Source: a virus
Length of the DNA: 64,000 bases
IMG/VR virus record: IMGVR_UViG_3300028607_003036
Location: 1 to 64,000 of that record
Reading direction: 5' to 3' (one strand)
Each line of letters starts with the position of its first letter. The stretch's first letter is position 1. The position numbers and the translations under genes were made by a program. Positions 1 through 64,000 of this stretch are shown here, piece after piece. Under the pieces are notes generated by a model, which saw nothing but the letters and a program-made list of their open reading frames with translations, was not told the origin of the DNA and did not search any database.

Positions 1-26
1 ATTACTGGTAACAACACAAATTGTGA

Positions 27-863
27 CTACCGGCAATTTGGGCACATTTCTGGGATCGATTTTATCAGATGTTGGCATTGAAATTTCTTAATATGTTCTG
101 AGGCTAATTGTTTAAAAGATCCGTATTTATTTCCGCTAATATTCTTGAAAAACGATATTTGACTGAATAAGAAGTCTTCATTTTTATCTGGAAGCATTAA
201 TACACACTCAATTAACTCATGGTGCAATGATTGATCTAAATCATATAACATTAATCTTGGCATTTTGGCTCCACACTTTATTAACATAAAATATATATCC
301 CAATTGGAAAACTTTTTAATAATAATATCCATTGTACGAAGATAATCTATATTTGGCTCAGTAATAAGATGTATTCTATACTCACATATATTTGTCAACA
401 TCTGTACCACGATACCATATAATTCATCAAGCTTTTCCTTTTTATCAATATGGAAATTATTTATTACTATAGATACTTGACTAGGCTTTAATACTTGATT
501 AGCTAGTGATAATAACGTTAATTTTAGTTCATCTACTGAGTGTGAGTTTATATCAAGATATATAACTACGTCACATGTGAGTTCAATCTCCTTGTATGCT
601 AATTTAGCTAATTTGTTTGTTCCAAAATTTTTATTTTCCTCCAATTGCTTTTTCGTCCATATTTCGCTGCGTGCCATCAAGCATTTTCTTCCACTAATAA
701 TGAAGAACTCTTTATCTTCATCAAAAGCTTCTATAATTTCTGCGTTATTGTTTTGAAACTTTTTTAATAACTTATTGTAACAATCAATTTGTACGTTATT
801 TTGATATAAGGCAAAAATACAATGTTTACAGGGTGTGTTTCGTTTTTTATCTATAACTGTCAT
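27..863 (-). CDS. Cys-rich protein with GT-A-like core, function unknown
   Basis: 278 aa. The N-terminus has a C-x2-C pair (CKHC) followed by a spaced Cys (DCYNKL), and the C-terminus ends in CPNCR, so both ends may bind metal. The middle (about residues 97-135, VVIYLDINSHSVDELKLTLL) looks like the first strand and helix of a GT2/GT-A Rossmann fold, but I see no convincing DXD. Its start overlaps the stop of the next upstream gene in ATGA style. It belongs with the glycosyltransferase run to its right. Function not assigned. Confidence 0.6.
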   Translation of the reverse strand: MTVIDKKRNTPCKHCIFALYQNNVQIDCYNKLLKKFQNNNAEIIEAFDEDKEFFIISGRKCLMARSEIWTKKQLEENKNFGTNKLAKLAYKEIELTCDVVIYLDINSHSVDELKLTLLSLANQVLKPSQVSIVINNFHIDKKEKLDELYGIVVQMLTNICEYRIHLITEPNIDYLRTMDIIIKKFSNWDIYFMLIKCGAKMPRLMLYDLDQSLHHELIECVLMLPDKNEDFLFSQISFFKNISGNKYGSFKQLASEHIKKFQCQHLIKSIPEMCPNCR

Positions 864-1300
864 GGTCTTTTAACCGTAATAATACTTTTATAGTTTGTGG
901 TTCGTTTTTTAATTATAGTTAGTTCCTTATTTAGAAAATATTCTTCTAAATCATTTATTGAAGTTGCAGATTTTTTTGTCATAGAAGTAGATCCAAATAA
1001 TAGATTAATTGCGTCTTCCGATGATATGTTATCAGTATAATATGCTCTTGATATTTCAAATAAATCAGTTATTGAAACTGTAAGAGTGCCGCTATGACGA
1101 AGCTTTGAACATAAGTAGTCTAGGATATTATTTGTTTCTTGTAGTGAAAAATAATTTAATACATCTAGTACTAAAATCTCTACACATTCAGCATCTAATA
1201 CAAGATCATCTAAATCTGTAGGCAGTTGATCTTTAATATTTATGTTTATATAGCCATTTAAAGGCTCAGTTTGTTCATTATGAATATTTAATTTGTTCAT
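860..1300 (-). CDS. Class I SAM-methyltransferase-like protein, N-terminally shortened
   Basis: 146 aa. The stretch EILVLDVLNYFSLQETNNIL followed by LRHSGTLTVSITD resembles the post-motif-II part of small predicted SAM-dependent methyltransferases (the xDVLeHf...e...L / LkpGG.l.i.vPD pattern). The glycine-rich SAM loop is not visible, so it is either shortened or inactive. It overlaps the upstream Tat-like ORF by 23 nt. It sits among glycosyltransferases, which fits glycan modification, but activity is unproven. Confidence 0.5.
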   Translation of the reverse strand: MNKLNIHNEQTEPLNGYININIKDQLPTDLDDLVLDAECVEILVLDVLNYFSLQETNNILDYLCSKLRHSGTLTVSITDLFEISRAYYTDNISSEDAINLLFGSTSMTKKSATSINDLEEYFLNKELTIIKKRTTNYKSIITVKRP

Positions 1301-1643
1301 TTGGTACTAATGCCTCCAATTCTACACTAATTTCTATTGGAAAGTTGATACGCCTTATATTGGATGGAGAGTGTAATTCGTCGTGAAAATCGAACATTGA
1401 TGAATTAACATTTAAAGATGAAATATAAAATTCTAATTTGCTTATATCTACAAAATGATTTGTAAGTGCTTGTTGATTTTTAATTTTTAAATAATATTGA
1501 TCTTTCTTGGTTTCTTGTAATTTAATTTCTGGTTTACCAAACTTTTTAACTTCAGTATCACTAGCTTCCCTAACATTACCAATGAATGGTACTGATGCCC
1601 CAGCAACTAAAATGTTTGACAAAAATCCTCTTCTACTATTCAT
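1278..1643 (-). CDS. Small protein with Tat-like (SRRGFL) N-terminus
   Basis: 121 aa if started at the ATG at 1643, which gives MNSRRGFLSN followed by a hydrophobic stretch (ILVAGASVPFI). That is a textbook twin-arginine layout: S-R-R-x-F-L then an h-region. A longer frame to 1745 exists but would bury the motif inside the upstream glycosyltransferase gene, so I reject it. The body is hydrophilic and predicted beta-rich, with no family recognised. Its start overlaps the stop of the upstream gene. One of several window ORFs with the same N-terminal pattern on unrelated bodies. Confidence 0.65.
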   Translation of the reverse strand: MNSRRGFLSNILVAGASVPFIGNVREASDTEVKKFGKPEIKLQETKKDQYYLKIKNQQALTNHFVDISKLEFYISSLNVNSSMFDFHDELHSPSNIRRINFPIEISVELEALVPNEQIKYS

Positions 1644-2571
1644 GTAATTGTCCTGTGTATATATAATCATTAATCTTATTAAACGAATATTTCCATTGGT
1701 ACAACTGTTTTTCATTATGTTTCTGCATAGATTTATATGCCTCAATTCCTACTGATTCATTTGCTTTATTGCACAGCTCTTCTAATTTTAATCGTAATTG
1801 TTCTGCTTGTGTAAATAGATATCCATTTTTTCCATGTTCTATAATATTCTCCAGTATCTCATTTTTAGGACTTACTACAACACATCCGGCACTCATAGCT
1901 TCTATAACTGGATAAGGTATTGGTAATTGTAAATTTCCATTAAGAAATATTCTGTGTGTTCTATACAAATTTAGTAAATCGTCTATCGTTACTGAATTAT
2001 TTTTGTTTATTATTGTATGGGGTAAACCGCTACATGCAGATTCAACAAAAGCTGTGTTATCATTATTGTCTCTTCCCATAACGCATAGTATCTTATTTTC
2101 ATCTATTTCGGATTTACGTTTTTGTGAAAACTTACTATCTACAAATGGGTAGATTGTTTCAAAAGTGTCATTGGGTTTAAATCCATTAGTGATATTAATA
2201 TCACCATAGGCGTATTTTTCATTCTGTTGACTGTGTACATGTATTACTGGTAACTGAAGCTGTTTAGCTATAGATAATCCAATATTCATTTGCAAGTCAC
2301 GATTATGTATCAATATAGCGTCAAACTCTAAATATTCTGGTAAGTTAATTTTACCATCTTGTGATTGGTTTAAGGTAATAATATTCTTAGGCATTTCATC
2401 ATAGAGTTGCCACAACTTTATTTGACTCGTACATATGTGATAAAATATACTATTTGGAAATGATTGTGCTAGTACACAATCAAATCTACAATGAGTCGGA
2501 AAACATAAAATGTTATATTTGTTATCATTTCTAGTTGAAGCTCTAATTATGCTACTAAGTGCAGTGGTCAT
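1636..2571 (-). CDS. GT4-type glycosyltransferase
   Basis: 311 aa, GT-B fold expected. The C-terminal half carries the GT4 nucleotide-sugar signature P-x-P-V-I-E-A-M-S-A-G-C-V-V-V, then NIIEHGKNGYLF, as in retaining GT4 enzymes. The N-terminal half (ICTSQIKLWQLYDEM; EFDAILIHNRD) fits the acceptor domain. At 311 aa it is short for GT4 (usually 350-400). Its stop codon is a double TAG, and its start overlaps the next upstream GT4 gene by 4 nt, so the two are translationally coupled. Confidence 0.8.
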   Translation of the reverse strand: MTTALSSIIRASTRNDNKYNILCFPTHCRFDCVLAQSFPNSIFYHICTSQIKLWQLYDEMPKNIITLNQSQDGKINLPEYLEFDAILIHNRDLQMNIGLSIAKQLQLPVIHVHSQQNEKYAYGDINITNGFKPNDTFETIYPFVDSKFSQKRKSEIDENKILCVMGRDNNDNTAFVESACSGLPHTIINKNNSVTIDDLLNLYRTHRIFLNGNLQLPIPYPVIEAMSAGCVVVSPKNEILENIIEHGKNGYLFTQAEQLRLKLEELCNKANESVGIEAYKSMQKHNEKQLYQWKYSFNKINDYIYTGQLHE

Positions 2572-3677
2572 TCTTCTATCAATTCCTTTATTAAGTTTCC
2601 TACTTTTTCATAGCTATATTTTTTAACTGATTCTTTTGCATTTTCTTGCATCTGTTTCCAAGAATTTTTATCATCTTGCCACATATTATATGATAATCTC
2701 ATTTTTTTTATTAATTCTAATAAATCTATTGAATCCCAAGTTTCTCTACTCGTATTTAAGTCTGTAAAAGGTATGTGATCACAACCAAAAACAGGCTCCT
2801 TTCTACAAGGAATCAACCATCCATTTATTTTATCTTCAATATAATCCGCCATACCACCTGTATTTGAAGCAATAACAGGATTTCCAAATCCTAATGAGTC
2901 AAAACATGGAATACTCCATGCCTCTCCAAAGCTTGGCATAACGAAGCAATCGCACACTTGATGAAGCGAGGATAATCTTGATTCTGATAAAAACTTATCT
3001 ATAATTACTTCCTGTTTATAATTTTTGATTTCAGGATAGAGACGAAGTCCACTTTTTACCTGTTCTATAATATTATTTACATATTGTCTGTCGTTTGTTT
3101 TTATTATTAATTCTGTATTTTCTTGTTTGTTAAATTCTATATGAAAAGCTTTAATTAAGGTGTGGAGATTTTTACGTTGGTTAGCTTCTCCAATAAAATA
3201 AAATTTAAATGTATTTTTAAGTAAATTTAGATTTAATGTTGGATATATTATATCATATCTTTTAAGATTACATGCGTGAGGAATTATTTTAATAGGCTTG
3301 ATTACACCACTATTTCTTGTAGCCTCTGCCTGCATATTGTTAAATACTATGATTGTGTCCAAAAGATTAAGGTGTGAAACCCAAGAAGTTGGACGAATAC
3401 TATGACTTTCAGAAGCAAACATACCAATGTTTTTTTTGAAATTTCCACTGTACTCCATTAAGTGGGGCAAAACATGCTGTATTACAATATCACAGTTTTT
3501 AGTTGATTTTTTTTCTAATTCGTGTATTTTACTATTTGGATCTAGTTTTGAGTTATCAAATTTTATACTTCGTGAAGCTACGTCTAATCCGACAGAGTTC
3601 ATAGCTTCGGCATAATCTTTAGAAGCCTGACCCCAGCCACTTAATTCTCGTGCGTGATTTATATATAGAATTTTCAT
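2568..3677 (-). CDS. GT4-family glycosyltransferase
   Basis: 369 aa, full length for GT4. N-terminal MKILYINHARELSGWGQASK is the acceptor-domain start. FYFIGEANQRKNLHTLIKAF is the usual 'G...rKn...li.af' linker. FVMPSFGEAWSIPCFDSLG followed by NPVIASNTGG is the donor-binding E-x7-E type signature (about residues 245-270). Likely transfers an activated hexose in the glycan pathway encoded here. Paralogous to the GT4 genes at 3887-5590 and 39975-41066. Confidence 0.9.
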   Translation of the reverse strand: MKILYINHARELSGWGQASKDYAEAMNSVGLDVASRSIKFDNSKLDPNSKIHELEKKSTKNCDIVIQHVLPHLMEYSGNFKKNIGMFASESHSIRPTSWVSHLNLLDTIIVFNNMQAEATRNSGVIKPIKIIPHACNLKRYDIIYPTLNLNLLKNTFKFYFIGEANQRKNLHTLIKAFHIEFNKQENTELIIKTNDRQYVNNIIEQVKSGLRLYPEIKNYKQEVIIDKFLSESRLSSLHQVCDCFVMPSFGEAWSIPCFDSLGFGNPVIASNTGGMADYIEDKINGWLIPCRKEPVFGCDHIPFTDLNTSRETWDSIDLLELIKKMRLSYNMWQDDKNSWKQMQENAKESVKKYSYEKVGNLIKELIEE

Positions 3678-3780
3678 TATTTTTTTTCAAACCAATTATA
3701 CATTTAAAAAACCATGCTATCGCATTAAGTCCAGTAATAGATAGTGTAAGACCTTCATTTGTGTATTCTAATGGATAGAA
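3678..3780 (-). other. 103-bp intergenic stretch, open frame without start
   Basis: No ATG/GTG/TTG-led ORF is convincing here. In the frame of the small membrane ORF immediately upstream, the stretch after its TAG stop stays open and encodes a hydrophobic-looking continuation (LTLSITGLNAIAWFFK) that runs into the start of the glycosyltransferase at 3677. It may be the decayed or read-through second half of that membrane protein, or chance. Confidence 0.3.
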
Positions 3781-3900
3781 CTATTGTATTATATATGATA
3801 TGATAAATCCTATACATAAAAACATTGCAAACAAATGTAATATTAGCATCAATAGTTCCAGATATTTTAATTTAAATTTAAATTTTTTATCTCTTGACAT
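3781..3900 (-). CDS. Single-pass small membrane protein, 39 aa
   Basis: Start taken at the ATG at 3900, preceded by AGGCGG. The product has a basic N-terminus (MSRDKKFKFKLKY) and one hydrophobic segment (LELLMLILHLFAMFLCIGF). The ATG overlaps the stop of the upstream GT4 gene (3887), as is usual for small phage genes here. A longer frame to 3978 lies wholly inside that gene and is rejected. Function unknown. Confidence 0.45.
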   Translation of the reverse strand: MSRDKKFKFKLKYLELLMLILHLFAMFLCIGFIISYIIQ

Positions 3901-5590
3901 TTGCCGCCTGTATAAACGGTGGTTTCTCTTGTTCCATTTGTTCCGTTCTTCGAGACTCCCAATAATTTCGATTCTCAACTATTTTTAAGAGATTTTGTAC
4001 AAGAATATTTCTGTCAAAGTTTTTCCATTCTTGCTTAGTTCCTATTAACGATTGATCACTTAAATACAAGCCTCCAAAGCCTATCTGTTCTTGTCCATAA
4101 TTTAAGTTTCTTGTCTGTTTTACAGCAAAATATCCAGAAGTCTTATCAGGTCTTCCTAAAATATTCTCAATACACCACGTAACAAACTTTTCATTATCAG
4201 GAATATTAGGTATTTGAGATGGTGGTTGATGTAAATTTATTGGAGCGTCCCAGCTTGCATAAGGGGATTCATCAATTAATTTTTCCCATTTTTTAGAAAC
4301 TTCATCCCAATTAAAATGTTTTAAAGCTCCTTGATGGGCATCAAAACCTTTCTTTTTACGGATAGATTCTGGTAGTTGAAAAAATTTATATAATTTATTT
4401 GCAAAATCTTGATTATCAGGATATGCTCTATATGCACCAGTTTCAGATTCTCTAAACATTTTTTGTACATCAATTAATGTACCCTTTAACTTAGGAATCA
4501 CACTCTCCATCGCACTATAATTTGTCCCCATTACTGGAACACCACAACATGCAGACTCAATTTGTGGCATTCCTTGACCTTCACACATAGAATATTGTAC
4601 ATACAGATCCATACAGTTATAAATTTGAGCTAATACTTGTGGAGGAATTTGTGTTTGTACATGTGGTAATCCACAAGAATCTGTTCCACATTTTTGACAA
4701 ACTGTTCTAGCCCCGCTAAAATATGAGATAGATATGTGGTTACATTTATCATTTCTACAAAAATAAGTAAATAATATTTTGTTTGAAATATCAAATTCTC
4801 TTACAAGTTTAGGTATATCCCATCCTATATCTGGATAGCTTGTGTGACATAGTAGAAAAGATTTGTTGTATAATGTTTCGTTATTATTTTCTTTACATTT
4901 ATCTAAATATAATCTAAATGCTTCAAATAAATCGGGAAACAGTTTACGTTTTTGATTACGCATTACTGTTCCCACTATTAATAGGTCAGGATCTAAATTG
5001 TAAAATTTGCGTAAATCCTTCTTTTGTGGGATTGGCTTGAATATATCATGATCTGCACACGGAGGAGCAATCCCTTTTAAATTAATTAATCCTCCTCCCT
5101 CTCTCTTTAACTGTTCTTGTGCCCAGTCAGTATAACTAAATACCATATCGCAATCATTAATCATCATATCAATCCATTCATCCATTTGTGGGATGGAATC
5201 ACATGGGGCATTCCAAATCCATGAAAAATATTTTTTTAAGGGCGTCTCTGCAATATGAGCATCCATCCAATTATCACGCATTGATAAAACAATATCTGGT
5301 TTATAGTCTAATAAAACTTCTTCAAGTCTCCATTCTCCAAACTGATTACTAGGCTTTAACGCATATACTTTCTGACCTTTCTTATCGTTTGATTCTGGCA
5401 GATTACAATATATTTTCCATGGCACTGATTGTAGTCGAGGATCAGTAATATGGACATAGCTTGCAAACTCAGCAATTTCTATATTAGGATTTTTAGATAA
5501 TCTTTGGAGTAGATTTTTCCCATACACAGAGTATCCTGTAGATAGTTCTGTAAATTCTCCACACCAGAGTATCCTTTTTTTTCTACTCAA
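3887..5590 (-). CDS. Large GT4-like glycosyltransferase with inserted zinc-ribbon
   Basis: 567 aa, much longer than ordinary GT4. N-terminal RILWCGEFTELSTGYSVYGK and the C-terminal donor signature MCEGQGMPQIESACCGVPVM identify GT-B/GT4. Between the two Rossmann halves (about residues 282-310) sits a cysteine cluster, CRNDKC...CQKCGTDSC, that looks like a treble-clef or zinc-ribbon insertion not normal for the family. A 100+ residue C-terminal extension follows the catalytic part. Overlaps the next upstream gene by 4 nt. Confidence 0.8.
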   Translation of the reverse strand: MSRKKRILWCGEFTELSTGYSVYGKNLLQRLSKNPNIEIAEFASYVHITDPRLQSVPWKIYCNLPESNDKKGQKVYALKPSNQFGEWRLEEVLLDYKPDIVLSMRDNWMDAHIAETPLKKYFSWIWNAPCDSIPQMDEWIDMMINDCDMVFSYTDWAQEQLKREGGGLINLKGIAPPCADHDIFKPIPQKKDLRKFYNLDPDLLIVGTVMRNQKRKLFPDLFEAFRLYLDKCKENNNETLYNKSFLLCHTSYPDIGWDIPKLVREFDISNKILFTYFCRNDKCNHISISYFSGARTVCQKCGTDSCGLPHVQTQIPPQVLAQIYNCMDLYVQYSMCEGQGMPQIESACCGVPVMGTNYSAMESVIPKLKGTLIDVQKMFRESETGAYRAYPDNQDFANKLYKFFQLPESIRKKKGFDAHQGALKHFNWDEVSKKWEKLIDESPYASWDAPINLHQPPSQIPNIPDNEKFVTWCIENILGRPDKTSGYFAVKQTRNLNYGQEQIGFGGLYLSDQSLIGTKQEWKNFDRNILVQNLLKIVENRNYWESRRTEQMEQEKPPFIQAANVKR

Positions 5591-6474
5591 CTATTTGATC
5601 CTTCTTCTGTGACTACTTCTTCTGTTAATCTTAATCCACGTGAATTCCACCAAACCATTGGTCCAACAATACTTCTCCTAATATAGGCGGATCTAATTCT
5701 ATTTTTTAGTTGTTCATTTGTTTGATTTGGAGTTTGATCACATGAAAAATAAACTGCATATCCTTTACTAAAGTAATTTGTATTTAAATTCCAGTAAGTC
5801 CATGGTGTTCCATATTGGTATTTAAATTCTTCGTTTGATTGATATAAATTATTAGATGGAGTAATTTCTGGAAAAAAAAGACAATCTGGATACGTTTTTA
5901 AAAATAAACTTATGTATGATTCCATGTATTCTTGATTACCTGGACTATCTAGATAGAAAAATCTCATCCCTAATGCATATGCCCAATCTATTCTAGGCTT
6001 AAGATAGTTAAAAACTAAATCTCTGTCTATTGGAACTTGACCTAGATAATATGGACATTCTCTAGTAAATACTCCACGTGGATAGCTAGTTGTTATTAAG
6101 CATCCTGGAATTAATCCTGCATCTAATAACATGTTCATCATACGTTCAAATAATGGTTCTGGTGCATCAGTATCTCTCATACGATATTTTAAAGGTTCTG
6201 GTAACTGATCAGGATTTTGGTATTCAATTCTTTCTAATTGTGGATAGTGCTTTGGAATAAATCTATTTGTTAAACTGTGTATATAAACACCCTGAGCATT
6301 AATTTTTTGGCAATTAGTAATTACTCTCTTTGTTTCAGTAATAGCATTTTTAATAAAACATTTTTCATCATCTACATTTGTTAATGAAAATAGACCATCA
6401 AGATTATTTTCAGTAACATTTCTAGCTATATGCCACATTCCGATTGGCCGTCTATCATTCCATGTAAAATTCAT
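5587..6474 (-). CDS. Predicted TIM-barrel (glycosidase-like) protein
   Basis: 295 aa. Alternating strand/helix pattern with strand ends NAQGVYIHSLTNR, AGLIPGCLITTSYPRG, ALGMRFFYLDSPGN and DCLFFPEITPS suggests a beta/alpha barrel of the type seen in glycoside hydrolases. D of YLDSPGN and E of FFPEIT are at plausible catalytic strand ends. No specific GH family can be named. It is coupled (4-nt overlap) to genes on both sides and may trim or recognise host glycans. No signal peptide. Confidence 0.45.
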   Translation of the reverse strand: MNFTWNDRRPIGMWHIARNVTENNLDGLFSLTNVDDEKCFIKNAITETKRVITNCQKINAQGVYIHSLTNRFIPKHYPQLERIEYQNPDQLPEPLKYRMRDTDAPEPLFERMMNMLLDAGLIPGCLITTSYPRGVFTRECPYYLGQVPIDRDLVFNYLKPRIDWAYALGMRFFYLDSPGNQEYMESYISLFLKTYPDCLFFPEITPSNNLYQSNEEFKYQYGTPWTYWNLNTNYFSKGYAVYFSCDQTPNQTNEQLKNRIRSAYIRRSIVGPMVWWNSRGLRLTEEVVTEEGSNS

Positions 6475-6722
6475 AAACCCGTACCCATTATTTTTGTTGG
6501 TTCTGGATAACCATAAAAGGTTCCTGAAACTGGTATATTATCTAAATTGTAACTTTTTCCCGTTGTTACTTCAAGTTTTAAAGAAAAATACTTATCTAAT
6601 ACCTTAGTGAGTACCCGTTCTAATTTTTCTTCAGAAGTTTCTGATAGACTTTTTTCTTCATCTTTACTAAAAGGAATTATAGGGGTTACTACCGCAGCCC
6701 CGAAGAAATGTCTACGATTCAT
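6471..6722 (-). CDS. Small protein with Tat-like (NRRHFF) N-terminus
   Basis: 83 aa from the ATG at 6722: MNRRHFFGAAVVTPIIPFSK, twin arginine followed by two aromatic residues and a short hydrophobic run. The rest is charged (EEKSLSETSEEKLERVLTKV, probable helix) with a short C-terminal tail. A longer frame to 6779 would start inside ssb and is rejected. Wedged between ssb and the barrel protein with overlaps on both sides. Function unknown. Confidence 0.6.
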   Translation of the reverse strand: MNRRHFFGAAVVTPIIPFSKDEEKSLSETSEEKLERVLTKVLDKYFSLKLEVTTGKSYNLDNIPVSGTFYGYPEPTKIMGTGL

Positions 6723-7089
6723 CGTTTGCATTCTCCGTTCTATTTTTATGAAGACGACGATATAGTTTATCGAACTCATTAACTCTAAATTTCATTTTTG
6801 ATCGTTTCTCTCCAGTGTTACGATCTTCCCATTGATGATTCTTCGCAGTACATTCCACTTCAATACGATCACCCTTATTAAAATTCTTTGCAATAAATTC
6901 CGCCCCTTCGGCCCAAACTTCTATTTCAATCCACGTTGTTTCACTACACTTTTCACCATTTTTCTTAGTATAGCTTCTATTAATAGCTAGAGGCATATTT
7001 AATACAGCTACATCATTTTCTCCAACACGCTTTAGTTCAGGATCACTACCTAAATTACCCTTAAAACGACAAGAATTTTCAAGTGACAT
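6712..7089 (-). CDS. ssb: Single-stranded DNA-binding protein
   Basis: 125 aa with an OB-fold: NSCRFKGNLGSDPELKRVG, INRSYTKKNGEKCSETTWIE, FNKGDRIEVECTAKNHQWED match the SSB pattern (Gn.g.dPe.r....g..v......s..y......e.Tewi...w...ae....l.KG..v.v.G). It lacks the long Gly/Pro linker and DDDIPF-type acidic tip of bacterial SSB; it ends in NANDES. It probably coats single-stranded DNA for the polymerase genes upstream. Start overlaps the neighbouring stop by one base. Confidence 0.92.
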   Translation of the reverse strand: MSLENSCRFKGNLGSDPELKRVGENDVAVLNMPLAINRSYTKKNGEKCSETTWIEIEVWAEGAEFIAKNFNKGDRIEVECTAKNHQWEDRNTGEKRSKMKFRVNEFDKLYRRLHKNRTENANDES

Positions 7090-7634
7090 TATACTTCTCC
7101 TTGTAAAATAGCTAACAAAATAACTGCCCCATCCACAACATCTTTTTCTTCAGACAGTTCTATTAATTCATCTATATCAACTCCATTAATATAACCTAAA
7201 AATATTTCGTATAGATACATCTCCTTTAATTTTAGTTCATTGTTTATATCTGGTATGATTTTAAATAATAATTCATATTTAGATGTGCTTTCTATATTTT
7301 TAGAATCAAAACATTTTATTAAATTAATATCATATCCAATTGATAAACAATGTGCATAAATATCTGCCAAAATAATAAGTTTAGTTGAATAAGAAGAAAT
7401 ATTTATTTTAGCATTATATTCTGATATATTTGATATCACTTCAATACTATGTGTTTCTTTGTTAATTACCGATATTTTATATTTAATTATTAATTTTTCT
7501 ATCTGCTGTAATAGTAGTGAGTTTTGCGGAAAATGTATCTCACATATATTTTCTCCACTTTTAAAATATGCATTTAGTGCATAATCATTATGTTCAAGGA
7601 AATCTTGCAATGGCTTTAGGTCAATTTGATACAT
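7089..7634 (-). CDS. Hypothetical protein next to ssb
   Basis: 181 aa, alpha-rich second half (YLYEIFLGYINGVDIDELIELSE), no recognised domain. It is immediately downstream of a consensus -35/-10 pair (7641-7668) whose -10 ends 6 nt before the ATG, so its own transcript would be almost leaderless. Placed between the polymerase C-part and ssb, so a replication accessory role is possible, but this rests only on position. Confidence 0.55.
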   Translation of the reverse strand: MYQIDLKPLQDFLEHNDYALNAYFKSGENICEIHFPQNSLLLQQIEKLIIKYKISVINKETHSIEVISNISEYNAKINISSYSTKLIILADIYAHCLSIGYDINLIKCFDSKNIESTSKYELLFKIIPDINNELKLKEMYLYEIFLGYINGVDIDELIELSEEKDVVDGAVILLAILQGEV

Positions 7635-7640
7635 TACTAT

Positions 7641-7668
7641 ATTATAACTCCTTATTCAATTTTGTCAA
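7641..7668 (-). promoter_or_regulatory. Consensus sigma70-type promoter
   Basis: On the minus strand TTGACA (7668-7663), 16-nt spacer, TATAAT (7646-7641). Both hexamers are perfect. The TTGACA directly follows the TAG stop of the polymerase C-part. The -10 lies 6 nt from the ATG at 7634. An AAGGAG inside the spacer could only serve read-through transcripts from upstream. Confidence 0.7.
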
Positions 7669-9306
7669 CTATCTGTTCCAAATTTTTGTAATAATAAATC
7701 CCCCCTTCTTACTAATCTGCACTTTCATTGTAACTACAGTATTTTCTTGTAATTCTAACTTATATTCTTCTAGTTGTGATGAAAAAATTACAAGTCCATC
7801 TAATGTGCAAGTTTTATCCGAAACTGTCACAAAAGCCATTTTTGAACCTTTGTTTTTTCCATTTTTAATAATATAATCATTGATAGTTTGTATTTCTACA
7901 CCAAGAATAATGTATTTAGATTGACATCCATCTAGTAATTCCTTACATGTGTGTGTGACTCCTATAACATTATGTGTGTCTAATCTATCATAGGTGAGTG
8001 GTATACCTAATAAGTGATGTTCTTTATTAATAATCCAGTCTGGATCATCTTTTGTTGAACTTTCAGGATTTTTTAGTGATTGTACTTGACTTTTCACTAT
8101 TTCAGAACGATTTTTATTATGTGTTCCACCGCCATTCTTTTTAGTAGGTAACAATTTTTCTAAAATATCAATAAATGACCCAATATCGAAATTTTCTTGA
8201 ACCCATTCCTGCTCCTTTTTAGATAAGGATTTCCATATTTTATATTCTGTCAACATTTGTGTTCTTGTTTTTTCAAAATAATCTAATGATCCTGATGAGA
8301 TTAAAGCTTCTATTACTCTTGAACTCACTACATTAGAATCATAAATTATAAATGATTCCCAATGAAAAAGCGAGTACTCGCATGTTTCTTGTATGGGATT
8401 ACGTTGTAAACTTAGGGGAAGAGAAGAGATTGATAGGGCCATAGAATTAAAATATACTTCAGGCGATATCAATTTTTTAATAGATGATTCACCAACCCCT
8501 TTGATATGTGACAAGCCGTATGAAATTGTATTATCATGAATTTTAAAGTCAATATTTCCTTTAAGTAAATTTGGAGAATTAACTCTTATTCCTAAAAATT
8601 TAGCATCTTCAATTAATTCTCTAATTTCAGTATATTTATCTTGCTTATTTTTTGCTCCGTTCAACCAAGAAACAAAGAACTCTATTTTTGAATGCGACTT
8701 AATATAAGCACACCAATAAGATTCTAATGCATAAGCTATTGCGTGCGATTTATTAAAAGAGTAGCGTTGAGATTTTTCTATCCAATCAAAAAGTTCTTCT
8801 CCTTTCTCTTTTGATATTTTCCCAGATTTTTCACATCCACTTATAAATTCTTCACGCAATACTGTCATATCCTTTGCTATCTTTTTACCAATTGCTTTTC
8901 TAAGTTTATCCGCTTGTTGAGCTGTGAAGTCAGCAATTTCCATAACAATTCTAATCGCCTGTTCTTGATAAGTGAGGATTCCATAAGTTTTCCTTAAAAT
9001 AGAGTCTACTATAGGATGATATTCTGGTATTTCTTCTAGTCCATTTTTTCTATCTGAGAAATGGTGGGTTAAACTTTTTCCTTCCAGCTTAGATTTTAGA
9101 GTTCCTGGTCTAATTACACTTATGACGGCAGCAAGTTCTTCAATGGATCTTGGTTTAATATTTCGACACCACGTTTTACCTAAATTTGTCTCAAGTTGAA
9201 AAACTCCTTTCGTATATCCGCTACATAATAAATCCCAAACTTTAGGACAATCAAGTGGAACCTTGGTTATATCTAATTTTGTTACATTGCAATAATCACA
9301 ATTCAT
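7669..9306 (-). CDS. dnaE: DNA polymerase III alpha, C-terminal part (split)
   Basis: 545 aa. Starts exactly where full-length DnaE continues after FDFLGL: LDITKVPLDC (canonical 'iPlDD'), GVFQLET at 34-40, IRPGTL at 65-70, YGILTYQEQ at 108-116, ADKLRKAIGKK at 132-142. The last holds the third catalytic Asp (E. coli D555 equivalent, here about D133). SFNKSHAIAYALESYWCAY is the end of the fingers, and an OB-fold-like region follows. It lacks the PHP and the PDIDIDF Asp pair, which are on the separate gene 11144-12910. No intein sequence is visible at its N-terminus, which instead begins MNCDYCN. It must work together with the N-part. Confidence 0.9.
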   Translation of the reverse strand: MNCDYCNVTKLDITKVPLDCPKVWDLLCSGYTKGVFQLETNLGKTWCRNIKPRSIEELAAVISVIRPGTLKSKLEGKSLTHHFSDRKNGLEEIPEYHPIVDSILRKTYGILTYQEQAIRIVMEIADFTAQQADKLRKAIGKKIAKDMTVLREEFISGCEKSGKISKEKGEELFDWIEKSQRYSFNKSHAIAYALESYWCAYIKSHSKIEFFVSWLNGAKNKQDKYTEIRELIEDAKFLGIRVNSPNLLKGNIDFKIHDNTISYGLSHIKGVGESSIKKLISPEVYFNSMALSISSLPLSLQRNPIQETCEYSLFHWESFIIYDSNVVSSRVIEALISSGSLDYFEKTRTQMLTEYKIWKSLSKKEQEWVQENFDIGSFIDILEKLLPTKKNGGGTHNKNRSEIVKSQVQSLKNPESSTKDDPDWIINKEHHLLGIPLTYDRLDTHNVIGVTHTCKELLDGCQSKYIILGVEIQTINDYIIKNGKNKGSKMAFVTVSDKTCTLDGLVIFSSQLEEYKLELQENTVVTMKVQISKKGGFIITKIWNR

Positions 9307-9778
9307 CTATCCAATCCTTATAAGCCGACCAAACTTTGGTATCATTTAATATTTCAGAACCCGTTTTGACGATTAGATCGTTGGGATAATGTAAGCGTCT
9401 ATCTAAAAGATTTATAGCATTGTTTATTCCATTATATTTACATGCAATTAAAAATCCCATAGCTGATGACCGAGATACACCAGCCTGACAGCAAGAAACA
9501 AGTTCGTCCTTGTTTTCAGCCCAATCTAATGCGCTTTCTACATGAACTCTTGTTGGAAAAATTAAAGGTTTGCTAATGTGTCTAGATAAATAATCAAGTC
9601 TTCTTTTATAATTGTCTTTTATTCCATAGATATCATCAAACATCATATGAAAAATATTTGATTTATTAATATCTATAAAACGATCAGCATCATCTTCCCC
9701 TAAAAGAAGAGTTGGTAAATTAAGATTATTAAAATGTAATATGTATGTAGCACGACTACATATATGTATAGTTTTCAT
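9296..9778 (-). CDS. Dual-specificity/tyrosine phosphatase-like protein
   Basis: 160 aa. Contains the CX5R P-loop as SCCQAGVSRSSAMGFLIAC (about residues 95-113), the signature of Cys-based phosphatases. The upstream FIDINKSNIFHMMFDDI gives a possible general-acid Asp. Resembles the small predicted protein tyrosine phosphatases of bacteria and phages (HisH/COG5350 type). It lies between the two halves of the polymerase, overlapping its C-part by 11 nt and the exonuclease by 4 nt. Substrate unknown. Confidence 0.75.
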   Translation of the reverse strand: MKTIHICSRATYILHFNNLNLPTLLLGEDDADRFIDINKSNIFHMMFDDIYGIKDNYKRRLDYLSRHISKPLIFPTRVHVESALDWAENKDELVSCCQAGVSRSSAMGFLIACKYNGINNAINLLDRRLHYPNDLIVKTGSEILNDTKVWSAYKDWIDEL

Positions 9779-10407
9779 TTATTTTTACCAAATTTTACAT
9801 TAGCTGCACATCTCCTTGTTAACTTCATAAACTTTATAAATATCTCAGCAGTAACTTTTACATCATCAAGTGCCGAGTGATCTTTTCTCTTTTCCATTTC
9901 AAGTAATTCTATCATACTATCTAGTTTTAGATTTTTAATAACTCCGGTGTCATAACACCAATGAAATATTAGAATCATAGTATCTAAATATTCGGGAATA
10001 AAAGAAAATAAAGATTGTCTATCATATTTTTTGTCCCAGGGACCGTATTTTTTACACAATATATTAAGAAATTTCAAGTCAAAAGCGACATTATGACCCA
10101 TTATTATGGGAGCGGTCCAAGTAGTTCCTTTAGAATTATATTTATTTACATAGGATACAAAACTTTCCCATGCAACCTTGGGATGGATTTTATCTTCTAA
10201 AGATTTTAATGTGATACCATGAACAGCTTCAGCTCCTTTTGACCAATTTGCTGGTTTTTGTGGTTTGATATAAACGTCAAAAGTATCATCTTTTATTTCC
10301 AGGGTTCGTGGATCTATTACACAGGCGGAAAGTTGAATAATCTCATTATCTTTAATTGACAAGCCAGTAGTTTCTGTGTCTACACAAATTATATATTTAT
10401 TATTCAT
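9775..10407 (-). CDS. DnaQ/RNase T-like 3'-5' exonuclease (DEDDh)
   Basis: 210 aa. Exo I motif CVDTETTGL (D-x-E), Exo II GHNVAFDLKFLN, Exo III with HSALDDVKVTAEIF (H-x4-D) are all present, so a DEDDh active site is complete. Presumably the proofreading or epsilon-like partner of the phage polymerase, which suits the degenerate PHP in the alpha N-part. No clamp-binding motif obvious. It sits between the polymerase halves. Confidence 0.88.
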   Translation of the reverse strand: MNNKYIICVDTETTGLSIKDNEIIQLSACVIDPRTLEIKDDTFDVYIKPQKPANWSKGAEAVHGITLKSLEDKIHPKVAWESFVSYVNKYNSKGTTWTAPIIMGHNVAFDLKFLNILCKKYGPWDKKYDRQSLFSFIPEYLDTMILIFHWCYDTGVIKNLKLDSMIELLEMEKRKDHSALDDVKVTAEIFIKFMKLTRRCAANVKFGKNK

Positions 10408-10485
10408 TATTTATTTTATCCAAAAATATTTCTAATATTTGTTCTATATTTAAGCTCTGGATGTTTTATTGCTAGACAATTTTTT
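10408..10485 (-). other. 78-bp intergenic spacer
   Basis: Short gap before the exonuclease. One frame stays open (NCLAIKHPELKYRTNIRNIF) but has no start codon, so I do not call a gene. No terminator hairpin or promoter seen. Confidence 0.4.
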
Positions 10486-10716
10486 TTAATGACTTTGCCA
10501 ATCGTACCATGGAGATAATTCTTGTAATGCTTCTAATTTGGATTTTGCAGATTCATAATTTTTAACTAATTCATTGGCACTTTCAACAATATCATTATGT
10601 TCTCCAATTCCGCATGGTGCGTCAATATAAACTAAAAAATTTGTCTTAGCTTTTTGAGCCTCCGCTTCATATTGAGTTCTCAATGCATCAACTAGTCTTG
10701 TTTTATGTTCAGACAT
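10486..10716 (-). CDS. Small hypothetical protein, helical
   Basis: 76 aa. Two predicted helices (RLVDALRTQYEAEAQKAKTN and ANELVKNYESAKSKLEALQE) either side of a short DAPCGIGEH segment. Looks like a small coiled-coil protein. It lies in the insert between polymerase halves, 2 nt from the next gene. No family recognised. Confidence 0.55.
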   Translation of the reverse strand: MSEHKTRLVDALRTQYEAEAQKAKTNFLVYIDAPCGIGEHNDIVESANELVKNYESAKSKLEALQELSPWYDWQSH

Positions 10717-10718
10717 TT

Positions 10719-10952
10719 TTAATCCTTTTCGTAATAAATAAAGTATGTATTATTAACTTCTTGATATTTAATTTTTAGATGAGTTTTTCTTGTTTCCCAA
10801 ATTACAGGAAATTCTTTTACTTTAGTAATTTCTCCTTTCCTATTATAAGTGAAGTAGTTATCACTTAATCCTTTTTCAATAAGAATTCGTTCTATACATT
10901 TAGCATCCTCTAGTTGTTGCTTTGTTAAAGATTTATCTATTTCAATTTTCAT
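10719..10952 (-). CDS. Small hypothetical protein
   Basis: 77 aa, mixed alpha/beta (MKIEIDKSLTKQQLEDAKCI ... THLKIKYQEVNNTYFIYYEK). No recognised motif. Overlaps the 70-aa gene upstream by 11 nt and is part of the five-gene insert inside the polymerase region. Confidence 0.55.
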   Translation of the reverse strand: MKIEIDKSLTKQQLEDAKCIERILIEKGLSDNYFTYNRKGEITKVKEFPVIWETRKTHLKIKYQEVNNTYFIYYEKD

Positions 10953-11154
10953 TGTCTACGACTACTAAATATGGATGTTCTACGAAAATTTCTACTTCTG
11001 GATTTATAACGAATATTACAACTTCTGCAAGTTCTCCAGCTTTTATATTCCATTCAACTTTTGAAATTCCTTCTATTAGTTCTCCAGTCTCTGCATTTAC
11101 TATCTTTGTTCCTTCAGGACGCATTGATCCATCACTAATAAGTTTAAGTTTCAT
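10942..11154 (-). CDS. Small beta-rich hypothetical protein
   Basis: 70 aa. The pattern GTKIVNAETGELIEGISKVEW followed by hydrophobic strands (EVVIFVINPEVEIFV) resembles small phage proteins that pair a 'v.n.etGe.i.gV..v.w' strand motif with a second sheet. Exact family not named. Its ATG overlaps the stop of the polymerase N-part. Confidence 0.55.
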   Translation of the reverse strand: MKLKLISDGSMRPEGTKIVNAETGELIEGISKVEWNIKAGELAEVVIFVINPEVEIFVEHPYLVVVDNEN

Positions 11155-12910
11155 TAATTAGCTCTTGTGCATTTTTTAGTTTGTCTAGCGTATTTAGCCC
11201 AAGACAATCAAATTTAACTAATCCTACATCTTCACATTCGTTCATCTCAAATGATGTAATCATTTCATCACTTGATTTATCCTTAATCATTGGACAGATA
11301 TCAGTAATTGGTTCGCTTGATACTATAACGCCGGCAGGATGCTTTGACGAAGATTTGTATACTCCTTCTAGACGGTAAGCCTGTTCAAATCTTTTAGAAT
11401 ATTCTCCCTGATATTTACCATTCTCATCAAGATAACACCACTCTTTTAAGTCGTTGCCTCTATGTTCAAGTGCCCACTGAATAATACTGGACTTTTTCCC
11501 ATCTTGTCTCATAACTTCTAGCTCATCAGAAATGGAAGATTCTTGTGGTAAGAATGATGTAATTTTGTTCATCTCGGCAAATCCACATGTATTATGTGCA
11601 CGCAACACTTCTTTTAATGCTCCCCGTCCCATGAGACGACCAAATGTGACCATCTGAGCTACATGATCGTGACCATATTTATCTCTTATATAAGTAATAG
11701 TTTTTTCCCGTTTGTCAACCTCAAAATCTATGTCAATATCGGGAAGTGCCACCCTATCCTCTGTATTTCGCCCAGCATTATAAAATCTTTCAAAAATTAA
11801 TCCATATTTTATTGGGTCAACATCCGTTATCTCTATTAAGTAGGCTACTAGACTTCCACCGACAGAACCTCTCGCTGTTCCCACTAATCCGTGTTTTTTA
11901 GCATCAATTACATAATCTTGAACAATAAGAAAATAACTAGCAAGATTAGCTCCCTCAATAATATTAAGTTCTTTTTTAACTCTATCGGCATATTCTATAT
12001 TAGTGTTATCAATACCTTTTTCTTTCCAGCCATTTCTACATAATTGTCGCAGATACTCATTGTCTGATTGATTATTAGGACACTTAAACTTAGGAAGCAT
12101 AGGTCTATTTAGAATATCATACTCTTCACACATATCCGCAACAATTTGTGTATTATTAATCTCTTCATGAGTAAATCCCATGTTTTCTATTTCGTCCTGC
12201 GAATGCAGGTAATAATTTTTAGATGCGAAAAATCCTATATTTTCCATCTCTGACAATTTTTTACCTGCACTAAGTGCCAGTAATAGTCTATGATCATCAA
12301 CATCTGTTCCGGGTGAGCAATAGTGAGGATTCGTAGTGGCTACACATTTTAAATCAAAAATCTCAGCCAGCTTTTTCATCATGTTTGATGCATATAGTTG
12401 TGCCGGCGTTTCTTCTATATCGTGTAGTTGGACTTCTAAGAAAACGTTCTCCTTACCAAATCTTTTGATGTATCCTTCAATATTTGTTGCAATATGTTCA
12501 TCTGCATCTATATCAATATATTCTTTTATAGCATCTGCGTCTTTAAGATTATAGGCAATGGTTGGATTCGTAAACATCAAATCCGTAGTATGACAACCAA
12601 TTCTACCTACAATACATATTAAGTTTTGTCCTAGTGGTTCTTCTAATCCTGATACAACTTTAATAAGTTTTTTCCAGCCATTTTTGTTTTTAGCAATTAG
12701 GACAAAGTCTTTAAACTTGGAACCGAGTAGGGGTTTAATATTGGCTGCTTTCGCTGCCTTGAAAAACGGAACGGCTCCCGATATAGAAGTATCATCGGTT
12801 AAGGCTATTGAAGTATATCCTAATTCCTCAGCTCTTTCAACTATTTGTTTTGGTGTATTTAGACCCCGTAAAATACTGTAATGTGAATGAGAACATAGTA
12901 GATTAAACAT
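11144..12910 (-). CDS. dnaE: DNA polymerase III alpha, N-terminal part (PHP + palm, split)
   Basis: 588 aa from the ATG at 12910 (a longer frame to 12964 would run into the upstream HNH gene). PHP domain starts LLCSHSHYSILRG and IALTDDTSISGAV; the usual LHVHS and TDH metal ligands are replaced (Cys and Asp), so the PHP is degenerate. Palm: GTARGSVGGSLVAYLIEITD and LPDIDIDF (about 389-396) with the first two catalytic Asps. The protein ends at VKFDCLGLNTLDKLKNAQEL, the point where other DnaE proteins run on into the iPlDD/GVFQLES region. The rest is on 7669-9306. No split-intein half seen. Confidence 0.9.
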   Translation of the reverse strand: MFNLLCSHSHYSILRGLNTPKQIVERAEELGYTSIALTDDTSISGAVPFFKAAKAANIKPLLGSKFKDFVLIAKNKNGWKKLIKVVSGLEEPLGQNLICIVGRIGCHTTDLMFTNPTIAYNLKDADAIKEYIDIDADEHIATNIEGYIKRFGKENVFLEVQLHDIEETPAQLYASNMMKKLAEIFDLKCVATTNPHYCSPGTDVDDHRLLLALSAGKKLSEMENIGFFASKNYYLHSQDEIENMGFTHEEINNTQIVADMCEEYDILNRPMLPKFKCPNNQSDNEYLRQLCRNGWKEKGIDNTNIEYADRVKKELNIIEGANLASYFLIVQDYVIDAKKHGLVGTARGSVGGSLVAYLIEITDVDPIKYGLIFERFYNAGRNTEDRVALPDIDIDFEVDKREKTITYIRDKYGHDHVAQMVTFGRLMGRGALKEVLRAHNTCGFAEMNKITSFLPQESSISDELEVMRQDGKKSSIIQWALEHRGNDLKEWCYLDENGKYQGEYSKRFEQAYRLEGVYKSSSKHPAGVIVSSEPITDICPMIKDKSSDEMITSFEMNECEDVGLVKFDCLGLNTLDKLKNAQELINET

Positions 12911-13469
12911 TTTTACTTCTATCTTTTTGTAGGTATCTTTTAGCATTTTTAACAAAAGTCGCATCTTCTATGAAACCTAATCCTACATTACATCTATGAC
13001 ATAGCAATCCTCTCATATGACCTTTTTCATGACAATGGTCAACACGCCAATTCTCATGTTCAAATTCAATTTTACAAATATCACATGAATTATATTGGAT
13101 AATAAGATATTTTTGTATAATTTGTCGTGCTAAAAATACTTGATCCTTTGTCGTTAGTTGTTTATCTAGGTTGAAATAGCTATGTTTTATGTGTATATAA
13201 ATTTTACAGTTTTTACACCGACCTTCCCTTCCATCTTTGTGCTCTTTGTGTATCACGAATTCCTTTATATCTTTTATTTTATTACAATACATACATTCTT
13301 TTGACCCCTCCATTTTTGGAGGATATTTTGGTGCTATATTTCTAGCATATTCTTTCGCACAATTTTTACACGAATATTGAAATCCTGCACCTTTTTTATA
13401 AAAATATTCCGATGTTAAAAGAAATTCTTTTTTACACCCATAACATTTTCTAGTTTCCACTACTACCAA
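12903..13469 (-). CDS. Endonuclease VII-like HNH protein with zinc knuckles
   Basis: 188 aa. C-terminal WRVDHCHEKGHMRGLLCHRC followed by NVGLGFIED is the recombination endonuclease VII (T4 gp49-type) HNH core. The N-terminal half has three C-x2-C pairs (CYGCKK, CKNC, CMYC) before a CDIC pair in the catalytic module, as in phage HNH homing-type enzymes. Start is TTG at 13469 (or GTG at 13460) behind GGAAAGG. Overlaps the dUTPase stop. Could resolve branched DNA or be a free-standing homing endonuclease beside the polymerase. Confidence 0.82.
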   Translation of the reverse strand: MVVVETRKCYGCKKEFLLTSEYFYKKGAGFQYSCKNCAKEYARNIAPKYPPKMEGSKECMYCNKIKDIKEFVIHKEHKDGREGRCKNCKIYIHIKHSYFNLDKQLTTKDQVFLARQIIQKYLIIQYNSCDICKIEFEHENWRVDHCHEKGHMRGLLCHRCNVGLGFIEDATFVKNAKRYLQKDRSKNV

Positions 13470-13896
13470 AGCCTTTCCCCCCTCTGTTAGTATCAGTCAG
13501 TTCATCAACTTCTTCAATTATAGGTAATTCCACCTTCTGAATAATCATCTGTATAATTTTGTCACCTAAAAATATTTGCTTAATTTTGTCAGAATGGTTA
13601 AATAGGTATACTTTAATATCTCCCCTATAACTAGCATCAATTACACCAGCAAATCTGTGAATACCTTTACTACCCATTCCAGATCTATCCCAGAGAAGAC
13701 CAACATACCCATCCCAAATCTCTACTGCGATACCTGTAGAGTATAACTTTCCAGTTCCAGGGTGTAATGACCAAGAAATATTTGAATAAAAATCCAAACC
13801 TGCATCCGTTGAATTAGTCCTAGTAGGAAGTTTTGCTGTTTCGGTTAATCTTTTAACCTTTAAACGTCTTATATAATCGTAATCATAATCAGACAT
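13450..13896 (-). CDS. dut: dUTPase
   Basis: 148 aa. All five trimeric dUTPase motifs are visible: DAGLDFY (I), DRSGMGSKG (II), GVIDASYRGDIKV (III, catalytic Asp), GDKIIQMIIQK (IV) and RGGKGFGSSG (V). I use the ATG at 13896, 5 nt after AGGA, rather than the GTG one codon upstream. Converts dUTP to dUMP, feeding ThyX (37820-38707). Flanked on both sides by endonuclease VII-like genes. Confidence 0.93.
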   Translation of the reverse strand: MSDYDYDYIRRLKVKRLTETAKLPTRTNSTDAGLDFYSNISWSLHPGTGKLYSTGIAVEIWDGYVGLLWDRSGMGSKGIHRFAGVIDASYRGDIKVYLFNHSDKIKQIFLGDKIIQMIIQKVELPIIEEVDELTDTNRGGKGFGSSGN

Positions 13897-13922
13897 CACG
13901 TTCCTTTTACTTTAAATTAAGT

Positions 13923-14564
13923 TCAATTCCAGTTTTTCTTTTTATCATTTTTGATATACTTGATAGCATTTTTAATTTTTATTTTAAAGTCATCATTAAC
14001 ATTAGGAAATAATTTCCAATCAATTTTGTCATGTCCAGTATATACAAATAATTCTAAAATAGGTAATATATACATATTGCACGAATTACATAATATTCCT
14101 CTTACGTGACCATTACTATGACAATGGTCTATTTGACCTTTATTCTTAAAGACGTTTTTACAAATAGGACATATATTTTTTTGTTCTTTTCGTAACTTAT
14201 TTACAATCTCTGAAACATAGTTTACCTTTTCTTTATTGGATTTAAATTGTATAGTTAAATGATTTAATGTTCTTTTTGCCGCTCCTAGATAATTACTACA
14301 ATTTTTACAATATGATTGTCGTCCATCATTATTTGAATAGTTTTTATTAAAAAGTGTTCTATGTTTTTTTTGTTCGCAATATATACATGTTTTATGTCCT
14401 GATGTTTGTGGTAAATGTCTAGGTTTACGTAGTTTGTTATATCGTTTCCAACATTCTTTACATTTGTTATGAAATCCACACTTTTGACTTTTATCCCTAT
14501 GATAGAAGGATATGGATAATGGAAATATTTTTTTGCACTCAAAGCACTGTAAAGTTTGTGACAT
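13923..14564 (-). CDS. Second endonuclease VII-like HNH protein
   Basis: 213 aa, paralogue of 12903-13469. Core GQIDHCHSNGHVRGILCNSC. N-terminal CFECKK, CKEC, CIYC, CKNC knuckles and CPICKN before the catalytic module. It has an extra 50-aa C-terminal tail rich in Lys/Asn. The two copies bracket dut, the arrangement expected of mobile HNH genes rather than of one housekeeping resolvase. Confidence 0.82.
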   Translation of the reverse strand: MSQTLQCFECKKIFPLSISFYHRDKSQKCGFHNKCKECWKRYNKLRKPRHLPQTSGHKTCIYCEQKKHRTLFNKNYSNNDGRQSYCKNCSNYLGAAKRTLNHLTIQFKSNKEKVNYVSEIVNKLRKEQKNICPICKNVFKNKGQIDHCHSNGHVRGILCNSCNMYILPILELFVYTGHDKIDWKLFPNVNDDFKIKIKNAIKYIKNDKKKNWN

Positions 14565-15498
14565 CTTTATGATACCTTTCTGTGGTTATGTTCATTCCTT
14601 CTTTTTTAATTTTTTCATGGACAGATTCACACATACACTTGTTTTCATTAGGAAATGAGGTCTTAGCAAAAGAGCATAATTTTTTACAACGCCAATCTGT
14701 TCTATTATATGATAAGAGCTTTGGTTCCTCTATATCTCTAATTCTGTGAAACCTTTCTTTTAGTTTGTTCTCAACAAACTCTTTTTTCTGTTGATTGAAC
14801 GGTTCTAAAGTAAAAGGGCCACCATCTTTAACATAGAAAATTGTTACAATAATTGTTTTGATATCAGGAAATAGGCGTGAAGCCGCATAACAATATATTA
14901 GAAGTTGCATATCTTTATTCAAATCGTCAATTGTTTTCTTTTTTCCTGTTTCCCAATTTTTTCGTTGTCCAGTTTTCCAGTCTACTATATGTATAACTCC
15001 TTTTTCAGGTATAGTAATCATATCAATAATACCACGCATTCCGATATATCCAACTTCGCCTTCGTGTTCATATTTTGCCCAATCTTCCATGATTAGAAAA
15101 TCAAAATATTTTTCCGTTTCAATTACATTGAGGTTTCTAGGGTCATACATTCCACAGTCAAGAACTTTATACATTAATCTTTTACATTCTTTTAAGTCTT
15201 TTTCATCATAATCATGGTGAGATAGAAATACACAGTGAGTATAGGCACGAAGAATTATATCATCTGGATCTACCGGAAGAACACATAAGCCAATATGGTC
15301 GTGTGTGAAAGATTTTTCCCCTTTAATTTGTGCAATTTTTTCTAGTCCTAGGCATTCTAATGCATCATGCACTATATTACCTATTTCTGCCTTTTTACCA
15401 GATGGTTCCCTATAGCCTAATCCATAAGATATATAGAACTTTTGCTCACACCAAGATACCGCATTATAGGAACTAGGACTTAGTGATTTAACAATCAT
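14539..15498 (-). CDS. PD-(D/E)XK nuclease, Cas4/RecB-like
   Basis: 319 aa from the ATG at 15498, which overlaps the kinase stop. Nuclease core: MRGIIDMITIP ... VIHIVDWKTGQRK (D-x(n)-D-W-K-T-G, RecB motif III) then the DLNKDMQLLIYCYAASRLFP helix with the Q-x3-Y signature. A C-terminal cysteine group (WRCKKLCSFAK, NKCMCE) could hold an Fe-S cluster, as in Cas4/AddB-like enzymes. A 5'-3' exonuclease or end-processing role in recombination is likely. No CRISPR genes nearby. Confidence 0.8.
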   Translation of the reverse strand: MIVKSLSPSSYNAVSWCEQKFYISYGLGYREPSGKKAEIGNIVHDALECLGLEKIAQIKGEKSFTHDHIGLCVLPVDPDDIILRAYTHCVFLSHHDYDEKDLKECKRLMYKVLDCGMYDPRNLNVIETEKYFDFLIMEDWAKYEHEGEVGYIGMRGIIDMITIPEKGVIHIVDWKTGQRKNWETGKKKTIDDLNKDMQLLIYCYAASRLFPDIKTIIVTIFYVKDGGPFTLEPFNQQKKEFVENKLKERFHRIRDIEEPKLLSYNRTDWRCKKLCSFAKTSFPNENKCMCESVHEKIKKEGMNITTERYHKDVTNFTVL

Positions 15499-16253
15499 AC
15501 TATCCAACCCCATTGAGTAAGAATTTCTTTAACATTCTGATTTTGTTGAGAAATAGTCATTTCGTGATTATCTATAATCCAATCAAAACTTTCGAAATCA
15601 TCTAATGATATTTCACTAGCATGTGTATCTACGTGAATATTTCGTGCTAGTTTTATAACTTTTCCTCTAACTTTTTGAATACCAGTTACTTCATTTGGAA
15701 ATCGACAATCGGTAATCAATGCTAGGGGCACCTGTTCATATTTAATTTTATTCAGTGTTGACTGAATCCAGCAGTTATTAAATATTTTACGACACACATC
15801 TGTTCCCCACAGTTGAAGAAACTGTCTCGCCGTGATCTTTTTATTACCACATTCTTTTAGGTTTTTAAATCCAAACTTCTTTCTTATTTCTGGAAACATA
15901 TCCTTCCAGTAATATTGTGTCTCACTATTTTTTTGTTCGTTTGTTCCGAAACATTGTTCTTCTGTTAATCCAAAAAGATTAATGCATATCTCCTTGAGAG
16001 TATCGGCAAAACTGTATAATTTAACAAAGGGCCAAATATGCTCCTCTAACCACCTTTGCCACAGGGGATTACGTGATGTAAAATCTAAAACGCCCTCTTT
16101 ATCAAATGTAGTTTCTGTTACTAGATTTCCATTGGCATCTATGCGAAAATGTCTTAAAACTCCAAATGATATAAGTTCTTCACCGGCTATAAAATTAGCA
16201 GCGGTGTTCTTTCCAGACTGTTTTTTTCCAGCAAATGCTAGTATTCTTTGCAT
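15495..16253 (-). CDS. Deoxynucleoside monophosphate kinase
   Basis: 252 aa. P-loop GKKQSGKNTAANF at the N-terminus, SFADTLKEICINLFGL and RQFLQLWGTDVCRKI in the middle, ITDCRFPNEVTGI near the C-terminus: the pattern of T4 gp1-type dNMP kinases. Supplies dNDPs for DNA synthesis with dut, ThyX, dCMP deaminase and NrdJ in the same window. Stop overlaps the nuclease start. Confidence 0.88.
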   Translation of the reverse strand: MQRILAFAGKKQSGKNTAANFIAGEELISFGVLRHFRIDANGNLVTETTFDKEGVLDFTSRNPLWQRWLEEHIWPFVKLYSFADTLKEICINLFGLTEEQCFGTNEQKNSETQYYWKDMFPEIRKKFGFKNLKECGNKKITARQFLQLWGTDVCRKIFNNCWIQSTLNKIKYEQVPLALITDCRFPNEVTGIQKVRGKVIKLARNIHVDTHASEISLDDFESFDWIIDNHEMTISQQNQNVKEILTQWGWIV

Positions 16254-17437
16254 TATTCACCTAACATTTCCTTATAAATATTTTTTATTAAATTAAATGA
16301 TGGTGCTATATCTTTAGTAATTTCATCACTATTGAGCAGTCCTGGATCATTAGCATCAAATGTAGGAAAATATAGTCTATAAAGATTAGAATACTCTTTT
16401 CTAATTTTTTCGGATGCTATGCGTCCCGGTTCATCTTTATCCAACATTATGATAAGTGTTAATACTCCTATTTTATTTAGCTTTACTAGCTGAGTATCGC
16501 TAAGAGTGGTGCCAAATATTCCAACAACATTTTTAATACCATTTTCAACTAATCGTAAAACATCAGTTGGCCCCTCTGTTAGAACTGCACACTTTTTTTT
16601 CTTTATTTCTTCTTTGGCATACCAATAATTAAATAGATGATCTTGTTTAAGAAATCCTTTGGAGTGTATCCACTTACTACTAATGAATTTATCATAATCA
16701 TTTTGCGGGCAATTACCTTGATGATAATATTTACAATGATTGCATAGTTTAAAAATGCTGCGCCCAGTGCATCCTAACATAAATTTACCATCATCATCAT
16801 ATACTGGTATTACTATACGATTATACATTGTGGGCTTATGTTTATTTTTACAAAGCCCAATATCATATTTGTTAAGTAATTCGGCAGAAAATCCTCTATC
16901 AATATAGTACTGTGGCGGAATTGTTAACCTAGGCCTTATCATTTCTCGTGTGATTCCAGTATTCTGTAAGCGTCCGTTATTTTCAAATGACGCAACCTGA
17001 TTTATAAAGTTACGTTTTTCTAGTGCTTCTTCATCTATTTTAAAAGTGTTATGATCTATTTTTAGTTTAGATTCAATATATTTTATTGTTTCAAAAAAGG
17101 AGGCTTTAGTGCCATTTATATTGGATAGAATGCCACGTATAAGTCCTAATATACTTACTCCATATTCTTGGTGGCAAAGGTGTGTCCAACAAGCAAACGT
17201 TCCATAATATGGATCGTCTTTATCACACTTTACATTACACGCAGTTGGATTATCAGCTTCTTTATGTATAGGGCAAATTCCACGATACATTTTTCCAACT
17301 TTATGCATCTTAAAACCAAGTTCGTCCATGAATAGTTCAAAATTATCCATAGCCATATTTGACAATAGTATAAGTTTTTCTTTATCATAGTGATAATTTT
17401 TCGTCTGGTTTTTCAAATTTAAATTCTGATTGTACAT
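16253..17437 (-). CDS. DnaG-type primase
   Basis: 394 aa. N-terminal zinc-binding motif GICPIHKEADNPTACNV ... FACWTHLCHQ, then an RNA polymerase-like region (RIVIPVYDDDGKFMLGCTGR) with an inserted CNHCKYYHQGNC cluster, and a Toprim domain (CAVLTEGPTDVLRLVENG, LIIMLDKDEPG). The track start at 17437 overlaps the helicase end by 53 nt; ATG 17356 or 17350 would still keep the zinc finger. No helicase-interaction domain is obvious, so it is shorter than bacterial DnaG. Confidence 0.87.
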   Translation of the reverse strand: MYNQNLNLKNQTKNYHYDKEKLILLSNMAMDNFELFMDELGFKMHKVGKMYRGICPIHKEADNPTACNVKCDKDDPYYGTFACWTHLCHQEYGVSILGLIRGILSNINGTKASFFETIKYIESKLKIDHNTFKIDEEALEKRNFINQVASFENNGRLQNTGITREMIRPRLTIPPQYYIDRGFSAELLNKYDIGLCKNKHKPTMYNRIVIPVYDDDGKFMLGCTGRSIFKLCNHCKYYHQGNCPQNDYDKFISSKWIHSKGFLKQDHLFNYWYAKEEIKKKKCAVLTEGPTDVLRLVENGIKNVVGIFGTTLSDTQLVKLNKIGVLTLIIMLDKDEPGRIASEKIRKEYSNLYRLYFPTFDANDPGLLNSDEITKDIAPSFNLIKNIYKEMLGE

Positions 17438-18803
17438 TCAGCTCACTTTTTGCTCCAACTTCCTGAATATCACAAATGTCACCACGAAAATTCATTGATA
17501 CATAATCACCAAATGACATACCAGGACCGTGTCTCGTCATCACTTGTACCATTTTTCTGTTTCCATTATTTGGCCCATCTTCTGCTAGTTCTTCTGGTGT
17601 CTTAGGTTTAAAAATACTAAACGAAGTACAAAACCACGAAAGCCTATCTGACATACCTATAACCGAGCTAGATTCTTCATTGATTCCATCTCTATTTAGT
17701 TGTAAAAATGATAGGCATGGTAATTTATACTGGATACATAAATCATTTAATTCAGTTAGCTGAAATCCTAATACTTGATGTTCTTGTAGGGATGATGATA
17801 TTCCTTTGGCATTCATTAATTTAAAATAATCGTATATTAATAATCCATTATTCCCCATTCCAACATTACGCATAAACCATCTACGAACAATGGATAATAT
17901 GTCTTTAAAATCACGACCAGCAACACTAATATATTTATACGGTAAGGATTTTAATTCGCTGCCCGCATCTTTTATTAAGAGTTTTTTTCTAGAATCTTTT
18001 ACATATTGTCCAGTTTCTATCTCATCTTTTGAAATCCTCGATAATTTAGCTAACATTCTATTCCAGTGTTCTTCAATTTCCATTTCTGTATCTAGTAAAA
18101 GAACTGGTATATTCAAGTTTTTTGATACATAGATTGCGGTATTATCTGCAATACTACTCTTTCCAACTTTTGCTCTTGCTCCTATTAGAGTAACGCCCGT
18201 TCTTACTCCACCACCAATTGATTGGTCATATCTTGGATATCCAGTGGGTATTCCCATTGATTGGGTTGGATTTTCTTCTAAATATTTTATATAATCTTCT
18301 ATTCCATTGCCAAAAGTTACTGGTTCATTACTATTATCTGTCAAAGAATTACTAATCTCATAGATATTATTTTCTGCTATTCCTATAATATCTGATAACG
18401 ATTCATCACCCCGAATTTGTGATATTTTACTTTTAGAATCTTCTAATTTTATTAAAAGTTTTCGAGCAATTTCTAATCGTTTTATTCTTTTAGCAAAGTC
18501 TCTAACATTAGATAGTTCTACCTGTGTAGAAATTATTGCTTTGAGATGTTTTTTTTCTAAGGACTTTTCAAAGAATGATTTGAACCCAAGGGAGTTAGCA
18601 ACTGATATAATAGTTAAAATATCTATAGTTTTAGGTTGACTATCTTTATAGATATGGTTTAAACAGGTAAATAAATATTGATTAGACTCTATTGTGAAAG
18701 ATTGACTATTTAGAAGATCGCTACAATCAATGTATCCATCTAATCCGTGCTGAATTATTCCAGCTAAAACGCCCCTCTCTGAAGCAGCATCACTTAAAAG
18801 CAT
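17385..18803 (-). CDS. DnaB-type replicative helicase
   Basis: 472 aa. N-terminal domain (ERGVLAGIIQHGLDGYIDCS ... LFTCLNHIY) and RecA-like ATPase with Walker A GARAKVGKSSIADN (about 207-220), Walker B-type LLIYDYFKLMN, and downstream ELNDLCIQYKLPCLSFLQLN (motif III). Forms the replication module with the adjacent primase, polymerase and SSB. Expected to be hexameric and 5'-3'. Confidence 0.9.
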   Translation of the reverse strand: MLLSDAASERGVLAGIIQHGLDGYIDCSDLLNSQSFTIESNQYLFTCLNHIYKDSQPKTIDILTIISVANSLGFKSFFEKSLEKKHLKAIISTQVELSNVRDFAKRIKRLEIARKLLIKLEDSKSKISQIRGDESLSDIIGIAENNIYEISNSLTDNSNEPVTFGNGIEDYIKYLEENPTQSMGIPTGYPRYDQSIGGGVRTGVTLIGARAKVGKSSIADNTAIYVSKNLNIPVLLLDTEMEIEEHWNRMLAKLSRISKDEIETGQYVKDSRKKLLIKDAGSELKSLPYKYISVAGRDFKDILSIVRRWFMRNVGMGNNGLLIYDYFKLMNAKGISSSLQEHQVLGFQLTELNDLCIQYKLPCLSFLQLNRDGINEESSSVIGMSDRLSWFCTSFSIFKPKTPEELAEDGPNNGNRKMVQVMTRHGPGMSFGDYVSMNFRGDICDIQEVGAKSELNVQSEFKFEKPDEKLSL

Positions 18804-18806
18804 AAT

Positions 18807-19292
18807 TTACCCCTGTCCACAACAACTACTGCAACGATATTTTACTTTATCTCCATAATATAATGTAGATGCAATTACTTCTTTTTTAGAACACACCCCG
18901 CATGTTACTTTAACAAATCCAGCCTTTGGTCTATGATGAATATTTCCAGGGGCACCAAGATGGGGTTTTATAGAAACTCTTAGCTCTGGAGAAATACTGA
19001 AATCATCATTAAACTTATTTTGCCTTGGTTTTGCTACAAATAGCTCTTTTCTTCCATAATTTTTTTCTTTTTCTTCAACTAGTTGTTTGCCAGTTTTGAG
19101 CTCTTCTGTCGTCACATTTCCCGGTGGCGGCATTTTAACAATATTTTTTATATACGGTTCTAAATCTGGCTTAGGTTCCGGCGGTGGTGGAGGAAGAGTT
19201 GCTGTTTGCTGCTGTTTAATCAAATCTATTAAAATATCCAGTTTTTCTTCTACGTCGTTTTGCCGCTGTGTTAGTGTTTTTTTCTTAGTCAT
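18807..19292 (-). CDS. Zinc-ribbon protein with coiled coil and Pro-rich linker
   Basis: 161 aa. N-terminal short coiled coil (LTQRQNDVEEKLDILIDLIK), a PPPPPEPKP linker, and a C-terminal zinc ribbon CGVCSKKEVIASTLYYGDKV...CSSCC. Position between dnaB and recA genes suggests a replication or transcription accessory, perhaps DNA- or helicase-binding. No family recognised. 3 nt from the helicase start. Confidence 0.6.
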   Translation of the reverse strand: MTKKKTLTQRQNDVEEKLDILIDLIKQQQTATLPPPPPEPKPDLEPYIKNIVKMPPPGNVTTEELKTGKQLVEEKEKNYGRKELFVAKPRQNKFNDDFSISPELRVSIKPHLGAPGNIHHRPKAGFVKVTCGVCSKKEVIASTLYYGDKVKYRCSSCCGQG

Positions 19293-19350
19293 TTATTTCT
19301 TCTTTATATTTATATGCGACTAATATTTTTGTAAAACTTCTTCTATCCAT
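19285..19350 (-). CDS. 21-aa ORF with RR-type N-terminus
   Basis: Micro-ORF MDRRSFTKILVAYKYKEEIN(D): twin arginine then Phe and a short hydrophobic run, like the other RR proteins of the window, but ending at residue 21. Its ATG overlaps the TAG of 19343-19834 and its TAA overlaps the ATG of 18807-19292. This close fit is typical of real tiny phage genes, but the length makes it tentative. Confidence 0.35.
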   Translation of the reverse strand: MDRRSFTKILVAYKYKEEIND

Positions 19351-19834
19351 TTCTTACTCCCATAATTCCCGAATAAATCTTAGAATGAAACGATACACGT
19401 GTCGATAAAAAATCTATCGTGTTTAGTTTTGCCCTTGCCACCCCTTGTATCTGATATAGTTTTCTGGTATAGTCATTTGCTTTTATTGCCTTCATTTTCC
19501 GTTCTTGATATGAGTATCCCTGATATTGGTCTACTTGATCTGCTATAGTTATATTAATTAAACTTTCAGCCCAGTCAATCGTTGATTTTTGTGTATTTTG
19601 TTCACTTTGTAAAAACATAGCAAATCTACTCAAAATAACGGCAGCTTCTGCATTTTCATCTCTAGAAAGCTTCTTAATCTTTCCCGCTTCTATATTCAGG
19701 TAGAAATCTACTTTAGACTCTTTTTTGTAAGTTGGTAGATTGAGTGAATTCTTATAATCCTGTAACATCTTATCCACACGAGACTTATGCTCTTCAGCTA
19801 GTGAGGATTGCTCCCCATTCTTTTTGTCTATCAT
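19343..19834 (-). CDS. Helical hypothetical protein beside RecA
   Basis: 163 aa, almost entirely helical (DENAEAAVILSRFAMFLQSE, YQERKMKAIKANDYTRKLYQ). Position between a nuclease and the helicase module and next to recA would suit a recombination mediator (UvsY-like), but I see no defining motif, so that is only a guess. Overlaps the upstream nuclease by 41 nt. Confidence 0.55.
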   Translation of the reverse strand: MIDKKNGEQSSLAEEHKSRVDKMLQDYKNSLNLPTYKKESKVDFYLNIEAGKIKKLSRDENAEAAVILSRFAMFLQSEQNTQKSTIDWAESLINITIADQVDQYQGYSYQERKMKAIKANDYTRKLYQIQGVARAKLNTIDFLSTRVSFHSKIYSGIMGVRNG

Positions 19835-20195
19835 AGGGAAATACCACTAAACGAATTTTGTTTAAATTGCACCACTGCTCCTTCTTCAGATCTCGATTCT
19901 GTGATTTATAATATGCTAGTTTGTCATTAAAGAAATGAGGGTTGAACTTATAGTGTTGTTCACCATGGACCTCGATTGCTAAATTTTTATTACAAATATA
20001 AAAATCTATATATAAGCTTTCACCGGGAATTGGAACTTCTTCGGCAATTAGATACATAGAAAATTGTAACTTCAACAGTGCTCTAGCTTTAAGGTGAAGT
20101 TGTGATCTAGGTCTTTCATCATTGGATTTTGGTAGATATTTTGATAGATTTAAAAAATGTTGTTTACCGCTAAGATCTTTTACAAACATTATCAT
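19794..20195 (-). CDS. Small PD-(D/E)XK nuclease, Vsr/DUF559-like
   Basis: 133 aa. The core is LYIDFYICNKNLAIEVHGEQ followed by HY: D, then E-V-H-G-E-Q-H-Y, then a helix with Lys (DLKKEQWCN) and a final strand IRLVVFPYD. This layout matches the compact Vsr/DUF559 restriction-fold nucleases. Probably nicks or trims DNA during recombination; a homing-type nuclease is also possible. Start at the first of two close ATGs, coupled to the small gene upstream by an ATGA overlap. Confidence 0.65.
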   Translation of the reverse strand: MIMFVKDLSGKQHFLNLSKYLPKSNDERPRSQLHLKARALLKLQFSMYLIAEEVPIPGESLYIDFYICNKNLAIEVHGEQHYKFNPHFFNDKLAYYKSQNRDLKKEQWCNLNKIRLVVFPYDRQKEWGAILTS

Positions 20196-20287
20196 TCTAT
20201 ATTTTTTGATTTTATCCAGAATAAAAATTTTTGTTTATTATATTTATCTTTTTTACTAAGATTCTCTAATTTACATGGAACTTTCAC
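20192..20287 (-). CDS. 31-aa basic peptide gene with GTG start
   Basis: GTG at 20287 overlaps the recA TGA stop and lies 8 nt after a perfect AAGGAG inside the recA 3' end. The frame runs 31 codons (MKVPCKLENLSKKDKYNK...) and its TGA overlaps the ATG of 19794-20195. Such complete coupling on both sides argues for translation. Lys-rich, no family. Confidence 0.55.
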   Translation of the reverse strand: MKVPCKLENLSKKDKYNKQKFLFWIKSKNIE

Positions 20288-21327
20288 ATCAATATCTCCT
20301 TAATTTTAGTTTCTAAAAGCATATAAGCCTCTGAATTTTTTAGTAGGAACTGATACATCTTCTCTTTTCCCTGTATTATAAATTCTTTCTTATCTTCAGA
20401 TAATTTATCTAAAAATGGAGAAGTGATCCATGCACCCTTTTGTACTAAGATTCCACAATCAAGACCAATATTCATAACTTCATACATCTTATCTAATCCA
20501 ATGCCATATCTTATAAATCCCGTAATTTCATTTCCTGGGCCACAAAGCGGGGAGCACTCACAAATCCAAGTAAGTTCTTGACCAACTGGTTTATCACTAT
20601 TTTTAACAAAGGAGAATTTCTTAATCTTAAGTTTAGTATCAGTAATATACCGAATCGCATTTCCAGATTTTTCTACCATGCTAGCACCATATCCGGAAGG
20701 ATTCGCTTGTAATTGTAAGATACAGATAAATATAACATCTTGGACCGGCAATAAATTAGAAATCTTACGACAGAATTTTGCTAATAACTTAGGACCATCC
20801 GCCCGTTGCATTTCATCCATTCCAGCGGTTAGTTCCGCATTGGTACAAATAGCACCGGCACTATCTAAGATGATTACGCATCCAGGATGACTCTTAATTA
20901 GATGTTCAGCAATAGCTAGATATTTTTCGCCCGTTAGAAGATTTCCTTTTTGAGACTCAATAATTGTAAATCTCTTTGGATCTAATCCTTTAATTCCAAG
21001 GAGGTCTCTACTACGGAGCCTAGCCTCTACATTTAAATAATAAACCCATCTATTACCATATTCGGATTTTTGACAGTTGGATGCTATAGATAAAGAGGTC
21101 AAGCTTTTTCCAGCTTTTGGGGGACCAGATAATGTGATGAAAGACCCACTAATAATACCCCCTGTAATTAGGTCAAGTGCGGGTGAAATTGGAATGACTT
21201 CCTGTTTCTTACTTACTAAGTCAAATCCTGTTGTGAGTTTAACTCCATAATCTTTTGATATTTCTTTTTTAATTTTTTCCAGTGGATCAATAATAGGTTC
21301 AGGCTCTACCGTTTTAGTTTGACTCAT
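20284..21327 (-). CDS. recA: RecA/UvsX-type recombinase
   Basis: 347 aa. Walker A GPPKAGKSLTSLS (about residues 67-79), YLNVEARLRSRDL (strand 2 region with the conserved E), Walker B VIILDSAGAIC, L1/L2 region with ICILQLQANPSGYGASMVEK (ends in the Q-rich L2-type loop). The N-terminal extension is short and the C-terminal lobe differs from bacterial RecA. Strand exchange in recombination-dependent replication and repair is the expected role. Confidence 0.9.
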   Translation of the reverse strand: MSQTKTVEPEPIIDPLEKIKKEISKDYGVKLTTGFDLVSKKQEVIPISPALDLITGGIISGSFITLSGPPKAGKSLTSLSIASNCQKSEYGNRWVYYLNVEARLRSRDLLGIKGLDPKRFTIIESQKGNLLTGEKYLAIAEHLIKSHPGCVIILDSAGAICTNAELTAGMDEMQRADGPKLLAKFCRKISNLLPVQDVIFICILQLQANPSGYGASMVEKSGNAIRYITDTKLKIKKFSFVKNSDKPVGQELTWICECSPLCGPGNEITGFIRYGIGLDKMYEVMNIGLDCGILVQKGAWITSPFLDKLSEDKKEFIIQGKEKMYQFLLKNSEAYMLLETKIKEILM

Positions 21328-21752
21328 AATTCATCCTTAATACTATGCTTAGCAAATCTTTTACGGGGCTTCGTATCTTTAGATACAGGCTTTTTATTCC
21401 AAGTTTTTGACAGAGATTTCAGTGTTTCATCATATTTCTTCTGCTCAATTTTAATAAGTGGTTCTAATATAAAATTAGCCCCTAATGAATACACGTTTCT
21501 CGTTTCACGTTTATTGAGAGATTTAACAATGGGGGCAATATCGTATTTTTTTAGTAGCCTATTAGCATGTAAGATTTGAAGCTTAAACGTCTTCTTCCAT
21601 TCCGGAAGATTCCAGAATTTATTAGGCAAGGCTTTTTTATCTTTTTTCGCTACTTTTTCACAAACAAGTTCTACTAAATATGCGGCAGGAGTTATCCAAC
21701 CTCCACCATGACGAGATTCAAAACAGCACTTATCCGTTCTTTTTGTAGCCAT
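21324..21752 (-). CDS. Hypothetical protein upstream of recA
   Basis: 142 aa, basic. Starts MATKRTDKCCFESRHGGGWI, with a helical middle (KKTFKLQILHANRLLKKYDI) and Lys/Arg-rich C-terminus. Overlaps recA by 4 nt. The strongly basic character and position suggest nucleic-acid binding, but no domain is recognised. Confidence 0.6.
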   Translation of the reverse strand: MATKRTDKCCFESRHGGGWITPAAYLVELVCEKVAKKDKKALPNKFWNLPEWKKTFKLQILHANRLLKKYDIAPIVKSLNKRETRNVYSLGANFILEPLIKIEQKKYDETLKSLSKTWNKKPVSKDTKPRKRFAKHSIKDEL

Positions 21753-21802
21753 AATTTTTAAAATATTCTCCTATGTCAAATAAATCTTTAGAAGTTAATG
21801 AC

Positions 21803-21832
21803 TCATTCTAGGAAATTTCTTCTATCATTCAT
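21803..21832 (-). other. 9-codon RR micro-ORF
   Basis: ATG at 21832 overlaps the stop of 21825-22214 and reads MNDRRNFLE then TGA. It repeats the M-x-R-R-x-F-L pattern of other window ORFs but is only nine codons, so it is either a truncated remnant or coincidence. A TTGACA lies just downstream, without a matching -10. Confidence 0.2.
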
Positions 21833-22214
21833 GATAATTCCTTATTAAAAGTTTCTCGTACCTAGAAACGGGACGCACTTCTTTTCTTTCGGGAATATGT
21901 GTTAATCCCGGTAATCTCCACCAATTTACATGAACAAGGTTGCCACGTAATTTGCCTACCACATAATAATTATGAGGAGTTTCCCCAGGATGGGCGGATA
22001 AACCCTTAGAAAATGTATATCCATCAGCGGAACCGCTGATTTTTATGGTATTGTTATTATAATTGAAAGATAGTTTTACAATTGACAGGTTGTTACTTTC
22101 AACGTAGTTTTTGAGGTCTAACCATATATGACCATTATTAAGGTTAAGATGATTCCAAAGTTGATCGTCTTCATGAAATACTGAGTTATCTGAAAGTTTT
22201 ACTGTCCAACACAA
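21825..22214 (-). CDS. Hypothetical protein, TTG start
   Basis: 129 aa starting at TTG (22214), 6 nt after AGGGG; there is no in-frame ATG in the first half. Beta-rich sequence (NNTIKISGSADGYTF, YYVVGKLRGNLVHVNWW) with two Trp-rich patches. No family recognised. Separated from the next gene by 57 bp. Confidence 0.55.
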   Translation of the reverse strand: MCWTVKLSDNSVFHEDDQLWNHLNLNNGHIWLDLKNYVESNNLSIVKLSFNYNNNTIKISGSADGYTFSKGLSAHPGETPHNYYVVGKLRGNLVHVNWWRLPGLTHIPERKEVRPVSRYEKLLIRNYHE

Positions 22215-22271
22215 GATAATCCCCTAATTAAATATCATCATTTATAATATTCATCACACATAATTCCTTGA

Positions 22272-22619
22272 TTATTTTATTTTATGAATATTATTTTTAT
22301 ATTTAGTTTCTAGGGATGTTTGTTCTTTTCTTCTAAGATCACTATATTCTGATGCCCCTTCTGTTAAAATCGTTACACCTTCAATATGTTCTTTATTTTC
22401 AAGACTCATCATCTTTTCCATACGACTTTTCTCCGTAGCATTCTTAACCTTGGTGATTTCATCCTTTCTCTTATCACTCAATGTTTCTAAATACTTGTTT
22501 ATTTGTGGAACGGTCCTATGTATATCATCTGCTATAACTTCAATAGATAATATTTTAATTTGACTATCAATATAGAATTTTTCGGATTTTGAGAGTGGAC
22601 CTCTTCGTCTTTCAGCCAT
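22272..22619 (-). CDS. Small HTH-like protein sharing a C-terminal tail
   Basis: 115 aa. N-terminal GPLSKSEKFYIDSQIKILSI then EVIADDIHRTVPQINKYLE reads as a helix-turn-helix (A-D-D-I-x-R-T-V-x-x-I). The C-terminus LETKYKNNIHKIK is nearly the same as that of the adjacent, otherwise unrelated gene 22631-23095. SD AGGAGA is well placed. Possibly a small transcription or replication regulator. Confidence 0.6.
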   Translation of the reverse strand: MAERRRGPLSKSEKFYIDSQIKILSIEVIADDIHRTVPQINKYLETLSDKRKDEITKVKNATEKSRMEKMMSLENKEHIEGVTILTEGASEYSDLRRKEQTSLETKYKNNIHKIK

Positions 22620-22630
22620 TGATATTTCTC

Positions 22631-23095
22631 CTATTTAATTTTGTGGATGTCACTATTATATTTTGTATCTAATGATAATTCTGCTTTTGTAGGATTTACA
22701 TTCTCATAGGCATTAATATTTTTCCTTTGTTCTACAGCACGTAGAAATCTAGGATTTTTAGTTTTAAGAAACTTAATATAGATATCAAAAGTAGGCCGAG
22801 AAACTTCTCTAAATTTCCAGTATTTATCTCCCATTCGCCTATTTTTACTTGCCATACCCGTTTCTTTATTTGTTGGATCAAATACTTCACCACGCTTTCC
22901 AACCATGATATGAAAGAAATATTTATCGTTTAAAATAGATAGGACAGCATGAATATCTTTAGGAGGATCTAATATTTCACCCATAGGAAGAAACTCTGTC
23001 ATCACAGAAGTTCCACAACTATTAAAATAAGTTCTAGAAATTGATTCTTCTTCGATCTCGGTTAGTCTTCCGGTTTTTGGATTAATAAAACTCAT
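22631..23095 (-). CDS. Hypothetical protein sharing a C-terminal tail with its neighbour
   Basis: 154 aa, alpha/beta body (DIHAVLSILNDKYFFHIMVG, RGEVFDPTNKETGM) without a recognised domain. The last residues LDTKYNSDIHKIK repeat the tail of the HTH-like neighbour, which suggests a common docking peptide. Start overlaps the zinc-ribbon gene stop by one base. Confidence 0.6.
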   Translation of the reverse strand: MSFINPKTGRLTEIEEESISRTYFNSCGTSVMTEFLPMGEILDPPKDIHAVLSILNDKYFFHIMVGKRGEVFDPTNKETGMASKNRRMGDKYWKFREVSRPTFDIYIKFLKTKNPRFLRAVEQRKNINAYENVNPTKAELSLDTKYNSDIHKIK

Positions 23096-23490
23096 TATAT
23101 TCTTCCCGTCTTAATATAATTTTCTTTTTCTTTTTTCGTAGCTCGTTGTAGCTTCTTTTTTGGTTTGTCGTCTCTATACCATGGACGCTTAGTACTTAGT
23201 TCAACTCTTTCCATTCCAGAAGGTAGTTCCGATGGATGTTTATATGATTTATCATTTTGAGCCCTCTTTTTATCTTCAAGCTCATATGTTCCCATCTTAT
23301 CAGTATTTCTTGCTGCATGTAGTCCCAGCGTTTTAGCATCGTTATAGACATAAACATGTGGTGCAAATATTACCCTATGAAGCTTGGGCAACTTACATTC
23401 TGGACATTTACGCTTAGCTCTAGCGTGATAATCTTGTTTTAGCTCAAAATTGTATTTACAGTTATCACATTGATATTCATATATGGGAAT
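23095..23490 (-). CDS. FmdB-type zinc-ribbon protein with AUU start
   Basis: 131 aa. Upstream of the obvious frame (TTG 23391) the frame stays open and encodes a perfect FmdB ribbon start, (M)PIYEYQCDNCKYNFELK ... KCPECKLPK, with two C-x2-C pairs. The codon at the family's universal Met position is ATT (23490-23488), and GGAAGGA lies 7 nt before it. No ATG, GTG or TTG exists between the upstream stop and the ribbon. The rest is basic and helical. FmdB ribbons are regulatory or zinc-binding modules of unknown target. Confidence 0.7.
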   Translation of the reverse strand: MPIYEYQCDNCKYNFELKQDYHARAKRKCPECKLPKLHRVIFAPHVYVYNDAKTLGLHAARNTDKMGTYELEDKKRAQNDKSYKHPSELPSGMERVELSTKRPWYRDDKPKKKLQRATKKEKENYIKTGRI

Positions 23491-23552
23491 TTTATTTATC
23501 CTTCCACACTTTATTATTACTAATCATTTACTGATTCTTCTTTCATAATACT

Positions 23553-24077
23553 TTATACCCCGGAAAATAACCTACGTCCCGTTTTTGAGACTAACGTCCA
23601 ATTTTCCTGTTTATGTTTTGTAGCAAATCTCATATTTTTAACTGGAACTCCAAAAAACGTTTCATTCTTTGTGTATATGGTATTTTTCTTGTAAGTATCA
23701 TATTCAATAAGTTGTTTCCGTAAGATAAATGCTGCTGTATCGTAGGTTGCATTAAACATTAATACAAATTCAGCTTTACTATCTATATACTTAATAGCTG
23801 GGAAATCTATAGTTTTCCATTGGGGCTGCCAAGATCCAGATTTCTTCCAGCCCCGCTTACATTCTACCTCTATTGCAAGAAGTCCGGGACCACCAAGAGG
23901 ATTTTTTAGTTGAAGAGGGTCTAGTATCATTACTTCAATGTCAAAGTTTTTAAAATTTTCTTTTTTAGGTAGATGAGCATCTGCAACGCAAAGCGTTGTT
24001 ATAAAGTCTATAGCGGCAAGTTTGCCTTTTTCATCGTATTTATTGTATAATTTTTGACTAAACGCTTTTCGTTTCAT
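23553..24077 (-). CDS. Predicted PD-(D/E)XK-type nuclease
   Basis: 174 aa. FDIEVMILDP followed about 20 residues later by LLAIEVECKRGW gives a D...E-x-E-C-K restriction-fold active site; a strand/helix continuation (SKAEFVLMFNATYDTAAFIL) fits. Not assigned to a family. A role in DNA end processing or host DNA attack is possible. Coupled by 4 nt to the upstream gene. Confidence 0.5.
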   Translation of the reverse strand: MKRKAFSQKLYNKYDEKGKLAAIDFITTLCVADAHLPKKENFKNFDIEVMILDPLQLKNPLGGPGLLAIEVECKRGWKKSGSWQPQWKTIDFPAIKYIDSKAEFVLMFNATYDTAAFILRKQLIEYDTYKKNTIYTKNETFFGVPVKNMRFATKHKQENWTLVSKTGRRLFSGV

Positions 24078-24412
24078 ACTTCTTTATGCTCTATTGAAAG
24101 TGGAGAGAAGAACGTTGTTACAAAATCTATACACTTAAATGGTGTAAATGATTTGCACGTATAAATATCTATTGTAATAAATTTTTGTTTTTCGTAAGTA
24201 TAAAACATCACACCCGAAGTTACCCAGTTACCCCATCCACACCATCCCCAATCTAAGTGGTGTTCAATAATAGGATCTCTGATAAGAATCATATCTAGTT
24301 CAACAGATAAATCTTTTAGAAATTCATATATTTCAGTAGGTCCAGGATTATGATCTAGATTCGCTTCGATTATTAATCTTTGACGAAAAATATCTGGTTG
24401 TAAGTCTTTCAT
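24074..24412 (-). CDS. AdoMet decarboxylase (SpeD/SpeH)-like protein lacking the pyruvoyl serine
   Basis: 112 aa from the ATG at 24412 (GTG 24421 is possible). The end of the fold matches small bacterial SpeH: W-V-T-S-G-V-M-F-Y, then FITIDIYTCKSFTPFKCIDF, where DIyTCg..p..a is conserved and the Cys corresponds to the active-site cysteine. Where the family has the self-cleaving ESH before hisiHTwPE, this protein has TYEKQKF, so no pyruvoyl group can form. Likely a pseudoenzyme or a changed activity. Confidence 0.5.
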   Translation of the reverse strand: MKDLQPDIFRQRLIIEANLDHNPGPTEIYEFLKDLSVELDMILIRDPIIEHHLDWGWCGWGNWVTSGVMFYTYEKQKFITIDIYTCKSFTPFKCIDFVTTFFSPLSIEHKEV

Positions 24413-24468
24413 TTTATGCACTTGTGTTCATAATAATTGACTGAGGAACATGGACTAGTGGATAACAT
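24409..24468 (-). CDS. 19-aa ORF coupled to SpeH-like gene
   Basis: ATG at 24468 opens a 19-codon frame (MLSTSPCSSVNYYEHKCIK) whose TGA overlaps the ATG at 24412. There is no clear Shine-Dalgarno, so it could be a leader peptide or chance. Confidence 0.22.
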   Translation of the reverse strand: MLSTSPCSSVNYYEHKCIK

Positions 24469-24472
24469 CTAC

Positions 24473-25027
24473 TTAAACTTTCACTGAAATTACAGTCCAC
24501 TTATCGTTTATACGCATAACCCGAACATATGATCCAGGATTAACGTGTATTCCTTCTGAGACATCAACATTCATATAGTGAAAAACTTCTATATCATCTC
24601 TGTCTTCTTTAAGTGTTGCTTTTACCTCTAAGTTGTTATTTGCATTATTTACTGTATATGAAACTGAACTTAGAGTTCCATAAATCGCTTTATTATTGCA
24701 TACCTGATTAGGAATAGTATATGCCGTAAAATCGTTGCCAGCAGTTAAAAGAACATGCCAACCATTGTCGTTCATCTTTTTAGTAAATCCGCCTTCTAGT
24801 ACTTCCATAGATATATACTTTTGTTTTTCACCAAAACTAGTCCATACACCACGCCTTTCGTTCCAGCGTAAATAATGTCCATTTACTACCATCGTGGGTA
24901 TTGGTACAGTTGGTGCTGGAGGCATTGATGATATAAGTGGTCCAGTCTTCCAAACTGTTTCACCCCTAAAAAGAAATAATCCAGCTAGTGATGCAACTGC
25001 TGACTTAAAAAAGTTTCGTCGTTCCAT
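24473..25027 (-). CDS. Tat-like N-terminus (ERRNFF) protein, beta-rich
   Basis: 184 aa from the ATG at 25027, which has AGGAGA 6 nt upstream. N-terminus MERRNFFKSAVASLAGLFLF is a near-ideal twin-arginine signal with Lys after the motif and a hydrophobic run. It is followed by a Pro-rich linker (PPAPTVPIPT) and a beta-rich body (GWHVLLTAGNDFTAYTIPNQ). If exported it would be periplasmic or membrane-anchored. No family recognised. Confidence 0.65.
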   Translation of the reverse strand: MERRNFFKSAVASLAGLFLFRGETVWKTGPLISSMPPAPTVPIPTMVVNGHYLRWNERRGVWTSFGEKQKYISMEVLEGGFTKKMNDNGWHVLLTAGNDFTAYTIPNQVCNNKAIYGTLSSVSYTVNNANNNLEVKATLKEDRDDIEVFHYMNVDVSEGIHVNPGSYVRVMRINDKWTVISVKV

Positions 25028-25047
25028 TTTATTTCTCCTGCGTAATA

Positions 25048-27477
25048 CTATGAACACTTAGTCCAGCCACACGAACATGAAATACAGCCCGAATCTCTTA
25101 TTAAATCTTCTGTCCCACATTCAGGACAGGACTCTCCAGTTACTTTTTCTCCATTTCCAATGTATTTTTTAAGTGCACGAGAAATTGATCTCGCAAATCC
25201 AGATAAATCTCCCGTTGTCTTTTCTAGTTGATGTACAATATACTTAATATGCACGCCGTGACGAAGACTCGTAGAAATCAAACGTGTTACAGCTTCTTCC
25301 TCAGCATCACATAAATCGGTAATACTATCTATAAGCGTTTCTTGATTATCTGAAGATAATAATTTATAAAATCCCCTTTTTACTTTAAGAATTTTACCAG
25401 AAATAACGTTGTTAAATTTAGAGGTATCTCCATTTGGACCTGCAAGTACTTCATATGGATCACCATCTATAAGTCCAACAATTACAAAATACTTTTTTCT
25501 TTGTACAGAGATATGATATACATCACAGGGGATTTCTCTTGGTCTAGAAACACCTTCCGTCTTATGTATTTTAGCTGTATTTTTCGATTTGTCAATCAAA
25601 ACTCCTGTGCGACAGTTTTTTCTGTAGATTGTTATCCCCTTGCATCCAGACTCCCATGCAGTTTCATAAATTTTTGCAACTTCTTCTACAGTAACATCTT
25701 CGGGTAAATTTAGGGTAGAACTAATAGAATGGTCTACATGTTTCTGTACCTTGGATTGTAATTTTATTCTTTGTTGCCAGTCTAAATCTTCGGCACAACT
25801 TCCAAACCACGGTGATTCTTCAAGTTTAGTATTATTAGTTACATCCATCCACATCTTAATTTTTGGATGGTAAACCTCAAACTCCTGCCATTTATCTCCT
25901 AAATTATCAACAAAATCTACTCTGGCATTTTTATCATTAGGATTAATTTTTTTTCTTCTAGTATAAGATAACATAAAGACGGGTTCTATACCAGATGTTG
26001 TTTGGGTTAAGATACTTACAGAACCGGCGGGAGCCGTAGTTAATAATGATATGTTTCGTCTTCCATATTTTTGCATATCTTTATATAATTGTTCATCTTC
26101 TTCTTTTATTCTTAGTAGGAATTCACAATTCTTTTCCTTGTTTTTATTCCAAACTGGAAATGCTCCTAGTTCTTTAGCTATATCGACTGAAGATCGATAG
26201 CAGGCAAGCTTAAGTGTTTTATATATCTTTTCTGATAGATTAATTCCTTTATTTGAGGAGTATGGTATATTCAGTGCTGCAAGCGTATCTCCAAGGGCAG
26301 TATTTCCGGTGCCGGTTCTTCTACCGTTTTCACAAGTTGTTTTTATATCTTGCCACATCATTTTTTCTTGAAGTTTAATTATCTTATCTTCTGGATCAGA
26401 TGAAATCTTTTTTATGATTTTCTCTATTGATTCAAGTTCTAGATCTACTAAATCATCCATTAGTCTCTGAGCAATTTTACAATCTTCATAATATTTTTCA
26501 AAATTAAATAATGCTTTACTTGTGAAATGATTTTCTACATAATAAAATAGATTAAGAAGTAAAAGTCTACAAGAGTCATTTTCACAAAGAGGAAGTTCAC
26601 TACATGGGTTTGTACAGGTTGTTTCAAATCCATCATCTGCATAACAATCTGCGGGACTTTCTGAAATAATAATATCCCAAAATAATAAACCTGGTTCTGC
26701 CATAGAGTGAGCGTTTTTAATAATCTCTTTCCAGATAGTAGTAGCATCTACCATATTAGATATGGTTGGAGACTCTGAATCTACTGGAAATCTTTGCTCA
26801 TATTCTTTATTCTTCTTTACTGCTGTTAGAAACTCGTTAGTTAGTCTGATAGATATATTAGCGCCGGTTACCTTTGTTAGATCATTCTTTACTTTTATGA
26901 AATCTAAAATTTGTGGATGGTGTACAGAAATGGTGATCATAAGTGCGCCACGACGACCATTCTGACCAACTTCTCTAATCGAGTTAGAGAATCGTTCCAT
27001 AAATGGAATTATACCGGTGCTAGTTTGTGAGGCGTTAGTTGTTATACTATTAGCGGGGCGAAGCTTTGAGATATCTAATCCAATTCCACCACGACGTTTA
27101 CTAATTTGAACTAGTTTTTGATCGGTATCTAAAATTCCCCCATAGCTATCTTCGGGGGCTGTAATTACATAACAATTGCTAAGAGAAATATATTGATATG
27201 GATTTCCTATACCAAACATAGGAGATCCTTGTGGAATAATTCTTTTGAAATGGTCTAAATATTCAAAAATTTCTTTTTCTGAGAGGGGATTTTTAAACTT
27301 TTTCTTTTCTATTCTAGCAAATTCAGACGCTATCCTATGGTGCATATCTTCTGGAGTTTTTTCCAATAGATTGTTATTATTATCACGCAAAGCATATTTG
27401 TCAAGAAAAACTTTTGTTGCTAAATCATCTCCGTCGAAATATTCCATAGAAGCATTAAAAGCTTCTTTGTAGCTCAT
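25048..27477 (-). CDS. nrdJ: Class II (B12-dependent) ribonucleotide reductase
   Basis: 809 aa single-chain enzyme. Marks: SNCYVI and FGIGNPYQYISLSNCYV region (first redox Cys), NPCSELPLCENDSCRL (radical-Cys loop), GRRTGTGNTALGD, TAPAGSVSILTQTTSGIEPVF, and a C-terminal zinc ribbon CPECGTEDLIRDSGCISCSC typical of NrdJ. No NrdB or NrdG homologue is in the window, which supports class II and dependence on host adenosylcobalamin. Oxygen-independent dNTP supply. Confidence 0.92.
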   Translation of the reverse strand: MSYKEAFNASMEYFDGDDLATKVFLDKYALRDNNNNLLEKTPEDMHHRIASEFARIEKKKFKNPLSEKEIFEYLDHFKRIIPQGSPMFGIGNPYQYISLSNCYVITAPEDSYGGILDTDQKLVQISKRRGGIGLDISKLRPANSITTNASQTSTGIIPFMERFSNSIREVGQNGRRGALMITISVHHPQILDFIKVKNDLTKVTGANISIRLTNEFLTAVKKNKEYEQRFPVDSESPTISNMVDATTIWKEIIKNAHSMAEPGLLFWDIIISESPADCYADDGFETTCTNPCSELPLCENDSCRLLLLNLFYYVENHFTSKALFNFEKYYEDCKIAQRLMDDLVDLELESIEKIIKKISSDPEDKIIKLQEKMMWQDIKTTCENGRRTGTGNTALGDTLAALNIPYSSNKGINLSEKIYKTLKLACYRSSVDIAKELGAFPVWNKNKEKNCEFLLRIKEEDEQLYKDMQKYGRRNISLLTTAPAGSVSILTQTTSGIEPVFMLSYTRRKKINPNDKNARVDFVDNLGDKWQEFEVYHPKIKMWMDVTNNTKLEESPWFGSCAEDLDWQQRIKLQSKVQKHVDHSISSTLNLPEDVTVEEVAKIYETAWESGCKGITIYRKNCRTGVLIDKSKNTAKIHKTEGVSRPREIPCDVYHISVQRKKYFVIVGLIDGDPYEVLAGPNGDTSKFNNVISGKILKVKRGFYKLLSSDNQETLIDSITDLCDAEEEAVTRLISTSLRHGVHIKYIVHQLEKTTGDLSGFARSISRALKKYIGNGEKVTGESCPECGTEDLIRDSGCISCSCGWTKCS

Positions 27478-27492
27478 TAACTATCTTAAATC

Positions 27493-29856
27493 CTAAAGAG
27501 TAATAGTTTGTTCGTTCTTAACATTATCATCAGCATCATAAAATTTAAAAGTATAATCTCCTGGAGGAAGTGCATATCCAAACCAATTTTCATATACATC
27601 CTTACCGAACAATAAATTATATCTTGCTATTTGATTTTGCATGGAGAAAAATCCATTAAACGGTATGCCGTGTAATCCTGCTGCTCGTTGTCCTTCTGAT
27701 TTATCTACTGGGGTAATGGAAACAGTAATAGCACGGAATCCAGGTTTTAATTCAAAGAAAACGGCTTTAGGTGGTTTACCATCTAATATTTTCCACACCT
27801 CTGATTTGCTCATAGTATTAACACTTTCGGGCAAATCTGTTCCTTCAAATCCGTTAAAATCACTATTCGTTGACGAATAGGCGGTATATGTTCCTAGAGT
27901 AGTTACTGATTCTCCATCAGCAGCAGCTATTTGTCCTGAGCAGTTGACAAATTCTATTAGGGATGGGAATGCATTAACGGCAAAGTTACCTGCACTTCGT
28001 CCTGCGAAACTCCAGAATCCTTCTACATTACAATTTTCAAAAATATAATGAAATTGCATTGGAAGGGCACTAAACCCATGAACCACTGCTGTCTTGATGG
28101 TTGAATTTCTTACATATCCAACACAATTTCTACCCAAATTAACAATTAAATGTTCTGTTAAGAACAAGCAGTTATCAACAACGTGTTCAAATCCACCCCA
28201 AGTTGTAATTCCTCCTCCAATTAGTACAAACTTACATCCTGTTATATGTACATCTCTTTGTAATGGACTTCTTCGGAAAACTGGAGGGAAAGTGGTGATA
28301 AATGCATGATTAGAATAAACCACTACACAATCTTCAAGAATTCCCCGTGCAGAAGTCCACAATCCATATGAAACATTTGGTTGATAGCGGTCTCGTGTTC
28401 CCATAACGACATGTCTTGTAATTTTAAGTTGTCTACTAAAATCGGTAGTTTCAGGACGATGTTGTAATGCTATTCCATTCTGGCATCCGTGAGATACATT
28501 ATCTTCTGCTATAGCCGTATCCCATAACCAAAATCCTGCACTTGTTCCATCAATATAACTAATTAATCCTTTTACTGGAATATCTTCAAATCGTATACAT
28601 TTAGAAGAAATATTTCTTTTATATATGTTGCGTTCTTCTGCACCATCTTCTTCAAAATATCCCATTCCTTTGGATAGATATCCAACATTATCGGTAATGA
28701 TCATGTCATTACTACGATGAATAACAACAAATCTATTTCCTGGATCTTTACAATCTTGCCAAATAGAATTTCCTATGAATGAATCTTCGTGGAAAGCGGA
28801 GGCATGATGTCTATGGAGAGGGTATCTTCCTAGTTTTTTACGAGGTCCACAATTTCTAACTTCACAATAGTCAATATGTCCATGGGCACCCTTCATAAAT
28901 ATTGTATGTGCACGATGATTTGGATCACCTTCGACTGCTAGAGTGGATATAATTTTAATAGAACGAGTTAGATTAACAACAATAGGTGATACTATATGCT
29001 CTATTACATCATCATTGTTCATCCAAAACAGAGATGGTGCATCGAAAGTAACATTGTTGAATGTTATATTATTCCCATCTATAGAAAGCAATTTAGCGAT
29101 AACTTCTGAACCATCTAATTTCAATAGTAAAAGGTTATCACCAACCCACCAATTATTTGGAATATTACTTAATGTTGCTTGTCCATTTTGGATGGCAGAT
29201 TGGGTGTGAGTACCAAGCGGAGATAAATCAAGTTTATCACCTCGTTGGAAATTTTTAGATAACTGAAACTCTGTAACAAGGTTAAAATCTCCAGCCGATG
29301 TTACATAGTCCCAACTGGTTTTTTTAATTCCTTGTAGCTTTGTTGTACCCGCTGGCATGGTCCATAAGCCAATATCTTCTGGATGATAATCCGGCATCAT
29401 AATATTTGGTCCGGGTTCAACATTACCAATAAATTTTGTATCGTCTGGAACAAAGAAGTGAATATTGGCGTTTACTTGTTGTCCTAATAAAGTAGACCTT
29501 ACAACTATAGAACCATAAGTATTCCATACTGAATTATTCGTTAATACTGTAATTCCAGAATTAATGTGAGCTTCTTTAGATGTTAATGTATCTATATTTA
29601 AATTATGTTCTATAATTATATTAGTACTTGCGTGTGGAACTGAGCCATTTTCCCATACTGTCGGATCAGATGCTAATCCCGATTTAACCGTTTTTATAAA
29701 TTCTTTTGGTAAAACTGGACCTCCAGAAGGAGGTGGTGGTGGATCATTACCGCTTGGAGGAGTGTCGTCTATTGGTGCTATATTTATTTCTATATGAATA
29801 GTTTCTGGACCATCTACAACAAATTCTTGTTTCGGAACAGTGATTTTATTAGACAT
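27493..29856 (-). CDS. G8-domain, CEMIP/TMEM2-like right-handed beta-helix protein
   Basis: 787 aa. After a Pro-rich N-terminus (TPPSGNDPPPPPSGG) comes a G8 domain (WENGSVPHASTNIIIEHNLN ... INSGITVL). The following beta-helix has the CEMIP/TMEM2/fibrocystin hallmark LGRYPLHRHHASAF, VIHRSNDMIITDNVGYLSKG and GYFEEDGAEERNIY. The C-terminal domain looks like a small beta-sandwich. In animals this family degrades hyaluronan. Here a phage-tail or secreted polysaccharide depolymerase or adhesin is the natural guess. No signal peptide. Confidence 0.82.
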   Translation of the reverse strand: MSNKITVPKQEFVVDGPETIHIEINIAPIDDTPPSGNDPPPPPSGGPVLPKEFIKTVKSGLASDPTVWENGSVPHASTNIIIEHNLNIDTLTSKEAHINSGITVLTNNSVWNTYGSIVVRSTLLGQQVNANIHFFVPDDTKFIGNVEPGPNIMMPDYHPEDIGLWTMPAGTTKLQGIKKTSWDYVTSAGDFNLVTEFQLSKNFQRGDKLDLSPLGTHTQSAIQNGQATLSNIPNNWWVGDNLLLLKLDGSEVIAKLLSIDGNNITFNNVTFDAPSLFWMNNDDVIEHIVSPIVVNLTRSIKIISTLAVEGDPNHRAHTIFMKGAHGHIDYCEVRNCGPRKKLGRYPLHRHHASAFHEDSFIGNSIWQDCKDPGNRFVVIHRSNDMIITDNVGYLSKGMGYFEEDGAEERNIYKRNISSKCIRFEDIPVKGLISYIDGTSAGFWLWDTAIAEDNVSHGCQNGIALQHRPETTDFSRQLKITRHVVMGTRDRYQPNVSYGLWTSARGILEDCVVVYSNHAFITTFPPVFRRSPLQRDVHITGCKFVLIGGGITTWGGFEHVVDNCLFLTEHLIVNLGRNCVGYVRNSTIKTAVVHGFSALPMQFHYIFENCNVEGFWSFAGRSAGNFAVNAFPSLIEFVNCSGQIAAADGESVTTLGTYTAYSSTNSDFNGFEGTDLPESVNTMSKSEVWKILDGKPPKAVFFELKPGFRAITVSITPVDKSEGQRAAGLHGIPFNGFFSMQNQIARYNLLFGKDVYENWFGYALPPGDYTFKFYDADDNVKNEQTITL

Positions 29857-29910
29857 TTGAATTCTTTTTATTATTTTGTATTATGAATATCTTAAAAGGC
29901 CCATATCGTA

Positions 29911-30615
29911 TTATACACCATAATATTTAGAAGAATGTTCTATAATTTCAACGTCTGCGACGTTTAACATGGGTCTGGATTGTGGTGATTGTGGCGAATA
30001 ATCCTCTCCCTCTACAGATAGACAATAGATTCTTTTGATTCTTGAATTAATTATAGCCTTACTACAATCCATACATGGAAGACAACAATAGCAAAATATA
30101 TAGCAGTTTTGTGTAGATGTTTGAGAGTTGTAAATTGCGTTGCGTTCAGAATGCTCACACGTGCAAAGTTCTGTTCGTTCTCCGCTAGGTATATTTAGCA
30201 ATCTCCTTGGACATTTATTTTTATAAAAATCAGTTTTACATATTTTTTCTTTTAAAGTATCTTTTTCAGCTATTTGTCCAAATTCTATCTTTAATTTTTC
30301 ACAATCTTTTGTGTTGAATAAATGGGAAGATATGCACCGTTTAATATCTAAAAATTCTTCAAAACTGAGTGGATGTAGACCCAAGATGAGAGACTTTTCT
30401 ATTCTTGAAATGTTGTCCCATACTATATTTTTAATATGCCATTCACTATCACAATGAGGAACCCCTTTGGGTGGACTATTATAACCAGTTCCAACAATAG
30501 AATTTGTTTCAGGATTTACAATAACACTACCAATTTTTCTACTAAAGCATGGATTTTCACATTCTCCAACTACTTTAGCAATATTCATATATTTCCGTAT
30601 AAATTTATCTTTCAT
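29911..30615 (-). CDS. dCMP deaminase-like protein with large insertion
   Basis: 234 aa. Zinc-site elements CEHSERNAIYNS (H-x-E) and CCLPCMDCSKAI (P-C-x2-C) with SRKIGSVIVNP and GTGYNSPPKGVPHC place it in the ComEB/dCMP deaminase family. Between the N-terminal strand pair and the H-x-E helix is an insert of about 80 aa (residues 55-140) with extra Cys, longer than usual. Makes dUMP for ThyX. Confidence 0.88.
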   Translation of the reverse strand: MKDKFIRKYMNIAKVVGECENPCFSRKIGSVIVNPETNSIVGTGYNSPPKGVPHCDSEWHIKNIVWDNISRIEKSLILGLHPLSFEEFLDIKRCISSHLFNTKDCEKLKIEFGQIAEKDTLKEKICKTDFYKNKCPRRLLNIPSGERTELCTCEHSERNAIYNSQTSTQNCYIFCYCCLPCMDCSKAIINSRIKRIYCLSVEGEDYSPQSPQSRPMLNVADVEIIEHSSKYYGV

Positions 30616-31088
30616 TTAAACGGCTCCTCTAGTAATAGTCCTAGAAATCTTTTGATTTCCTGATATTTCTTTGTCTTCTTAGATAACTTAAACTTCTTTA
30701 AGCCTTTGCTGTCAACCCACTTATGAATATCATTACCAAATTCATTACTACGGGCATACCAATCACAAACAAGTTCTGCTATGTATACAGAGGGCATATT
30801 TGCAATGCCATTCCAATACTCCGGATGATGATAATTTGTATTGATATGTTGTTCTACTGCGGCTTTCCATTCAATGGGGTGTTCTTCATATGAACTTTGT
30901 CGTAAATATTTCCATTCACAACCAAAAAACTTGGAGTAATCATGTATACGACCGTTAGCTATTAGTTGTATTCCTAGTTTTTCTTTTTTTTGAAGAATTA
31001 ATCGTTGTCCTAATAATTCACATGATTCAGATACATTTTTTACATGTCTTAATAATGATTGTAAGTGTTGATCATTACCGTTGGGCAT
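30612..31088 (-). CDS. DUF5662-like protein
   Basis: 158 aa from ATG 31088. HLQSLLRHVKNVSESCELLG, RIHDYSKFFGCEW, HHPEYWNGIANM and ELVCDWYARSNEF are the conserved blocks of the DUF5662 phage/bacterial family (helical, with H-D and H-H-P-E that suggest an HD-type metal site). Biochemical role not known to me. It may hydrolyse a nucleotide, given its neighbours. Confidence 0.7.
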   Translation of the reverse strand: MPNGNDQHLQSLLRHVKNVSESCELLGQRLILQKKEKLGIQLIANGRIHDYSKFFGCEWKYLRQSSYEEHPIEWKAAVEQHINTNYHHPEYWNGIANMPSVYIAELVCDWYARSNEFGNDIHKWVDSKGLKKFKLSKKTKKYQEIKRFLGLLLEEPFK

Positions 31089-31242
31089 CTTTTCGCATCC
31101 TTTTAATGACACATGCACAATATTTTATTTTTTCTATAATTTCTAATCTAGTAGGTTTACTATATATTTGAAACCCTTTCCCGTTACATTTCCTGCATCC
31201 TGGCTTAGCATAGTACCGTGCTTTATTTTCATCAAATGCCAT
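31075..31242 (-). CDS. DnaJ zinc-finger-like mini protein
   Basis: 55 aa from ATG 31242 (AAGGA upstream). Carries one CRKCNGKGF repeat like DnaJ cysteine-rich modules and a later CAC. The longer frame to 31320 would span the terminator hairpin at 31263-31300 and is rejected. Lies directly after that promoter-terminator unit. Confidence 0.55.
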   Translation of the reverse strand: MAFDENKARYYAKPGCRKCNGKGFQIYSKPTRLEIIEKIKYCACVIKRMRKDAQR

Positions 31243-31262
31243 AATAATCCTTGTATACAGGA

Positions 31263-31300
31263 TAAAAAAGTTCCCCAACCTGTAATACAGGTTGAGGAAC
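31263..31300 (-). terminator. Rho-independent terminator
   Basis: Minus-strand hairpin GTTCCtCAACCTG / CAGGTTGgGGAAC with TATTA loop, followed by TTTTTTA. Stem of 13 with one mismatch/wobble region. It lies about 20 nt downstream of the predicted start of the promoter at 31329-31356. Confidence 0.85.
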
Positions 31301-31321
31301 TGTGAGCGGAAGTACTCCAAG
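31263..31321 (-). ncRNA. Possible ~58-nt RNA between promoter and terminator
   Basis: A perfect TTGACA/TATAAT promoter (31356-31329) would start RNA near 31321 and the strong terminator ends it near 31263, with no room for a coding ORF. Predicted product is about 58 nt, half of it the terminator stem. It could be an sRNA, an attenuated leader for 31075-31242, or a simple read-through block. Confidence 0.4.
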
Positions 31322-31328
31322 ACAGTCT

Positions 31329-31356
31329 ATTATAGTAGATTTTTTAGTTTTGTCAA
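31329..31356 (-). promoter_or_regulatory. Consensus sigma70-type promoter
   Basis: Minus strand TTGACA (31356-31351), 16-nt spacer, TATAAT (31334-31329). It has the same spacing and hexamers as the promoter at 7641-7668. It overlaps the last codons of 31353-31646. Confidence 0.7.
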
Positions 31357-31646
31357 TCTCTCCAAGGGTCTTTTTTCACATCTGGAACTACTGGAGTAAC
31401 AGATATATTTCCTTCTTTTTCAACTATATGTACTTCAGGATCTCCAAGAAATTCAAATTTTCCATCTGCGACTGAACGTAGAATTCCCATATGGACGGGA
31501 ATATCAAAAGTTTCTTCATCTTCATAATATGTCACAGTGTCTGTTATTGTAATTAGATCACCACGATGAAACTTGAAATCTAAAATATCTCCATCAACAT
31601 CTTCTAATTCACAATTATACGGTAAAATAAATTGTACTCTAGCCAT
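31353..31646 (-). CDS. Small hypothetical protein, beta-rich
   Basis: 97 aa, acidic, all-beta pattern (VQFILPYNCELEDVDGDILD, GDLITITDTVTYYEDEETFD). AAAAGGA precedes the ATG. Followed by the promoter-terminator unit. Position next to 31659-32480 suggests a virion or assembly role, unproven. Confidence 0.55.
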   Translation of the reverse strand: MARVQFILPYNCELEDVDGDILDFKFHRGDLITITDTVTYYEDEETFDIPVHMGILRSVADGKFEFLGDPEVHIVEKEGNISVTPVVPDVKKDPWRD

Positions 31647-31658
31647 TATAGTTTCCTT

Positions 31659-32480
31659 TTAAAGGATAGTTTCACGAGCACGACGTTCATGAGTTTCTCC
31701 TGGAGATTCTGTGCTATGTCCACCCCCAACTAGAGGAGATTCAACACCTTTGCCCACAGGAATTGTAACAGTGGTTATTGGACGCATACGATCTTCTGTA
31801 AAGAATGCAGTATAAGGATGTTCAATTTCTTCAATTTGAGGAATATGAATAGGATTATATGCATCAACTTCAGCTTGGGTTAATCGAAAATCAACTTTTG
31901 CAGCTACTTCTGCTTTAACCAAGAAAAGTTCTACAGCCATTAAGCGATAGGCTTCTCTAGGAAGCAATTTCATTAAATCTGCTGAACTTTCTAAAAAGTC
32001 ATTAGTCCAAGTATTAGCTTCGTCCATTTGAACCCACTGACCTAATGCATAAAGGTATAACTCTGTCCATCGACGAGTAAATCGATTTTGTTGATCAAAA
32101 TATCTAATAGGATAGAGTTTAAATTTACGACGATTAGGTGTGATATGTGGAACATCTAGTCGTGGCTGTTGATAATTTTTAGTTCTAGCATCAATAAATG
32201 CTATTAATTGTACATAACAATTGTGATGTCGTTTAATCATATCAATAGTTGGAGGACCAGGAGTAAAACAATCTCTTAGGTTGGACATACCTTGTACATA
32301 ACGACAGGTCATTTCAAATAGTTCTGCCATACCAGCATTTTCTGTTTCTGTATTGTCTCCTAAATTAGGTACAGCCCATCTTACACCTTCAAAATCGAAA
32401 GGTAAAATAGCATCATGTACGGGAACAATAGAGGTAACATCTACTTCAAGATTACTACTATATTCGGTGTCTTCAAGCAT
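31659..32480 (-). CDS. Hypothetical (possibly structural) protein
   Basis: 273 aa, rich in aromatic and Arg residues in the middle (RRKFKLYPIRYFDQQNRFTR), with a Gly/Ser/Glu-rich C-terminal tail. No enzyme motif. Codon use and even composition, and its location beside secreted proteases and the 199-aa protein, fit a virion protein. Start overlaps the protease stop by 8 nt, SD GGGAG. Confidence 0.5.
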   Translation of the reverse strand: MLEDTEYSSNLEVDVTSIVPVHDAILPFDFEGVRWAVPNLGDNTETENAGMAELFEMTCRYVQGMSNLRDCFTPGPPTIDMIKRHHNCYVQLIAFIDARTKNYQQPRLDVPHITPNRRKFKLYPIRYFDQQNRFTRRWTELYLYALGQWVQMDEANTWTNDFLESSADLMKLLPREAYRLMAVELFLVKAEVAAKVDFRLTQAEVDAYNPIHIPQIEEIEHPYTAFFTEDRMRPITTVTIPVGKGVESPLVGGGHSTESPGETHERRARETIL

Positions 32481-34308
32481 CTTTTTTTCTCCCTCTAAAT
32501 GGTGCTTCTAAAAAGTTTTTTAGTAACGAAGGTAATGTGTTTAAATTAATTTCTAATGGATGTTGACGAGCAATTTCATCTATTGCATTTAATATATCAT
32601 GTTTTTGATATTTGTGCAAAGGGTGATTAGGTGGTACTGGGCCATATCCAGTTGGAAGTTTCGGAACATTTACTGTTTTATAAGTATTTGGTCTAACCAT
32701 TGGTGGTGGCACTTTAGCGTCAGTAGCCCCTGTTTCAACAACTGATTGTGTTTTTTCACCTAATACTTGATCAACATATCTAACAATCTTTGGCCAAAGA
32801 ATTCTATCAATAATTATATCGTCTATTGGACCAGGAATATTGTCTGTTATTCTATCTACTATCTTTCCTAGACCTTTTTTGCTTTTGTTCCATAACATCA
32901 GTAAAACTCCCCCTAAAATTCCAAATCCTAAAAAGATCGCACGTTCTAACAATACACCATTTCCGTTAGTAATTGTATCAAGTGGATGAATTAACTTTTC
33001 CTTTAATCTAGATATTATAGATATTTTACCTTTTATATTTTCATTTATCAAACCTAGTTTTCCTAGTAGCCCTTTATTATTTTCGTCTAAATGTTCATTT
33101 CTTTCAGCCAATGCTTTGTTTTCAACCGATTTATCGGTTAGATATTGTGCTAGACCTCCGTTAGCATTTTTTTCTATATCAAGTAATTCTTTTAATGAGA
33201 CTATATCTTCTATTAGTTTATTTTTTTCAATAATAGAAACGTCAAGATCATTCTTAATATGATTATATTCTTCAGTAAGTTCTTTTATTTTAGCTTCCAG
33301 CTCAGTTATTTTATCATTAGGTACTGGTTCAGTAGGATCTTCTCCCCCAGGAGGAGTAGGCCATGGAGCAGGATTTTGTTCACCACCATTATCGGGTGGC
33401 TTTTGCCTACCTCCACCACCAAACCACTCAAATGGATTACAACTTCCTCCAGGACAAGGACCGGCATGAGGACAGTAATATTGCCCGTTTTTTTTGGTGT
33501 GCTGTCTAAATGAATGCCCACATGTTCCACAATTAGGTAGTTTCGTTGGTTTATTAGCACGTGTAGATGGTAATGGTTTTATAACTCTTTGATAATAGCT
33601 GGGTAAGTTTATATTACTTATTACTTGTCCCAGTCTAATCTTATGAATTAATTTGTTAGATAAGCCAGCCCCCCTATCTTGCGTACTCCATGCTAAAAGT
33701 ATAGCTACTCTTGTTTGCATTTCTCCATTTTTATCAGGTATATCTACAACAATACCCGTTCCAGATTCCCCTCCTATAGTTTTTGGGAAAAATTCAGTAG
33801 CTCCACTACTTTCATAAGCTGTAGTAATATGTCCTGTCCAACCCCTTGCCCAACCACCATTTGCACATCCAACAGCCCTAATTATTTGTCCATTTTTTAA
33901 CTCATAATCGGCAGGGGCTAATGGAATTACACGAGGATGATTTATATTATTGAATATAGATTGAGGAATCCAAAGTAAAGCAATATCTATTGATGTATTC
34001 CCATTAAATCTTCTCCAAATTACTTTAGCTGAAATGGGGTTAGAAATACGTCCATTACGGAAAAATTCTATAGATACTGTATTATCATTTCCGACTACAT
34101 GATAATTTGTCTGACAGAAAAATCCAGGAGGATAATTCACGCCTTTATAGGTAAAGGGCAGCGTTTTTTTGATTACTGTAGCAGTTCCACGCCCATTTGA
34201 TGAAGAAACTCTTGCTGTTGCCTCAGATATTTGTTCTAAAGTTAATGATTTACCATAACCTATTGCTGGCATTAACAATATTATGAGGGATATAGTTATG
34301 TTTCTCAT
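32473..34308 (-). CDS. Secreted trypsin-like serine protease with zinc cluster, coiled coil and TM anchor
   Basis: 611 aa. Signal peptide (MRNITISLIILLMPAIGYGK). Trypsin fold with His in TNYHVVGND, Asp in SIDIALLWIP and Ser in GGESGTGIVV. Then a cysteine cluster CGTCGHSFRQH...YCPHAGPCPG, a Pro/Gly linker, a long coiled coil (about 330-450) and one TM segment AIFLGFGILGGVLLMLW (about 470), with a basic/Pro-rich tail. The protease is probably outside and anchored. Possibly alters host surface or processes virion proteins. Confidence 0.82.
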   Translation of the reverse strand: MRNITISLIILLMPAIGYGKSLTLEQISEATARVSSSNGRGTATVIKKTLPFTYKGVNYPPGFFCQTNYHVVGNDNTVSIEFFRNGRISNPISAKVIWRRFNGNTSIDIALLWIPQSIFNNINHPRVIPLAPADYELKNGQIIRAVGCANGGWARGWTGHITTAYESSGATEFFPKTIGGESGTGIVVDIPDKNGEMQTRVAILLAWSTQDRGAGLSNKLIHKIRLGQVISNINLPSYYQRVIKPLPSTRANKPTKLPNCGTCGHSFRQHTKKNGQYYCPHAGPCPGGSCNPFEWFGGGGRQKPPDNGGEQNPAPWPTPPGGEDPTEPVPNDKITELEAKIKELTEEYNHIKNDLDVSIIEKNKLIEDIVSLKELLDIEKNANGGLAQYLTDKSVENKALAERNEHLDENNKGLLGKLGLINENIKGKISIISRLKEKLIHPLDTITNGNGVLLERAIFLGFGILGGVLLMLWNKSKKGLGKIVDRITDNIPGPIDDIIIDRILWPKIVRYVDQVLGEKTQSVVETGATDAKVPPPMVRPNTYKTVNVPKLPTGYGPVPPNHPLHKYQKHDILNAIDEIARQHPLEINLNTLPSLLKNFLEAPFRGRKKDA

Positions 34309-34309
34309 T

Positions 34310-35068
34310 TTATATCTCTTTATTTATATCTGATTTGAAGCTATTGCCAAAATATTCCTCCATGCGTTGTTCTCCTAAAAATAGGCCTATATCATAAAGA
34401 AGTGCACTTTTGCCCATATATGGGATGGGCATTCCATTCCATGTTACTATTTGGACATTAATTCCTATTAGTTCATAATCTTTATTAAACAGAGGTCCAC
34501 CAGAATTTCCATAAAAAATATGAGTATCGTGTTGCAGATAAATACTTTTATTTGGCAATCTGGTTATATGACCAACACCAATTCTTAGATCTCCTAGTGG
34601 ATATCCTATCGAATAAACCTTATCGAATAGGGCTATTTGATTAGTAAAATATGACTTAGCAACTGGAAACAAGTTTTTTCCCGTTTGTATCTTAAAAATT
34701 GCTATATCTAATTCAACGTCCGAAACTACTAAATGTCCCACCGTTGTTATTCGTTTGATTGGATGACCAAGTTCATCATAATTATACCATCTGCAAGGTA
34801 GTATCTTTTTGGTTCTAGATCTCAGTTGATAACCTGTGTAAACATGATTTGCCGTTATAGCATATGCAAAATTTTTTGTTCTTTTTGTTCCATCACGAAT
34901 GATAATTTCCTCATTCCATGACTTGATAACTATACCCGAACCACCCATAAACTGAACTGTAGGATAAAGCATATCCTGATGTTTATGATGGGTGTTTGGA
35001 TCAATTGCGTAAATAGGCGTACAAAATAAAGCTATTAAAGTCAATAGTAGTAAAGTCTTATGTCGCAT
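34310..35068 (-). CDS. Secreted trypsin-like serine protease
   Basis: 252 aa. Signal peptide MRHKTLLLLTLIALFCTPIY-A. Catalytic His in AITANHVYTGY, Asp in ELDIAIFKI, Ser in FYGNSGGPLFNK with LIGINVQIV after it, so the triad is complete. Directly precedes (1-nt gap) the larger protease at 32473-34308, a tandem pair. No PDZ domain, unlike DegP. Target unknown. Confidence 0.87.
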   Translation of the reverse strand: MRHKTLLLLTLIALFCTPIYAIDPNTHHKHQDMLYPTVQFMGGSGIVIKSWNEEIIIRDGTKRTKNFAYAITANHVYTGYQLRSRTKKILPCRWYNYDELGHPIKRITTVGHLVVSDVELDIAIFKIQTGKNLFPVAKSYFTNQIALFDKVYSIGYPLGDLRIGVGHITRLPNKSIYLQHDTHIFYGNSGGPLFNKDYELIGINVQIVTWNGMPIPYMGKSALLYDIGLFLGEQRMEEYFGNSFKSDINKEI

Positions 35069-35086
35069 TATGTTCTCAGTTAAAAG

Positions 35087-35159
35087 TGGCAGATGCAGGA
35101 ATCGAACCTACTTCAACTCTAGCTTATGAAGCCTGAGAGATAACCAACCTTCCACCTGC
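35087..35159 (-). tRNA. tRNA-Met (CAU), imperfect anticodon stem
   Basis: Minus strand. Acceptor GCAGGT pairs with ATCTGC, T-arm GTAGG-TTCGATT-CCTGC is complete, anticodon loop TTCATAA gives CAU with U33 and A37. The anticodon stem CAGGC/GCTAG has one A-A mismatch and a G-U, and the D-arm is short, so it may be diverged. A TATAAT lies 10 nt upstream of its 5' end. CAU could be elongator Met or lysidine-modified Ile. Confidence 0.65.
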
Positions 35160-35169
35160 GATACTCTAT

Positions 35170-35175
35170 ATTATA
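35170..35175 (-). promoter_or_regulatory. -10 element upstream of tRNA
   Basis: TATAAT in the context GTGTATAATATAG, 10 nt before the tRNA. No good -35 at 16-18 nt. Could supply a tRNA promoter. Confidence 0.35.
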
Positions 35176-35230
35176 CACCGAAATTAGTACTCATAATGAA
35201 AATATCTAGCATATTAGAATTGGATTTTCT

Positions 35231-35872
35231 TCATCCATCTTTTAAAATTGTAAAAAGATAATTGGTTAATGGGGAACGGGATATATCTGCGGGAGACGTT
35301 CTTTTATCTGGAGCAAAATGAACCAAATCTGTAAAATTATCTCTAACACAGTAAGAAATAGCACTTGAACATATAGGGTATACTTTCCTATTTTCCTCAA
35401 AGTCCCAAGGCATAAAAAATCTTAAAATTGGAATGTGACGTGCCCAAATTTCACAAATCCTTTTGTAACCATAATTTATACCACTAAGATTTCTCAAACA
35501 ATTAGATACTAATCTACCATCGTATTCTAGTTTTATCTTTTCTATTTGTAAAATGTAGTTTTCATCTATCTTTGATTTATATTTATAAACAGGTGAACTT
35601 ATTCTATAAACGTCTATACCATTAGTATTAGAATTAACTGCATTTTTTAGTACTATTGTCCTACCACCGTACCATTCACGAATTTCTGTTAACTCTAATA
35701 TATCTTCTCCATTATAACTCCAAGTCGCCATGCCAATATGAGAATATTTTCCATTTGTAAGCGTTTGAATAATAAATGCAATAATTCCTTTATTTCTAAA
35801 TAAAAGAATATCACCCTCTTTAATTAATTTTTTTTCTAAAATTTTAGAAAATGGTATATAAATGTATTTCAT
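35231..35872 (-). CDS. Permuted NlpC/P60 (YiiX-like) papain-fold hydrolase
   Basis: 213 aa. N-terminal EGDILLFRNKG and KYSHIGMATWSYNG hold the catalytic His (permuted order), and VYPICSSAISYCVRD holds the Cys. TSPADISRSPLTNYL resembles the C-terminal 'sP.dl..s' of YiiX-like proteins. Such proteins cleave peptidoglycan or ester/amide bonds in lipids. No signal peptide, so cytoplasmic or virion-packaged. Next to the two proteases. Confidence 0.72.
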   Translation of the reverse strand: MKYIYIPFSKILEKKLIKEGDILLFRNKGIIAFIIQTLTNGKYSHIGMATWSYNGEDILELTEIREWYGGRTIVLKNAVNSNTNGIDVYRISSPVYKYKSKIDENYILQIEKIKLEYDGRLVSNCLRNLSGINYGYKRICEIWARHIPILRFFMPWDFEENRKVYPICSSAISYCVRDNFTDLVHFAPDKRTSPADISRSPLTNYLFTILKDG

Positions 35873-35910
35873 TAGTTGTTTTGTGCTATGAGTTTACAAA
35901 GACTCAGTGG

Positions 35911-35944
35911 CCATAAAAAAATACTCCCCATAAAAATGGGGAGT
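35911..35944 (-). terminator. Rho-independent terminator
   Basis: Minus strand ACTCCCCA-T...A-TGGGGAGT hairpin followed by ATTTTTTTAT. Perfect 9-bp stem. Ends the transcript of 35955-36554, 10 nt after its stop. Confidence 0.92.
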
Positions 35945-35954
35945 TTTAAAAAGA

Positions 35955-36554
35955 TTATCTAGTTGTTTTAACCTCATAGTCACCTGACGCTGGCAAAGGT
36001 CCGCCTTCCAAAAAGGCAAGTTCTCCTGGAATAAAACTTACAGAACTAGAACCGGCTCTTGCCGCATCATCATTTCCGAATGCATCATTAGTATTAAATA
36101 TACTAGGATGAGTCAAATCTGACAAAGGTTTTCCAGTTGAATAAGAATAACCGGCAGTTACGACATGAGTTGATCTAATAGTTTCAACAAAGTTGACGCC
36201 TCTTCTTTTCCCACTATCAGCACCCGTAGTATTTAGTACATCATCAGTAGCACCAGCAACGGACATTCCGCCCTGACCCATCATGATATAATTTCCTTCA
36301 ACTTGATCGTTGAAAGTTCTACTAGAAATTGCTGCGTGAGCTAGGTTATTAGCCAAATCTCCACTAGCAGTTGTAGATTGAGTTTGAACTTTATTGTCTG
36401 GATTTCTATCCAGTGACGCAAGAGTAGCATTACTTGGAGCTACGGTTACAACGTCAGTTGAATCAATCGCTCCTCCACGAGCGACGGTTGCTCCATTCAA
36501 GCGGATGTTATTAGCTGAAATTACTTTACGTGTACCATCGGAAGCATTACTCAT
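35955..36554 (-). CDS. Thr/Ala/Ser-rich protein, possible abundant virion protein
   Basis: 199 aa from ATG 36554 (GTG 36566 possible). No Cys or Trp; rich in small polar residues (LNGATVARGGAIDSTDVVTV, TASGDLANNLAHAAISS). It has its own predicted promoter (36628-36656) and a strong terminator, making it the clearest monocistronic gene here. This is the layout expected for a highly expressed structural or decoration protein, but no fold is recognised. Confidence 0.6.
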   Translation of the reverse strand: MSNASDGTRKVISANNIRLNGATVARGGAIDSTDVVTVAPSNATLASLDRNPDNKVQTQSTTASGDLANNLAHAAISSRTFNDQVEGNYIMMGQGGMSVAGATDDVLNTTGADSGKRRGVNFVETIRSTHVVTAGYSYSTGKPLSDLTHPSIFNTNDAFGNDDAARAGSSSVSFIPGELAFLEGGPLPASGDYEVKTTR

Positions 36555-36615
36555 AATTTTATCCACGCATATGTGTTATTTTTATCTCCTTGTTAAGTTC
36601 CTTTACTTAAAATCC

Positions 36616-37167
36616 TTATTCCTTATAATTATACACCAAATCTTTGATTTTGTAATCCCATATACCATCAATAAGTTTTAAACTTTTAGCTTTATCTGCA
36701 ATCATGTATTCACCACTATTGCGAATATCTTTTAATTTTTGAATAGAAATTTTTATTCTTTTAGATAAGGATTTAATATATTTTGATTCTTGTATGTTTA
36801 TATGTTTAGATAAGCTTTGATATTCTTTTCTTGGACCTTCTAAACCCATTGAGACTTCATGAAACATAATAGTACTATTTGATGATGCATATCTATAATC
36901 TCCAGCAAGTAAGATCTCTGCCCCCATTGAGCAAGCTTCGCCTAAAACTATAGTATATATTACAGATTTACAATTCCTTATACAGTCAATAATTGAAAAT
37001 CCATCGTAAATATTGCCACCATCACTATTTATATAGATAAAGATGGGCAATTCGGAATTTTTATAATCTAATAAATGTAAAGATTTATTTATACTAAGTG
37101 CTAATTCTGTCTCAATTTCACCATAAATAAATATTTCTCTATATTTTAGAAGATGATCATCTTTCAT
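36616..37167 (-). CDS. ClpP-like serine protease
   Basis: 183 aa. IFIYINSDGGNIYDGFSIID, GEACSMGAEILLAG (nucleophile Ser) and STIMFHEVSMG (His) are the ClpP/crotonase-fold catalytic blocks; C-terminal ADKAKSLKLIDGIWD gives the D-region. About ClpP length, without a propeptide. Phage ClpP-like proteins often act in capsid maturation, but no capsid gene is in view, so it could also act with a host Clp ATPase. Confidence 0.85.
   Translation of the reverse strand: MKDDHLLKYREIFIYGEIETELALSINKSLHLLDYKNSELPIFIYINSDGGNIYDGFSIIDCIRNCKSVIYTIVLGEACSMGAEILLAGDYRYASSNSTIMFHEVSMGLEGPRKEYQSLSKHINIQESKYIKSLSKRIKISIQKLKDIRNSGEYMIADKAKSLKLIDGIWDYKIKDLVYNYKE
36628..36656 (-). promoter_or_regulatory. Predicted promoter for the 199-aa gene
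   Basis: ATTACA (36656-36651), 17-nt spacer, TATAAT (36633-36628), inside the 3' end of the ClpP-like gene. Leader of roughly 65 nt to the ATG at 36554, containing an AAGGAG. Confidence 0.45.
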
Positions 37168-37823
37168 TTTTTATTATCCAGATATGATTGTAAAACTCCT
37201 CCCACATTAAGGATTGCTAAATTATAGATTGAAATTTTGTTTGTGAAATCGTCAGATAGTGTATTATCTCCAATAAAGTCTATTTTTTCATTTGGTAGTA
37301 CTAATATTGCCCAATATTTATACTTTTTAGATAATTTATTTCTAGTACGTGTAACTTTTGCTTTTAGCTTTCCTTTGATTTCTATATTATATTGATCAAC
37401 TACTTCTAAATCATGTGTTAATTCATTATGTAATCCACACAACTTATTTTCAATACCAATCCTTATTTTTCTGAATTCAGAAGCATTTTCCCATAACTTT
37501 CCAATAATAATACGAAACTCATATTTTGAAACTCTTTCAACCACATCCACACCAGGAACGCTGTGTATTTTTTGTATAGAGTAAGGAGTAATCTCAAAAT
37601 TAGTATGTCCAATCCACATATCTGGATCTATAAATTTAGAATTTTCAACACGTTGTTGCATCATCATAGGAATCATAAAGTCCATGGGTGGGTGAATCAT
37701 TATTTCATTGTCTTCAGACCATTCTTCTTCATTTGTTTCTTTAAATTTATTATCATTTTCCATTTTTTCTATCATTTGTTTGAATGGGTCTATCCAATGA
37801 ACCCAGGAAACCTGTTTATTCAT
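37164..37823 (-). CDS. Hypothetical protein
   Basis: 219 aa. Acidic N-terminus with a Met-rich segment (PPMDFMIPMMMQQRVENSKF), then an alpha/beta body (VPGVDVVERVSKYEFRIIIG) and a basic patch (KGKLKAKVTRTRNKLSKKYK). No family recognised. Coupled by 4 nt overlaps to the ClpP-like gene and ThyX. Confidence 0.55.
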   Translation of the reverse strand: MNKQVSWVHWIDPFKQMIEKMENDNKFKETNEEEWSEDNEIMIHPPMDFMIPMMMQQRVENSKFIDPDMWIGHTNFEITPYSIQKIHSVPGVDVVERVSKYEFRIIIGKLWENASEFRKIRIGIENKLCGLHNELTHDLEVVDQYNIEIKGKLKAKVTRTRNKLSKKYKYWAILVLPNEKIDFIGDNTLSDDFTNKISIYNLAILNVGGVLQSYLDNKK

Positions 37824-38707
37824 GAATTTTCCTTTATTAGTTGTTCGAAGTAAGAGGAATCTTTCGCATCTGCAAGATTTAGAGTGTAGTCTTTTATTTC
37901 TGGTTCTTCTAGTTTATTCTGAAACTCAGTTCTTTCTCTTTTACTTAAATTTGTACTTTCACTACTCTTTATTTCACACAATGAAGCCAACAACTTTCTC
38001 TCTTCCCTACTATAAGATACACCGTAAAGAACATAGTCTTCAAACGCTTCCCAAGCAAGAGGACAAATTTCTTTAACCATTACTGCTATTTTTTCAGCAT
38101 ATTGTCTAATTTCCCATTGTGCATGTTTGTCTAATCGTAACATCAAAAAGTTAAATAAGCTGCGAAGATTAATTTGCCAATAAAAGTAGGTATAAGTAGT
38201 TAATGGAAGATCCATTCTTGCTAATTCTCGTGTTACACCCTTGTCTAACATACATTTGTATAAATCTGTCGTATCTTGTCGTTGCATTTCTAAATTTGTA
38301 ATAATATTTCGATATTCATCATCATCTAATTTTTCTACATCCTGTCCCTGCTTATTAGATTTCGACTGTTTCTTTAGGTTTTCCTGTTTAGGAGTATAAT
38401 ATAGTTGTGGCATGATAGAATATCTACCACTGTATTCGTTCACCGAACTTATTCTATGACGGATTAATTGTCGCATTACAAGAATTGGACATGCAATGTG
38501 AAATTTAAACATCGGCATTTCTAGTGGAGAACCGTGGTTGTGTCGTATTAAATATCTAATTAATCCACGATCATCGCTTCTCTTTTTGGTTCCGGCCCCG
38601 TATGATACTCTTGCCGCTTGTACTATAGAATCATCGCCACCCATATAATCTTTGAGAGCTATAAATCCATGATCTAATACTGGAAAGTATTTATCAAGTA
38701 TATCCAT
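37820..38707 (-). CDS. thyX: Flavin-dependent thymidylate synthase
   Basis: 295 aa from ATG 38707, AAGGAG 5 nt before. ThyX signature RHRISSVNEYSGRY is intact, with HGSPLEMPMFKFHI upstream and LRSLFNFLMLRLDKHAQWEI (FAD/dUMP-binding region) downstream. Methylates dUMP using CH2-THF and NAD(P)H. An internal insert (residues about 110-130, KQSKSNKQGQDVEKL) is Lys/Gln-rich. Confidence 0.95.
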   Translation of the reverse strand: MDILDKYFPVLDHGFIALKDYMGGDDSIVQAARVSYGAGTKKRSDDRGLIRYLIRHNHGSPLEMPMFKFHIACPILVMRQLIRHRISSVNEYSGRYSIMPQLYYTPKQENLKKQSKSNKQGQDVEKLDDDEYRNIITNLEMQRQDTTDLYKCMLDKGVTRELARMDLPLTTYTYFYWQINLRSLFNFLMLRLDKHAQWEIRQYAEKIAVMVKEICPLAWEAFEDYVLYGVSYSREERKLLASLCEIKSSESTNLSKRERTEFQNKLEEPEIKDYTLNLADAKDSSYFEQLIKENS

Positions 38708-38708
38708 T

Positions 38709-38942
38709 TTACTCCTTTTGATATATATGTTCTGTTTTAAAATGAATACATCCAAAATTCTCCCCTGTTATAAAACTAGCATCATAACATTCATTATCAC
38801 AATAAAGAAGACTGTCTTTTGGTTGATCATCAATTAAGCAAAACATGAAGTTGTTGTCATATATAAATTTTTTATTACTACATATTCCAAAACAAGATTC
38901 ATCCTGTCTTTCCCAAAACTTACAAATGTTACATTTGTTCAT
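38709..38942 (-). CDS. Small Cys-rich protein (paralogue of 41397-41801)
   Basis: 77 aa. C-x2-C-KFW at the N-terminus (MNKCNICKFWER), GICSNKK, then ASFITGENFGCIHF at the C-terminus. The same frame of motifs (CKNCKFW, GECSN, YTGEEFGCVHF) occurs in 41397-41801. Four Cys probably bind zinc. Conserved in phages but function unknown. Confidence 0.65.
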   Translation of the reverse strand: MNKCNICKFWERQDESCFGICSNKKFIYDNNFMFCLIDDQPKDSLLYCDNECYDASFITGENFGCIHFKTEHIYQKE

Positions 38943-39358
38943 AATATTTGACCCACTTCATTAATAATTTCTAATTCATACTTATCAAATTTTTCATCTT
39001 CTAATATCTCGGTAAATGATATCCACTTGAATGGTTCTTGTGGTTTGGCATCTACTAAAATTATAGTTCCGTACACTATATTAATCTCTTTTTCTAAACT
39101 TTCTGAACAGTCCAGTCCAGTTATCATTCTATCTTTTACTTTTTTAAGTGGAATTTGACTTTTACCCAACCATTTTGTTTTAAAATTAAAAATATTAAAA
39201 ATTAGTTCATTAACTAAATCCTCTATAGATATTTTATAATCACGCAGATTAGCAAATGGGAGTTTATTTATTTCACTATTTATTAAATACATCGGTTCAT
39301 TAGGATGACCCATATCTATTTTAGCTAATAGCAACACTAGATGAGCATCAATCTGCAT
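38939..39358 (-). CDS. Hypothetical protein
   Basis: 139 aa. Alpha/beta (MQIDAHLVLLLAKIDMGHPN, VYGTIILVDAKPQEPFKWIS). No motif recognised. Overlaps the sigma-factor gene by 11 nt. Confidence 0.5.
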   Translation of the reverse strand: MQIDAHLVLLLAKIDMGHPNEPMYLINSEINKLPFANLRDYKISIEDLVNELIFNIFNFKTKWLGKSQIPLKKVKDRMITGLDCSESLEKEINIVYGTIILVDAKPQEPFKWISFTEILEDEKFDKYELEIINEVGQIL

Positions 39359-39965
39359 TTTTCTTTAGCCTTTCTACTATCCGATTATACATTTGATGAG
39401 CATTTTGTCTAGTCTTATTTTGTATTTTCCCTATTTCTTTAAAAGTTTTACCTTCTACACGATATTTTATACAGAGTTTTTGACTATCTGTTAGTTTACT
39501 TTTATCTATCATAATTTCATTTAATTCATTTTCTTCTTGAATAATTAGATTTTCAAGTGGTTCTAATTCTCCGCTAGCTACCGTATCATATAGTCTAAAA
39601 TTGTCTTTCATAGCAAAGTCTAGGCTTTTATTTTTTTTATTTTTTAACTTATAAGCACTAGTAAAATAACTCTTAATAGAAAGTTGAGCACAATACATAC
39701 GATAACTACTTTTATTCCTATGTTTTCCTGGACGATCCGGCGACCATCTCCAATCAGCCATCATAATATCATGGGCTACTTTTGATATAGCGTCTTCACT
39801 TTTTAACATTTTAGAAATTAAATCATATTTATTATTTTGAACACCATAATACTTGATATTTTTTTCTGCTAATTCTAAATACTCTGATAAATCAAGAAAC
39901 TTGATATCTTTAGGATCTTGATACTTAATTCGTTGACTATTAATATTTTGAATGTCGTAGTGCAT
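39348..39965 (-). CDS. Phage RNA polymerase sigma factor
   Basis: 205 aa. Region 2-like AHDIMMADWRWSPDRPGKHR followed by YRMYCAQLSIKSYFTSAYKL, and region 4 helix-turn-helix LTDSQKLCIKYRVEGKTFKE-IGKIQ. Size and gaps are like sigma factors of large phages (late sigma). It may direct host polymerase to phage promoters different from the TTGACA/TATAAT ones seen here. Confidence 0.82.
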   Translation of the reverse strand: MHYDIQNINSQRIKYQDPKDIKFLDLSEYLELAEKNIKYYGVQNNKYDLISKMLKSEDAISKVAHDIMMADWRWSPDRPGKHRNKSSYRMYCAQLSIKSYFTSAYKLKNKKNKSLDFAMKDNFRLYDTVASGELEPLENLIIQEENELNEIMIDKSKLTDSQKLCIKYRVEGKTFKEIGKIQNKTRQNAHQMYNRIVERLKKNAD

Positions 39966-39974
39966 TTTTACTCC

Positions 39975-41066
39975 TTATGATATGGCTTCTATGAGTTTCT
40001 CCGCCGTATTTTTCCATGAAAACTCCTTTGCCGTTTGAATGCTACCAGTGTTGGAGATTAGCTCATCTTTATTATTATATGCATATCTCATATGAAAAAT
40101 CAACTGTTCTTTTTGCGAATCATCAAATTTAGCCCAGTTTCCCACGTCACCATGAAACCACACCCCATCAAAAGCTGGTTCCATTTCATCTATTTGAATT
40201 AAAAGAGCGTTTCCTTCATTTACAAACTCCGTATGTCCTGAGAAATCAGTAGCAATTACATGCTTTCCACACGACATCATTTCAAGTAGTTCAAGATTCC
40301 ACGCCTCAGCCTTAGCAGGAAATACTCCGCAGTCAGATTCTTTCATTACTGCCGCAACTTCTTGCTGCGTCTGTACATATGGCAACAACTTGATTTTATC
40401 GGCAAGCTTAGAATTTTCTACCATTATTTTCCACTCTGGTAGTTGCTCCTGAATTTTAGGATGAGGACTTTCCCACATCATCCAGAGCTCAACATTATCA
40501 GTGGTTTCAAATGTATCGTTAAAACATTCTATGATTATATCCGACGATTTCCTTAACTCGATTTTCCCAACATTTAAAAACACATATGGCTTATCATTTT
40601 GTTTTTTGTTTATTGGAATGATATTTTTGTGTTCATTGAATATAGTTCGATCAACTCCCAATGGAACAACATGAATTTCATCGGGGGCTAAGCTTGTTTC
40701 TCTTTGCACTATCCATTTTGCCCATCCAGATGATACTATAATTTCGTCACAGGATTCCATATGATTTTTTTCATTGGGACGAAATTTATCCAACTCAAAA
40801 AATGTAAAACCATATCTTTTTCCTCTTCCTACGTGTTGAGCTAGGTCAAATTGGTGCCATAACCTTATAGACGGTGCATTTGCATCAAATGTTTCTTGGT
40901 TCTTAATTAATTTTTGTAATAATTCGTGATGACAATTATCAGCATCAATGCCAGCTATAGGCCACCAAGAAACTTTGTGTCCTAATTTATCTAGAGACAG
41001 AAGAATATTTAAGCCTGAAACACCGAATCCTGTTCGATTACATGGTCCTGTGAAGTTTATATTCAT
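39975..41066 (-). CDS. GT4-family glycosyltransferase
   Basis: 363 aa. N-terminal GFGVSGLNILLSLDKLGHKV, FLNVGKIELRKSSDIIIECF, and donor signature CGVFPAKAEAWNLELLEMMS followed by GKHVIATDFSGH. Full-length GT4. The first half ends YGFTFFELDKF, EIIVSSGWAKWIV, typical of host-like GT4. Near its start lies a decayed small coiled-coil frame (41067-41164). Confidence 0.88.
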   Translation of the reverse strand: MNINFTGPCNRTGFGVSGLNILLSLDKLGHKVSWWPIAGIDADNCHHELLQKLIKNQETFDANAPSIRLWHQFDLAQHVGRGKRYGFTFFELDKFRPNEKNHMESCDEIIVSSGWAKWIVQRETSLAPDEIHVVPLGVDRTIFNEHKNIIPINKKQNDKPYVFLNVGKIELRKSSDIIIECFNDTFETTDNVELWMMWESPHPKIQEQLPEWKIMVENSKLADKIKLLPYVQTQQEVAAVMKESDCGVFPAKAEAWNLELLEMMSCGKHVIATDFSGHTEFVNEGNALLIQIDEMEPAFDGVWFHGDVGNWAKFDDSQKEQLIFHMRYAYNNKDELISNTGSIQTAKEFSWKNTAEKLIEAIS

Positions 41067-41164
41067 TATAAATTTTCCATTTTCTTTCTAATCTCGTTAA
41101 TTTGTAGTTACTTTGTCTCTGAAATATTTTGTTCCACACTAAATCTGTCTTTAAGCATTATATT
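41067..41164 (-). pseudogene. Broken small coiled-coil ORF
   Basis: ATG at about 41154 opens MLKDRFSVEQNISETK, then a TAA, but the same frame continues LQINEIRKKMENL and ends with a TAA that overlaps the next ATG. The two pieces read as one 30-residue amphipathic helix interrupted by one stop codon. Confidence 0.3.
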
Positions 41165-41374
41165 CTACCCTTCCCCTCCGCAACACGCAGCCGTGCATAA
41201 GTCGGGGTTTTCCAATGGATCACAGCAGACCTGCTGCTTTTGAAGTTCGATTAGTCGGTCAAGGCGAACAACAACCAAAGAAGTTGAATATGCGATACCA
41301 ATTAGTGCACCAAGAACAACACCCAAAATTATAAGAATATAGAAAAAAAGTAAAATATTACTGAAAAGTTTCAT
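41165..41374 (-). CDS. Small membrane protein with Cys-rich tail
   Basis: 69 aa. One hydrophobic segment (FYILIILGVVLGALIGIAYS) then a short helix and a Cys-rich tail CCDPLENPDLCTAACCGGEG with five Cys. GAGGTGA 5 nt before ATG. Topology (tail inside or outside) unclear; the Cys tail may bind metal or form disulfides. Confidence 0.65.
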   Translation of the reverse strand: MKLFSNILLFFYILIILGVVLGALIGIAYSTSLVVVRLDRLIELQKQQVCCDPLENPDLCTAACCGGEG

Positions 41375-41396
41375 CTACTCACCTCATTTTTTGATG

Positions 41397-41801
41397 TTAT
41401 ATTTTTTTATCAGTTTTAATTAAAACCGTCCCGTACCATAGTTCCATTTGCTTCTCAAAATGTACACATCCAAATTCTTCGCCTGTATAATGGTATGCTC
41501 CATAAGCTTCGTTATCTGAATAAATTAACATATCAGTAGTAACAAGCTCAGATAAATCATCATCTTCTATATGTCCACCCGCACTAGTATAATGTATCTT
41601 TTCATTGCTACATTCACCAAAACTTGTAGGAATTTTTTCTGATTTTATTAATTTGGCTGATCCATTACGAGGTTTAGAAGTTCTATCATAATCTTTATAT
41701 TTATGTATAGTTGTTTTATCTTTCCAACCCAAAATTTCTACTGTATTAAGAAATATCTTATTTCTTTTCCAGAATTTACAGTTCTTACACACCTCTTTCA
41801 T
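41397..41801 (-). CDS. Cys-rich protein, paralogue of 38709-38942
   Basis: 134 aa from ATG 41801. CKNCKFWKR at the start, SFGECSNEK in the middle, HYTGEEFGCVHFE at the end: the same Cys frame as the 77-aa protein plus a 45-aa basic insert (KDKTTIHKYKDYDRTSKPRN). Duplicate genes of this unknown family flank the sigma factor and a glycosyltransferase. Confidence 0.62.
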   Translation of the reverse strand: MKEVCKNCKFWKRNKIFLNTVEILGWKDKTTIHKYKDYDRTSKPRNGSAKLIKSEKIPTSFGECSNEKIHYTSAGGHIEDDDLSELVTTDMLIYSDNEAYGAYHYTGEEFGCVHFEKQMELWYGTVLIKTDKKI

Positions 41802-41831
41802 GATGGTCAATCGCTTTCCAGACTTTCGTCT

Positions 41832-42416
41832 TCAAGTGAATAAATAATCTATTGGTATTCTTAAATCTAGAGTATCAGCTAAAAATTTATAATCCCAGTG
41901 TGATAGTTCAACTTCTTTATTAAAAATTGAGAGTAGTATTAAATCTATCCGTTTATAAAATACATAAGTATATCTTTTATCAAAGAACTCTAAATCTTTT
42001 TTGGGTATTGCCATATAGAATAAATCATGCCACGTTTTTTCTGATTCATTTACTTTTCCATCACCAAAACTACCACGAGTATTAATTTGCCATTCGTCAT
42101 TCCAGTAATATAATAGAATTAGAGATTCGTCGTGCTTTTCTTGGCATTCAAATGCCAACCAATTAAACTTTTTAAAATGTTGGCGAACCTCTCCCACATT
42201 GAAAAATCGTGAAAATGCACGTGCTACTAGATCTCCAGTCTGTTTATTTAATACAAGCCCTCTACATTCTTTTACTATTGGACTTAGCTTCGGAGAATCT
42301 TTAGTATAGTTTAAGATGACCCTGTCATCAGTTGGATGGTAGCACGCACGAAGCGTGTATTTGTCTATGATCTTTTCAAGAGGAGCTTTTTTTAACATTC
42401 TTTGTATTTTTAACAT
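41832..42416 (-). CDS. T4 Rnl1-like RNA ligase, truncated or degenerate
   Basis: 194 aa (Rnl1 is over 370). ECRGLVLNKQTGDLVARAFS and FFNVGE precede the nucleotidyl Lys region FECQEKHDESLILLYYWNDE: KxDG becomes K-H-D-E with Ser kept. NTRGSFGDG follows. The later part jumps straight from YTYVFYKR to DLILLSIFNKE, skipping the usual 'ElvspenriV..Y' block, and motif V is missing. So the ligase is internally deleted and C-terminally short, and is probably not catalytic. Confidence 0.7.
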   Translation of the reverse strand: MLKIQRMLKKAPLEKIIDKYTLRACYHPTDDRVILNYTKDSPKLSPIVKECRGLVLNKQTGDLVARAFSRFFNVGEVRQHFKKFNWLAFECQEKHDESLILLYYWNDEWQINTRGSFGDGKVNESEKTWHDLFYMAIPKKDLEFFDKRYTYVFYKRIDLILLSIFNKEVELSHWDYKFLADTLDLRIPIDYLFT

Positions 42417-43078
42417 TTTGGAAATAAATCCTCCATTAAACTTTTGTTTCTAGGATGTTTTCCTATTTTAAACCAACTACCTATATACTCTGAATACTTC
42501 GGAGGTACAGCCTCCGCAATAGAATGTTTGTTCTTAGTCCAGTGGATTTCCATAGCATCTTGCCACACAGATAGTTTATTAGAGCCGTTTCCACCATGAC
42601 CGGCACATGTTATGTAATATTTTTCTTTAACTGTACCTGCATGTTTTATATGTTTAGGTTGTGGAACTTTAAATCCTTCAATTTCAAAGTGTCTATGTCT
42701 GATTACTCTGATTTTAAACATTTCTCCACACAACATCAAGTCTCGGCGGATTGGTGCTCGTGGTACATTCTCTATAACCCATGGTTTTCTAGACTTCAAT
42801 AATAGTTGTCGTGTAGGATCTACAAGATCAGGATAAACTTTACCACACCTAATATGTTTTATTGAACCAAAACTATAAAGTTGACATGGTGGTGATGCCC
42901 AAATAAAATCGAATTTCTGAAGAAATTCTGTAGTTAATTCTAATACATCCCCCTTGATGAAGTTAAACGGATAATCTGGTTGATCTTCTTTATCTATTCC
43001 GGTAATATCAGTTAGGCCAGCGTTTTTTAATCCTGTTGCCGCACCACCGGCACCACAATATAGGTCTAATATTTTCAT
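42410..43078 (-). CDS. C5-cytosine DNA methyltransferase
   Basis: 222 aa. Motif I LDLYCGAGGAATGLKNAG, motif IV ASPPCQLYSFG (catalytic Cys), motif VI VIENVPRAP, motif VIII-like IRRDLMLCGEMF, and C-terminal EAVPPKYSEYIG (motif X). Short target-recognition region, like many phage Dcm-type enzymes. No cognate restriction enzyme recognised next to it, so it probably protects phage DNA. Confidence 0.88.
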   Translation of the reverse strand: MKILDLYCGAGGAATGLKNAGLTDITGIDKEDQPDYPFNFIKGDVLELTTEFLQKFDFIWASPPCQLYSFGSIKHIRCGKVYPDLVDPTRQLLLKSRKPWVIENVPRAPIRRDLMLCGEMFKIRVIRHRHFEIEGFKVPQPKHIKHAGTVKEKYYITCAGHGGNGSNKLSVWQDAMEIHWTKNKHSIAEAVPPKYSEYIGSWFKIGKHPRNKSLMEDLFPKC

Positions 43079-43091
43079 AATATTTTTTAAT

Positions 43092-43217
43092 CTATTTTTT
43101 ATTTAATAATTTTGAAAATCTATTAGATAAACTAGATTTATATTGTCTTCTCCAACATCTACTAGCTTTACGTCGTGTTTTTTTAGCACTTATCTTATAT
43201 TGATGTTTTTTACTCAT
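43092..43217 (-). CDS. 41-aa very basic protein
   Basis: ATG 43217 overlaps the stop of 43210-43629; GGAAAGG is about 9 nt upstream. MSKKHQYKISAKKTRRKASR then WRRQYKSSLSNRF...: about 40% Lys+Arg. Likely binds nucleic acid. Ends in TAG at 43092, 13 nt before the methyltransferase. Confidence 0.55.
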   Translation of the reverse strand: MSKKHQYKISAKKTRRKASRCWRRQYKSSLSNRFSKLLNKK

Positions 43218-43629
43218 TCCAGGGAACCTTTCCAATTAGTTTTTTATAGTGGTCACTCCATCTTAATTTTCCAAGTTCTATCATAAGGCGAAATTTGGGT
43301 ATTGCGAACGACATCCAAGTTACTGCCCAAACAGTTCCTAATTCTATTGGCTTAATACCAAAATTAACTAAAGAAATATATGACGCTAATGTATATATTA
43401 TAAATCTAGTTGGTGCTACTCCAAATGTTACAATATATAGTGTGATTTGATCTTTGTCACATCCATACCAAAATCCTAACATCCAAGTTAAATTAGCAAA
43501 AAATGTTGCGGCCCCCATTATTAATAAAGATGTTTCACCCAGTGAAACTACTATAATTATCCAAATAAAAACTATAAAAGTTAATTCAATTATACATTTA
43601 CGAAGTATTATATTTTTATTAATATTCAA
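43210..43629 (-). CDS. Polytopic membrane protein
   Basis: 139 aa with about four hydrophobic segments (LTFIVFIWIIIVVSLG, LIMGAATFFANLTWMLGF, FIIYTLASYISLVNF, WAVTWMSFAI). No transporter motif. Basic C-terminus inside. Coupled to neighbours by 4-8 nt overlaps. Function unknown. Confidence 0.65.
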   Translation of the reverse strand: MNINKNIILRKCIIELTFIVFIWIIIVVSLGETSLLIMGAATFFANLTWMLGFWYGCDKDQITLYIVTFGVAPTRFIIYTLASYISLVNFGIKPIELGTVWAVTWMSFAIPKFRLMIELGKLRWSDHYKKLIGKVPWNE

Positions 43630-43910
43630 TTTTTCAATTTCCTAATACTAACTACTGCATCGGTGCAAAAGATTCCTAATCTTGTCATATGCCTCATTAT
43701 TTGGATAGGATATCCCACCGTTATATATCCTACTTTAACTATTTTTTCTTCAATCAGTGCTCCATTAATAGTTACTGTTTCATTTATTAGTACTGATATT
43801 GTGCCCGTTTTACTTTTGTTTCCTATTGTAGTTATTATAAATTCAGTTGTTTTCGTCTTTACTTTTAATTTAAGGGGTCTTTTGTGTTCCGCTAGATTTA
43901 TTTCTTTCAT
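43626..43910 (-). CDS. Small beta-rich hypothetical protein
   Basis: 94 aa; strands LKLKVKTKTTEFIITTIG, KTGTISVLINETVTINGALI, basic N-terminus. No family recognised. Overlaps 43870-44097 by 41 nt, which is more than the usual overlaps here. Confidence 0.5.
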   Translation of the reverse strand: MKEINLAEHKRPLKLKVKTKTTEFIITTIGNKSKTGTISVLINETVTINGALIEEKIVKVGYITVGYPIQIMRHMTRLGIFCTDAVVSIRKLKN

Positions 43911-44097
43911 TTTGTAACCATTTCCAGTCTACTCTTTTTATAGAATTTAATAGAAAATATTTTATAATATGTAAAGGATATGCATTTTGCAATGAATTTG
44001 CTACTTGTTCTATATCTGATTTTAACTTTATGGGGCTTACATCACAATGTTCGAGATAAGTTTTGATTAGACTGGTTTCTAAATTTGGTTCTTTCAA
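43870..44097 (-). CDS. Small hypothetical protein
   Basis: 75 aa, helical (NLETSLIKTYLEHCDVSPIK, IEQVANSLQNAYPLHIIKYF). It follows the terminator at 44119-44150, so it must be read from its own promoter or by read-through. No domain recognised. Confidence 0.5.
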   Translation of the reverse strand: MKEPNLETSLIKTYLEHCDVSPIKLKSDIEQVANSLQNAYPLHIIKYFLLNSIKRVDWKWLQNERNKSSGTQKTP

Positions 44098-44118
44098 TTC
44101 GTTTCACTCACTTTCAAT

Positions 44119-44150
44119 ATAAAAAGAGGAGGAGAATCCTTTCCCCTCCC
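44119..44150 (-). terminator. Rho-independent terminator
   Basis: Minus strand GAGGGGA / TCTCCTC stem (7 bp, one G-U), loop AAGGAT, then CTCTTTTT. About 12 nt after the stop of 44162-44371. Confidence 0.8.
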
Positions 44151-44161
44151 GTATTTCTAAG

Positions 44162-44371
44162 TTACACTGGTTGCAACTTATTTTGCTTAGCCGCACACTT
44201 TAGGGCACGGGTTAGATTACGCTTATTAACTCGTGAAAATACACGACGACTTCCGTCACGTACCATTTGGACTCGTTCCACACTAAAATCACCATTAACA
44301 TCCTGGGTAACAGTGACATTAAATTCCTTCTTACTAGTGCTGGAACTACAACGTGGTTGACTATTAGACAT
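44162..44371 (-). CDS. Small basic protein, own terminator
   Basis: 69 aa. EFNVTVTQDVNGDFSVERVQ strand pair followed by a basic helical tail RRVFSRVNKRNLTRALKCAA. Strong Shine-Dalgarno (AGGAGA, 8 nt) and a terminator right after the stop suggest high expression. Basic tail suggests nucleic-acid binding. Not recognised. Confidence 0.6.
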   Translation of the reverse strand: MSNSQPRCSSSTSKKEFNVTVTQDVNGDFSVERVQMVRDGSRRVFSRVNKRNLTRALKCAAKQNKLQPV

Positions 44372-44429
44372 AATAAAAATCTCCTAAAAAGTTATCCTAG
44401 TAAATACGACTCACTCAAGTCAGATTGTG
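44372..44429 (-). promoter_or_regulatory. 58-nt leader of 44162-44371
   Basis: Non-coding leader with AGGAGA. On the opposite (+) strand it holds AATACGACTCACT (44403-44415), identical to the core of the T7 RNA polymerase promoter. No clear sigma70 hexamers. Confidence 0.35.
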
Positions 44430-44558
44430 TTATGCTTCAACATTTTCTCCTTTGTTTTCGAACGTTTGGGGAATTGTACTGGTCCGCTTAGTTGTCCTAT
44501 ATTTGCGACAATATTCAATATAATCTTTTAGACTACCTAATAAGTTTCGTCTATTCAT
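44430..44558 (-). CDS. 42-aa protein with RR-type N-terminus
   Basis: ATG 44558 overlaps the stop of 44551-45447. MNRRNLLGSLKDYIEYCRKY then TTKRTSTIPQTFENK. The first ten residues match Tat-type starts (N-R-R-N-L-L-G-S-L), but the following segment is charged, not hydrophobic. Complete 42-codon frame ending TAA. Confidence 0.5.
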   Translation of the reverse strand: MNRRNLLGSLKDYIEYCRKYRTTKRTSTIPQTFENKGENVEA

Positions 44559-45447
44559 AGATAAACTCCAGTGTTCTTTCTAATCCGAGCCCCTTAAAAT
44601 TAGTATCAGAAAAATGTCGTATAGTAATCATAGAGGGATTAATAAAGTGTTTTGTAAATTTACGTCTTTGCATCTTAATATTTAATGAAATATGTTCGCT
44701 TTGAGGGTCATTAGGACCACCCCACCCCTCATATCTACCAATTAAATGAGCAATCTTATAAATTCCAATGCCCCCAAAGCAAGAGCGGACTGGAATTGGT
44801 GATTTACCCCTTTGTAATTCCGAGACCAAATCCCCTTTCTTATCTAGAAAGTGATAAAATTTTCTTCTCTCATTATTAGGCATAATCACAGGAAAACAGT
44901 CATAAAAAACTGGTTTATCATTTACAAATTGTAATCCGTTAGATCCAATCATTGAGAAATCTGGTATAGCAAAACTATTAGCAACACCATCAATACTCCA
45001 ACCGCCATGAAGATCAGGATCAACCACCACCATATAATCAAAATTACTGTATTGACTATAGACTTTATCAAGGTATTTATTTCTATACTTCGCCATAAGT
45101 TGAACACGTTGTAAATCCTCACCCCTAATATTAGGATTATTTAGATCTTCCATTTCTAAATCTAAATTTGGATCTTGCTTTTCCCAACTACTTAAAAACT
45201 GTTTTGTATCATCAGTTGAATCACTTTCGTAGATTATAATTTTGTAATTTTTAAAGTACGATGCAAGCTTTTCAATACGTGCTTTAGAATAAGGAAATAT
45301 CTCTGCAATATTTCTAATGCAACAACATATTACGGCAGACGATGATTTCATACAGCTATAACCATTTTGTACATCTGCATAGTAAGATTCGTTGCTACCA
45401 TCAACTGGAAACTTTAATTCTGGAAAAAAAGATAAATCTCTACTCAT
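44551..45447 (-). CDS. GT-A glycosyltransferase (GT69/CAP59-like)
   Basis: 298 aa. AVICCCIRNIAEIFPYSKAR, YKIIIYESDSTDDTKQFLSS, FDYMVVVDPDLHGGW (DxD-like PDL) and SCFGGIGIYKI match the pattern of fungal-type alpha-mannosyltransferases and their bacterial or viral relatives. No TM segment. Probably adds a hexose in the cassette below. Confidence is for GT-A, less for the family. Confidence 0.65.
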   Translation of the reverse strand: MSRDLSFFPELKFPVDGSNESYYADVQNGYSCMKSSSAVICCCIRNIAEIFPYSKARIEKLASYFKNYKIIIYESDSTDDTKQFLSSWEKQDPNLDLEMEDLNNPNIRGEDLQRVQLMAKYRNKYLDKVYSQYSNFDYMVVVDPDLHGGWSIDGVANSFAIPDFSMIGSNGLQFVNDKPVFYDCFPVIMPNNERRKFYHFLDKKGDLVSELQRGKSPIPVRSCFGGIGIYKIAHLIGRYEGWGGPNDPQSEHISLNIKMQRRKFTKHFINPSMITIRHFSDTNFKGLGLERTLEFIYE

Positions 45448-45644
45448 TTTTTAGTACCCATAAGTGTATTGAAAAAGGATCTCTGTGATTTACCATCCAT
45501 ATCATATACTAGAGCCTGGAAAAATGCAAACATACATGACTCACACATATCTACAACGTCTGGTACATTTTGAAAAGACATTTGTCTAGTTGAGGTAGAA
45601 TAAACCTTATTCTTTATACATATATCACATACTGTTATTTTCAT
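45444..45644 (-). CDS. Small zinc-finger-like protein
   Basis: 66 aa from ATG 45644 (AGGAG and AAGG upstream). Two C-x2-C pairs, CDICIKNK and CESCMFAF, about 28 residues apart, form one probable zinc finger. The alternative start at 45680 adds a non-conserved basic tail. Function unknown. Confidence 0.6.
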   Translation of the reverse strand: MKITVCDICIKNKVYSTSTRQMSFQNVPDVVDMCESCMFAFFQALVYDMDGKSQRSFFNTLMGTKK

Positions 45645-45723
45645 TTTTCCTTTTCTCCTACTACTATGTTCATAGAGCATATAGTATCACCTATTGTTGT
45701 TAATCTAACTCGTTCTATTAAAA

Positions 45724-45752
45724 TTATATCCACTCTAGCAAGTGTCTTCAAG
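45724..45752 (-). promoter_or_regulatory. Predicted promoter
   Basis: TTGAAG (45752-45747), 17 nt, TATAAT (45729-45724), at the 3' end of the CMP-sugar synthetase. Could drive 45444-45644 and the glycosyltransferase after it. Confidence 0.45.
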
Positions 45753-46449
45753 AATCTTTTTTTCTCCATATAATAGCTTCTGCAATCCAAAAATCGTCTT
45801 CGTTATCTATATCATGTGCTTCAATTTTATCAATATAAAATGGATATATATAATCTGTAAAAAAGTGTTGACATTTAATAAAATCTTCAAATTTTGCACC
45901 ATATAATCCTGTAGGTCTTAATGGGAAATAATGATCCTGCCTCCTTGTATTTTTTTTGTGAAAGTTTTCATGATCTAAATATGGTATTAAACATTTATTA
46001 TCGTTTGAAAGTGATAGTGTTGGTGGAAAGTCTACTTCTGTTACGGCTATTATTGATGTATAAGCTAGATCTAAAGTGATTAATTGATTAAACGATTTAA
46101 CAAATTTATTCACTGTTTCATTTTTAATCATTACATATGGTGGTAGAATCCAATAAATTTGATCAAACTTTTCGTAAAGTTTACTTTTTGCAACACTACA
46201 TACCATATCTACAGCAGTTTTTTCAGATAATCTTTTAGAAGTTTCCGGGTATGATGAATGTTGCTTAGCTACATCTAAAATATCCTGTGAATCAGATGCG
46301 ACTATTACTTCTGTAAAATTATTTTGTGCTGCGTCTAAACAATAATATATAAGTGGTTGTCCACATAGATCTCGTATATTCTTGTCTTTGACACCAACAG
46401 AACCGCCACGTGTTGGAATAACGCAAAGGGATTTTATAATATTATCCAT
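45748..46449 (-). CDS. CMP-sugar synthetase (NeuA-like cytidylyltransferase)
   Basis: 233 aa. IPTRGGSVGVKDKNIRDLCG followed by QPLIYYCLDAA is the NeuA/PseF-type CTP-binding start (IPARGGSKGIKNKNI); EVIVASDSQDI and FPLRPTGLYGAK are later conserved blocks. More like CMP-nonulosonate than CMP-Kdo synthetases, whose motif is IPaRlgSsRLPgK. Makes the CMP-sugar donor for the adjacent GT29 enzyme, with which it overlaps by 8 nt. Confidence 0.85.
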   Translation of the reverse strand: MDNIIKSLCVIPTRGGSVGVKDKNIRDLCGQPLIYYCLDAAQNNFTEVIVASDSQDILDVAKQHSSYPETSKRLSEKTAVDMVCSVAKSKLYEKFDQIYWILPPYVMIKNETVNKFVKSFNQLITLDLAYTSIIAVTEVDFPPTLSLSNDNKCLIPYLDHENFHKKNTRRQDHYFPLRPTGLYGAKFEDFIKCQHFFTDYIYPFYIDKIEAHDIDNEDDFWIAEAIIWRKKDS

Positions 46450-47065
46450 GGAAAATTATTTTCCTTTCTTGTTCCATTTTGATTAACAAGTTTCTTTCTA
46501 AATTATAGTCGTGGCAAGCTGGTTTTGCTTTGGGCTTGTTCCAGTGATAGTGCCCCGTTAAAACATTCTTATCTTTTTTTGACCCGAATCCAAAAACGTG
46601 TGGAGAGATACCCGATTGAACCAGTAACGATATGATAAATGCTCCCATAGACATATGTATGGAAATATTGTATTTAAAAAGATTTTGGTGGACCCATCTA
46701 TTTGAGTGAAATACTTCTAATGACTCATCTAAATTTTCACCATATTCTGCTAAAATTTTTGGCTCACAATCAACCAATACTTTAGTACCTCGCAGTTCTT
46801 TAATAAAATTTTTACCCGGCTGTTCTATACCATTTCTTATGTCGGGAGAAGCTTTTAGAACATGAAGGTTGACACATCTTAAAGTAACTTTTTTACCAAC
46901 ATCTTTCTCAAATCCTAGAGTCGTAGCTCTATTAAATCTAACGACTTCGTCGTGTGAATCTATTTCCATACCTTGGCCAGCATGTAATAAACTATCAGCA
47001 GATCCAATAATAGCTACATCTTCATTAAGATATAAATCTGGCTTTATAAATAATATTCTTATCAT
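46442..47065 (-). CDS. GT29 sialyltransferase-like enzyme
   Basis: 207 aa. Sialylmotif L: VAIIGSADSLLHAGQGMEID then SHDEVVRFNRATTLGFEKDV-GKKVTLR. Sialylmotif S: MGAFIISLLVQSGISPHVFG-FG. Motif III-like HYHW and VS-type HDYNLERNLL follow. All GT29 signatures are in order in a compact catalytic domain without TM anchor. Donor should be a CMP-sugar (Neu5Ac, Kdo or other ulosonic acid). Confidence 0.87.
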   Translation of the reverse strand: MIRILFIKPDLYLNEDVAIIGSADSLLHAGQGMEIDSHDEVVRFNRATTLGFEKDVGKKVTLRCVNLHVLKASPDIRNGIEQPGKNFIKELRGTKVLVDCEPKILAEYGENLDESLEVFHSNRWVHQNLFKYNISIHMSMGAFIISLLVQSGISPHVFGFGSKKDKNVLTGHYHWNKPKAKPACHDYNLERNLLIKMEQERKIIFHG

Positions 47066-47523
47066 TGTTTTATTCTTTTTATTACTATTATTCTATCTTC
47101 AATCCAGCTAACATTAAAACCTTTTTGTTCTACATAAGGTAGAATTTTACAATCATCGCTTTTAGCGTTATCTATACATACAATTGCATGAGGATATAAA
47201 AATCTTTCTATCAGAAGATATTCTTGTAAACTATAATCTGTATTAAGTAGGACAAAGTCAAGTGGTGAATGTAAGAGTTTTAAGAGATTTAGACTATCTC
47301 CTCCTGATAAATAAACATAATCAAGGAGACTCTTGGTTTCCAGATATTCTTCACATACTAATGTATCTATACTTATTGCTACATAATCATGTTCATATTT
47401 AGAATTTTTAATAAAATTACAAATGTGTTCTGTTGAATGTGCGGTACATCCAGTTTCTAAGATTATTAAGTCTCGTTGTAGTTTATCTTCTAACTCTTGA
47501 AGAAGGGGTATTAACCTCTGCAT
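47062..47523 (-). CDS. Truncated SAM-methyltransferase-like protein
   Basis: 153 aa. LIILETGCTAHSTEHICNFI resembles the 'vvEiGt..G.sT..la' SAM loop and YVAISIDT the acidic end of strand 2. SPLDFVLLNTDYSLQEYLL fits the motif around strand 4. Shorter than CmcI-type enzymes and could be a related methyltransferase domain. Between two glycosyltransferase genes. Confidence 0.5.
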   Translation of the reverse strand: MQRLIPLLQELEDKLQRDLIILETGCTAHSTEHICNFIKNSKYEHDYVAISIDTLVCEEYLETKSLLDYVYLSGGDSLNLLKLLHSPLDFVLLNTDYSLQEYLLIERFLYPHAIVCIDNAKSDDCKILPYVEQKGFNVSWIEDRIIVIKRIKQ

Positions 47524-48554
47524 GCTGTCCTCATAAATGAAAGTTCTTGTTCGGGGGTTAGTTCAAAAGGGGGTTGTGCTGTGATTGGATCTTGTTGCTT
47601 TGGATTAATGTTATTTAAAGTGTCTTCGATATCATCAAATAATTTTATATTTAATTCACGAGCAAAAAATGCAGCTTCTTCTAGTCGTGGTTTAATAATA
47701 TTATTCATTTCTGGATTCTTAATAAGATATGAGTCACAAAATGAATTTTGTCCATCTCTTATAGAGATACTATCATTCCAAGATATACATGCTCCTATAG
47801 CAACAATCATTTTTTTAAAATTTTCTATCCAATGATCTGATTTCACCCATTCATGCTTGTCTCCAAAATACTGTGCACCTATTCCTGGAGAATTAGACTG
47901 GTGTAACATATATGGATAATCGTCTCGGTTACTATTGCCAGATACAGAATTTAAAAATCCATAAATTTGCTCGGTGAATCTAAAACAGGATGGATTAACC
48001 ACGTTTGTTATTTTAGCTGTGCACTGTAAGTCTTTGGTACGTATAACATTATGCCATGCCCCGTGCCACAACTTTGATTGCTCGGCAATTCTTGCTGTGG
48101 CTGTGTCTCCAATTATACTTGGTCGCTTGTACAACTTTCCTTTTTGAGTTACTTCACCATAGCATCCACCAGAAACAATAAACTTGTCAACACTGCCCCT
48201 TGAAGAAACGTAAGTCGGATGGGTTCTTAGGAATTCTATATCTCTAGCCACTCCAGATAAGAAAAAGAAATCATCATTATCTACACAAAGTGTCAGCGGA
48301 GTACCAATATAATCAACTATGGTTGCAATTTTGTGATGAAATTCTGTTAAAGTTTTGTCTGGACCAAAATAGTGATATTCATACTCAAGATTTGGTAGTG
48401 TATCAAGTTGTGTCAACCAAGATATTTCTTCTTGACCCCCGTCTGCTACAATTATTTTCCACGGACATTGCACCATATCCATATAATGGAAGAACCGTTT
48501 GGTGTATTGTTGCCTCCCACAAAGAATCAATAAAATAGTTAGGTTACTTTTCAT
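47511..48554 (-). CDS. GT2-like glycosyltransferase
   Basis: 347 aa. LTILLILCGRQQYTKRFFHY then KIIVADGGQE and TLCVDNDDFFFLSG (D-x-D-D) are GT-A features; KDLQCTAKI/PYMLHQSNSP later. Paralogue of 49582-50583 and 50580-51548 by overall layout (N-terminal 'iii.v.dR', CVDxDD near residue 90). About 80 aa C-terminal extension ending ELTPEQELSFMRTACRG. Confidence 0.72.
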   Translation of the reverse strand: MKSNLTILLILCGRQQYTKRFFHYMDMVQCPWKIIVADGGQEEISWLTQLDTLPNLEYEYHYFGPDKTLTEFHHKIATIVDYIGTPLTLCVDNDDFFFLSGVARDIEFLRTHPTYVSSRGSVDKFIVSGGCYGEVTQKGKLYKRPSIIGDTATARIAEQSKLWHGAWHNVIRTKDLQCTAKITNVVNPSCFRFTEQIYGFLNSVSGNSNRDDYPYMLHQSNSPGIGAQYFGDKHEWVKSDHWIENFKKMIVAIGACISWNDSISIRDGQNSFCDSYLIKNPEMNNIIKPRLEEAAFFARELNIKLFDDIEDTLNNINPKQQDPITAQPPFELTPEQELSFMRTACRG

Positions 48555-48667
48555 CTTAACATCCGTCCAAATAATATTAAAATATAACCTGATATATAGT
48601 ACATAATGCTTATAAAAACTATTGTATAAATTGTGACAGAGACTATATCTTTAATTAGATTCCACAC
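48551..48667 (-). CDS. 38-aa single-span membrane peptide, GTG start
   Basis: GTG 48667 follows an in-frame TAA by one codon; 38 residues with a 28-residue hydrophobic run (IVSVTIYTIVFISIMYYISG). TGA overlaps the ATG of 47511-48554. No clear SD, but the length of the hydrophobic run and the coupled end argue for a gene. Confidence 0.42.
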   Translation of the reverse strand: MWNLIKDIVSVTIYTIVFISIMYYISGYILILFGRMLR

Positions 48668-48703
48668 GGCTTATAATTTTATATCTTCTACAAAGTATCA
48701 TGG

Positions 48704-49585
48704 TTAATTAATATTTTCTTGATTTTTAACTTGTTCTATACTTAATGCGTATTCTCTGTCAAGATTTGAATGTGGTTCTGGTGAGAAAAGGGCAATTTGA
48801 AATCTTCCTAGGTTTATATTATTCCACATATCGGTTTCAATAGAAGTTTGCGACGTTGTAAGAAATGTTGGTATATCCACACCGTGGTACATACTTGTAG
48901 TGAATATTATCATACATGTGCCCATTGCGTATTCATCTAAATACACTTTTTCTTCTCTTGAATTCAAAACATAGAATCCGCCATTTTCATAGTTACCTTT
49001 TGGATGTTTATCGGTTAATGTAATTCCACCAATAATTTTTTGGTTTTTAGGACTGTCCACGTGTGTTGAAATTTTCCCTGCAAATAAAGGGTAGTGTATG
49101 GCTCTAATACGATCAATCGTACCATCACTTGGAATATTGCTTTTAAACTCATCTGGTTTAAATCCACTAATCACTTTTAATTGACTCCAAGCTTCATCAA
49201 CATATGGAAATATATTTACCTCATCTTTGTTCCATCTGAAAAAGTAATACGCATGATCAATAGATTCATAGCCTCCAGCGGGTCCAATGGGTGAATCTAC
49301 AATAATATGATGATTAGGACATTCATCTAGAATTTTATGGCTTTGTGGAGGAATAGATTTTCCCCAATTAAAAATTCGTTTTCTTAAACTTGTTGCTTCA
49401 TCTTTAGTTAAAACATTTTGGATGATATAAATATCACCAGAATAAAAATTATCAATCATATCTAAGATTTCAGAAGGTAATAAATTAATATATCTTTCAA
49501 ACTCCATCACATGGAGGTCTCTTACAAACCTCGGATATGATACTATGCTTTCTAAATAATTCCATCTTTCTTTACATGGGTTCAT
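48704..49585 (-). CDS. 2OG-Fe(II) oxygenase-like protein
   Basis: 293 aa. Double-stranded beta-helix with H-x-D in KISTHVDSPKN, distal His in MYHGVDIPT and Arg in NLGRFQIALF. IYIIQNVLTKDEATSLRKRI at the start is typical of prolyl-hydroxylase-type proteins. It contains the block SGFKPDEFKSN also found in 50580-51548. Probably hydroxylates a sugar or nucleotide-linked substrate in the cassette. Confidence 0.7.
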   Translation of the reverse strand: MNPCKERWNYLESIVSYPRFVRDLHVMEFERYINLLPSEILDMIDNFYSGDIYIIQNVLTKDEATSLRKRIFNWGKSIPPQSHKILDECPNHHIIVDSPIGPAGGYESIDHAYYFFRWNKDEVNIFPYVDEAWSQLKVISGFKPDEFKSNIPSDGTIDRIRAIHYPLFAGKISTHVDSPKNQKIIGGITLTDKHPKGNYENGGFYVLNSREEKVYLDEYAMGTCMIIFTTSMYHGVDIPTFLTTSQTSIETDMWNNINLGRFQIALFSPEPHSNLDREYALSIEQVKNQENIN

Positions 49586-50583
49586 TTAAATCTCTTTACT
49601 ATCTTGAGAATTTTTGCTATTTCGTCCTGAGACTCTTGTTTAAAAATAGGAAACAAATCTTGTGGGTTTTCACATCGTGCAAACTGTTTCATTTTATTTA
49701 GGCGTTGTGACTGTATGATATATCCTTCTATCTTTAGATTTTTACATCTTAGCGATGCATCAGTATAATGCTCTTTGAATATAGAATTTTTATGACTACC
49801 GATATTTAAAGCCAATTCTTTTAGGTCTTTAGACTTAAAATCATCCTCATTAATTAAATTGATTAGTGGGGCCAAGTCAAGATCTAAAAAGTTAGGTTTA
49901 AATGGAATATCATTAGCTGTTTTGTCTGCTGTAAAATTAACTTTGGTAGATTGTTCTAAACTTCTAATCTGAAAGAATTCTGGTAATATATGTATCTTAC
50001 CACGAAGTGCAAGAATTAATCCTAATACTTTGTCAAAGTAACGAAGTCCCCAAATCTCAGGATACTTGAGATGAAACTTATGTATCTTTTTTTGAACATC
50101 CGTCCTAATTATATTATGATTTTTAGCTGAAAATGTATTCCAATGATGTTTTATTCTTTCTAGAGGATCGTCGTGATCTATCATCTCTACGAGATATTCA
50201 ACTGTTTCATAGTCAAGACTGTCTTCATAGAGTGCGGCGCCATGACCACCTACAGCCACACATTCTGGGTGTTTATCTAAATATTTCAAACACTTAGGAA
50301 TTGCCGGAAGTAATGTAAAATCGTCATCACAAGTGATTAACGTGTAGTCTGTGTCTACCATGTCTAACATCATATCAATTTTTTTGCAGTAGCTCCAGTT
50401 ACAATTCCAATTATATTCAATATTATATTCATCTACAATATTATCATTGTTAGAAATTATTAGTGGTTTTTCTGGAGTAGAATCAGCAACTATAATCTTA
50501 CCAGGAAAATCTTTGTAATATTCAAGACAACGTCTCAATGTTTTCCACCTATATTTTATTGGAATTATTATTGTTAAGTTCAT
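49582..50583 (-). CDS. GT2-like glycosyltransferase
   Basis: 333 aa from ATG 50583, overlapping the upstream TGA. NLTIIIPIKYRWKTLRRCLE, KIIVADSTPE, YTLITCDDDFTLLPAIPKCL (D-D-D at about 88-90) and CVAVGGHG are conserved with the next gene. Metal-dependent GT-A enzyme likely. One of three tandem paralogues. Confidence 0.75.
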   Translation of the reverse strand: MNLTIIIPIKYRWKTLRRCLEYYKDFPGKIIVADSTPEKPLIISNNDNIVDEYNIEYNWNCNWSYCKKIDMMLDMVDTDYTLITCDDDFTLLPAIPKCLKYLDKHPECVAVGGHGAALYEDSLDYETVEYLVEMIDHDDPLERIKHHWNTFSAKNHNIIRTDVQKKIHKFHLKYPEIWGLRYFDKVLGLILALRGKIHILPEFFQIRSLEQSTKVNFTADKTANDIPFKPNFLDLDLAPLINLINEDDFKSKDLKELALNIGSHKNSIFKEHYTDASLRCKNLKIEGYIIQSQRLNKMKQFARCENPQDLFPIFKQESQDEIAKILKIVKRFK

Positions 50584-51548
50584 TGCATCATATACTCTAC
50601 ACATTCTTGTAGTTCAGATTTATATTCACTTTGTTTGACTGAATTGTTAGAAAAAATAGAATATGGAAAATTATACGATAGATCAATCTTTGATGTAAAA
50701 TTTTCTGTTTCAAAGTGATTCTTAATTAGATTATATAATGTATTTTTGGATATATCACAATAATTGGCTAACGAGAGTAGATCTTCAGCTTCTAATAATC
50801 TTAAAGGAGTTGTATTTTTCATTTCTTCTTTAATTTTTGGTTGATTTATCACTCTTGATTGTGTGCTTCTAATTTGATATAAGATTGGTAACGTTTTTAC
50901 ATTTCCCAGTTTAGATAATATTACTAATAATAATCTCTCCAAATAATTAATTTTTGCTAAAGACTTGTTCTCTTGAAAAAATTTAAAACACTTTAATATT
51001 ATGTCACTCCTAAAACAGGCGTGGTTTCTAGCATAGAATGATTTATTTAAAATATTTTCTATTCTTCCAAGAGTATTATCTGAATAGAACTGTTCATTTG
51101 TACAACTAATATATGCTTCTGGATATTTAACTTTTACATCTACCCCGTCGTGTGATAAATTGTTCTTAAACTCATCTGGTTGAAATCCACTTTGTGGAAC
51201 ATGAATATATAAATCAGAATATTGACCATCAACACATACATAATCTAAATTTTTATCTAAAAACTCTACACATTTTGATATAGCTGATTTTATAACTAAA
51301 TCGTCATCAGCACATTCTATTGTATATTTAGTGTCTATGGTTTTGTAAACATTATACATTTTATCAAAGTAATTCATTTTTGGATAATATTGATATTCAA
51401 TCCAGTTGCACCGTTCTATTCCTTTAATTGGTTCATCTGAAGATTCTGCTAAGATTATTTTAAATGACTCGTTTTTATAAAAATGAAGTATACGATTTAC
51501 ATTTTCTTTTCTATTTTTTACAGTTATTATTAATGTTAAGTCTAGCAT
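50580..51548 (-). CDS. GT2-like glycosyltransferase
   Basis: 322 aa. LTLIITVKNRKENVNRILHF, FKIILAESSDE, YTIECADDDLVIKSAISKCV, YVCVDGQYSD. It carries the insert SGFQPDEFKNN shared with the oxygenase 48704-49585. Paralogue of 49582-50583 and 47511-48554. Confidence 0.75.
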   Translation of the reverse strand: MLDLTLIITVKNRKENVNRILHFYKNESFKIILAESSDEPIKGIERCNWIEYQYYPKMNYFDKMYNVYKTIDTKYTIECADDDLVIKSAISKCVEFLDKNLDYVCVDGQYSDLYIHVPQSGFQPDEFKNNLSHDGVDVKVKYPEAYISCTNEQFYSDNTLGRIENILNKSFYARNHACFRSDIILKCFKFFQENKSLAKINYLERLLLVILSKLGNVKTLPILYQIRSTQSRVINQPKIKEEMKNTTPLRLLEAEDLLSLANYCDISKNTLYNLIKNHFETENFTSKIDLSYNFPYSIFSNNSVKQSEYKSELQECVEYMMQ

Positions 51549-51575
51549 AATTCACATTTAGTTACAAATATCCAA

Positions 51576-52502
51576 TTATTCATAATCTTTTACCAATTTA
51601 ATTATTTTCTTAATATCTTCACTTGAAAGTTTATGATGTAGTGGCAAGCTTACAGTCTTGCTTGATTCTCTCTCAGATTTCTGAAACTGATATAATTGAA
51701 TTTGATTCTTAAATGATGGGTGGTATATCTTATTTTTATGAAGGCATGGGTAGTGAATTCCGCATGTAATACCATTTTCTTTCATATACTTAACAAATTT
51801 TTCATTGTTGTCAACCTGAATCCTATAGAGATGATCACTTTTATTTTGATAATTTAATGCATCATTATATATGGTACGTACTTCCGCAATTTTCTCTTTT
51901 CGTTCGTCAAGTGTTTTTAATTGCTGAAACGCTGCATACACTTGAGGAACAATCATATAATTGTTATATCCAATCATCAATTGGCGACCATGACTAAAAT
52001 CTAAACCACTCATAGCCTTTTGACGAAACCAATCTATACGACCTTTATCGTTGGACACGACGGCAGCACCACATAATGCTCCACATATTTTTGTGGGATA
52101 AAAACTGTATATAATAATATCACTACTATGTTTGACTTCGTCAAACTGATTTCTATCCAATCGGTGTGCCGAGTCAATGATACCGGGATATAATTGGTAA
52201 GACCACCCTACCCATTCAGTATCTTCTACAAAATTAAGAAAGTTATCCGAATTTATAATTGCATTAGCTACAACATATGGAAGTATTGTTGGTACACTTA
52301 TTGATTTTTTATATACATATTTTTGTTGTAGTGCTAAGGTGATGGCTGTGGTGGCGTTACTGATTAATGCCACGTATTTAGCGTTGGTATATTTGCAGAA
52401 AGCTTCTTCAAACTCAGGGACTACATCGTCGTATATTAAGTTTTTAAACTTAGAGCAATCTATGTTTCCATCGTATACTGGAAAAAGATTAATCACTAGC
52501 AT
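51576..52502 (-). CDS. DegT/DnrJ/EryC1/StrS-family PLP aminotransferase
   Basis: 308 aa, shorter than the usual ~370. VPEFEEAFCKYTNAKYVALI then SNATTAITLAL, and the PLP region IYSFYPTKICGALCGAAVVS with the Schiff-base Lys (YPTK). C-terminal LPLHHKLSSEDIKKIIKLVK is the family's 'lPlhp.ls.edv..v'. Aminates a keto-sugar nucleotide. The conserved 'D.aqa.G' step is replaced by GIIDSAHRLD. Confidence 0.82.
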   Translation of the reverse strand: MLVINLFPVYDGNIDCSKFKNLIYDDVVPEFEEAFCKYTNAKYVALISNATTAITLALQQKYVYKKSISVPTILPYVVANAIINSDNFLNFVEDTEWVGWSYQLYPGIIDSAHRLDRNQFDEVKHSSDIIIYSFYPTKICGALCGAAVVSNDKGRIDWFRQKAMSGLDFSHGRQLMIGYNNYMIVPQVYAAFQQLKTLDERKEKIAEVRTIYNDALNYQNKSDHLYRIQVDNNEKFVKYMKENGITCGIHYPCLHKNKIYHPSFKNQIQLYQFQKSERESSKTVSLPLHHKLSSEDIKKIIKLVKDYE

Positions 52503-52773
52503 TCTCCGAGTACATCAATCTTCTAAGAGCATGAACTGCTTTACCAGTTTTACAATCTTCATAATGACCACGCTCATCTGTTAAGTCTGCTTCGCATTCT
52601 ATACAAAGATTAGTAGGATTTGTTAATAAATAACCACCTTGTAATAGTTCATCAAATTTTTCAGCAATTTTCCAGAGATCTTCTAGTTCTTTTACAGCCG
52701 AATCTATACATGGTTCATCTTCTCTTCTACAAAATCCTGCAAGTGTTAGTTTACTACTATCTAAATCAAACAT
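52489..52773 (-). CDS. Small Cys-containing hypothetical protein
   Basis: 94 aa. A helix (SAVKELEDLWKIAEKFDELL) then NLCIECEADL...YEDCKTGKAV with a possible C-x2-C/C site. No family recognised. Overlaps both neighbours. Confidence 0.5.
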   Translation of the reverse strand: MFDLDSSKLTLAGFCRREDEPCIDSAVKELEDLWKIAEKFDELLQGGYLLTNPTNLCIECEADLTDERGHYEDCKTGKAVHALRRLMYSENASD

Positions 52774-53239
52774 TATGATTTCTCCGTATAATTATCGTAT
52801 AAATATTTACCAATATATCTCATTTCCTCTATTGAAATTTTCTGGTCTAGTCTTGACTGATTAGGATCTGTGAAATCTGATTTAAATAGATTATCATACC
52901 AATCTGCTACACTAAATAATATGCTTTTATTATAATCATTATATTGTATTGCATATACAGAAAATCCTGTTGGCCTGTAATAACATGAATAATTTAGAGT
53001 TATAGAATGGTTATGTATACATATATCTTTACCAATGGGGCCAATATTCATATTTATGAAATATTCTTGTGGAAAATACGAACCTATAAAAGTTTCTATT
53101 CCTATTTCATGATCAGGTTCAAAAAACTTTATTCCTTCTTGTAAAATCTCTTGAGCGTGTTGCCCTAATTTAAATTCTGGCTTAGGTAATTTTACAAATG
53201 GAATTAAACTAAGCGACGCTAGGAAACCTCTTCTAATCA

Positions 53240-53240
<1 letters not shown>
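52773..53240 (-). CDS. Tat-like N-terminus (IRRGFL) protein
   Basis: 155 aa. MIRRGFLASLSLIPFVKLPK: twin arginine, F-L, short hydrophobic run. The body (ETFIGSYFPQEYFINMNIGP, IHNHSITLNYSCYYRPTG) is beta-rich with a C-terminal helix. Fourth longer member of the RR-type group. Overlaps the CmcI-like gene by one base. Confidence 0.6.
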
Positions 53241-55217
<1,977 letters not shown>

Positions 55218-55224
<7 letters not shown>

Positions 55225-55505
55225 TATTCTCCCGTAATAGTAGTTCCATTTGATTTAACAGCAAGGTAGTGATTTCTATCTACAAATATTTTAGACTCAT
55301 TTATAGGAATGTCAAATATTATAGCGTCGTCTATCCCATCTGCTAATCCAAAATCTTTTCCGTAATAGTTTAATGAAACCTCTGAGAATCTTTTAATATC
55401 ATCTACATAAATTATTTCTATTTGCCACTCCATATGTTCAATGATATCTAGAAAGATAACAAATTTTGATTTATTATAAGTTTTACCATTTGTTTTATAG
55501 CTCAT
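55218..55505 (-). CDS. Hypothetical protein in sugar cassette
   Basis: 95 aa, beta-rich (SKFVIFLDIIEHMEWQIEII, SKIFVDRNHYLAVKSNG). No recognised domain. Coupled to both neighbours (4-8 nt overlaps), so co-expressed with the acetyltransferase and aminotransferase. Confidence 0.5.
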
Positions 55506-56137
55506 ATTTTTTTAAGGAATCTGGCCGGATTCCCCACCCAAATTTCGTTATCTGGTACATCATGTAAAACGACACTGCCGGCACCTACTATTGAATTTTC
55601 TCCTATTGTAACGCCGGGAATTACTGTTGCTCCAGCACATATCCAGGCATTTTCTTTAACAGTAACACATCCACATAGTGTAGCATTTGGAGCGATTTCT
55701 ACACCATCTTCTAATATACACTCGTGATCTATAGAACAACACTGATTTAGTATGACCCAGTTACCTATCTTAACTTTGGTTCCTATTGTTACACGGGGTG
55801 ATATTTGTAATCCTTTTCCAAGTTTTAGATCATAGTTAGTAACGGTACTTTTATGTGCAAGAAGATGTGGTTTTAATCCCCATTTTTCTAGTCTTTCTGA
55901 TATTAGTCTGCGTTCTTTTGCATATGGATTTCCAATAGTTACACAGAAATAATCAACCCCATCTTTATCTAGTCGTTTTTGTAATCCACAACATTTATCA
56001 CTAAATACTTCTTGCCCCTCGTATTCTCTTTTATATCTATCTATCATATGAGATATGGTTAAATCATAATTGTAGAGAGCTATAGGTTTCATTATTTCAA
56101 ACTGACCACCTATCCCGTAAAATACAATATATTTCAT
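55502..56137 (-). CDS. NeuD/PglD/QdtC-like hexapeptide acyltransferase
   Basis: 211 aa from ATG 56137 (TTG 56143 rejected). N-terminal nucleotide-binding-like part, then left-handed beta-helix hexapeptides (LGKGLQISPRVTIGTKVKIG, GVEIAPNATLCGCVTVKENA, GATVIPGVTIGENSIVGAGS) and end VPDNEIWVGNPARFLKK. Likely N-acylates the 4- or 3-amino sugar. Confidence 0.88.
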   Translation of the reverse strand: MKYIVFYGIGGQFEIMKPIALYNYDLTISHMIDRYKREYEGQEVFSDKCCGLQKRLDKDGVDYFCVTIGNPYAKERRLISERLEKWGLKPHLLAHKSTVTNYDLKLGKGLQISPRVTIGTKVKIGNWVILNQCCSIDHECILEDGVEIAPNATLCGCVTVKENAWICAGATVIPGVTIGENSIVGAGSVVLHDVPDNEIWVGNPARFLKKI

Positions 56138-56171
56138 AACCAATCTACTGTGTCTGACATTGGTATTAACA

Positions 56172-57140
56172 TCATAGATTAATATTTCTTAAAGCTTTTA
56201 GGGTTTCTTCTATACATTCATATACTGAGCCTTGGGGAAGAAGTCTTTTATGATATATACGTGGATCATAATAATCCTTTGCACCAAAGTTGGGAAATGC
56301 AAATAGTTTTCTCATTTTTGAGCTGGAAACTTTGTAATTATATTGATTTATTAATGGAGAATCAACCCACTCTATATCAAAGTATTTTTGTACAGATAAC
56401 ATTGATAAAATCCGCTTAAGAGTATAATTTTTTGTTAAAATATTTAAAGTTTCATTTTTATATTTACTATATGTGGCACATATATGAACAACTTCTAAAC
56501 AATCAGTCAAACAAAGATAAGGTCTATAAAAATTGAGAGCTTCGGTCCAGACTGGAAGTGGCTTTCGCATTATTGAATTAAAACAAAATTTGTTGACGGC
56601 TGTCTGATTTCTCCACCCCGGCGACCACCCACAAATAGTTCCAAATCTAAGTATCATATAATCCATATCTCTTTGAATATCTTTTCTTAAATATTTTTCA
56701 ACTTCAAACTTACCGTCAGCATAGGGTGATTGAGGATTAATTGTTCCTTCGTCAAATTCTTTAATTGGAGTATCATCTTGAGATAAACCATAAATACTTG
56801 TGCTTGAGGGGAAGATAAATTTTTGAACCTTTGCTAATGTACACTTATCTATAAAATCAATAGTATCATCAACATTAACCTGTTTTACCAAAACTTCGTT
56901 ATCAAATGATTTAGACGCATCTACAATAGCTGCTAGATGAATAACTGTATCGAATTGTCTCAAAAAATCTATAGATAGATCTTGAAAGGATGACTCTACA
57001 AAATTTATACTGCGTGGCAGATTAAATAAAGAACAATATCTTTGAGTATGAAAATTATCAACGGCGGTTATATCTGTTTTCCAATTATGGAGAAGATAGC
57101 TACCAATGTAGCCTGCGGCTCCAGTTAAAAGAGTTCTCAT
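56172..57140 (-). CDS. NAD-dependent nucleotide-sugar epimerase/dehydratase
   Basis: 322 aa, extended SDR. GAAGYIGSYLL (NAD loop), HLAAIVDASKSFDNEV, SSTSIYGLSQDD and SPYADGKFEVEKYL (catalytic Y-x3-K with D-G between). Closest in pattern to GalE/UDP-glucose epimerase-type SDRs. Exact substrate unknown. Coupled to the ketoisomerase by 4 nt. Confidence 0.88.
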   Translation of the reverse strand: MRTLLTGAAGYIGSYLLHNWKTDITAVDNFHTQRYCSLFNLPRSINFVESSFQDLSIDFLRQFDTVIHLAAIVDASKSFDNEVLVKQVNVDDTIDFIDKCTLAKVQKFIFPSSTSIYGLSQDDTPIKEFDEGTINPQSPYADGKFEVEKYLRKDIQRDMDYMILRFGTICGWSPGWRNQTAVNKFCFNSIMRKPLPVWTEALNFYRPYLCLTDCLEVVHICATYSKYKNETLNILTKNYTLKRILSMLSVQKYFDIEWVDSPLINQYNYKVSSSKMRKLFAFPNFGAKDYYDPRIYHKRLLPQGSVYECIEETLKALRNINL

Positions 57141-57583
57141 TTTAATTCCTCAATAATATATAAAAGGTATTCTTGCCAGCTATTAATATAATCTTCTTTA
57201 CTATACTTTCGATCCCAAAATACTAACAAAGACGTATCTCTTGTATAATATATCTCCTCACTCCAAACCATATATGGAACTAAAATAGAATCTCCCGGTT
57301 TTAATATATATTTAGTAAATTTTTCATATAAATCTCTACATGTTACTTGAATAGTTCCATTTAAACATATCATTAATTGAGAAGTATTAAGATGAGCGTG
57401 TTTTCCCCGTATTTCTCCGGGATCTACTCTTACTACTGAAAAACAATGTATAGGTTTAAATGGCATAGTGGAAAAATCATAAGCAGTTAATGTTCCTCCA
57501 CCACTTGAAAATCCAGGAAAACCACTTAATTGTACATCATTTATAGTGGGATATTGTTTTTGTTTTTTCATAAATCTTTTCAT
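57137..57583 (-). CDS. QdtA/FdtA-like dTDP-sugar 3,4-ketoisomerase (WxcM-like cupin)
   Basis: 148 aa. FSVVRVDPGEIRGKHAHLNT followed by SQLMICLNGTIQVTC is the family signature (RG.HAH....q.li...G); LKPGDSILVPYMVWSEEI completes the cupin. Acts on dTDP-4-keto-6-deoxyglucose. The start is the first ATG (basic tail KRFMKKQKQ), which may be a few residues too long. Confidence 0.88.
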   Translation of the reverse strand: MKRFMKKQKQYPTINDVQLSGFPGFSSGGGTLTAYDFSTMPFKPIHCFSVVRVDPGEIRGKHAHLNTSQLMICLNGTIQVTCRDLYEKFTKYILKPGDSILVPYMVWSEEIYYTRDTSLLVFWDRKYSKEDYINSWQEYLLYIIEELK

Positions 57584-57610
57584 TGTTTTTTTTTGGATAT
57601 TGATCTATAT

Positions 57611-58066
57611 TTATCTATTTTCTAGACTCCAATTTTCACCAAAGCTTCCAACAGGAAGTTTAAAATCATCATTTGGTGTCCACTTTTTATCTAACCAATA
57701 AAGCAAAATAGCTTCCTCGCTGCCAATATTCATATAACCATGGTAAGAATGGTATGGTAGTTCAAGAACTTGTGGGTTTTTATCTGATAGATAATGAAAT
57801 TTCATTTCATATAAATCTGAACACCAACCTCCTATACTTTTTGATATTACTTCTTTACATGCAAAAATTGTACTTTCTGGATGTATGGACTCAGCAATTC
57901 CAACTTTTAACTGTCCCTTAATTAAAAACCAATAATCTAAATATTCATGAGCGTGCCATGCAGAAATAGATCCATTAGCAGGAATGTAGGACACATTAAC
58001 TTGTCCATGATCCATAGGAAATATATCCATGAGAGATTGTTTTCTATCATCTTGAAAAAATTTCAT
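57611..58066 (-). CDS. RmlC-like cupin
   Basis: 151 aa. VNVSYIPANGSISAWHAHEY, DYWFLIKGQLKVGIAE and LELPYHSYHGYMNIGSEEAI form an RmlC-type jelly roll (dTDP-4-dehydrorhamnose 3,5-epimerase-like), though the classical His-Asp dyad pattern cannot be confirmed here. A second cupin next to the ketoisomerase; the pair may act on the same keto-sugar. Confidence 0.75.
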   Translation of the reverse strand: MKFFQDDRKQSLMDIFPMDHGQVNVSYIPANGSISAWHAHEYLDYWFLIKGQLKVGIAESIHPESTIFACKEVISKSIGGWCSDLYEMKFHYLSDKNPQVLELPYHSYHGYMNIGSEEAILLYWLDKKWTPNDDFKLPVGSFGENWSLENR

Positions 58067-58073
58067 AGTTTCG

Positions 58074-58160
58074 CTACTTCAGCCATTTAATACAGGCGGC
58101 AACTCCAAGGGTAACTGCGAAAACGATTAAACATATCATACCTATTGCTAAAAAATCCAT
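58074..58160 (-). CDS. 28-aa membrane peptide
   Basis: ATG 58160 overlaps the TAA of the sulfotransferase (TAATG), with GAGG 7-8 nt upstream. MDFLAIGMICLIVFAVTLGV then AACIKWLK, one TM helix with a basic end. Ends TAG at 58074, 7 nt before the next ATG. Confidence 0.6.
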   Translation of the reverse strand: MDFLAIGMICLIVFAVTLGVAACIKWLK

Positions 58161-58867
58161 TATAATACCTCGTTCTTATCTACAGAATATTTAATAATAC
58201 TAGGATCTAACACAAATCTCGAAATAATACCGTCCCAATCATATCCAAATAATTGACATTCTCTATCACAACATAGAGAGACAAGCTGTTTCGTATTATA
58301 GTTATAGAATGATTTATAATCTGTTTTATTAGTAGAAGCGTTAATTTTTTCTTTTTTCCCAACTTTAATATCAATACTATCACAAAGATTGTATAACTCT
58401 TCACTTAGATTCTCGGTACGAAGTATAAAATCTGGTACACAATCTCCTTTCACATTGAATAGATTATAGTATAAGAAGTTTTTTTGATAATATTGGAAGC
58501 TGTCATTATTAAACCGCTGAGAATAGAAATTTTTAACAAATTGAGGAAATGTTTCTCCATATACATTCTCATGTTCTTTTGGTCCGGACATAATCCAGCG
58601 GAATGCTACAAGTTTTCCACGTGCAGGATTAGATTGGTGTTTCTTGGTCCACCAACTTACCAACAAATCATAGGGGTTTCTTATCGTCGTAAAACAAACG
58701 GCTTTCCCTTGATCTTTTTCTCTATAAAATTGCTCATATAACTTAATACGATCTTCTAGTTTTTCACTTTCATCAAAATAAAAAAATCTGTGGCCTTTTT
58801 CGTGTTCAAGAACCTTTTTACAATATGTACTGCCGGTTCTTGGTATGGCTAGATAATAGAGATTCAT
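58160..58867 (-). CDS. Sulfotransferase
   Basis: 235 aa. 5'-PSB loop YLAIPRTGSTYCKKVL and 3'-PB region CFTTIRNPYDLLVSWW (S as in PAPS-binding R-x-P-y-d-l-..S-w-w). Heparan/chondroitin-type small sulfotransferase fold. Transfers sulfate from PAPS, probably to the glycan. A small ORF in another frame (58207-58404) is ignored. Confidence 0.87.
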   Translation of the reverse strand: MNLYYLAIPRTGSTYCKKVLEHEKGHRFFYFDESEKLEDRIKLYEQFYREKDQGKAVCFTTIRNPYDLLVSWWTKKHQSNPARGKLVAFRWIMSGPKEHENVYGETFPQFVKNFYSQRFNNDSFQYYQKNFLYYNLFNVKGDCVPDFILRTENLSEELYNLCDSIDIKVGKKEKINASTNKTDYKSFYNYNTKQLVSLCCDRECQLFGYDWDGIISRFVLDPSIIKYSVDKNEVL

Positions 58868-59059
58868 TTAATCTTCTCCAAACACTCTGTCCTGACATTT
58901 CTGACACATCTTAGATATATTCCATTCCTTGCGAGAGATTTTATTTCTAAATCCATCTTCAGATTGTTTTTTTCCACATTGAGAGCAGTGATTTTGATGA
59001 TTATCATAACCATGTGGAGCTATCTTGTTTAGAAATGCTTCCATTTCAGGTGATTTCAT
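58868..59059 (-). CDS. Small zinc-finger protein
   Basis: 63 aa from ATG 59059 (GAGGT 5 nt upstream). HCSQCGKKQSEDGF and MCQKCQDRV form one C2-C2 zinc site. A longer start at 59077 is not needed. Its start overlaps the stop of the C-methyltransferase. Confidence 0.6.
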   Translation of the reverse strand: MKSPEMEAFLNKIAPHGYDNHQNHCSQCGKKQSEDGFRNKISRKEWNISKMCQKCQDRVFGED

Positions 59060-60302
59060 TTTTAACCTCATGTACATAGGGCTGTGTGGTTATCCAAGTT
59101 CCCTTAAAATTATTGTGTTTCTTAAGGATCTCATCCTGATAGTTAGGAGCGGCAAGATAAATAACATCTGCTACTTCATTTAAATCTTCTGGTTCCTTTA
59201 CGATGGGAATATGTGTTAGTGAAGTAAATTTACCAATTTTTTCTAAAGTTGTATCTGTAATACATTCAATCAGATCTCGTGAATAATTCATATCCATTTT
59301 TGTTTTATCAGCATCTTCATGACCGTTTATTACATAATTTAAATATGAATAGATAGTACTAGATTTACTTGTTGCACCAAAAGCCATTTTTCTTTTACCA
59401 AAATTATTTTCTAAATATTCATAGAATTTTTCTATATTCCCTCTTACCTGTTCAGCAAATCTAAAATATGTTTCCAGTTCTTGTAATTTTGCGGTACTTT
59501 CTTCATATCCGAGCAATCCATTCATATCATCATCATAAGGAATATTAAAATTTCCTTTTTCAAAGAAGTATCGTTGAGAACCCATATGAATATCTGGTAA
59601 TTCCTGTATCTTTACTAATCTTAACCCATGGTTATATGAGATTTTCTCTAATGCTATTCCTGAAAATATATAATGATGTTCATCATAAAATTGAGAATAT
59701 GCACAACTCTTGATTGTATGTGATAATGATGGATCTTCAGTAATTAAAACTCCGCCATCTTTTAATGCTATGAAACACGCTTCAAAGAATTCATCTATAT
59801 CTGAAACATGACACGCACAATTAGTCGCATAAATTAAATCAAATTGACCACACTCTTCTTTTACTATCTTTGCATTTGATATATTCCAGAAAAATGGATA
59901 ACACCTGTATCCTTCATTGTTTAGCTGATCGCAAAAGTTTTCACATGGTTCTACAGAAACTGCCTGATTTGTTAGAAAATTCTTTAGGAAAGTTCCATCG
60001 TTGCTACCAATTTCTAGTATTTTTTCACATTCAAAATTCTGTTTGATATAATCGGCAGCACTTTTAAAATGTCGTCTCATTGTTTGAGAACCACCAGTAC
60101 GGTACGGGTAGTCTTTATTAAACATTAGCTTTGCATCAGGTTGCTCAACTAGTGAGACTAAGTAGTTCTCGGTATTAAATTGAACTTTAAGAGGAAAAGA
60201 ATATTCAGTTGCTTTACCACTTTCGTAGGAGTCTTTCTCTTCTTTTGTAATGAACTTGTTTGAAAGGGGTTGAATTCCTAGGTCCAAAAATGTATGTTTC
60301 AT
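59046..60302 (-). CDS. Sugar C-methyltransferase (TylCIII/NovU-like)
   Basis: 418 aa. FLDLGIQPLSNKF near residue 4 is the conserved end of the N-terminal module; EKILEIGSNDGTFLKNFL is the SAM loop; FDLIYATNCACHVSDIDEFF and GVLITEDPSLSHTIKSCAYS follow, then the C-terminal KRKMAFGATSKSSTIYSYLN domain. The N-terminal Cys4 zinc motif (CR.Cgs) that normally precedes 'LDLG.qPl.N' is absent, so the gene starts late in the family frame. Confidence 0.87.
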   Translation of the reverse strand: MKHTFLDLGIQPLSNKFITKEEKDSYESGKATEYSFPLKVQFNTENYLVSLVEQPDAKLMFNKDYPYRTGGSQTMRRHFKSAADYIKQNFECEKILEIGSNDGTFLKNFLTNQAVSVEPCENFCDQLNNEGYRCYPFFWNISNAKIVKEECGQFDLIYATNCACHVSDIDEFFEACFIALKDGGVLITEDPSLSHTIKSCAYSQFYDEHHYIFSGIALEKISYNHGLRLVKIQELPDIHMGSQRYFFEKGNFNIPYDDDMNGLLGYEESTAKLQELETYFRFAEQVRGNIEKFYEYLENNFGKRKMAFGATSKSSTIYSYLNYVINGHEDADKTKMDMNYSRDLIECITDTTLEKIGKFTSLTHIPIVKEPEDLNEVADVIYLAAPNYQDEILKKHNNFKGTWITTQPYVHEVKNEIT

Positions 60303-60303
60303 T

Positions 60304-60615
60304 TTATTTTTCCTTCAAGTTATGACTTTGTAATTCTTGATGTTGTTTATATGCATGATCAAACATTTCTTTATAAGCCCTGTTTAATAATTTTAGTTCC
60401 CTCTTTTGGTTTCTGACCTTATGTTCTAAATGTCCAATATACTCTATACGATTTATATTTGGTTCATTCGTAGTTGCCAGTAACATTTCTACTAACACTT
60501 CTTTGTTTTTATATTTTTGGCACAGCCTATCATATTCATAGTTGACACGATCATTCCAGCACAGCTTTTGGTTGTGATTCCATCTTAGATATTTTCCTAT
60601 TAACCATTTAATCAT
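60304..60615 (-). CDS. Hypothetical coiled-coil protein
   Basis: 103 aa, nearly all helical with a long charged coil (VRNQKRELKLLNRAYKEMFD). N-terminus MIKWLIGKYLRWNHNQKLCW is basic/aromatic. No family. Between two sugar enzymes, 2 nt from the C-methyltransferase start. Confidence 0.5.
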   Translation of the reverse strand: MIKWLIGKYLRWNHNQKLCWNDRVNYEYDRLCQKYKNKEVLVEMLLATTNEPNINRIEYIGHLEHKVRNQKRELKLLNRAYKEMFDHAYKQHQELQSHNLKEK

Positions 60616-60657
60616 TGTTTGTTTGTAGTTTGTGATAATAATTTATCTTTTTTAGGA

Positions 60658-61491
60658 TTAAATAATTTTGAAGTCATGTAAATGTTCATCCTCTTTAAAA
60701 ATAAATGGAAGCTGTTCACCGAATTTATTCTTGTTATAAAACGATTCTGTAAAATGCATGCCTTCTTTTCCAATATATATAGCACGATTCATACAGAAAC
60801 GATAGCGTTTCATGTCATTTTGAGCTATTGCCCATTCTTTTCCACAATCTTGCCCTGTGACGTTAGACTTCCAATGACCCATTTTTTTAAAGAACTCAGA
60901 AATTTTAGCATGTGGTCGCTGTCTATATTCTACGTTACGCACAAGATCATAATATTGATCAAATAGAGGGCGTATTCTTACGTGGTTGGATGATATGAAT
61001 ATCTCTGCAAAATGATGGTGATTATCGGATACTAAAGTGTCTAATTCTCTTGATTCATTATCCATCTTTCGGAAACCGGGGCTGAATGAGAAAATCGTTT
61101 CCTCATGCTCATCAAGATAGGGGATTAGTTCTAGTGCCAGCTTAAACCAGTGTGGACTTAATACTACATCATCTTCTAATAACATTACATAATCATAGTG
61201 GTTAGTGAGATAACAGAGTCCTTCATATTGATTAACTGCAAGACCTACATTATCTTTATCTCTTGAGTGAACTTCTTTATTTGGAATAGAAGATTCTTCA
61301 AATATTAGTGTGCAATTTATACAATCCATTGGTTTTGCTACAAGAACTCCAAGAGTTTTAGACATGTGACCATCTTGGAAGAGATGAAATTCAAAGTTAT
61401 CAAGGTGTGAAGCACTTTCTATTGATTTAATCTGTTGTTTTAAATAGTTTGGTCTGTTGAAACTAAATATTCCTACTCCAATTTTTACCAT
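60658..61491 (-). CDS. GT2/GT13-like glycosyltransferase
   Basis: 277 aa. IGVGIFSFNRPNYLKQQIKS (GT-A start), FHLFQDGHMSK, DYVMLLEDDVVLSPHWFKLA (E-D-D metal site), and SEFFKKMGHWKSNVTGQDCG. Pattern resembles GT13/POMGnT-like 'GNT-I' enzymes (lEDDv..sp.f). Transfers an activated sugar. The start overlaps the 20-aa ORF upstream. Confidence 0.78.
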   Translation of the reverse strand: MVKIGVGIFSFNRPNYLKQQIKSIESASHLDNFEFHLFQDGHMSKTLGVLVAKPMDCINCTLIFEESSIPNKEVHSRDKDNVGLAVNQYEGLCYLTNHYDYVMLLEDDVVLSPHWFKLALELIPYLDEHEETIFSFSPGFRKMDNESRELDTLVSDNHHHFAEIFISSNHVRIRPLFDQYYDLVRNVEYRQRPHAKISEFFKKMGHWKSNVTGQDCGKEWAIAQNDMKRYRFCMNRAIYIGKEGMHFTESFYNKNKFGEQLPFIFKEDEHLHDFKII

Positions 61492-61554
61492 TTACTTATC
61501 CACCTCTTTTTCTCTATCAACTCCAGCCACTGAATTGTTAAGACTAGATTCCAT
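61492..61554 (-). CDS. 20-aa ORF between sugar genes
   Basis: ATG 61554 (AGGA 9 nt upstream) to TAA that overlaps the next ATG as TAAATG. MESSLNNSVAGVDREKEVDK. Hydrophilic, unknown; maybe only a coupling peptide. Confidence 0.35.
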   Translation of the reverse strand: MESSLNNSVAGVDREKEVDK

Positions 61555-61565
61555 CAATATATTTC

Positions 61566-62282
61566 CTATCTAGAATGACTTCTAGCAATAACTCTTTTAG
61601 TACCTTCCTCTTTAAGAAAGCCTCCAAAATGAAACATAGAACTGTGAAAGAAAAACATAGAACCGGCACTTCCTTCAATAGGAATTAGTTTATCTTCTAT
61701 GGGGGCAAGTTCGGGATAATCCTTAACCTTATTTCTTATCTTTGCATAATCAGACGTTTCCTTTAATGCATTCTGCCTGACTCTTTCTCCTAGGACTTGA
61801 GAACCTGGAATACAATGAAACGCACCATTTTCTACAGTTACATCATTAACATATATAAACGATTTACAGGTGGGGGTTTTGTCTACATGTGTAAACATAT
61901 TAGGACTCCATTCATCTTCTGGAATCACATTTGTTTCTTCTGTGAGAAATATTTCTTCTGCAAAAGAAAAATTAGAACGATCTATCCACTCTCTATAAAT
62001 ATCATATTGCCAATCTGAACAAAATGTTTTATAAATCATCGGATATTTTAGTCTTATATCTGTTTTATCTTTAGTTTTCATCCTACATGCACGACCAGGA
62101 CTATAACTGGCTGCCAACTTTTCATACTCAAAACACTGAAAGACTTCCTGCTGAAATCCTGCTAAGTCTTCTCCTTCTAAAAAGGATGGAATAAAACAGA
62201 TTCCAAATTCTCGTATAATATCTACAACTTTATTTGGATTTTCTAGTGCTAATTGTTTATCTATAGTAAATTTATAATTCAT
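61566..62282 (-). CDS. Phytanoyl-CoA dioxygenase (PhyH)-like 2OG-Fe(II) oxygenase
   Basis: 238 aa. MFTHVDKTPTCKSFIYVNDV (H-x-D), GAFHCIPGSQVLG, GSMFFFHSSMFHFGG (distal His) and KRVIARSHSR (Arg for 2OG). PhyH-type small molecule hydroxylase. Second oxygenase of the cassette, unrelated in detail to 48704-49585. Overlaps the secreted protein gene by one base. Confidence 0.85.
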   Translation of the reverse strand: MNYKFTIDKQLALENPNKVVDIIREFGICFIPSFLEGEDLAGFQQEVFQCFEYEKLAASYSPGRACRMKTKDKTDIRLKYPMIYKTFCSDWQYDIYREWIDRSNFSFAEEIFLTEETNVIPEDEWSPNMFTHVDKTPTCKSFIYVNDVTVENGAFHCIPGSQVLGERVRQNALKETSDYAKIRNKVKDYPELAPIEDKLIPIEGSAGSMFFFHSSMFHFGGFLKEEGTKRVIARSHSR

Positions 62283-62644
62283 TAGCGTTTATCCCATATT
62301 ATTTTGTTTATCTTGTAATATGATTTTGGTATAGTTCGTTCGTATATTTTTTGTCTTTTTACTAAGTGAGAAATATCTATTTGCCATTTATTATCTTTTA
62401 AACGTTTTATTTCTATCATATCTTCTCTAGCTTTTTGTGGTACAAACATTTCTATTGCAGCTTCAGAATCTATCCAACAGTGTAAATCTTTGTCTATAAC
62501 CATTTGCCAATGAGGAATCCATGCAGCTTCAAGAACGTCTAAATCTTTTACATGTCTATTTAATTTTTCAATAGGGAATTTATCATGAGCAAAAGTAGTA
62601 CTAGCAATTATACAAATAATAAGTGGGGCTAGAACTTTTCTCAT
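62282..62644 (-). CDS. Small secreted/periplasmic protein
   Basis: 120 aa. Sec signal peptide MRKVLAPLIICIIASTTFA-H. Mature part has a helical charged middle and VKRQKIYERTIPKSYYKINK. No family. Its start overlaps the KdsA stop by 4 nt. Confidence 0.62.
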   Translation of the reverse strand: MRKVLAPLIICIIASTTFAHDKFPIEKLNRHVKDLDVLEAAWIPHWQMVIDKDLHCWIDSEAAIEMFVPQKAREDMIEIKRLKDNKWQIDISHLVKRQKIYERTIPKSYYKINKIIWDKR

Positions 62645-63429
62645 GATGTCACCTTCTGGATTAGTTGTTGTTTCTCAATCAGACCTCTCATCTGAGATAA
62701 CTCTATCTGACAATCAGCATCTGAAATAGCTTCACTTGGATTAGGATGACACTCAGCAAAAATACCGTCAAAATCGAAAATACTCGATGCTAAGAAGTAT
62801 TTCTTAGCAAGTTCTCTGTTGCCCCCGGTAAAACCATCTCTTGTGTATTGCGTGGAGTGGGTGCAATCAATTATGACCTTATCCCAGTGTTTCCGCATAT
62901 GTTCAACACCACCTAAATCTAGAACAAGTCTATCATATCCAAAAAATGTTCCACGATCTGTAATCCACGCTTCACAATGGGGATTTGTCTTTTTAATCTT
63001 ATCTATCCATTTGCAGGATTGAGTAGGACTAGCCCACTGGCCTTTTTTAACATTGACTTTATTAAAATACTTTGCTGCTTCAATTAACATGTCTGTTTGA
63101 CGACATAAAAATGCTGGTATTTGTATTAAATCTATTACTGGTGCTAAGTCTACTGCCTGCCAAGGCTCGTGAAAATCTGTTGTTAATTGTATCTCTGGCA
63201 ATTCTTTTTTAATTGCTTTAAAGCATTCTATGCCATATTCTAAATTGAAGTCAGTATCTTGTGATATACCTCTTCTACCCTTTATAGAAGTTCTATTAGC
63301 TTTACAAAATGATATTTTATAAAACCATGTTTTAATTCCAAGATCATTCATTAATGATGAAAGATATTTACCTGTTTCTAAATAAGATTGTTTGGATTCT
63401 AATCCACACATACCTAATATATAATGCAT
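62641..63429 (-). CDS. kdsA: KDO-8-phosphate synthase (KdsA)
   Basis: 262 aa (family about 270-280). GMCGLESKQ, KISFCKANRTSIKGRRGISQ, LTTDFHEPWQAVDLAPVIDL, IQIPAFLCRQTDMLIEAAKY, NVKKGQWASP, TDRGTFFGYDRLVLDLGG, VIIDCTHSTQYTRDGFTGGN and FAECHPNPSEAISDADCQIE all match KdsA, including PEP- and A5P-binding Lys/Arg. C26-type Cys of metal-dependent forms appears present (GMCGLES). Makes Kdo-8-P from PEP and arabinose-5-P. Confidence 0.93.
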   Translation of the reverse strand: MHYILGMCGLESKQSYLETGKYLSSLMNDLGIKTWFYKISFCKANRTSIKGRRGISQDTDFNLEYGIECFKAIKKELPEIQLTTDFHEPWQAVDLAPVIDLIQIPAFLCRQTDMLIEAAKYFNKVNVKKGQWASPTQSCKWIDKIKKTNPHCEAWITDRGTFFGYDRLVLDLGGVEHMRKHWDKVIIDCTHSTQYTRDGFTGGNRELAKKYFLASSIFDFDGIFAECHPNPSEAISDADCQIELSQMRGLIEKQQLIQKVTS

Positions 63430-63430
63430 A

Positions 63431-63586
63431 TTACACCTTATTTAATCTAGAGTATTCACCAAATATTTCAGTGGCTTTATTGTTGTAAACTATTGCTGCT
63501 TCTTTTGGATCTTTAAAATATTCTAGATAGTAGTTTTGTTCTTTGGTTCTTAATTCTGCTGTATATCCTCTAATTTCTCCATATGT
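63431..63586 (-). pseudogene. AP2-domain remnant (HNH/AP2 homing endonuclease)
   Basis: Frame without a start codon encodes TYGEIRGYTAELRTKEQNYY then LEYFKDPKEAAIVYNNKATE-IFGEYSRLN: the AP2 consensus lGyFdtpeeAA.aYd.aA..lfGefArlN. It overlaps the 3' end of 63550-64000 in another frame, and a TGA lies shortly upstream. Likely the left-over C-terminus of a phage HNH-AP2 endonuclease. Confidence 0.6.
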
Positions 63587-64000
63587 ATAGAAGGAGCGAT
63601 TGGTCCTAAATCATAACCATCTTCACTAAGAGAAAAACTTCCAAACCCTTTACCTTCTTGACCATTTTTACCAGTTGATTCATTTCCGTCACCACTTCCG
63701 TTACCTCTACCGAAACCATTTCCATTACCTTTTCCGTTTCCTTGACCTTTTTTAGATCCCTTTTTACCCTTTTTAGTTCCCACTACAATTTCGCCATTCT
63801 TTAATCTTTTAATTATATCTTCCATTAACTCATGTAGCTTTCTTTCATATGGAACTTTATATGTTCGTGGCTCATTGCTTTCGTAATCAAGAATACCAGA
63901 TTTTGATTTAACTAGTGGTGTAACCCATAAAAATATAGCTCCGGGATTACCAATCTGTTTATTTTCCTCGTGTACGATAACCCAGTGAATTAAGAATTTA
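63550..64000 (-). CDS. Gly-rich-tailed protein, 5' end outside window
   Basis: The frame is open to the window edge (last in-frame codon at 63999), so the Met at 63825 is internal. Visible part: alpha/beta segment (IHWVIVHEENKQIGNPGAIF), a helix (PYERKLHELMEDIIKRLKNG), a Lys/Gly tract then Gly/Asn-rich repeats (GKGNGNGFGRGNGSGDGN) and a final acidic segment. Virion or tail-type low-complexity linker possible. Not recognised. Confidence 0.6.
   Translation of the reverse strand, partial: KFLIHWVIVHEENKQIGNPGAIFLWVTPLVKSKSGILDYESNEPRTYKVPYERKLHELMEDIIKRLKNGEIVVGTKKGKKGSKKGQGNGKGNGNGFGRGNGSGDGNESTGKNGQEGKGFGSFSLSEDGYDLGPIAPSIHMEKLEDIQQN

What the first reader, a model, noticed from the sequence alone, without database searches (positions are those of the whole stretch)
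7669..12910. DNA polymerase III alpha is split through its active site by five genes, with no visible intein
Seen: 11144-12910 ends at VKFDCLGLNTLDKLK and holds the PDIDIDF catalytic Asp pair. 7669-9306 begins LDITKVPLDC then GVFQLET and holds ADKLRKAIGKK with the third Asp. Together they give one nearly complete DnaE. The cut falls in a linker between palm and fingers, not where cyanobacterial split DnaE inteins sit, and neither end has intein blocks. Between them lie a tyrosine phosphatase, an epsilon-like exonuclease and three small genes. Inference: the enzyme works as a non-covalent two-chain polymerase with its own proofreader; the PHP is degenerate (Cys and Asp replace ligands).
Basis: partly seen in the sequence, partly recalled or inferred. 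Interest (0 to 1): 0.85.

Follow-up and report, generated by a model that had tools for sequence, protein, structure and literature searches.

The report
Phage replicase naturally split in two
In a large group of uncultured phages, the DNA-copying enzyme is made as two separate proteins with a proofreading enzyme's gene between them and no sign of protein splicing, so the pieces most likely work side by side; one branch of the group appears to have rejoined them.

Summary
Chain N (12910-11144, minus) carries PHP and palm; chain C (9306-7669) carries fingers, HhH and OB. Together they make one Pol III alpha with nothing missing (N aligns to Taq alpha residue 637, C from 642). The cut lies in the palm-fingers linker, not through the active site: all three catalytic Asp (E. 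coli D401/D403/D555 = D391/D393/D568) are in chain N, invariant in 41/41 aligned rows.

It is no assembly error. The same cut, with a DnaQ-like exonuclease gene between the halves, occurs in 180 fetched loci (126 at 95% identity). N tail plus C head never exceed 94 aa, too short for a split intein, although true inteins sit elsewhere in this gene in a few relatives. Both halves are under purifying selection (dN/dS about 0.02-0.12). In 17 contigs (77-231 kb) the enzyme is the only recognisable DNA polymerase. Intact relatives form one clade nested inside the split clade (100% support, AU p=0.025), implying re-fusion.

Best reading: a non-covalent two-chain replicase with its own proofreader, analogous to gp43A/43B of Aeromonas phage 25. 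New variant of a known kind. Complex formation is inferred, not shown.

The parts
11144..12910 (-). Chain N of split DNA polymerase III alpha: PHP + palm (588 aa from the ATG at 12910; the ORF extends to 12964). Catalytic Asp D391 (11738-11740), D393 (11732-11734), D568 (11207-11209)
   Evidence: Pfam PHP 4.7e-20 and DNA_pol3_alpha 4.3e-73; Taq alpha 3e0d to residue 637; E. coli D401/D403/D555 mapping; AF2 pLDDT 93.2, pTM 0.90, Foldseek best hits are bacterial Pol III alpha
7669..9306 (-). Chain C of split DNA polymerase III alpha: fingers + HhH + OB (545 aa)
   Evidence: Pfam DNA_pol3_finger 3.6e-41 and HHH_6; Taq alpha 3e0d from residue 642; AF2 pLDDT 88.7, pTM 0.82, Foldseek best hits are bacterial Pol III alpha over about 550 columns
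9775..10407 (-). DnaQ/epsilon-like DEDDh 3'-5' exonuclease (210 aa), the only gene found between N and C in every split family member
   Evidence: Pfam RNase_T 1.9e-22; PHROG 192 'DNA polymerase exonuclease subunit' 3.7e-36; TIGR01406 dnaQ 6.6e-18; between N and C in 105/105 and 75/75 split loci; DEDDh motifs complete in 99/105
9296..9778 (-). Dual-specificity/tyrosine-phosphatase-like protein (160 aa, CQAGVSRS = C-X5-R); start overlaps exo stop, stop overlaps chain C start
   Evidence: weak match to DUSP19 (E 0.006); junction sequences; no match to it in the relatives scanned
10486..10716 (-). Small ORF, 76 aa
   Evidence: PHROG 1811, unknown function, 2.1e-13
10719..10952 (-). Small ORF, 77 aa, unknown
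   Evidence: ORF; no family
10942..11154 (-). Small ORF, 70 aa, unknown; overlaps the stop of chain N
   Evidence: ORF; no family
6712..7089 (-). Single-stranded DNA-binding protein; in relatives the usual order is N - exo - C - SSB
   Evidence: TIGR00621 ssb 1.4e-22; SSB downstream of C in many relatives
12903..13469 (-). Endonuclease VII-like HNH gene whose 3' end overlaps the start of chain N
   Evidence: Pfam Endonuclease_7 6.7e-13, PHROG 2633

Best explanation
The two ORFs encode the two subunits of a single C-family (DnaE-type) replicative polymerase that is not spliced together. Chain N supplies PHP and the complete palm with its three catalytic Asp; chain C supplies fingers, HhH and OB. 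Shown from sequence: the halves are complementary and complete, the break is at one fixed inter-domain linker across a large phage clade, no intein or known intron bridges it, both halves are under purifying selection, and no other DNA polymerase is recognisable in these contigs. Inferred: the halves are translated from one message (overlapping and adjacent ORFs on one strand), dock through the palm-fingers interface that is intramolecular in ordinary Pol III alpha, and act with the nested DnaQ-like exonuclease as a three-polypeptide Pol III core. Inferred history: one ancestral split with the exonuclease gene between the halves, then one re-fusion in the L028/L253 branch. The agent of the split is unknown; HNH/EndoVII-type endonuclease genes near the break in several genomes are a candidate.
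For: Complementarity with no missing residues. Same cut in 105 + 75 split loci (126 at 95% identity), exonuclease between in all. N tail 6-34 aa, C head 4-60 aa, sum at most 94 aa: no room for an intein. Positive control: real inteins in the same polymerase in L131, L091, L085 (GRG/S site of the palm) and L042 (RPG/C site of the fingers) are recognisable, none at the palm-fingers cut. No Rfam intron in the window region or in seven relatives. dN/dS 0.015-0.12 in both halves. Exactly one palm and one fingers domain, no PolA, no PolB in 17 contigs of 77-231 kb. Both halves are predicted with confidence and match bacterial Pol III alpha folds. Intact L028/L029/L253 nested in the split clade, AU p=0.025 for excluding them. 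Precedent: split gp43A/43B of Aeromonas phage 25 co-purify and have polymerase activity (PMC2988022).
Against: No direct evidence of a complex or of activity; no heterodimer model could be run. The contigs are classed as linear and may be fragments, so a second polymerase outside them cannot be excluded for every genome. The rejection of 'intact is ancestral' is statistically modest (p=0.045 and 0.025). No bacterial beta-clamp or delta'-type clamp-loader gene was found, so how processivity is achieved is unknown. Introns or trans-splicing of kinds not in Rfam cannot be strictly excluded.
Confidence: 0.86

Rival explanations
1. A split intein or other protein trans-splicing joins the halves into one chain after translation.
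For: Split inteins are well known in DnaE, and three family members (L085, L091, L131) have one elsewhere in the polymerase.
Against: N tail plus C head is at most 94 aa in 180 loci and about 31 aa in the window, too short for an intein; no intein blocks at the cut; no Intein_splicing match in the contig; the real inteins in relatives are readily recognised at other sites.
Confidence: 0.03
2. An RNA-level event (group I/II intron, trans-splicing, translational bypass) joins the halves.
For: Phage polymerase genes are known intron hosts; the intervening stretch is 1.8 kb.
Against: No Rfam match at E up to 1 in window 6500-14600, and no intron in 112 kb of seven relatives at gathering threshold. 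The intervening stretch holds several ORFs in normal overlapping array and its length varies from 596 to 3857 nt in the family, with only the exonuclease constant. Each half has its own stop and start codons across 180 loci.
Confidence: 0.04
3. The halves are decayed or unexpressed and replication uses the host's or another phage polymerase.
For: PHP ligands are lost in the window; the contig is a fragment.
Against: dN/dS 0.015-0.12 in both halves over 22 pairs of relatives; catalytic Asp invariant in 41/41 rows; no other polymerase in 17 contigs; several of the same PHP positions are also non-canonical in E. coli DnaE, which is active (and general knowledge).
Confidence: 0.04
4. The intact form (exonuclease upstream of a one-piece polymerase) is ancestral and splitting occurred several times at the same linker. 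This concerns history, not function.
For: AU rejection of a split-only clade is modest (p=0.025-0.045). A cultured phage (phiT1) has the same-site break without the exonuclease, so the linker may break repeatedly.
Against: Intact L028/L029/L253 form one clade at 100/100 nested behind several 98-100% branches. Repeated splitting would also have to place the exonuclease in the same gap each time.
Confidence: 0.15
5. Assembly error or chimera.
For: Single metagenomic contig for the window itself.
Against: Same arrangement in 180 loci from many independent assemblies, including contigs binned in bacterial MAGs.
Confidence: 0.005

Closest known systems
Split B-family DNA polymerase gp43A/gp43B of Aeromonas phages 25 and 44RR (PMC2988022)
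   Same: One replicative polymerase encoded as two ORFs without an intein; for phage 25 the two chains co-purify and have polymerase activity (the paper's statement).
   Different: Family B, not C; in phage 25 a seg homing endonuclease is associated with the break. Here the nested gene is an exonuclease, the cut is palm/fingers of Pol III alpha and the arrangement spans a large clade.
Split minimal Pol III alpha of group 2.2 jumbo phages (PMC7824862)
   Same: A phage C-family polymerase in two proteins, proposed to reconstitute one enzyme.
   Different: There the genes are distant, other Pol III domains are lacking, the cut separates an NTP-binding from a Mg2+/template-binding part, and a PolB is also present. 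Here the cut is after the whole palm, PHP/HhH/OB are retained, the genes are close and no PolB is found.
Rossellomorea phage phiT1 gp20/gp18 (GenBank PV767480.1)
   Same: Cultured phage with two genes annotated 'DNA polymerase III subunit alpha', broken at the same linker.
   Different: A 49-aa ORF and no exonuclease between them; outside the window's clade; common or separate origin of its split is unresolved.
Cyanobacterial split DnaE inteins, and split PolB with intein of phage MIJ3 (PMC6892783)
   Same: Replicative polymerase gene in two pieces; MIJ3 has a homing endonuclease gene between them.
   Different: Those pieces carry intein halves and are joined; here there is no intein and the site differs. 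L131 and L091 in this family are genuine examples of that kind at another site.
Split PolA of OM43 phages MEP401/MEP402 (PMC10580990)
   Same: Phage polymerase split in two genes with a small ORF between.
   Different: A different polymerase and host group; the authors leave open whether an intron is involved.
Bacterial Pol III core (DnaE alpha + DnaQ epsilon)
   Same: Alpha domains up to the OB fold plus a DEDDh exonuclease.
   Different: Alpha in two chains, exonuclease gene between the halves, no recognisable beta clamp or clamp loader in the contigs.

Membership tests
C-family DNA polymerase (DnaE-type Pol III alpha) | Palm with catalytic Asp triad (E. coli D401, D403, D555) | tested here: met
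   D391, D393, D568 in chain N; 41/41 rows invariant
C-family DNA polymerase (DnaE-type Pol III alpha) | PHP, fingers, HhH and OB domains | tested here: met
   Pfam PHP, DNA_pol3_finger, HHH_6; OB region by AF2 strands 466-543 and fold match; OB Pfam hit in intact L028
C-family DNA polymerase (DnaE-type Pol III alpha) | Single polypeptide (usual form, not a strict requirement) | tested here: not met
   Two ORFs in the window and 180 relatives; single chain only in the L028/L253 branch
Cyanobacterial-type split DnaE intein | Intein halves at the ends of the two ORFs | tested here: not met
   Tail plus head at most 94 aa; no intein family match
Cyanobacterial-type split DnaE intein | Break at the Y/CFNKSH site | tested here: not met
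   FNKSH is intact at residue 184 of chain C
Fractured gene with split intein and homing endonuclease | Intein-N, endonuclease ORF, intein-C in order | tested here: not met
   Absent at the palm-fingers cut; present at another site in L131 and L091
Non-covalent split phage polymerase (gp43A/43B type) | Two complementary ORFs without splicing element | tested here: met
Non-covalent split phage polymerase (gp43A/43B type) | Chains co-purify and are active together | not testable with these tools
   needs protein work; inferred only
Jumbo-phage minimal split Pol III (group 2.2) | Distant genes, no other Pol III domains, PolB present | tested here: not met
   Genes 1.8 kb apart, PHP/HhH/OB present, no PolB in 17 contigs
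DnaQ/epsilon DEDDh exonuclease (nested gene) | Exo I, II, III motifs | tested here: met
   VDTETTGL, HNVAFD, HSALDD in the window; all three motifs in 99/105 relatives

The most novel reading that the evidence does not exclude
An old, single palm-fingers split created an obligate three-polypeptide Pol III core (N - exonuclease - C) that a very diverse phage lineage has used as its only replicase, with the nested proofreader as a structural partner, and the split has been reversed once by re-fusion of the two halves.
Probability: 0.45. Interest if true: 0.75.

Novelty: new variant of a known kind. Interest (0 to 1): 0.62.

Why it matters
Natural non-covalent splits of replicative polymerases are rare and mostly known as single cases. 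Here a cellular-type Pol III alpha is split without an intein across at least 126 distinct (95% identity) lineages, apparently as the only replicase. The family supplies ready comparisons: split, re-fused (L028, L253), and split plus split-intein (L085, L091) versions. That allows direct tests of whether palm and fingers can assemble in trans, what the split gains or costs, and whether the exonuclease holds the halves together. Pipelines that expect one DnaE ORF may undercount or misannotate these phages.

Tried and rejected
Intein at the cut: rejected by end lengths and by recognisable inteins elsewhere in the family. Group I/II intron: no Rfam match. Assembly error: rejected by 180 loci. Second polymerase: none found. 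Third Asp in chain C: rejected by mapping on E. coli DnaE. Near relatives among cultured phages: none by megablast, and the listed tblastn hits of family queries to other phages are about 25-34% identical. A single-sequence scan with chain C found nothing; alignment scans worked. My first exonuclease motif III pattern was wrong and was corrected. PADLOC gave nothing for the intervening genes. Paper searches found no description of this N-exo-C arrangement in the open-access library; absence there is not proof of novelty.
Full report
Observation. The window is part of a 77.5-kb linear virus record. On the minus strand, ORF 12910-11144 (chain N; the frame extends to 12964) carries PHP and the Pol III alpha palm; ORF 9306-7669 (chain C) carries fingers and HhH. 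Chain N aligns to Taq Pol III alpha up to residue 637 and chain C from residue 642; on the NCBIfam superfamily profile TIGR00594, N covers positions 4-573 and C starts at 578. So the two ORFs are one DnaE cut cleanly. Between them, on the same strand, lie ORFs of 70, 77 and 76 aa, a DEDDh exonuclease (PHROG 192, TIGR01406) and a C-X5-R phosphatase-like protein, mostly with overlapping stop and start codons.

Correction. The cut is therefore between palm and fingers, not through the metal-binding site.

The split is a clade-wide trait. Scans of viral contigs and bacterial genome contigs, followed by ORF analysis, gave 180 loci in which N and C are separate ORFs with the exonuclease gene between them in every case; 126 remain at 95% identity and 48 at 70%. 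The scans rank by similarity to the query, so the sample is not random, and some contigs enter twice before clustering. In 81 of 105 loci chain C can start within 30 nt of the exonuclease stop. The intervening length varies from 596 to 3857 nt; extra genes include HNH/EndoVII-like and methyltransferase genes.

No splicing element. Chain N ends 6-34 aa after its last conserved motif, chain C starts 4-60 aa before its first, and their sum is at most 94 aa, too little for an intein. The family supplies its own positive controls. L131, L091 and L085 carry split inteins at the GRG/S site of the palm (L131 and L091 with an endonuclease-like ORF between the intein halves), and L042 has an in-frame mini-intein at RPG/C of the fingers; Pfam intein models match in L131 and L042, and weakly in L091. 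None is at the palm-fingers cut. No Rfam intron is found in the window region or in seven relatives.

The halves behave as functional genes. In 22 pairs of relatives dN/dS is 0.015-0.12 for both halves. Seventeen contigs of 77-231 kb each hold exactly one palm and one fingers domain and no PolA or PolB. AlphaFold models are confident (N: pLDDT 93.2, pTM 0.90; C: 88.7, 0.82), and Foldseek returns bacterial Pol III alpha first for both. No bacterial beta clamp and no delta'-type clamp loader was found, so a host clamp or none may be used (inference).

History. In maximum-likelihood trees of concatenated N+C with intact phage and E. coli polymerases, the family is one clade (100/100). The only intact members, L028/L029 and L253, which have the exonuclease upstream of a one-piece polymerase, form one clade (100/100) nested behind several strongly supported branches of split members. 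Forcing the split members to exclude them costs 24-35 log-likelihood units (AU p=0.045 and 0.025). Re-fusion is thus favoured but not beyond doubt. If true it is also 'Rosetta stone' evidence that N and C act together. The cultured Rossellomorea phage phiT1 has a break at the same linker with a 49-aa ORF between and no exonuclease; whether that is a separate event is unresolved.

Mechanism. The simplest reading is two chains made from one message, docking through the palm-fingers interface, with the nested DnaQ-like exonuclease as proofreader. Precedent exists: the split gp43A/43B of Aeromonas phage 25 co-purify and have polymerase activity, and split NrdA of Aeh1 is active (PMC2988022). Complex formation here is inferred.

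Novelty. Split phage polymerases are known: PolB with or without intein (PMC2988022, PMC6892783), the split polymerase of OM43 phages (PMC10580990), and a minimal Pol III with distant genes and a different cut (PMC7824862); phiT1 is annotated with two Pol III alpha genes. What appears undescribed in the papers searched is a full-length Pol III alpha cut at the palm-fingers linker, with the proofreader between the halves, as the sole recognisable replicase of a large clade, with one apparent re-fusion. Verdict: new variant of a known kind.

Noticed in passing
L131:1436-5981, L091:3558-6322, L085:4325-6290: Relatives whose chain N is itself broken at GRG/S by a split intein; L131 and L091 have an endonuclease-like ORF (TnsA-like/DUF7487 match) between the intein halves. 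L085 and L091 would be made from three polypeptides, one junction spliced and one not.
   Followed up: partly
L042:13709-15862: In-frame mini-intein of about 160 aa in chain C at RPG/C (fingers).
   Followed up: partly
L028, L029, L253: Natural one-piece versions of the family polymerase with the exonuclease gene upstream.
   Followed up: yes
C-chain starts of L004, L005, L015, L049, L075, L079 and others: New N-terminal stretch on chain C with a C-x-C (often F-x-CGC-x-F) motif in 35 of 180 loci; possible metal site or docking element. The window has CDYC.
   Followed up: partly
window 46442-47065 and 45748-46449: A GT29 sialyltransferase-family protein (Pfam Glyco_transf_29, 1.5e-20) next to a cytidylyltransferase; with a DAHP/KDO8P-synthase-family gene at 62641-63429 this suggests a nonulosonic-acid sugar pathway in a phage.
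   Followed up: partly
window 6471-6779, 24473-25057, 52773-53240; L044:9462-9848: Four small proteins that begin with RRxF followed by a hydrophobic stretch, resembling twin-arginine signal peptides; no Pfam family for the two tested.
   Followed up: no
window 53958-54110: 50-aa ORF with a LAGLIDADG-like stretch ([12 protein letters not shown]) just after an aminotransferase gene; possibly a homing endonuclease remnant.
   Followed up: no
window 12903-13469 and 13923-14564: Two related EndoVII-like genes flank a dUTPase-like gene; the first overlaps the start of chain N.
   Followed up: partly
L044:10185-11321: Nicotinate phosphoribosyltransferase (NAD synthesis) gene in the same phage contig.
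   Followed up: no
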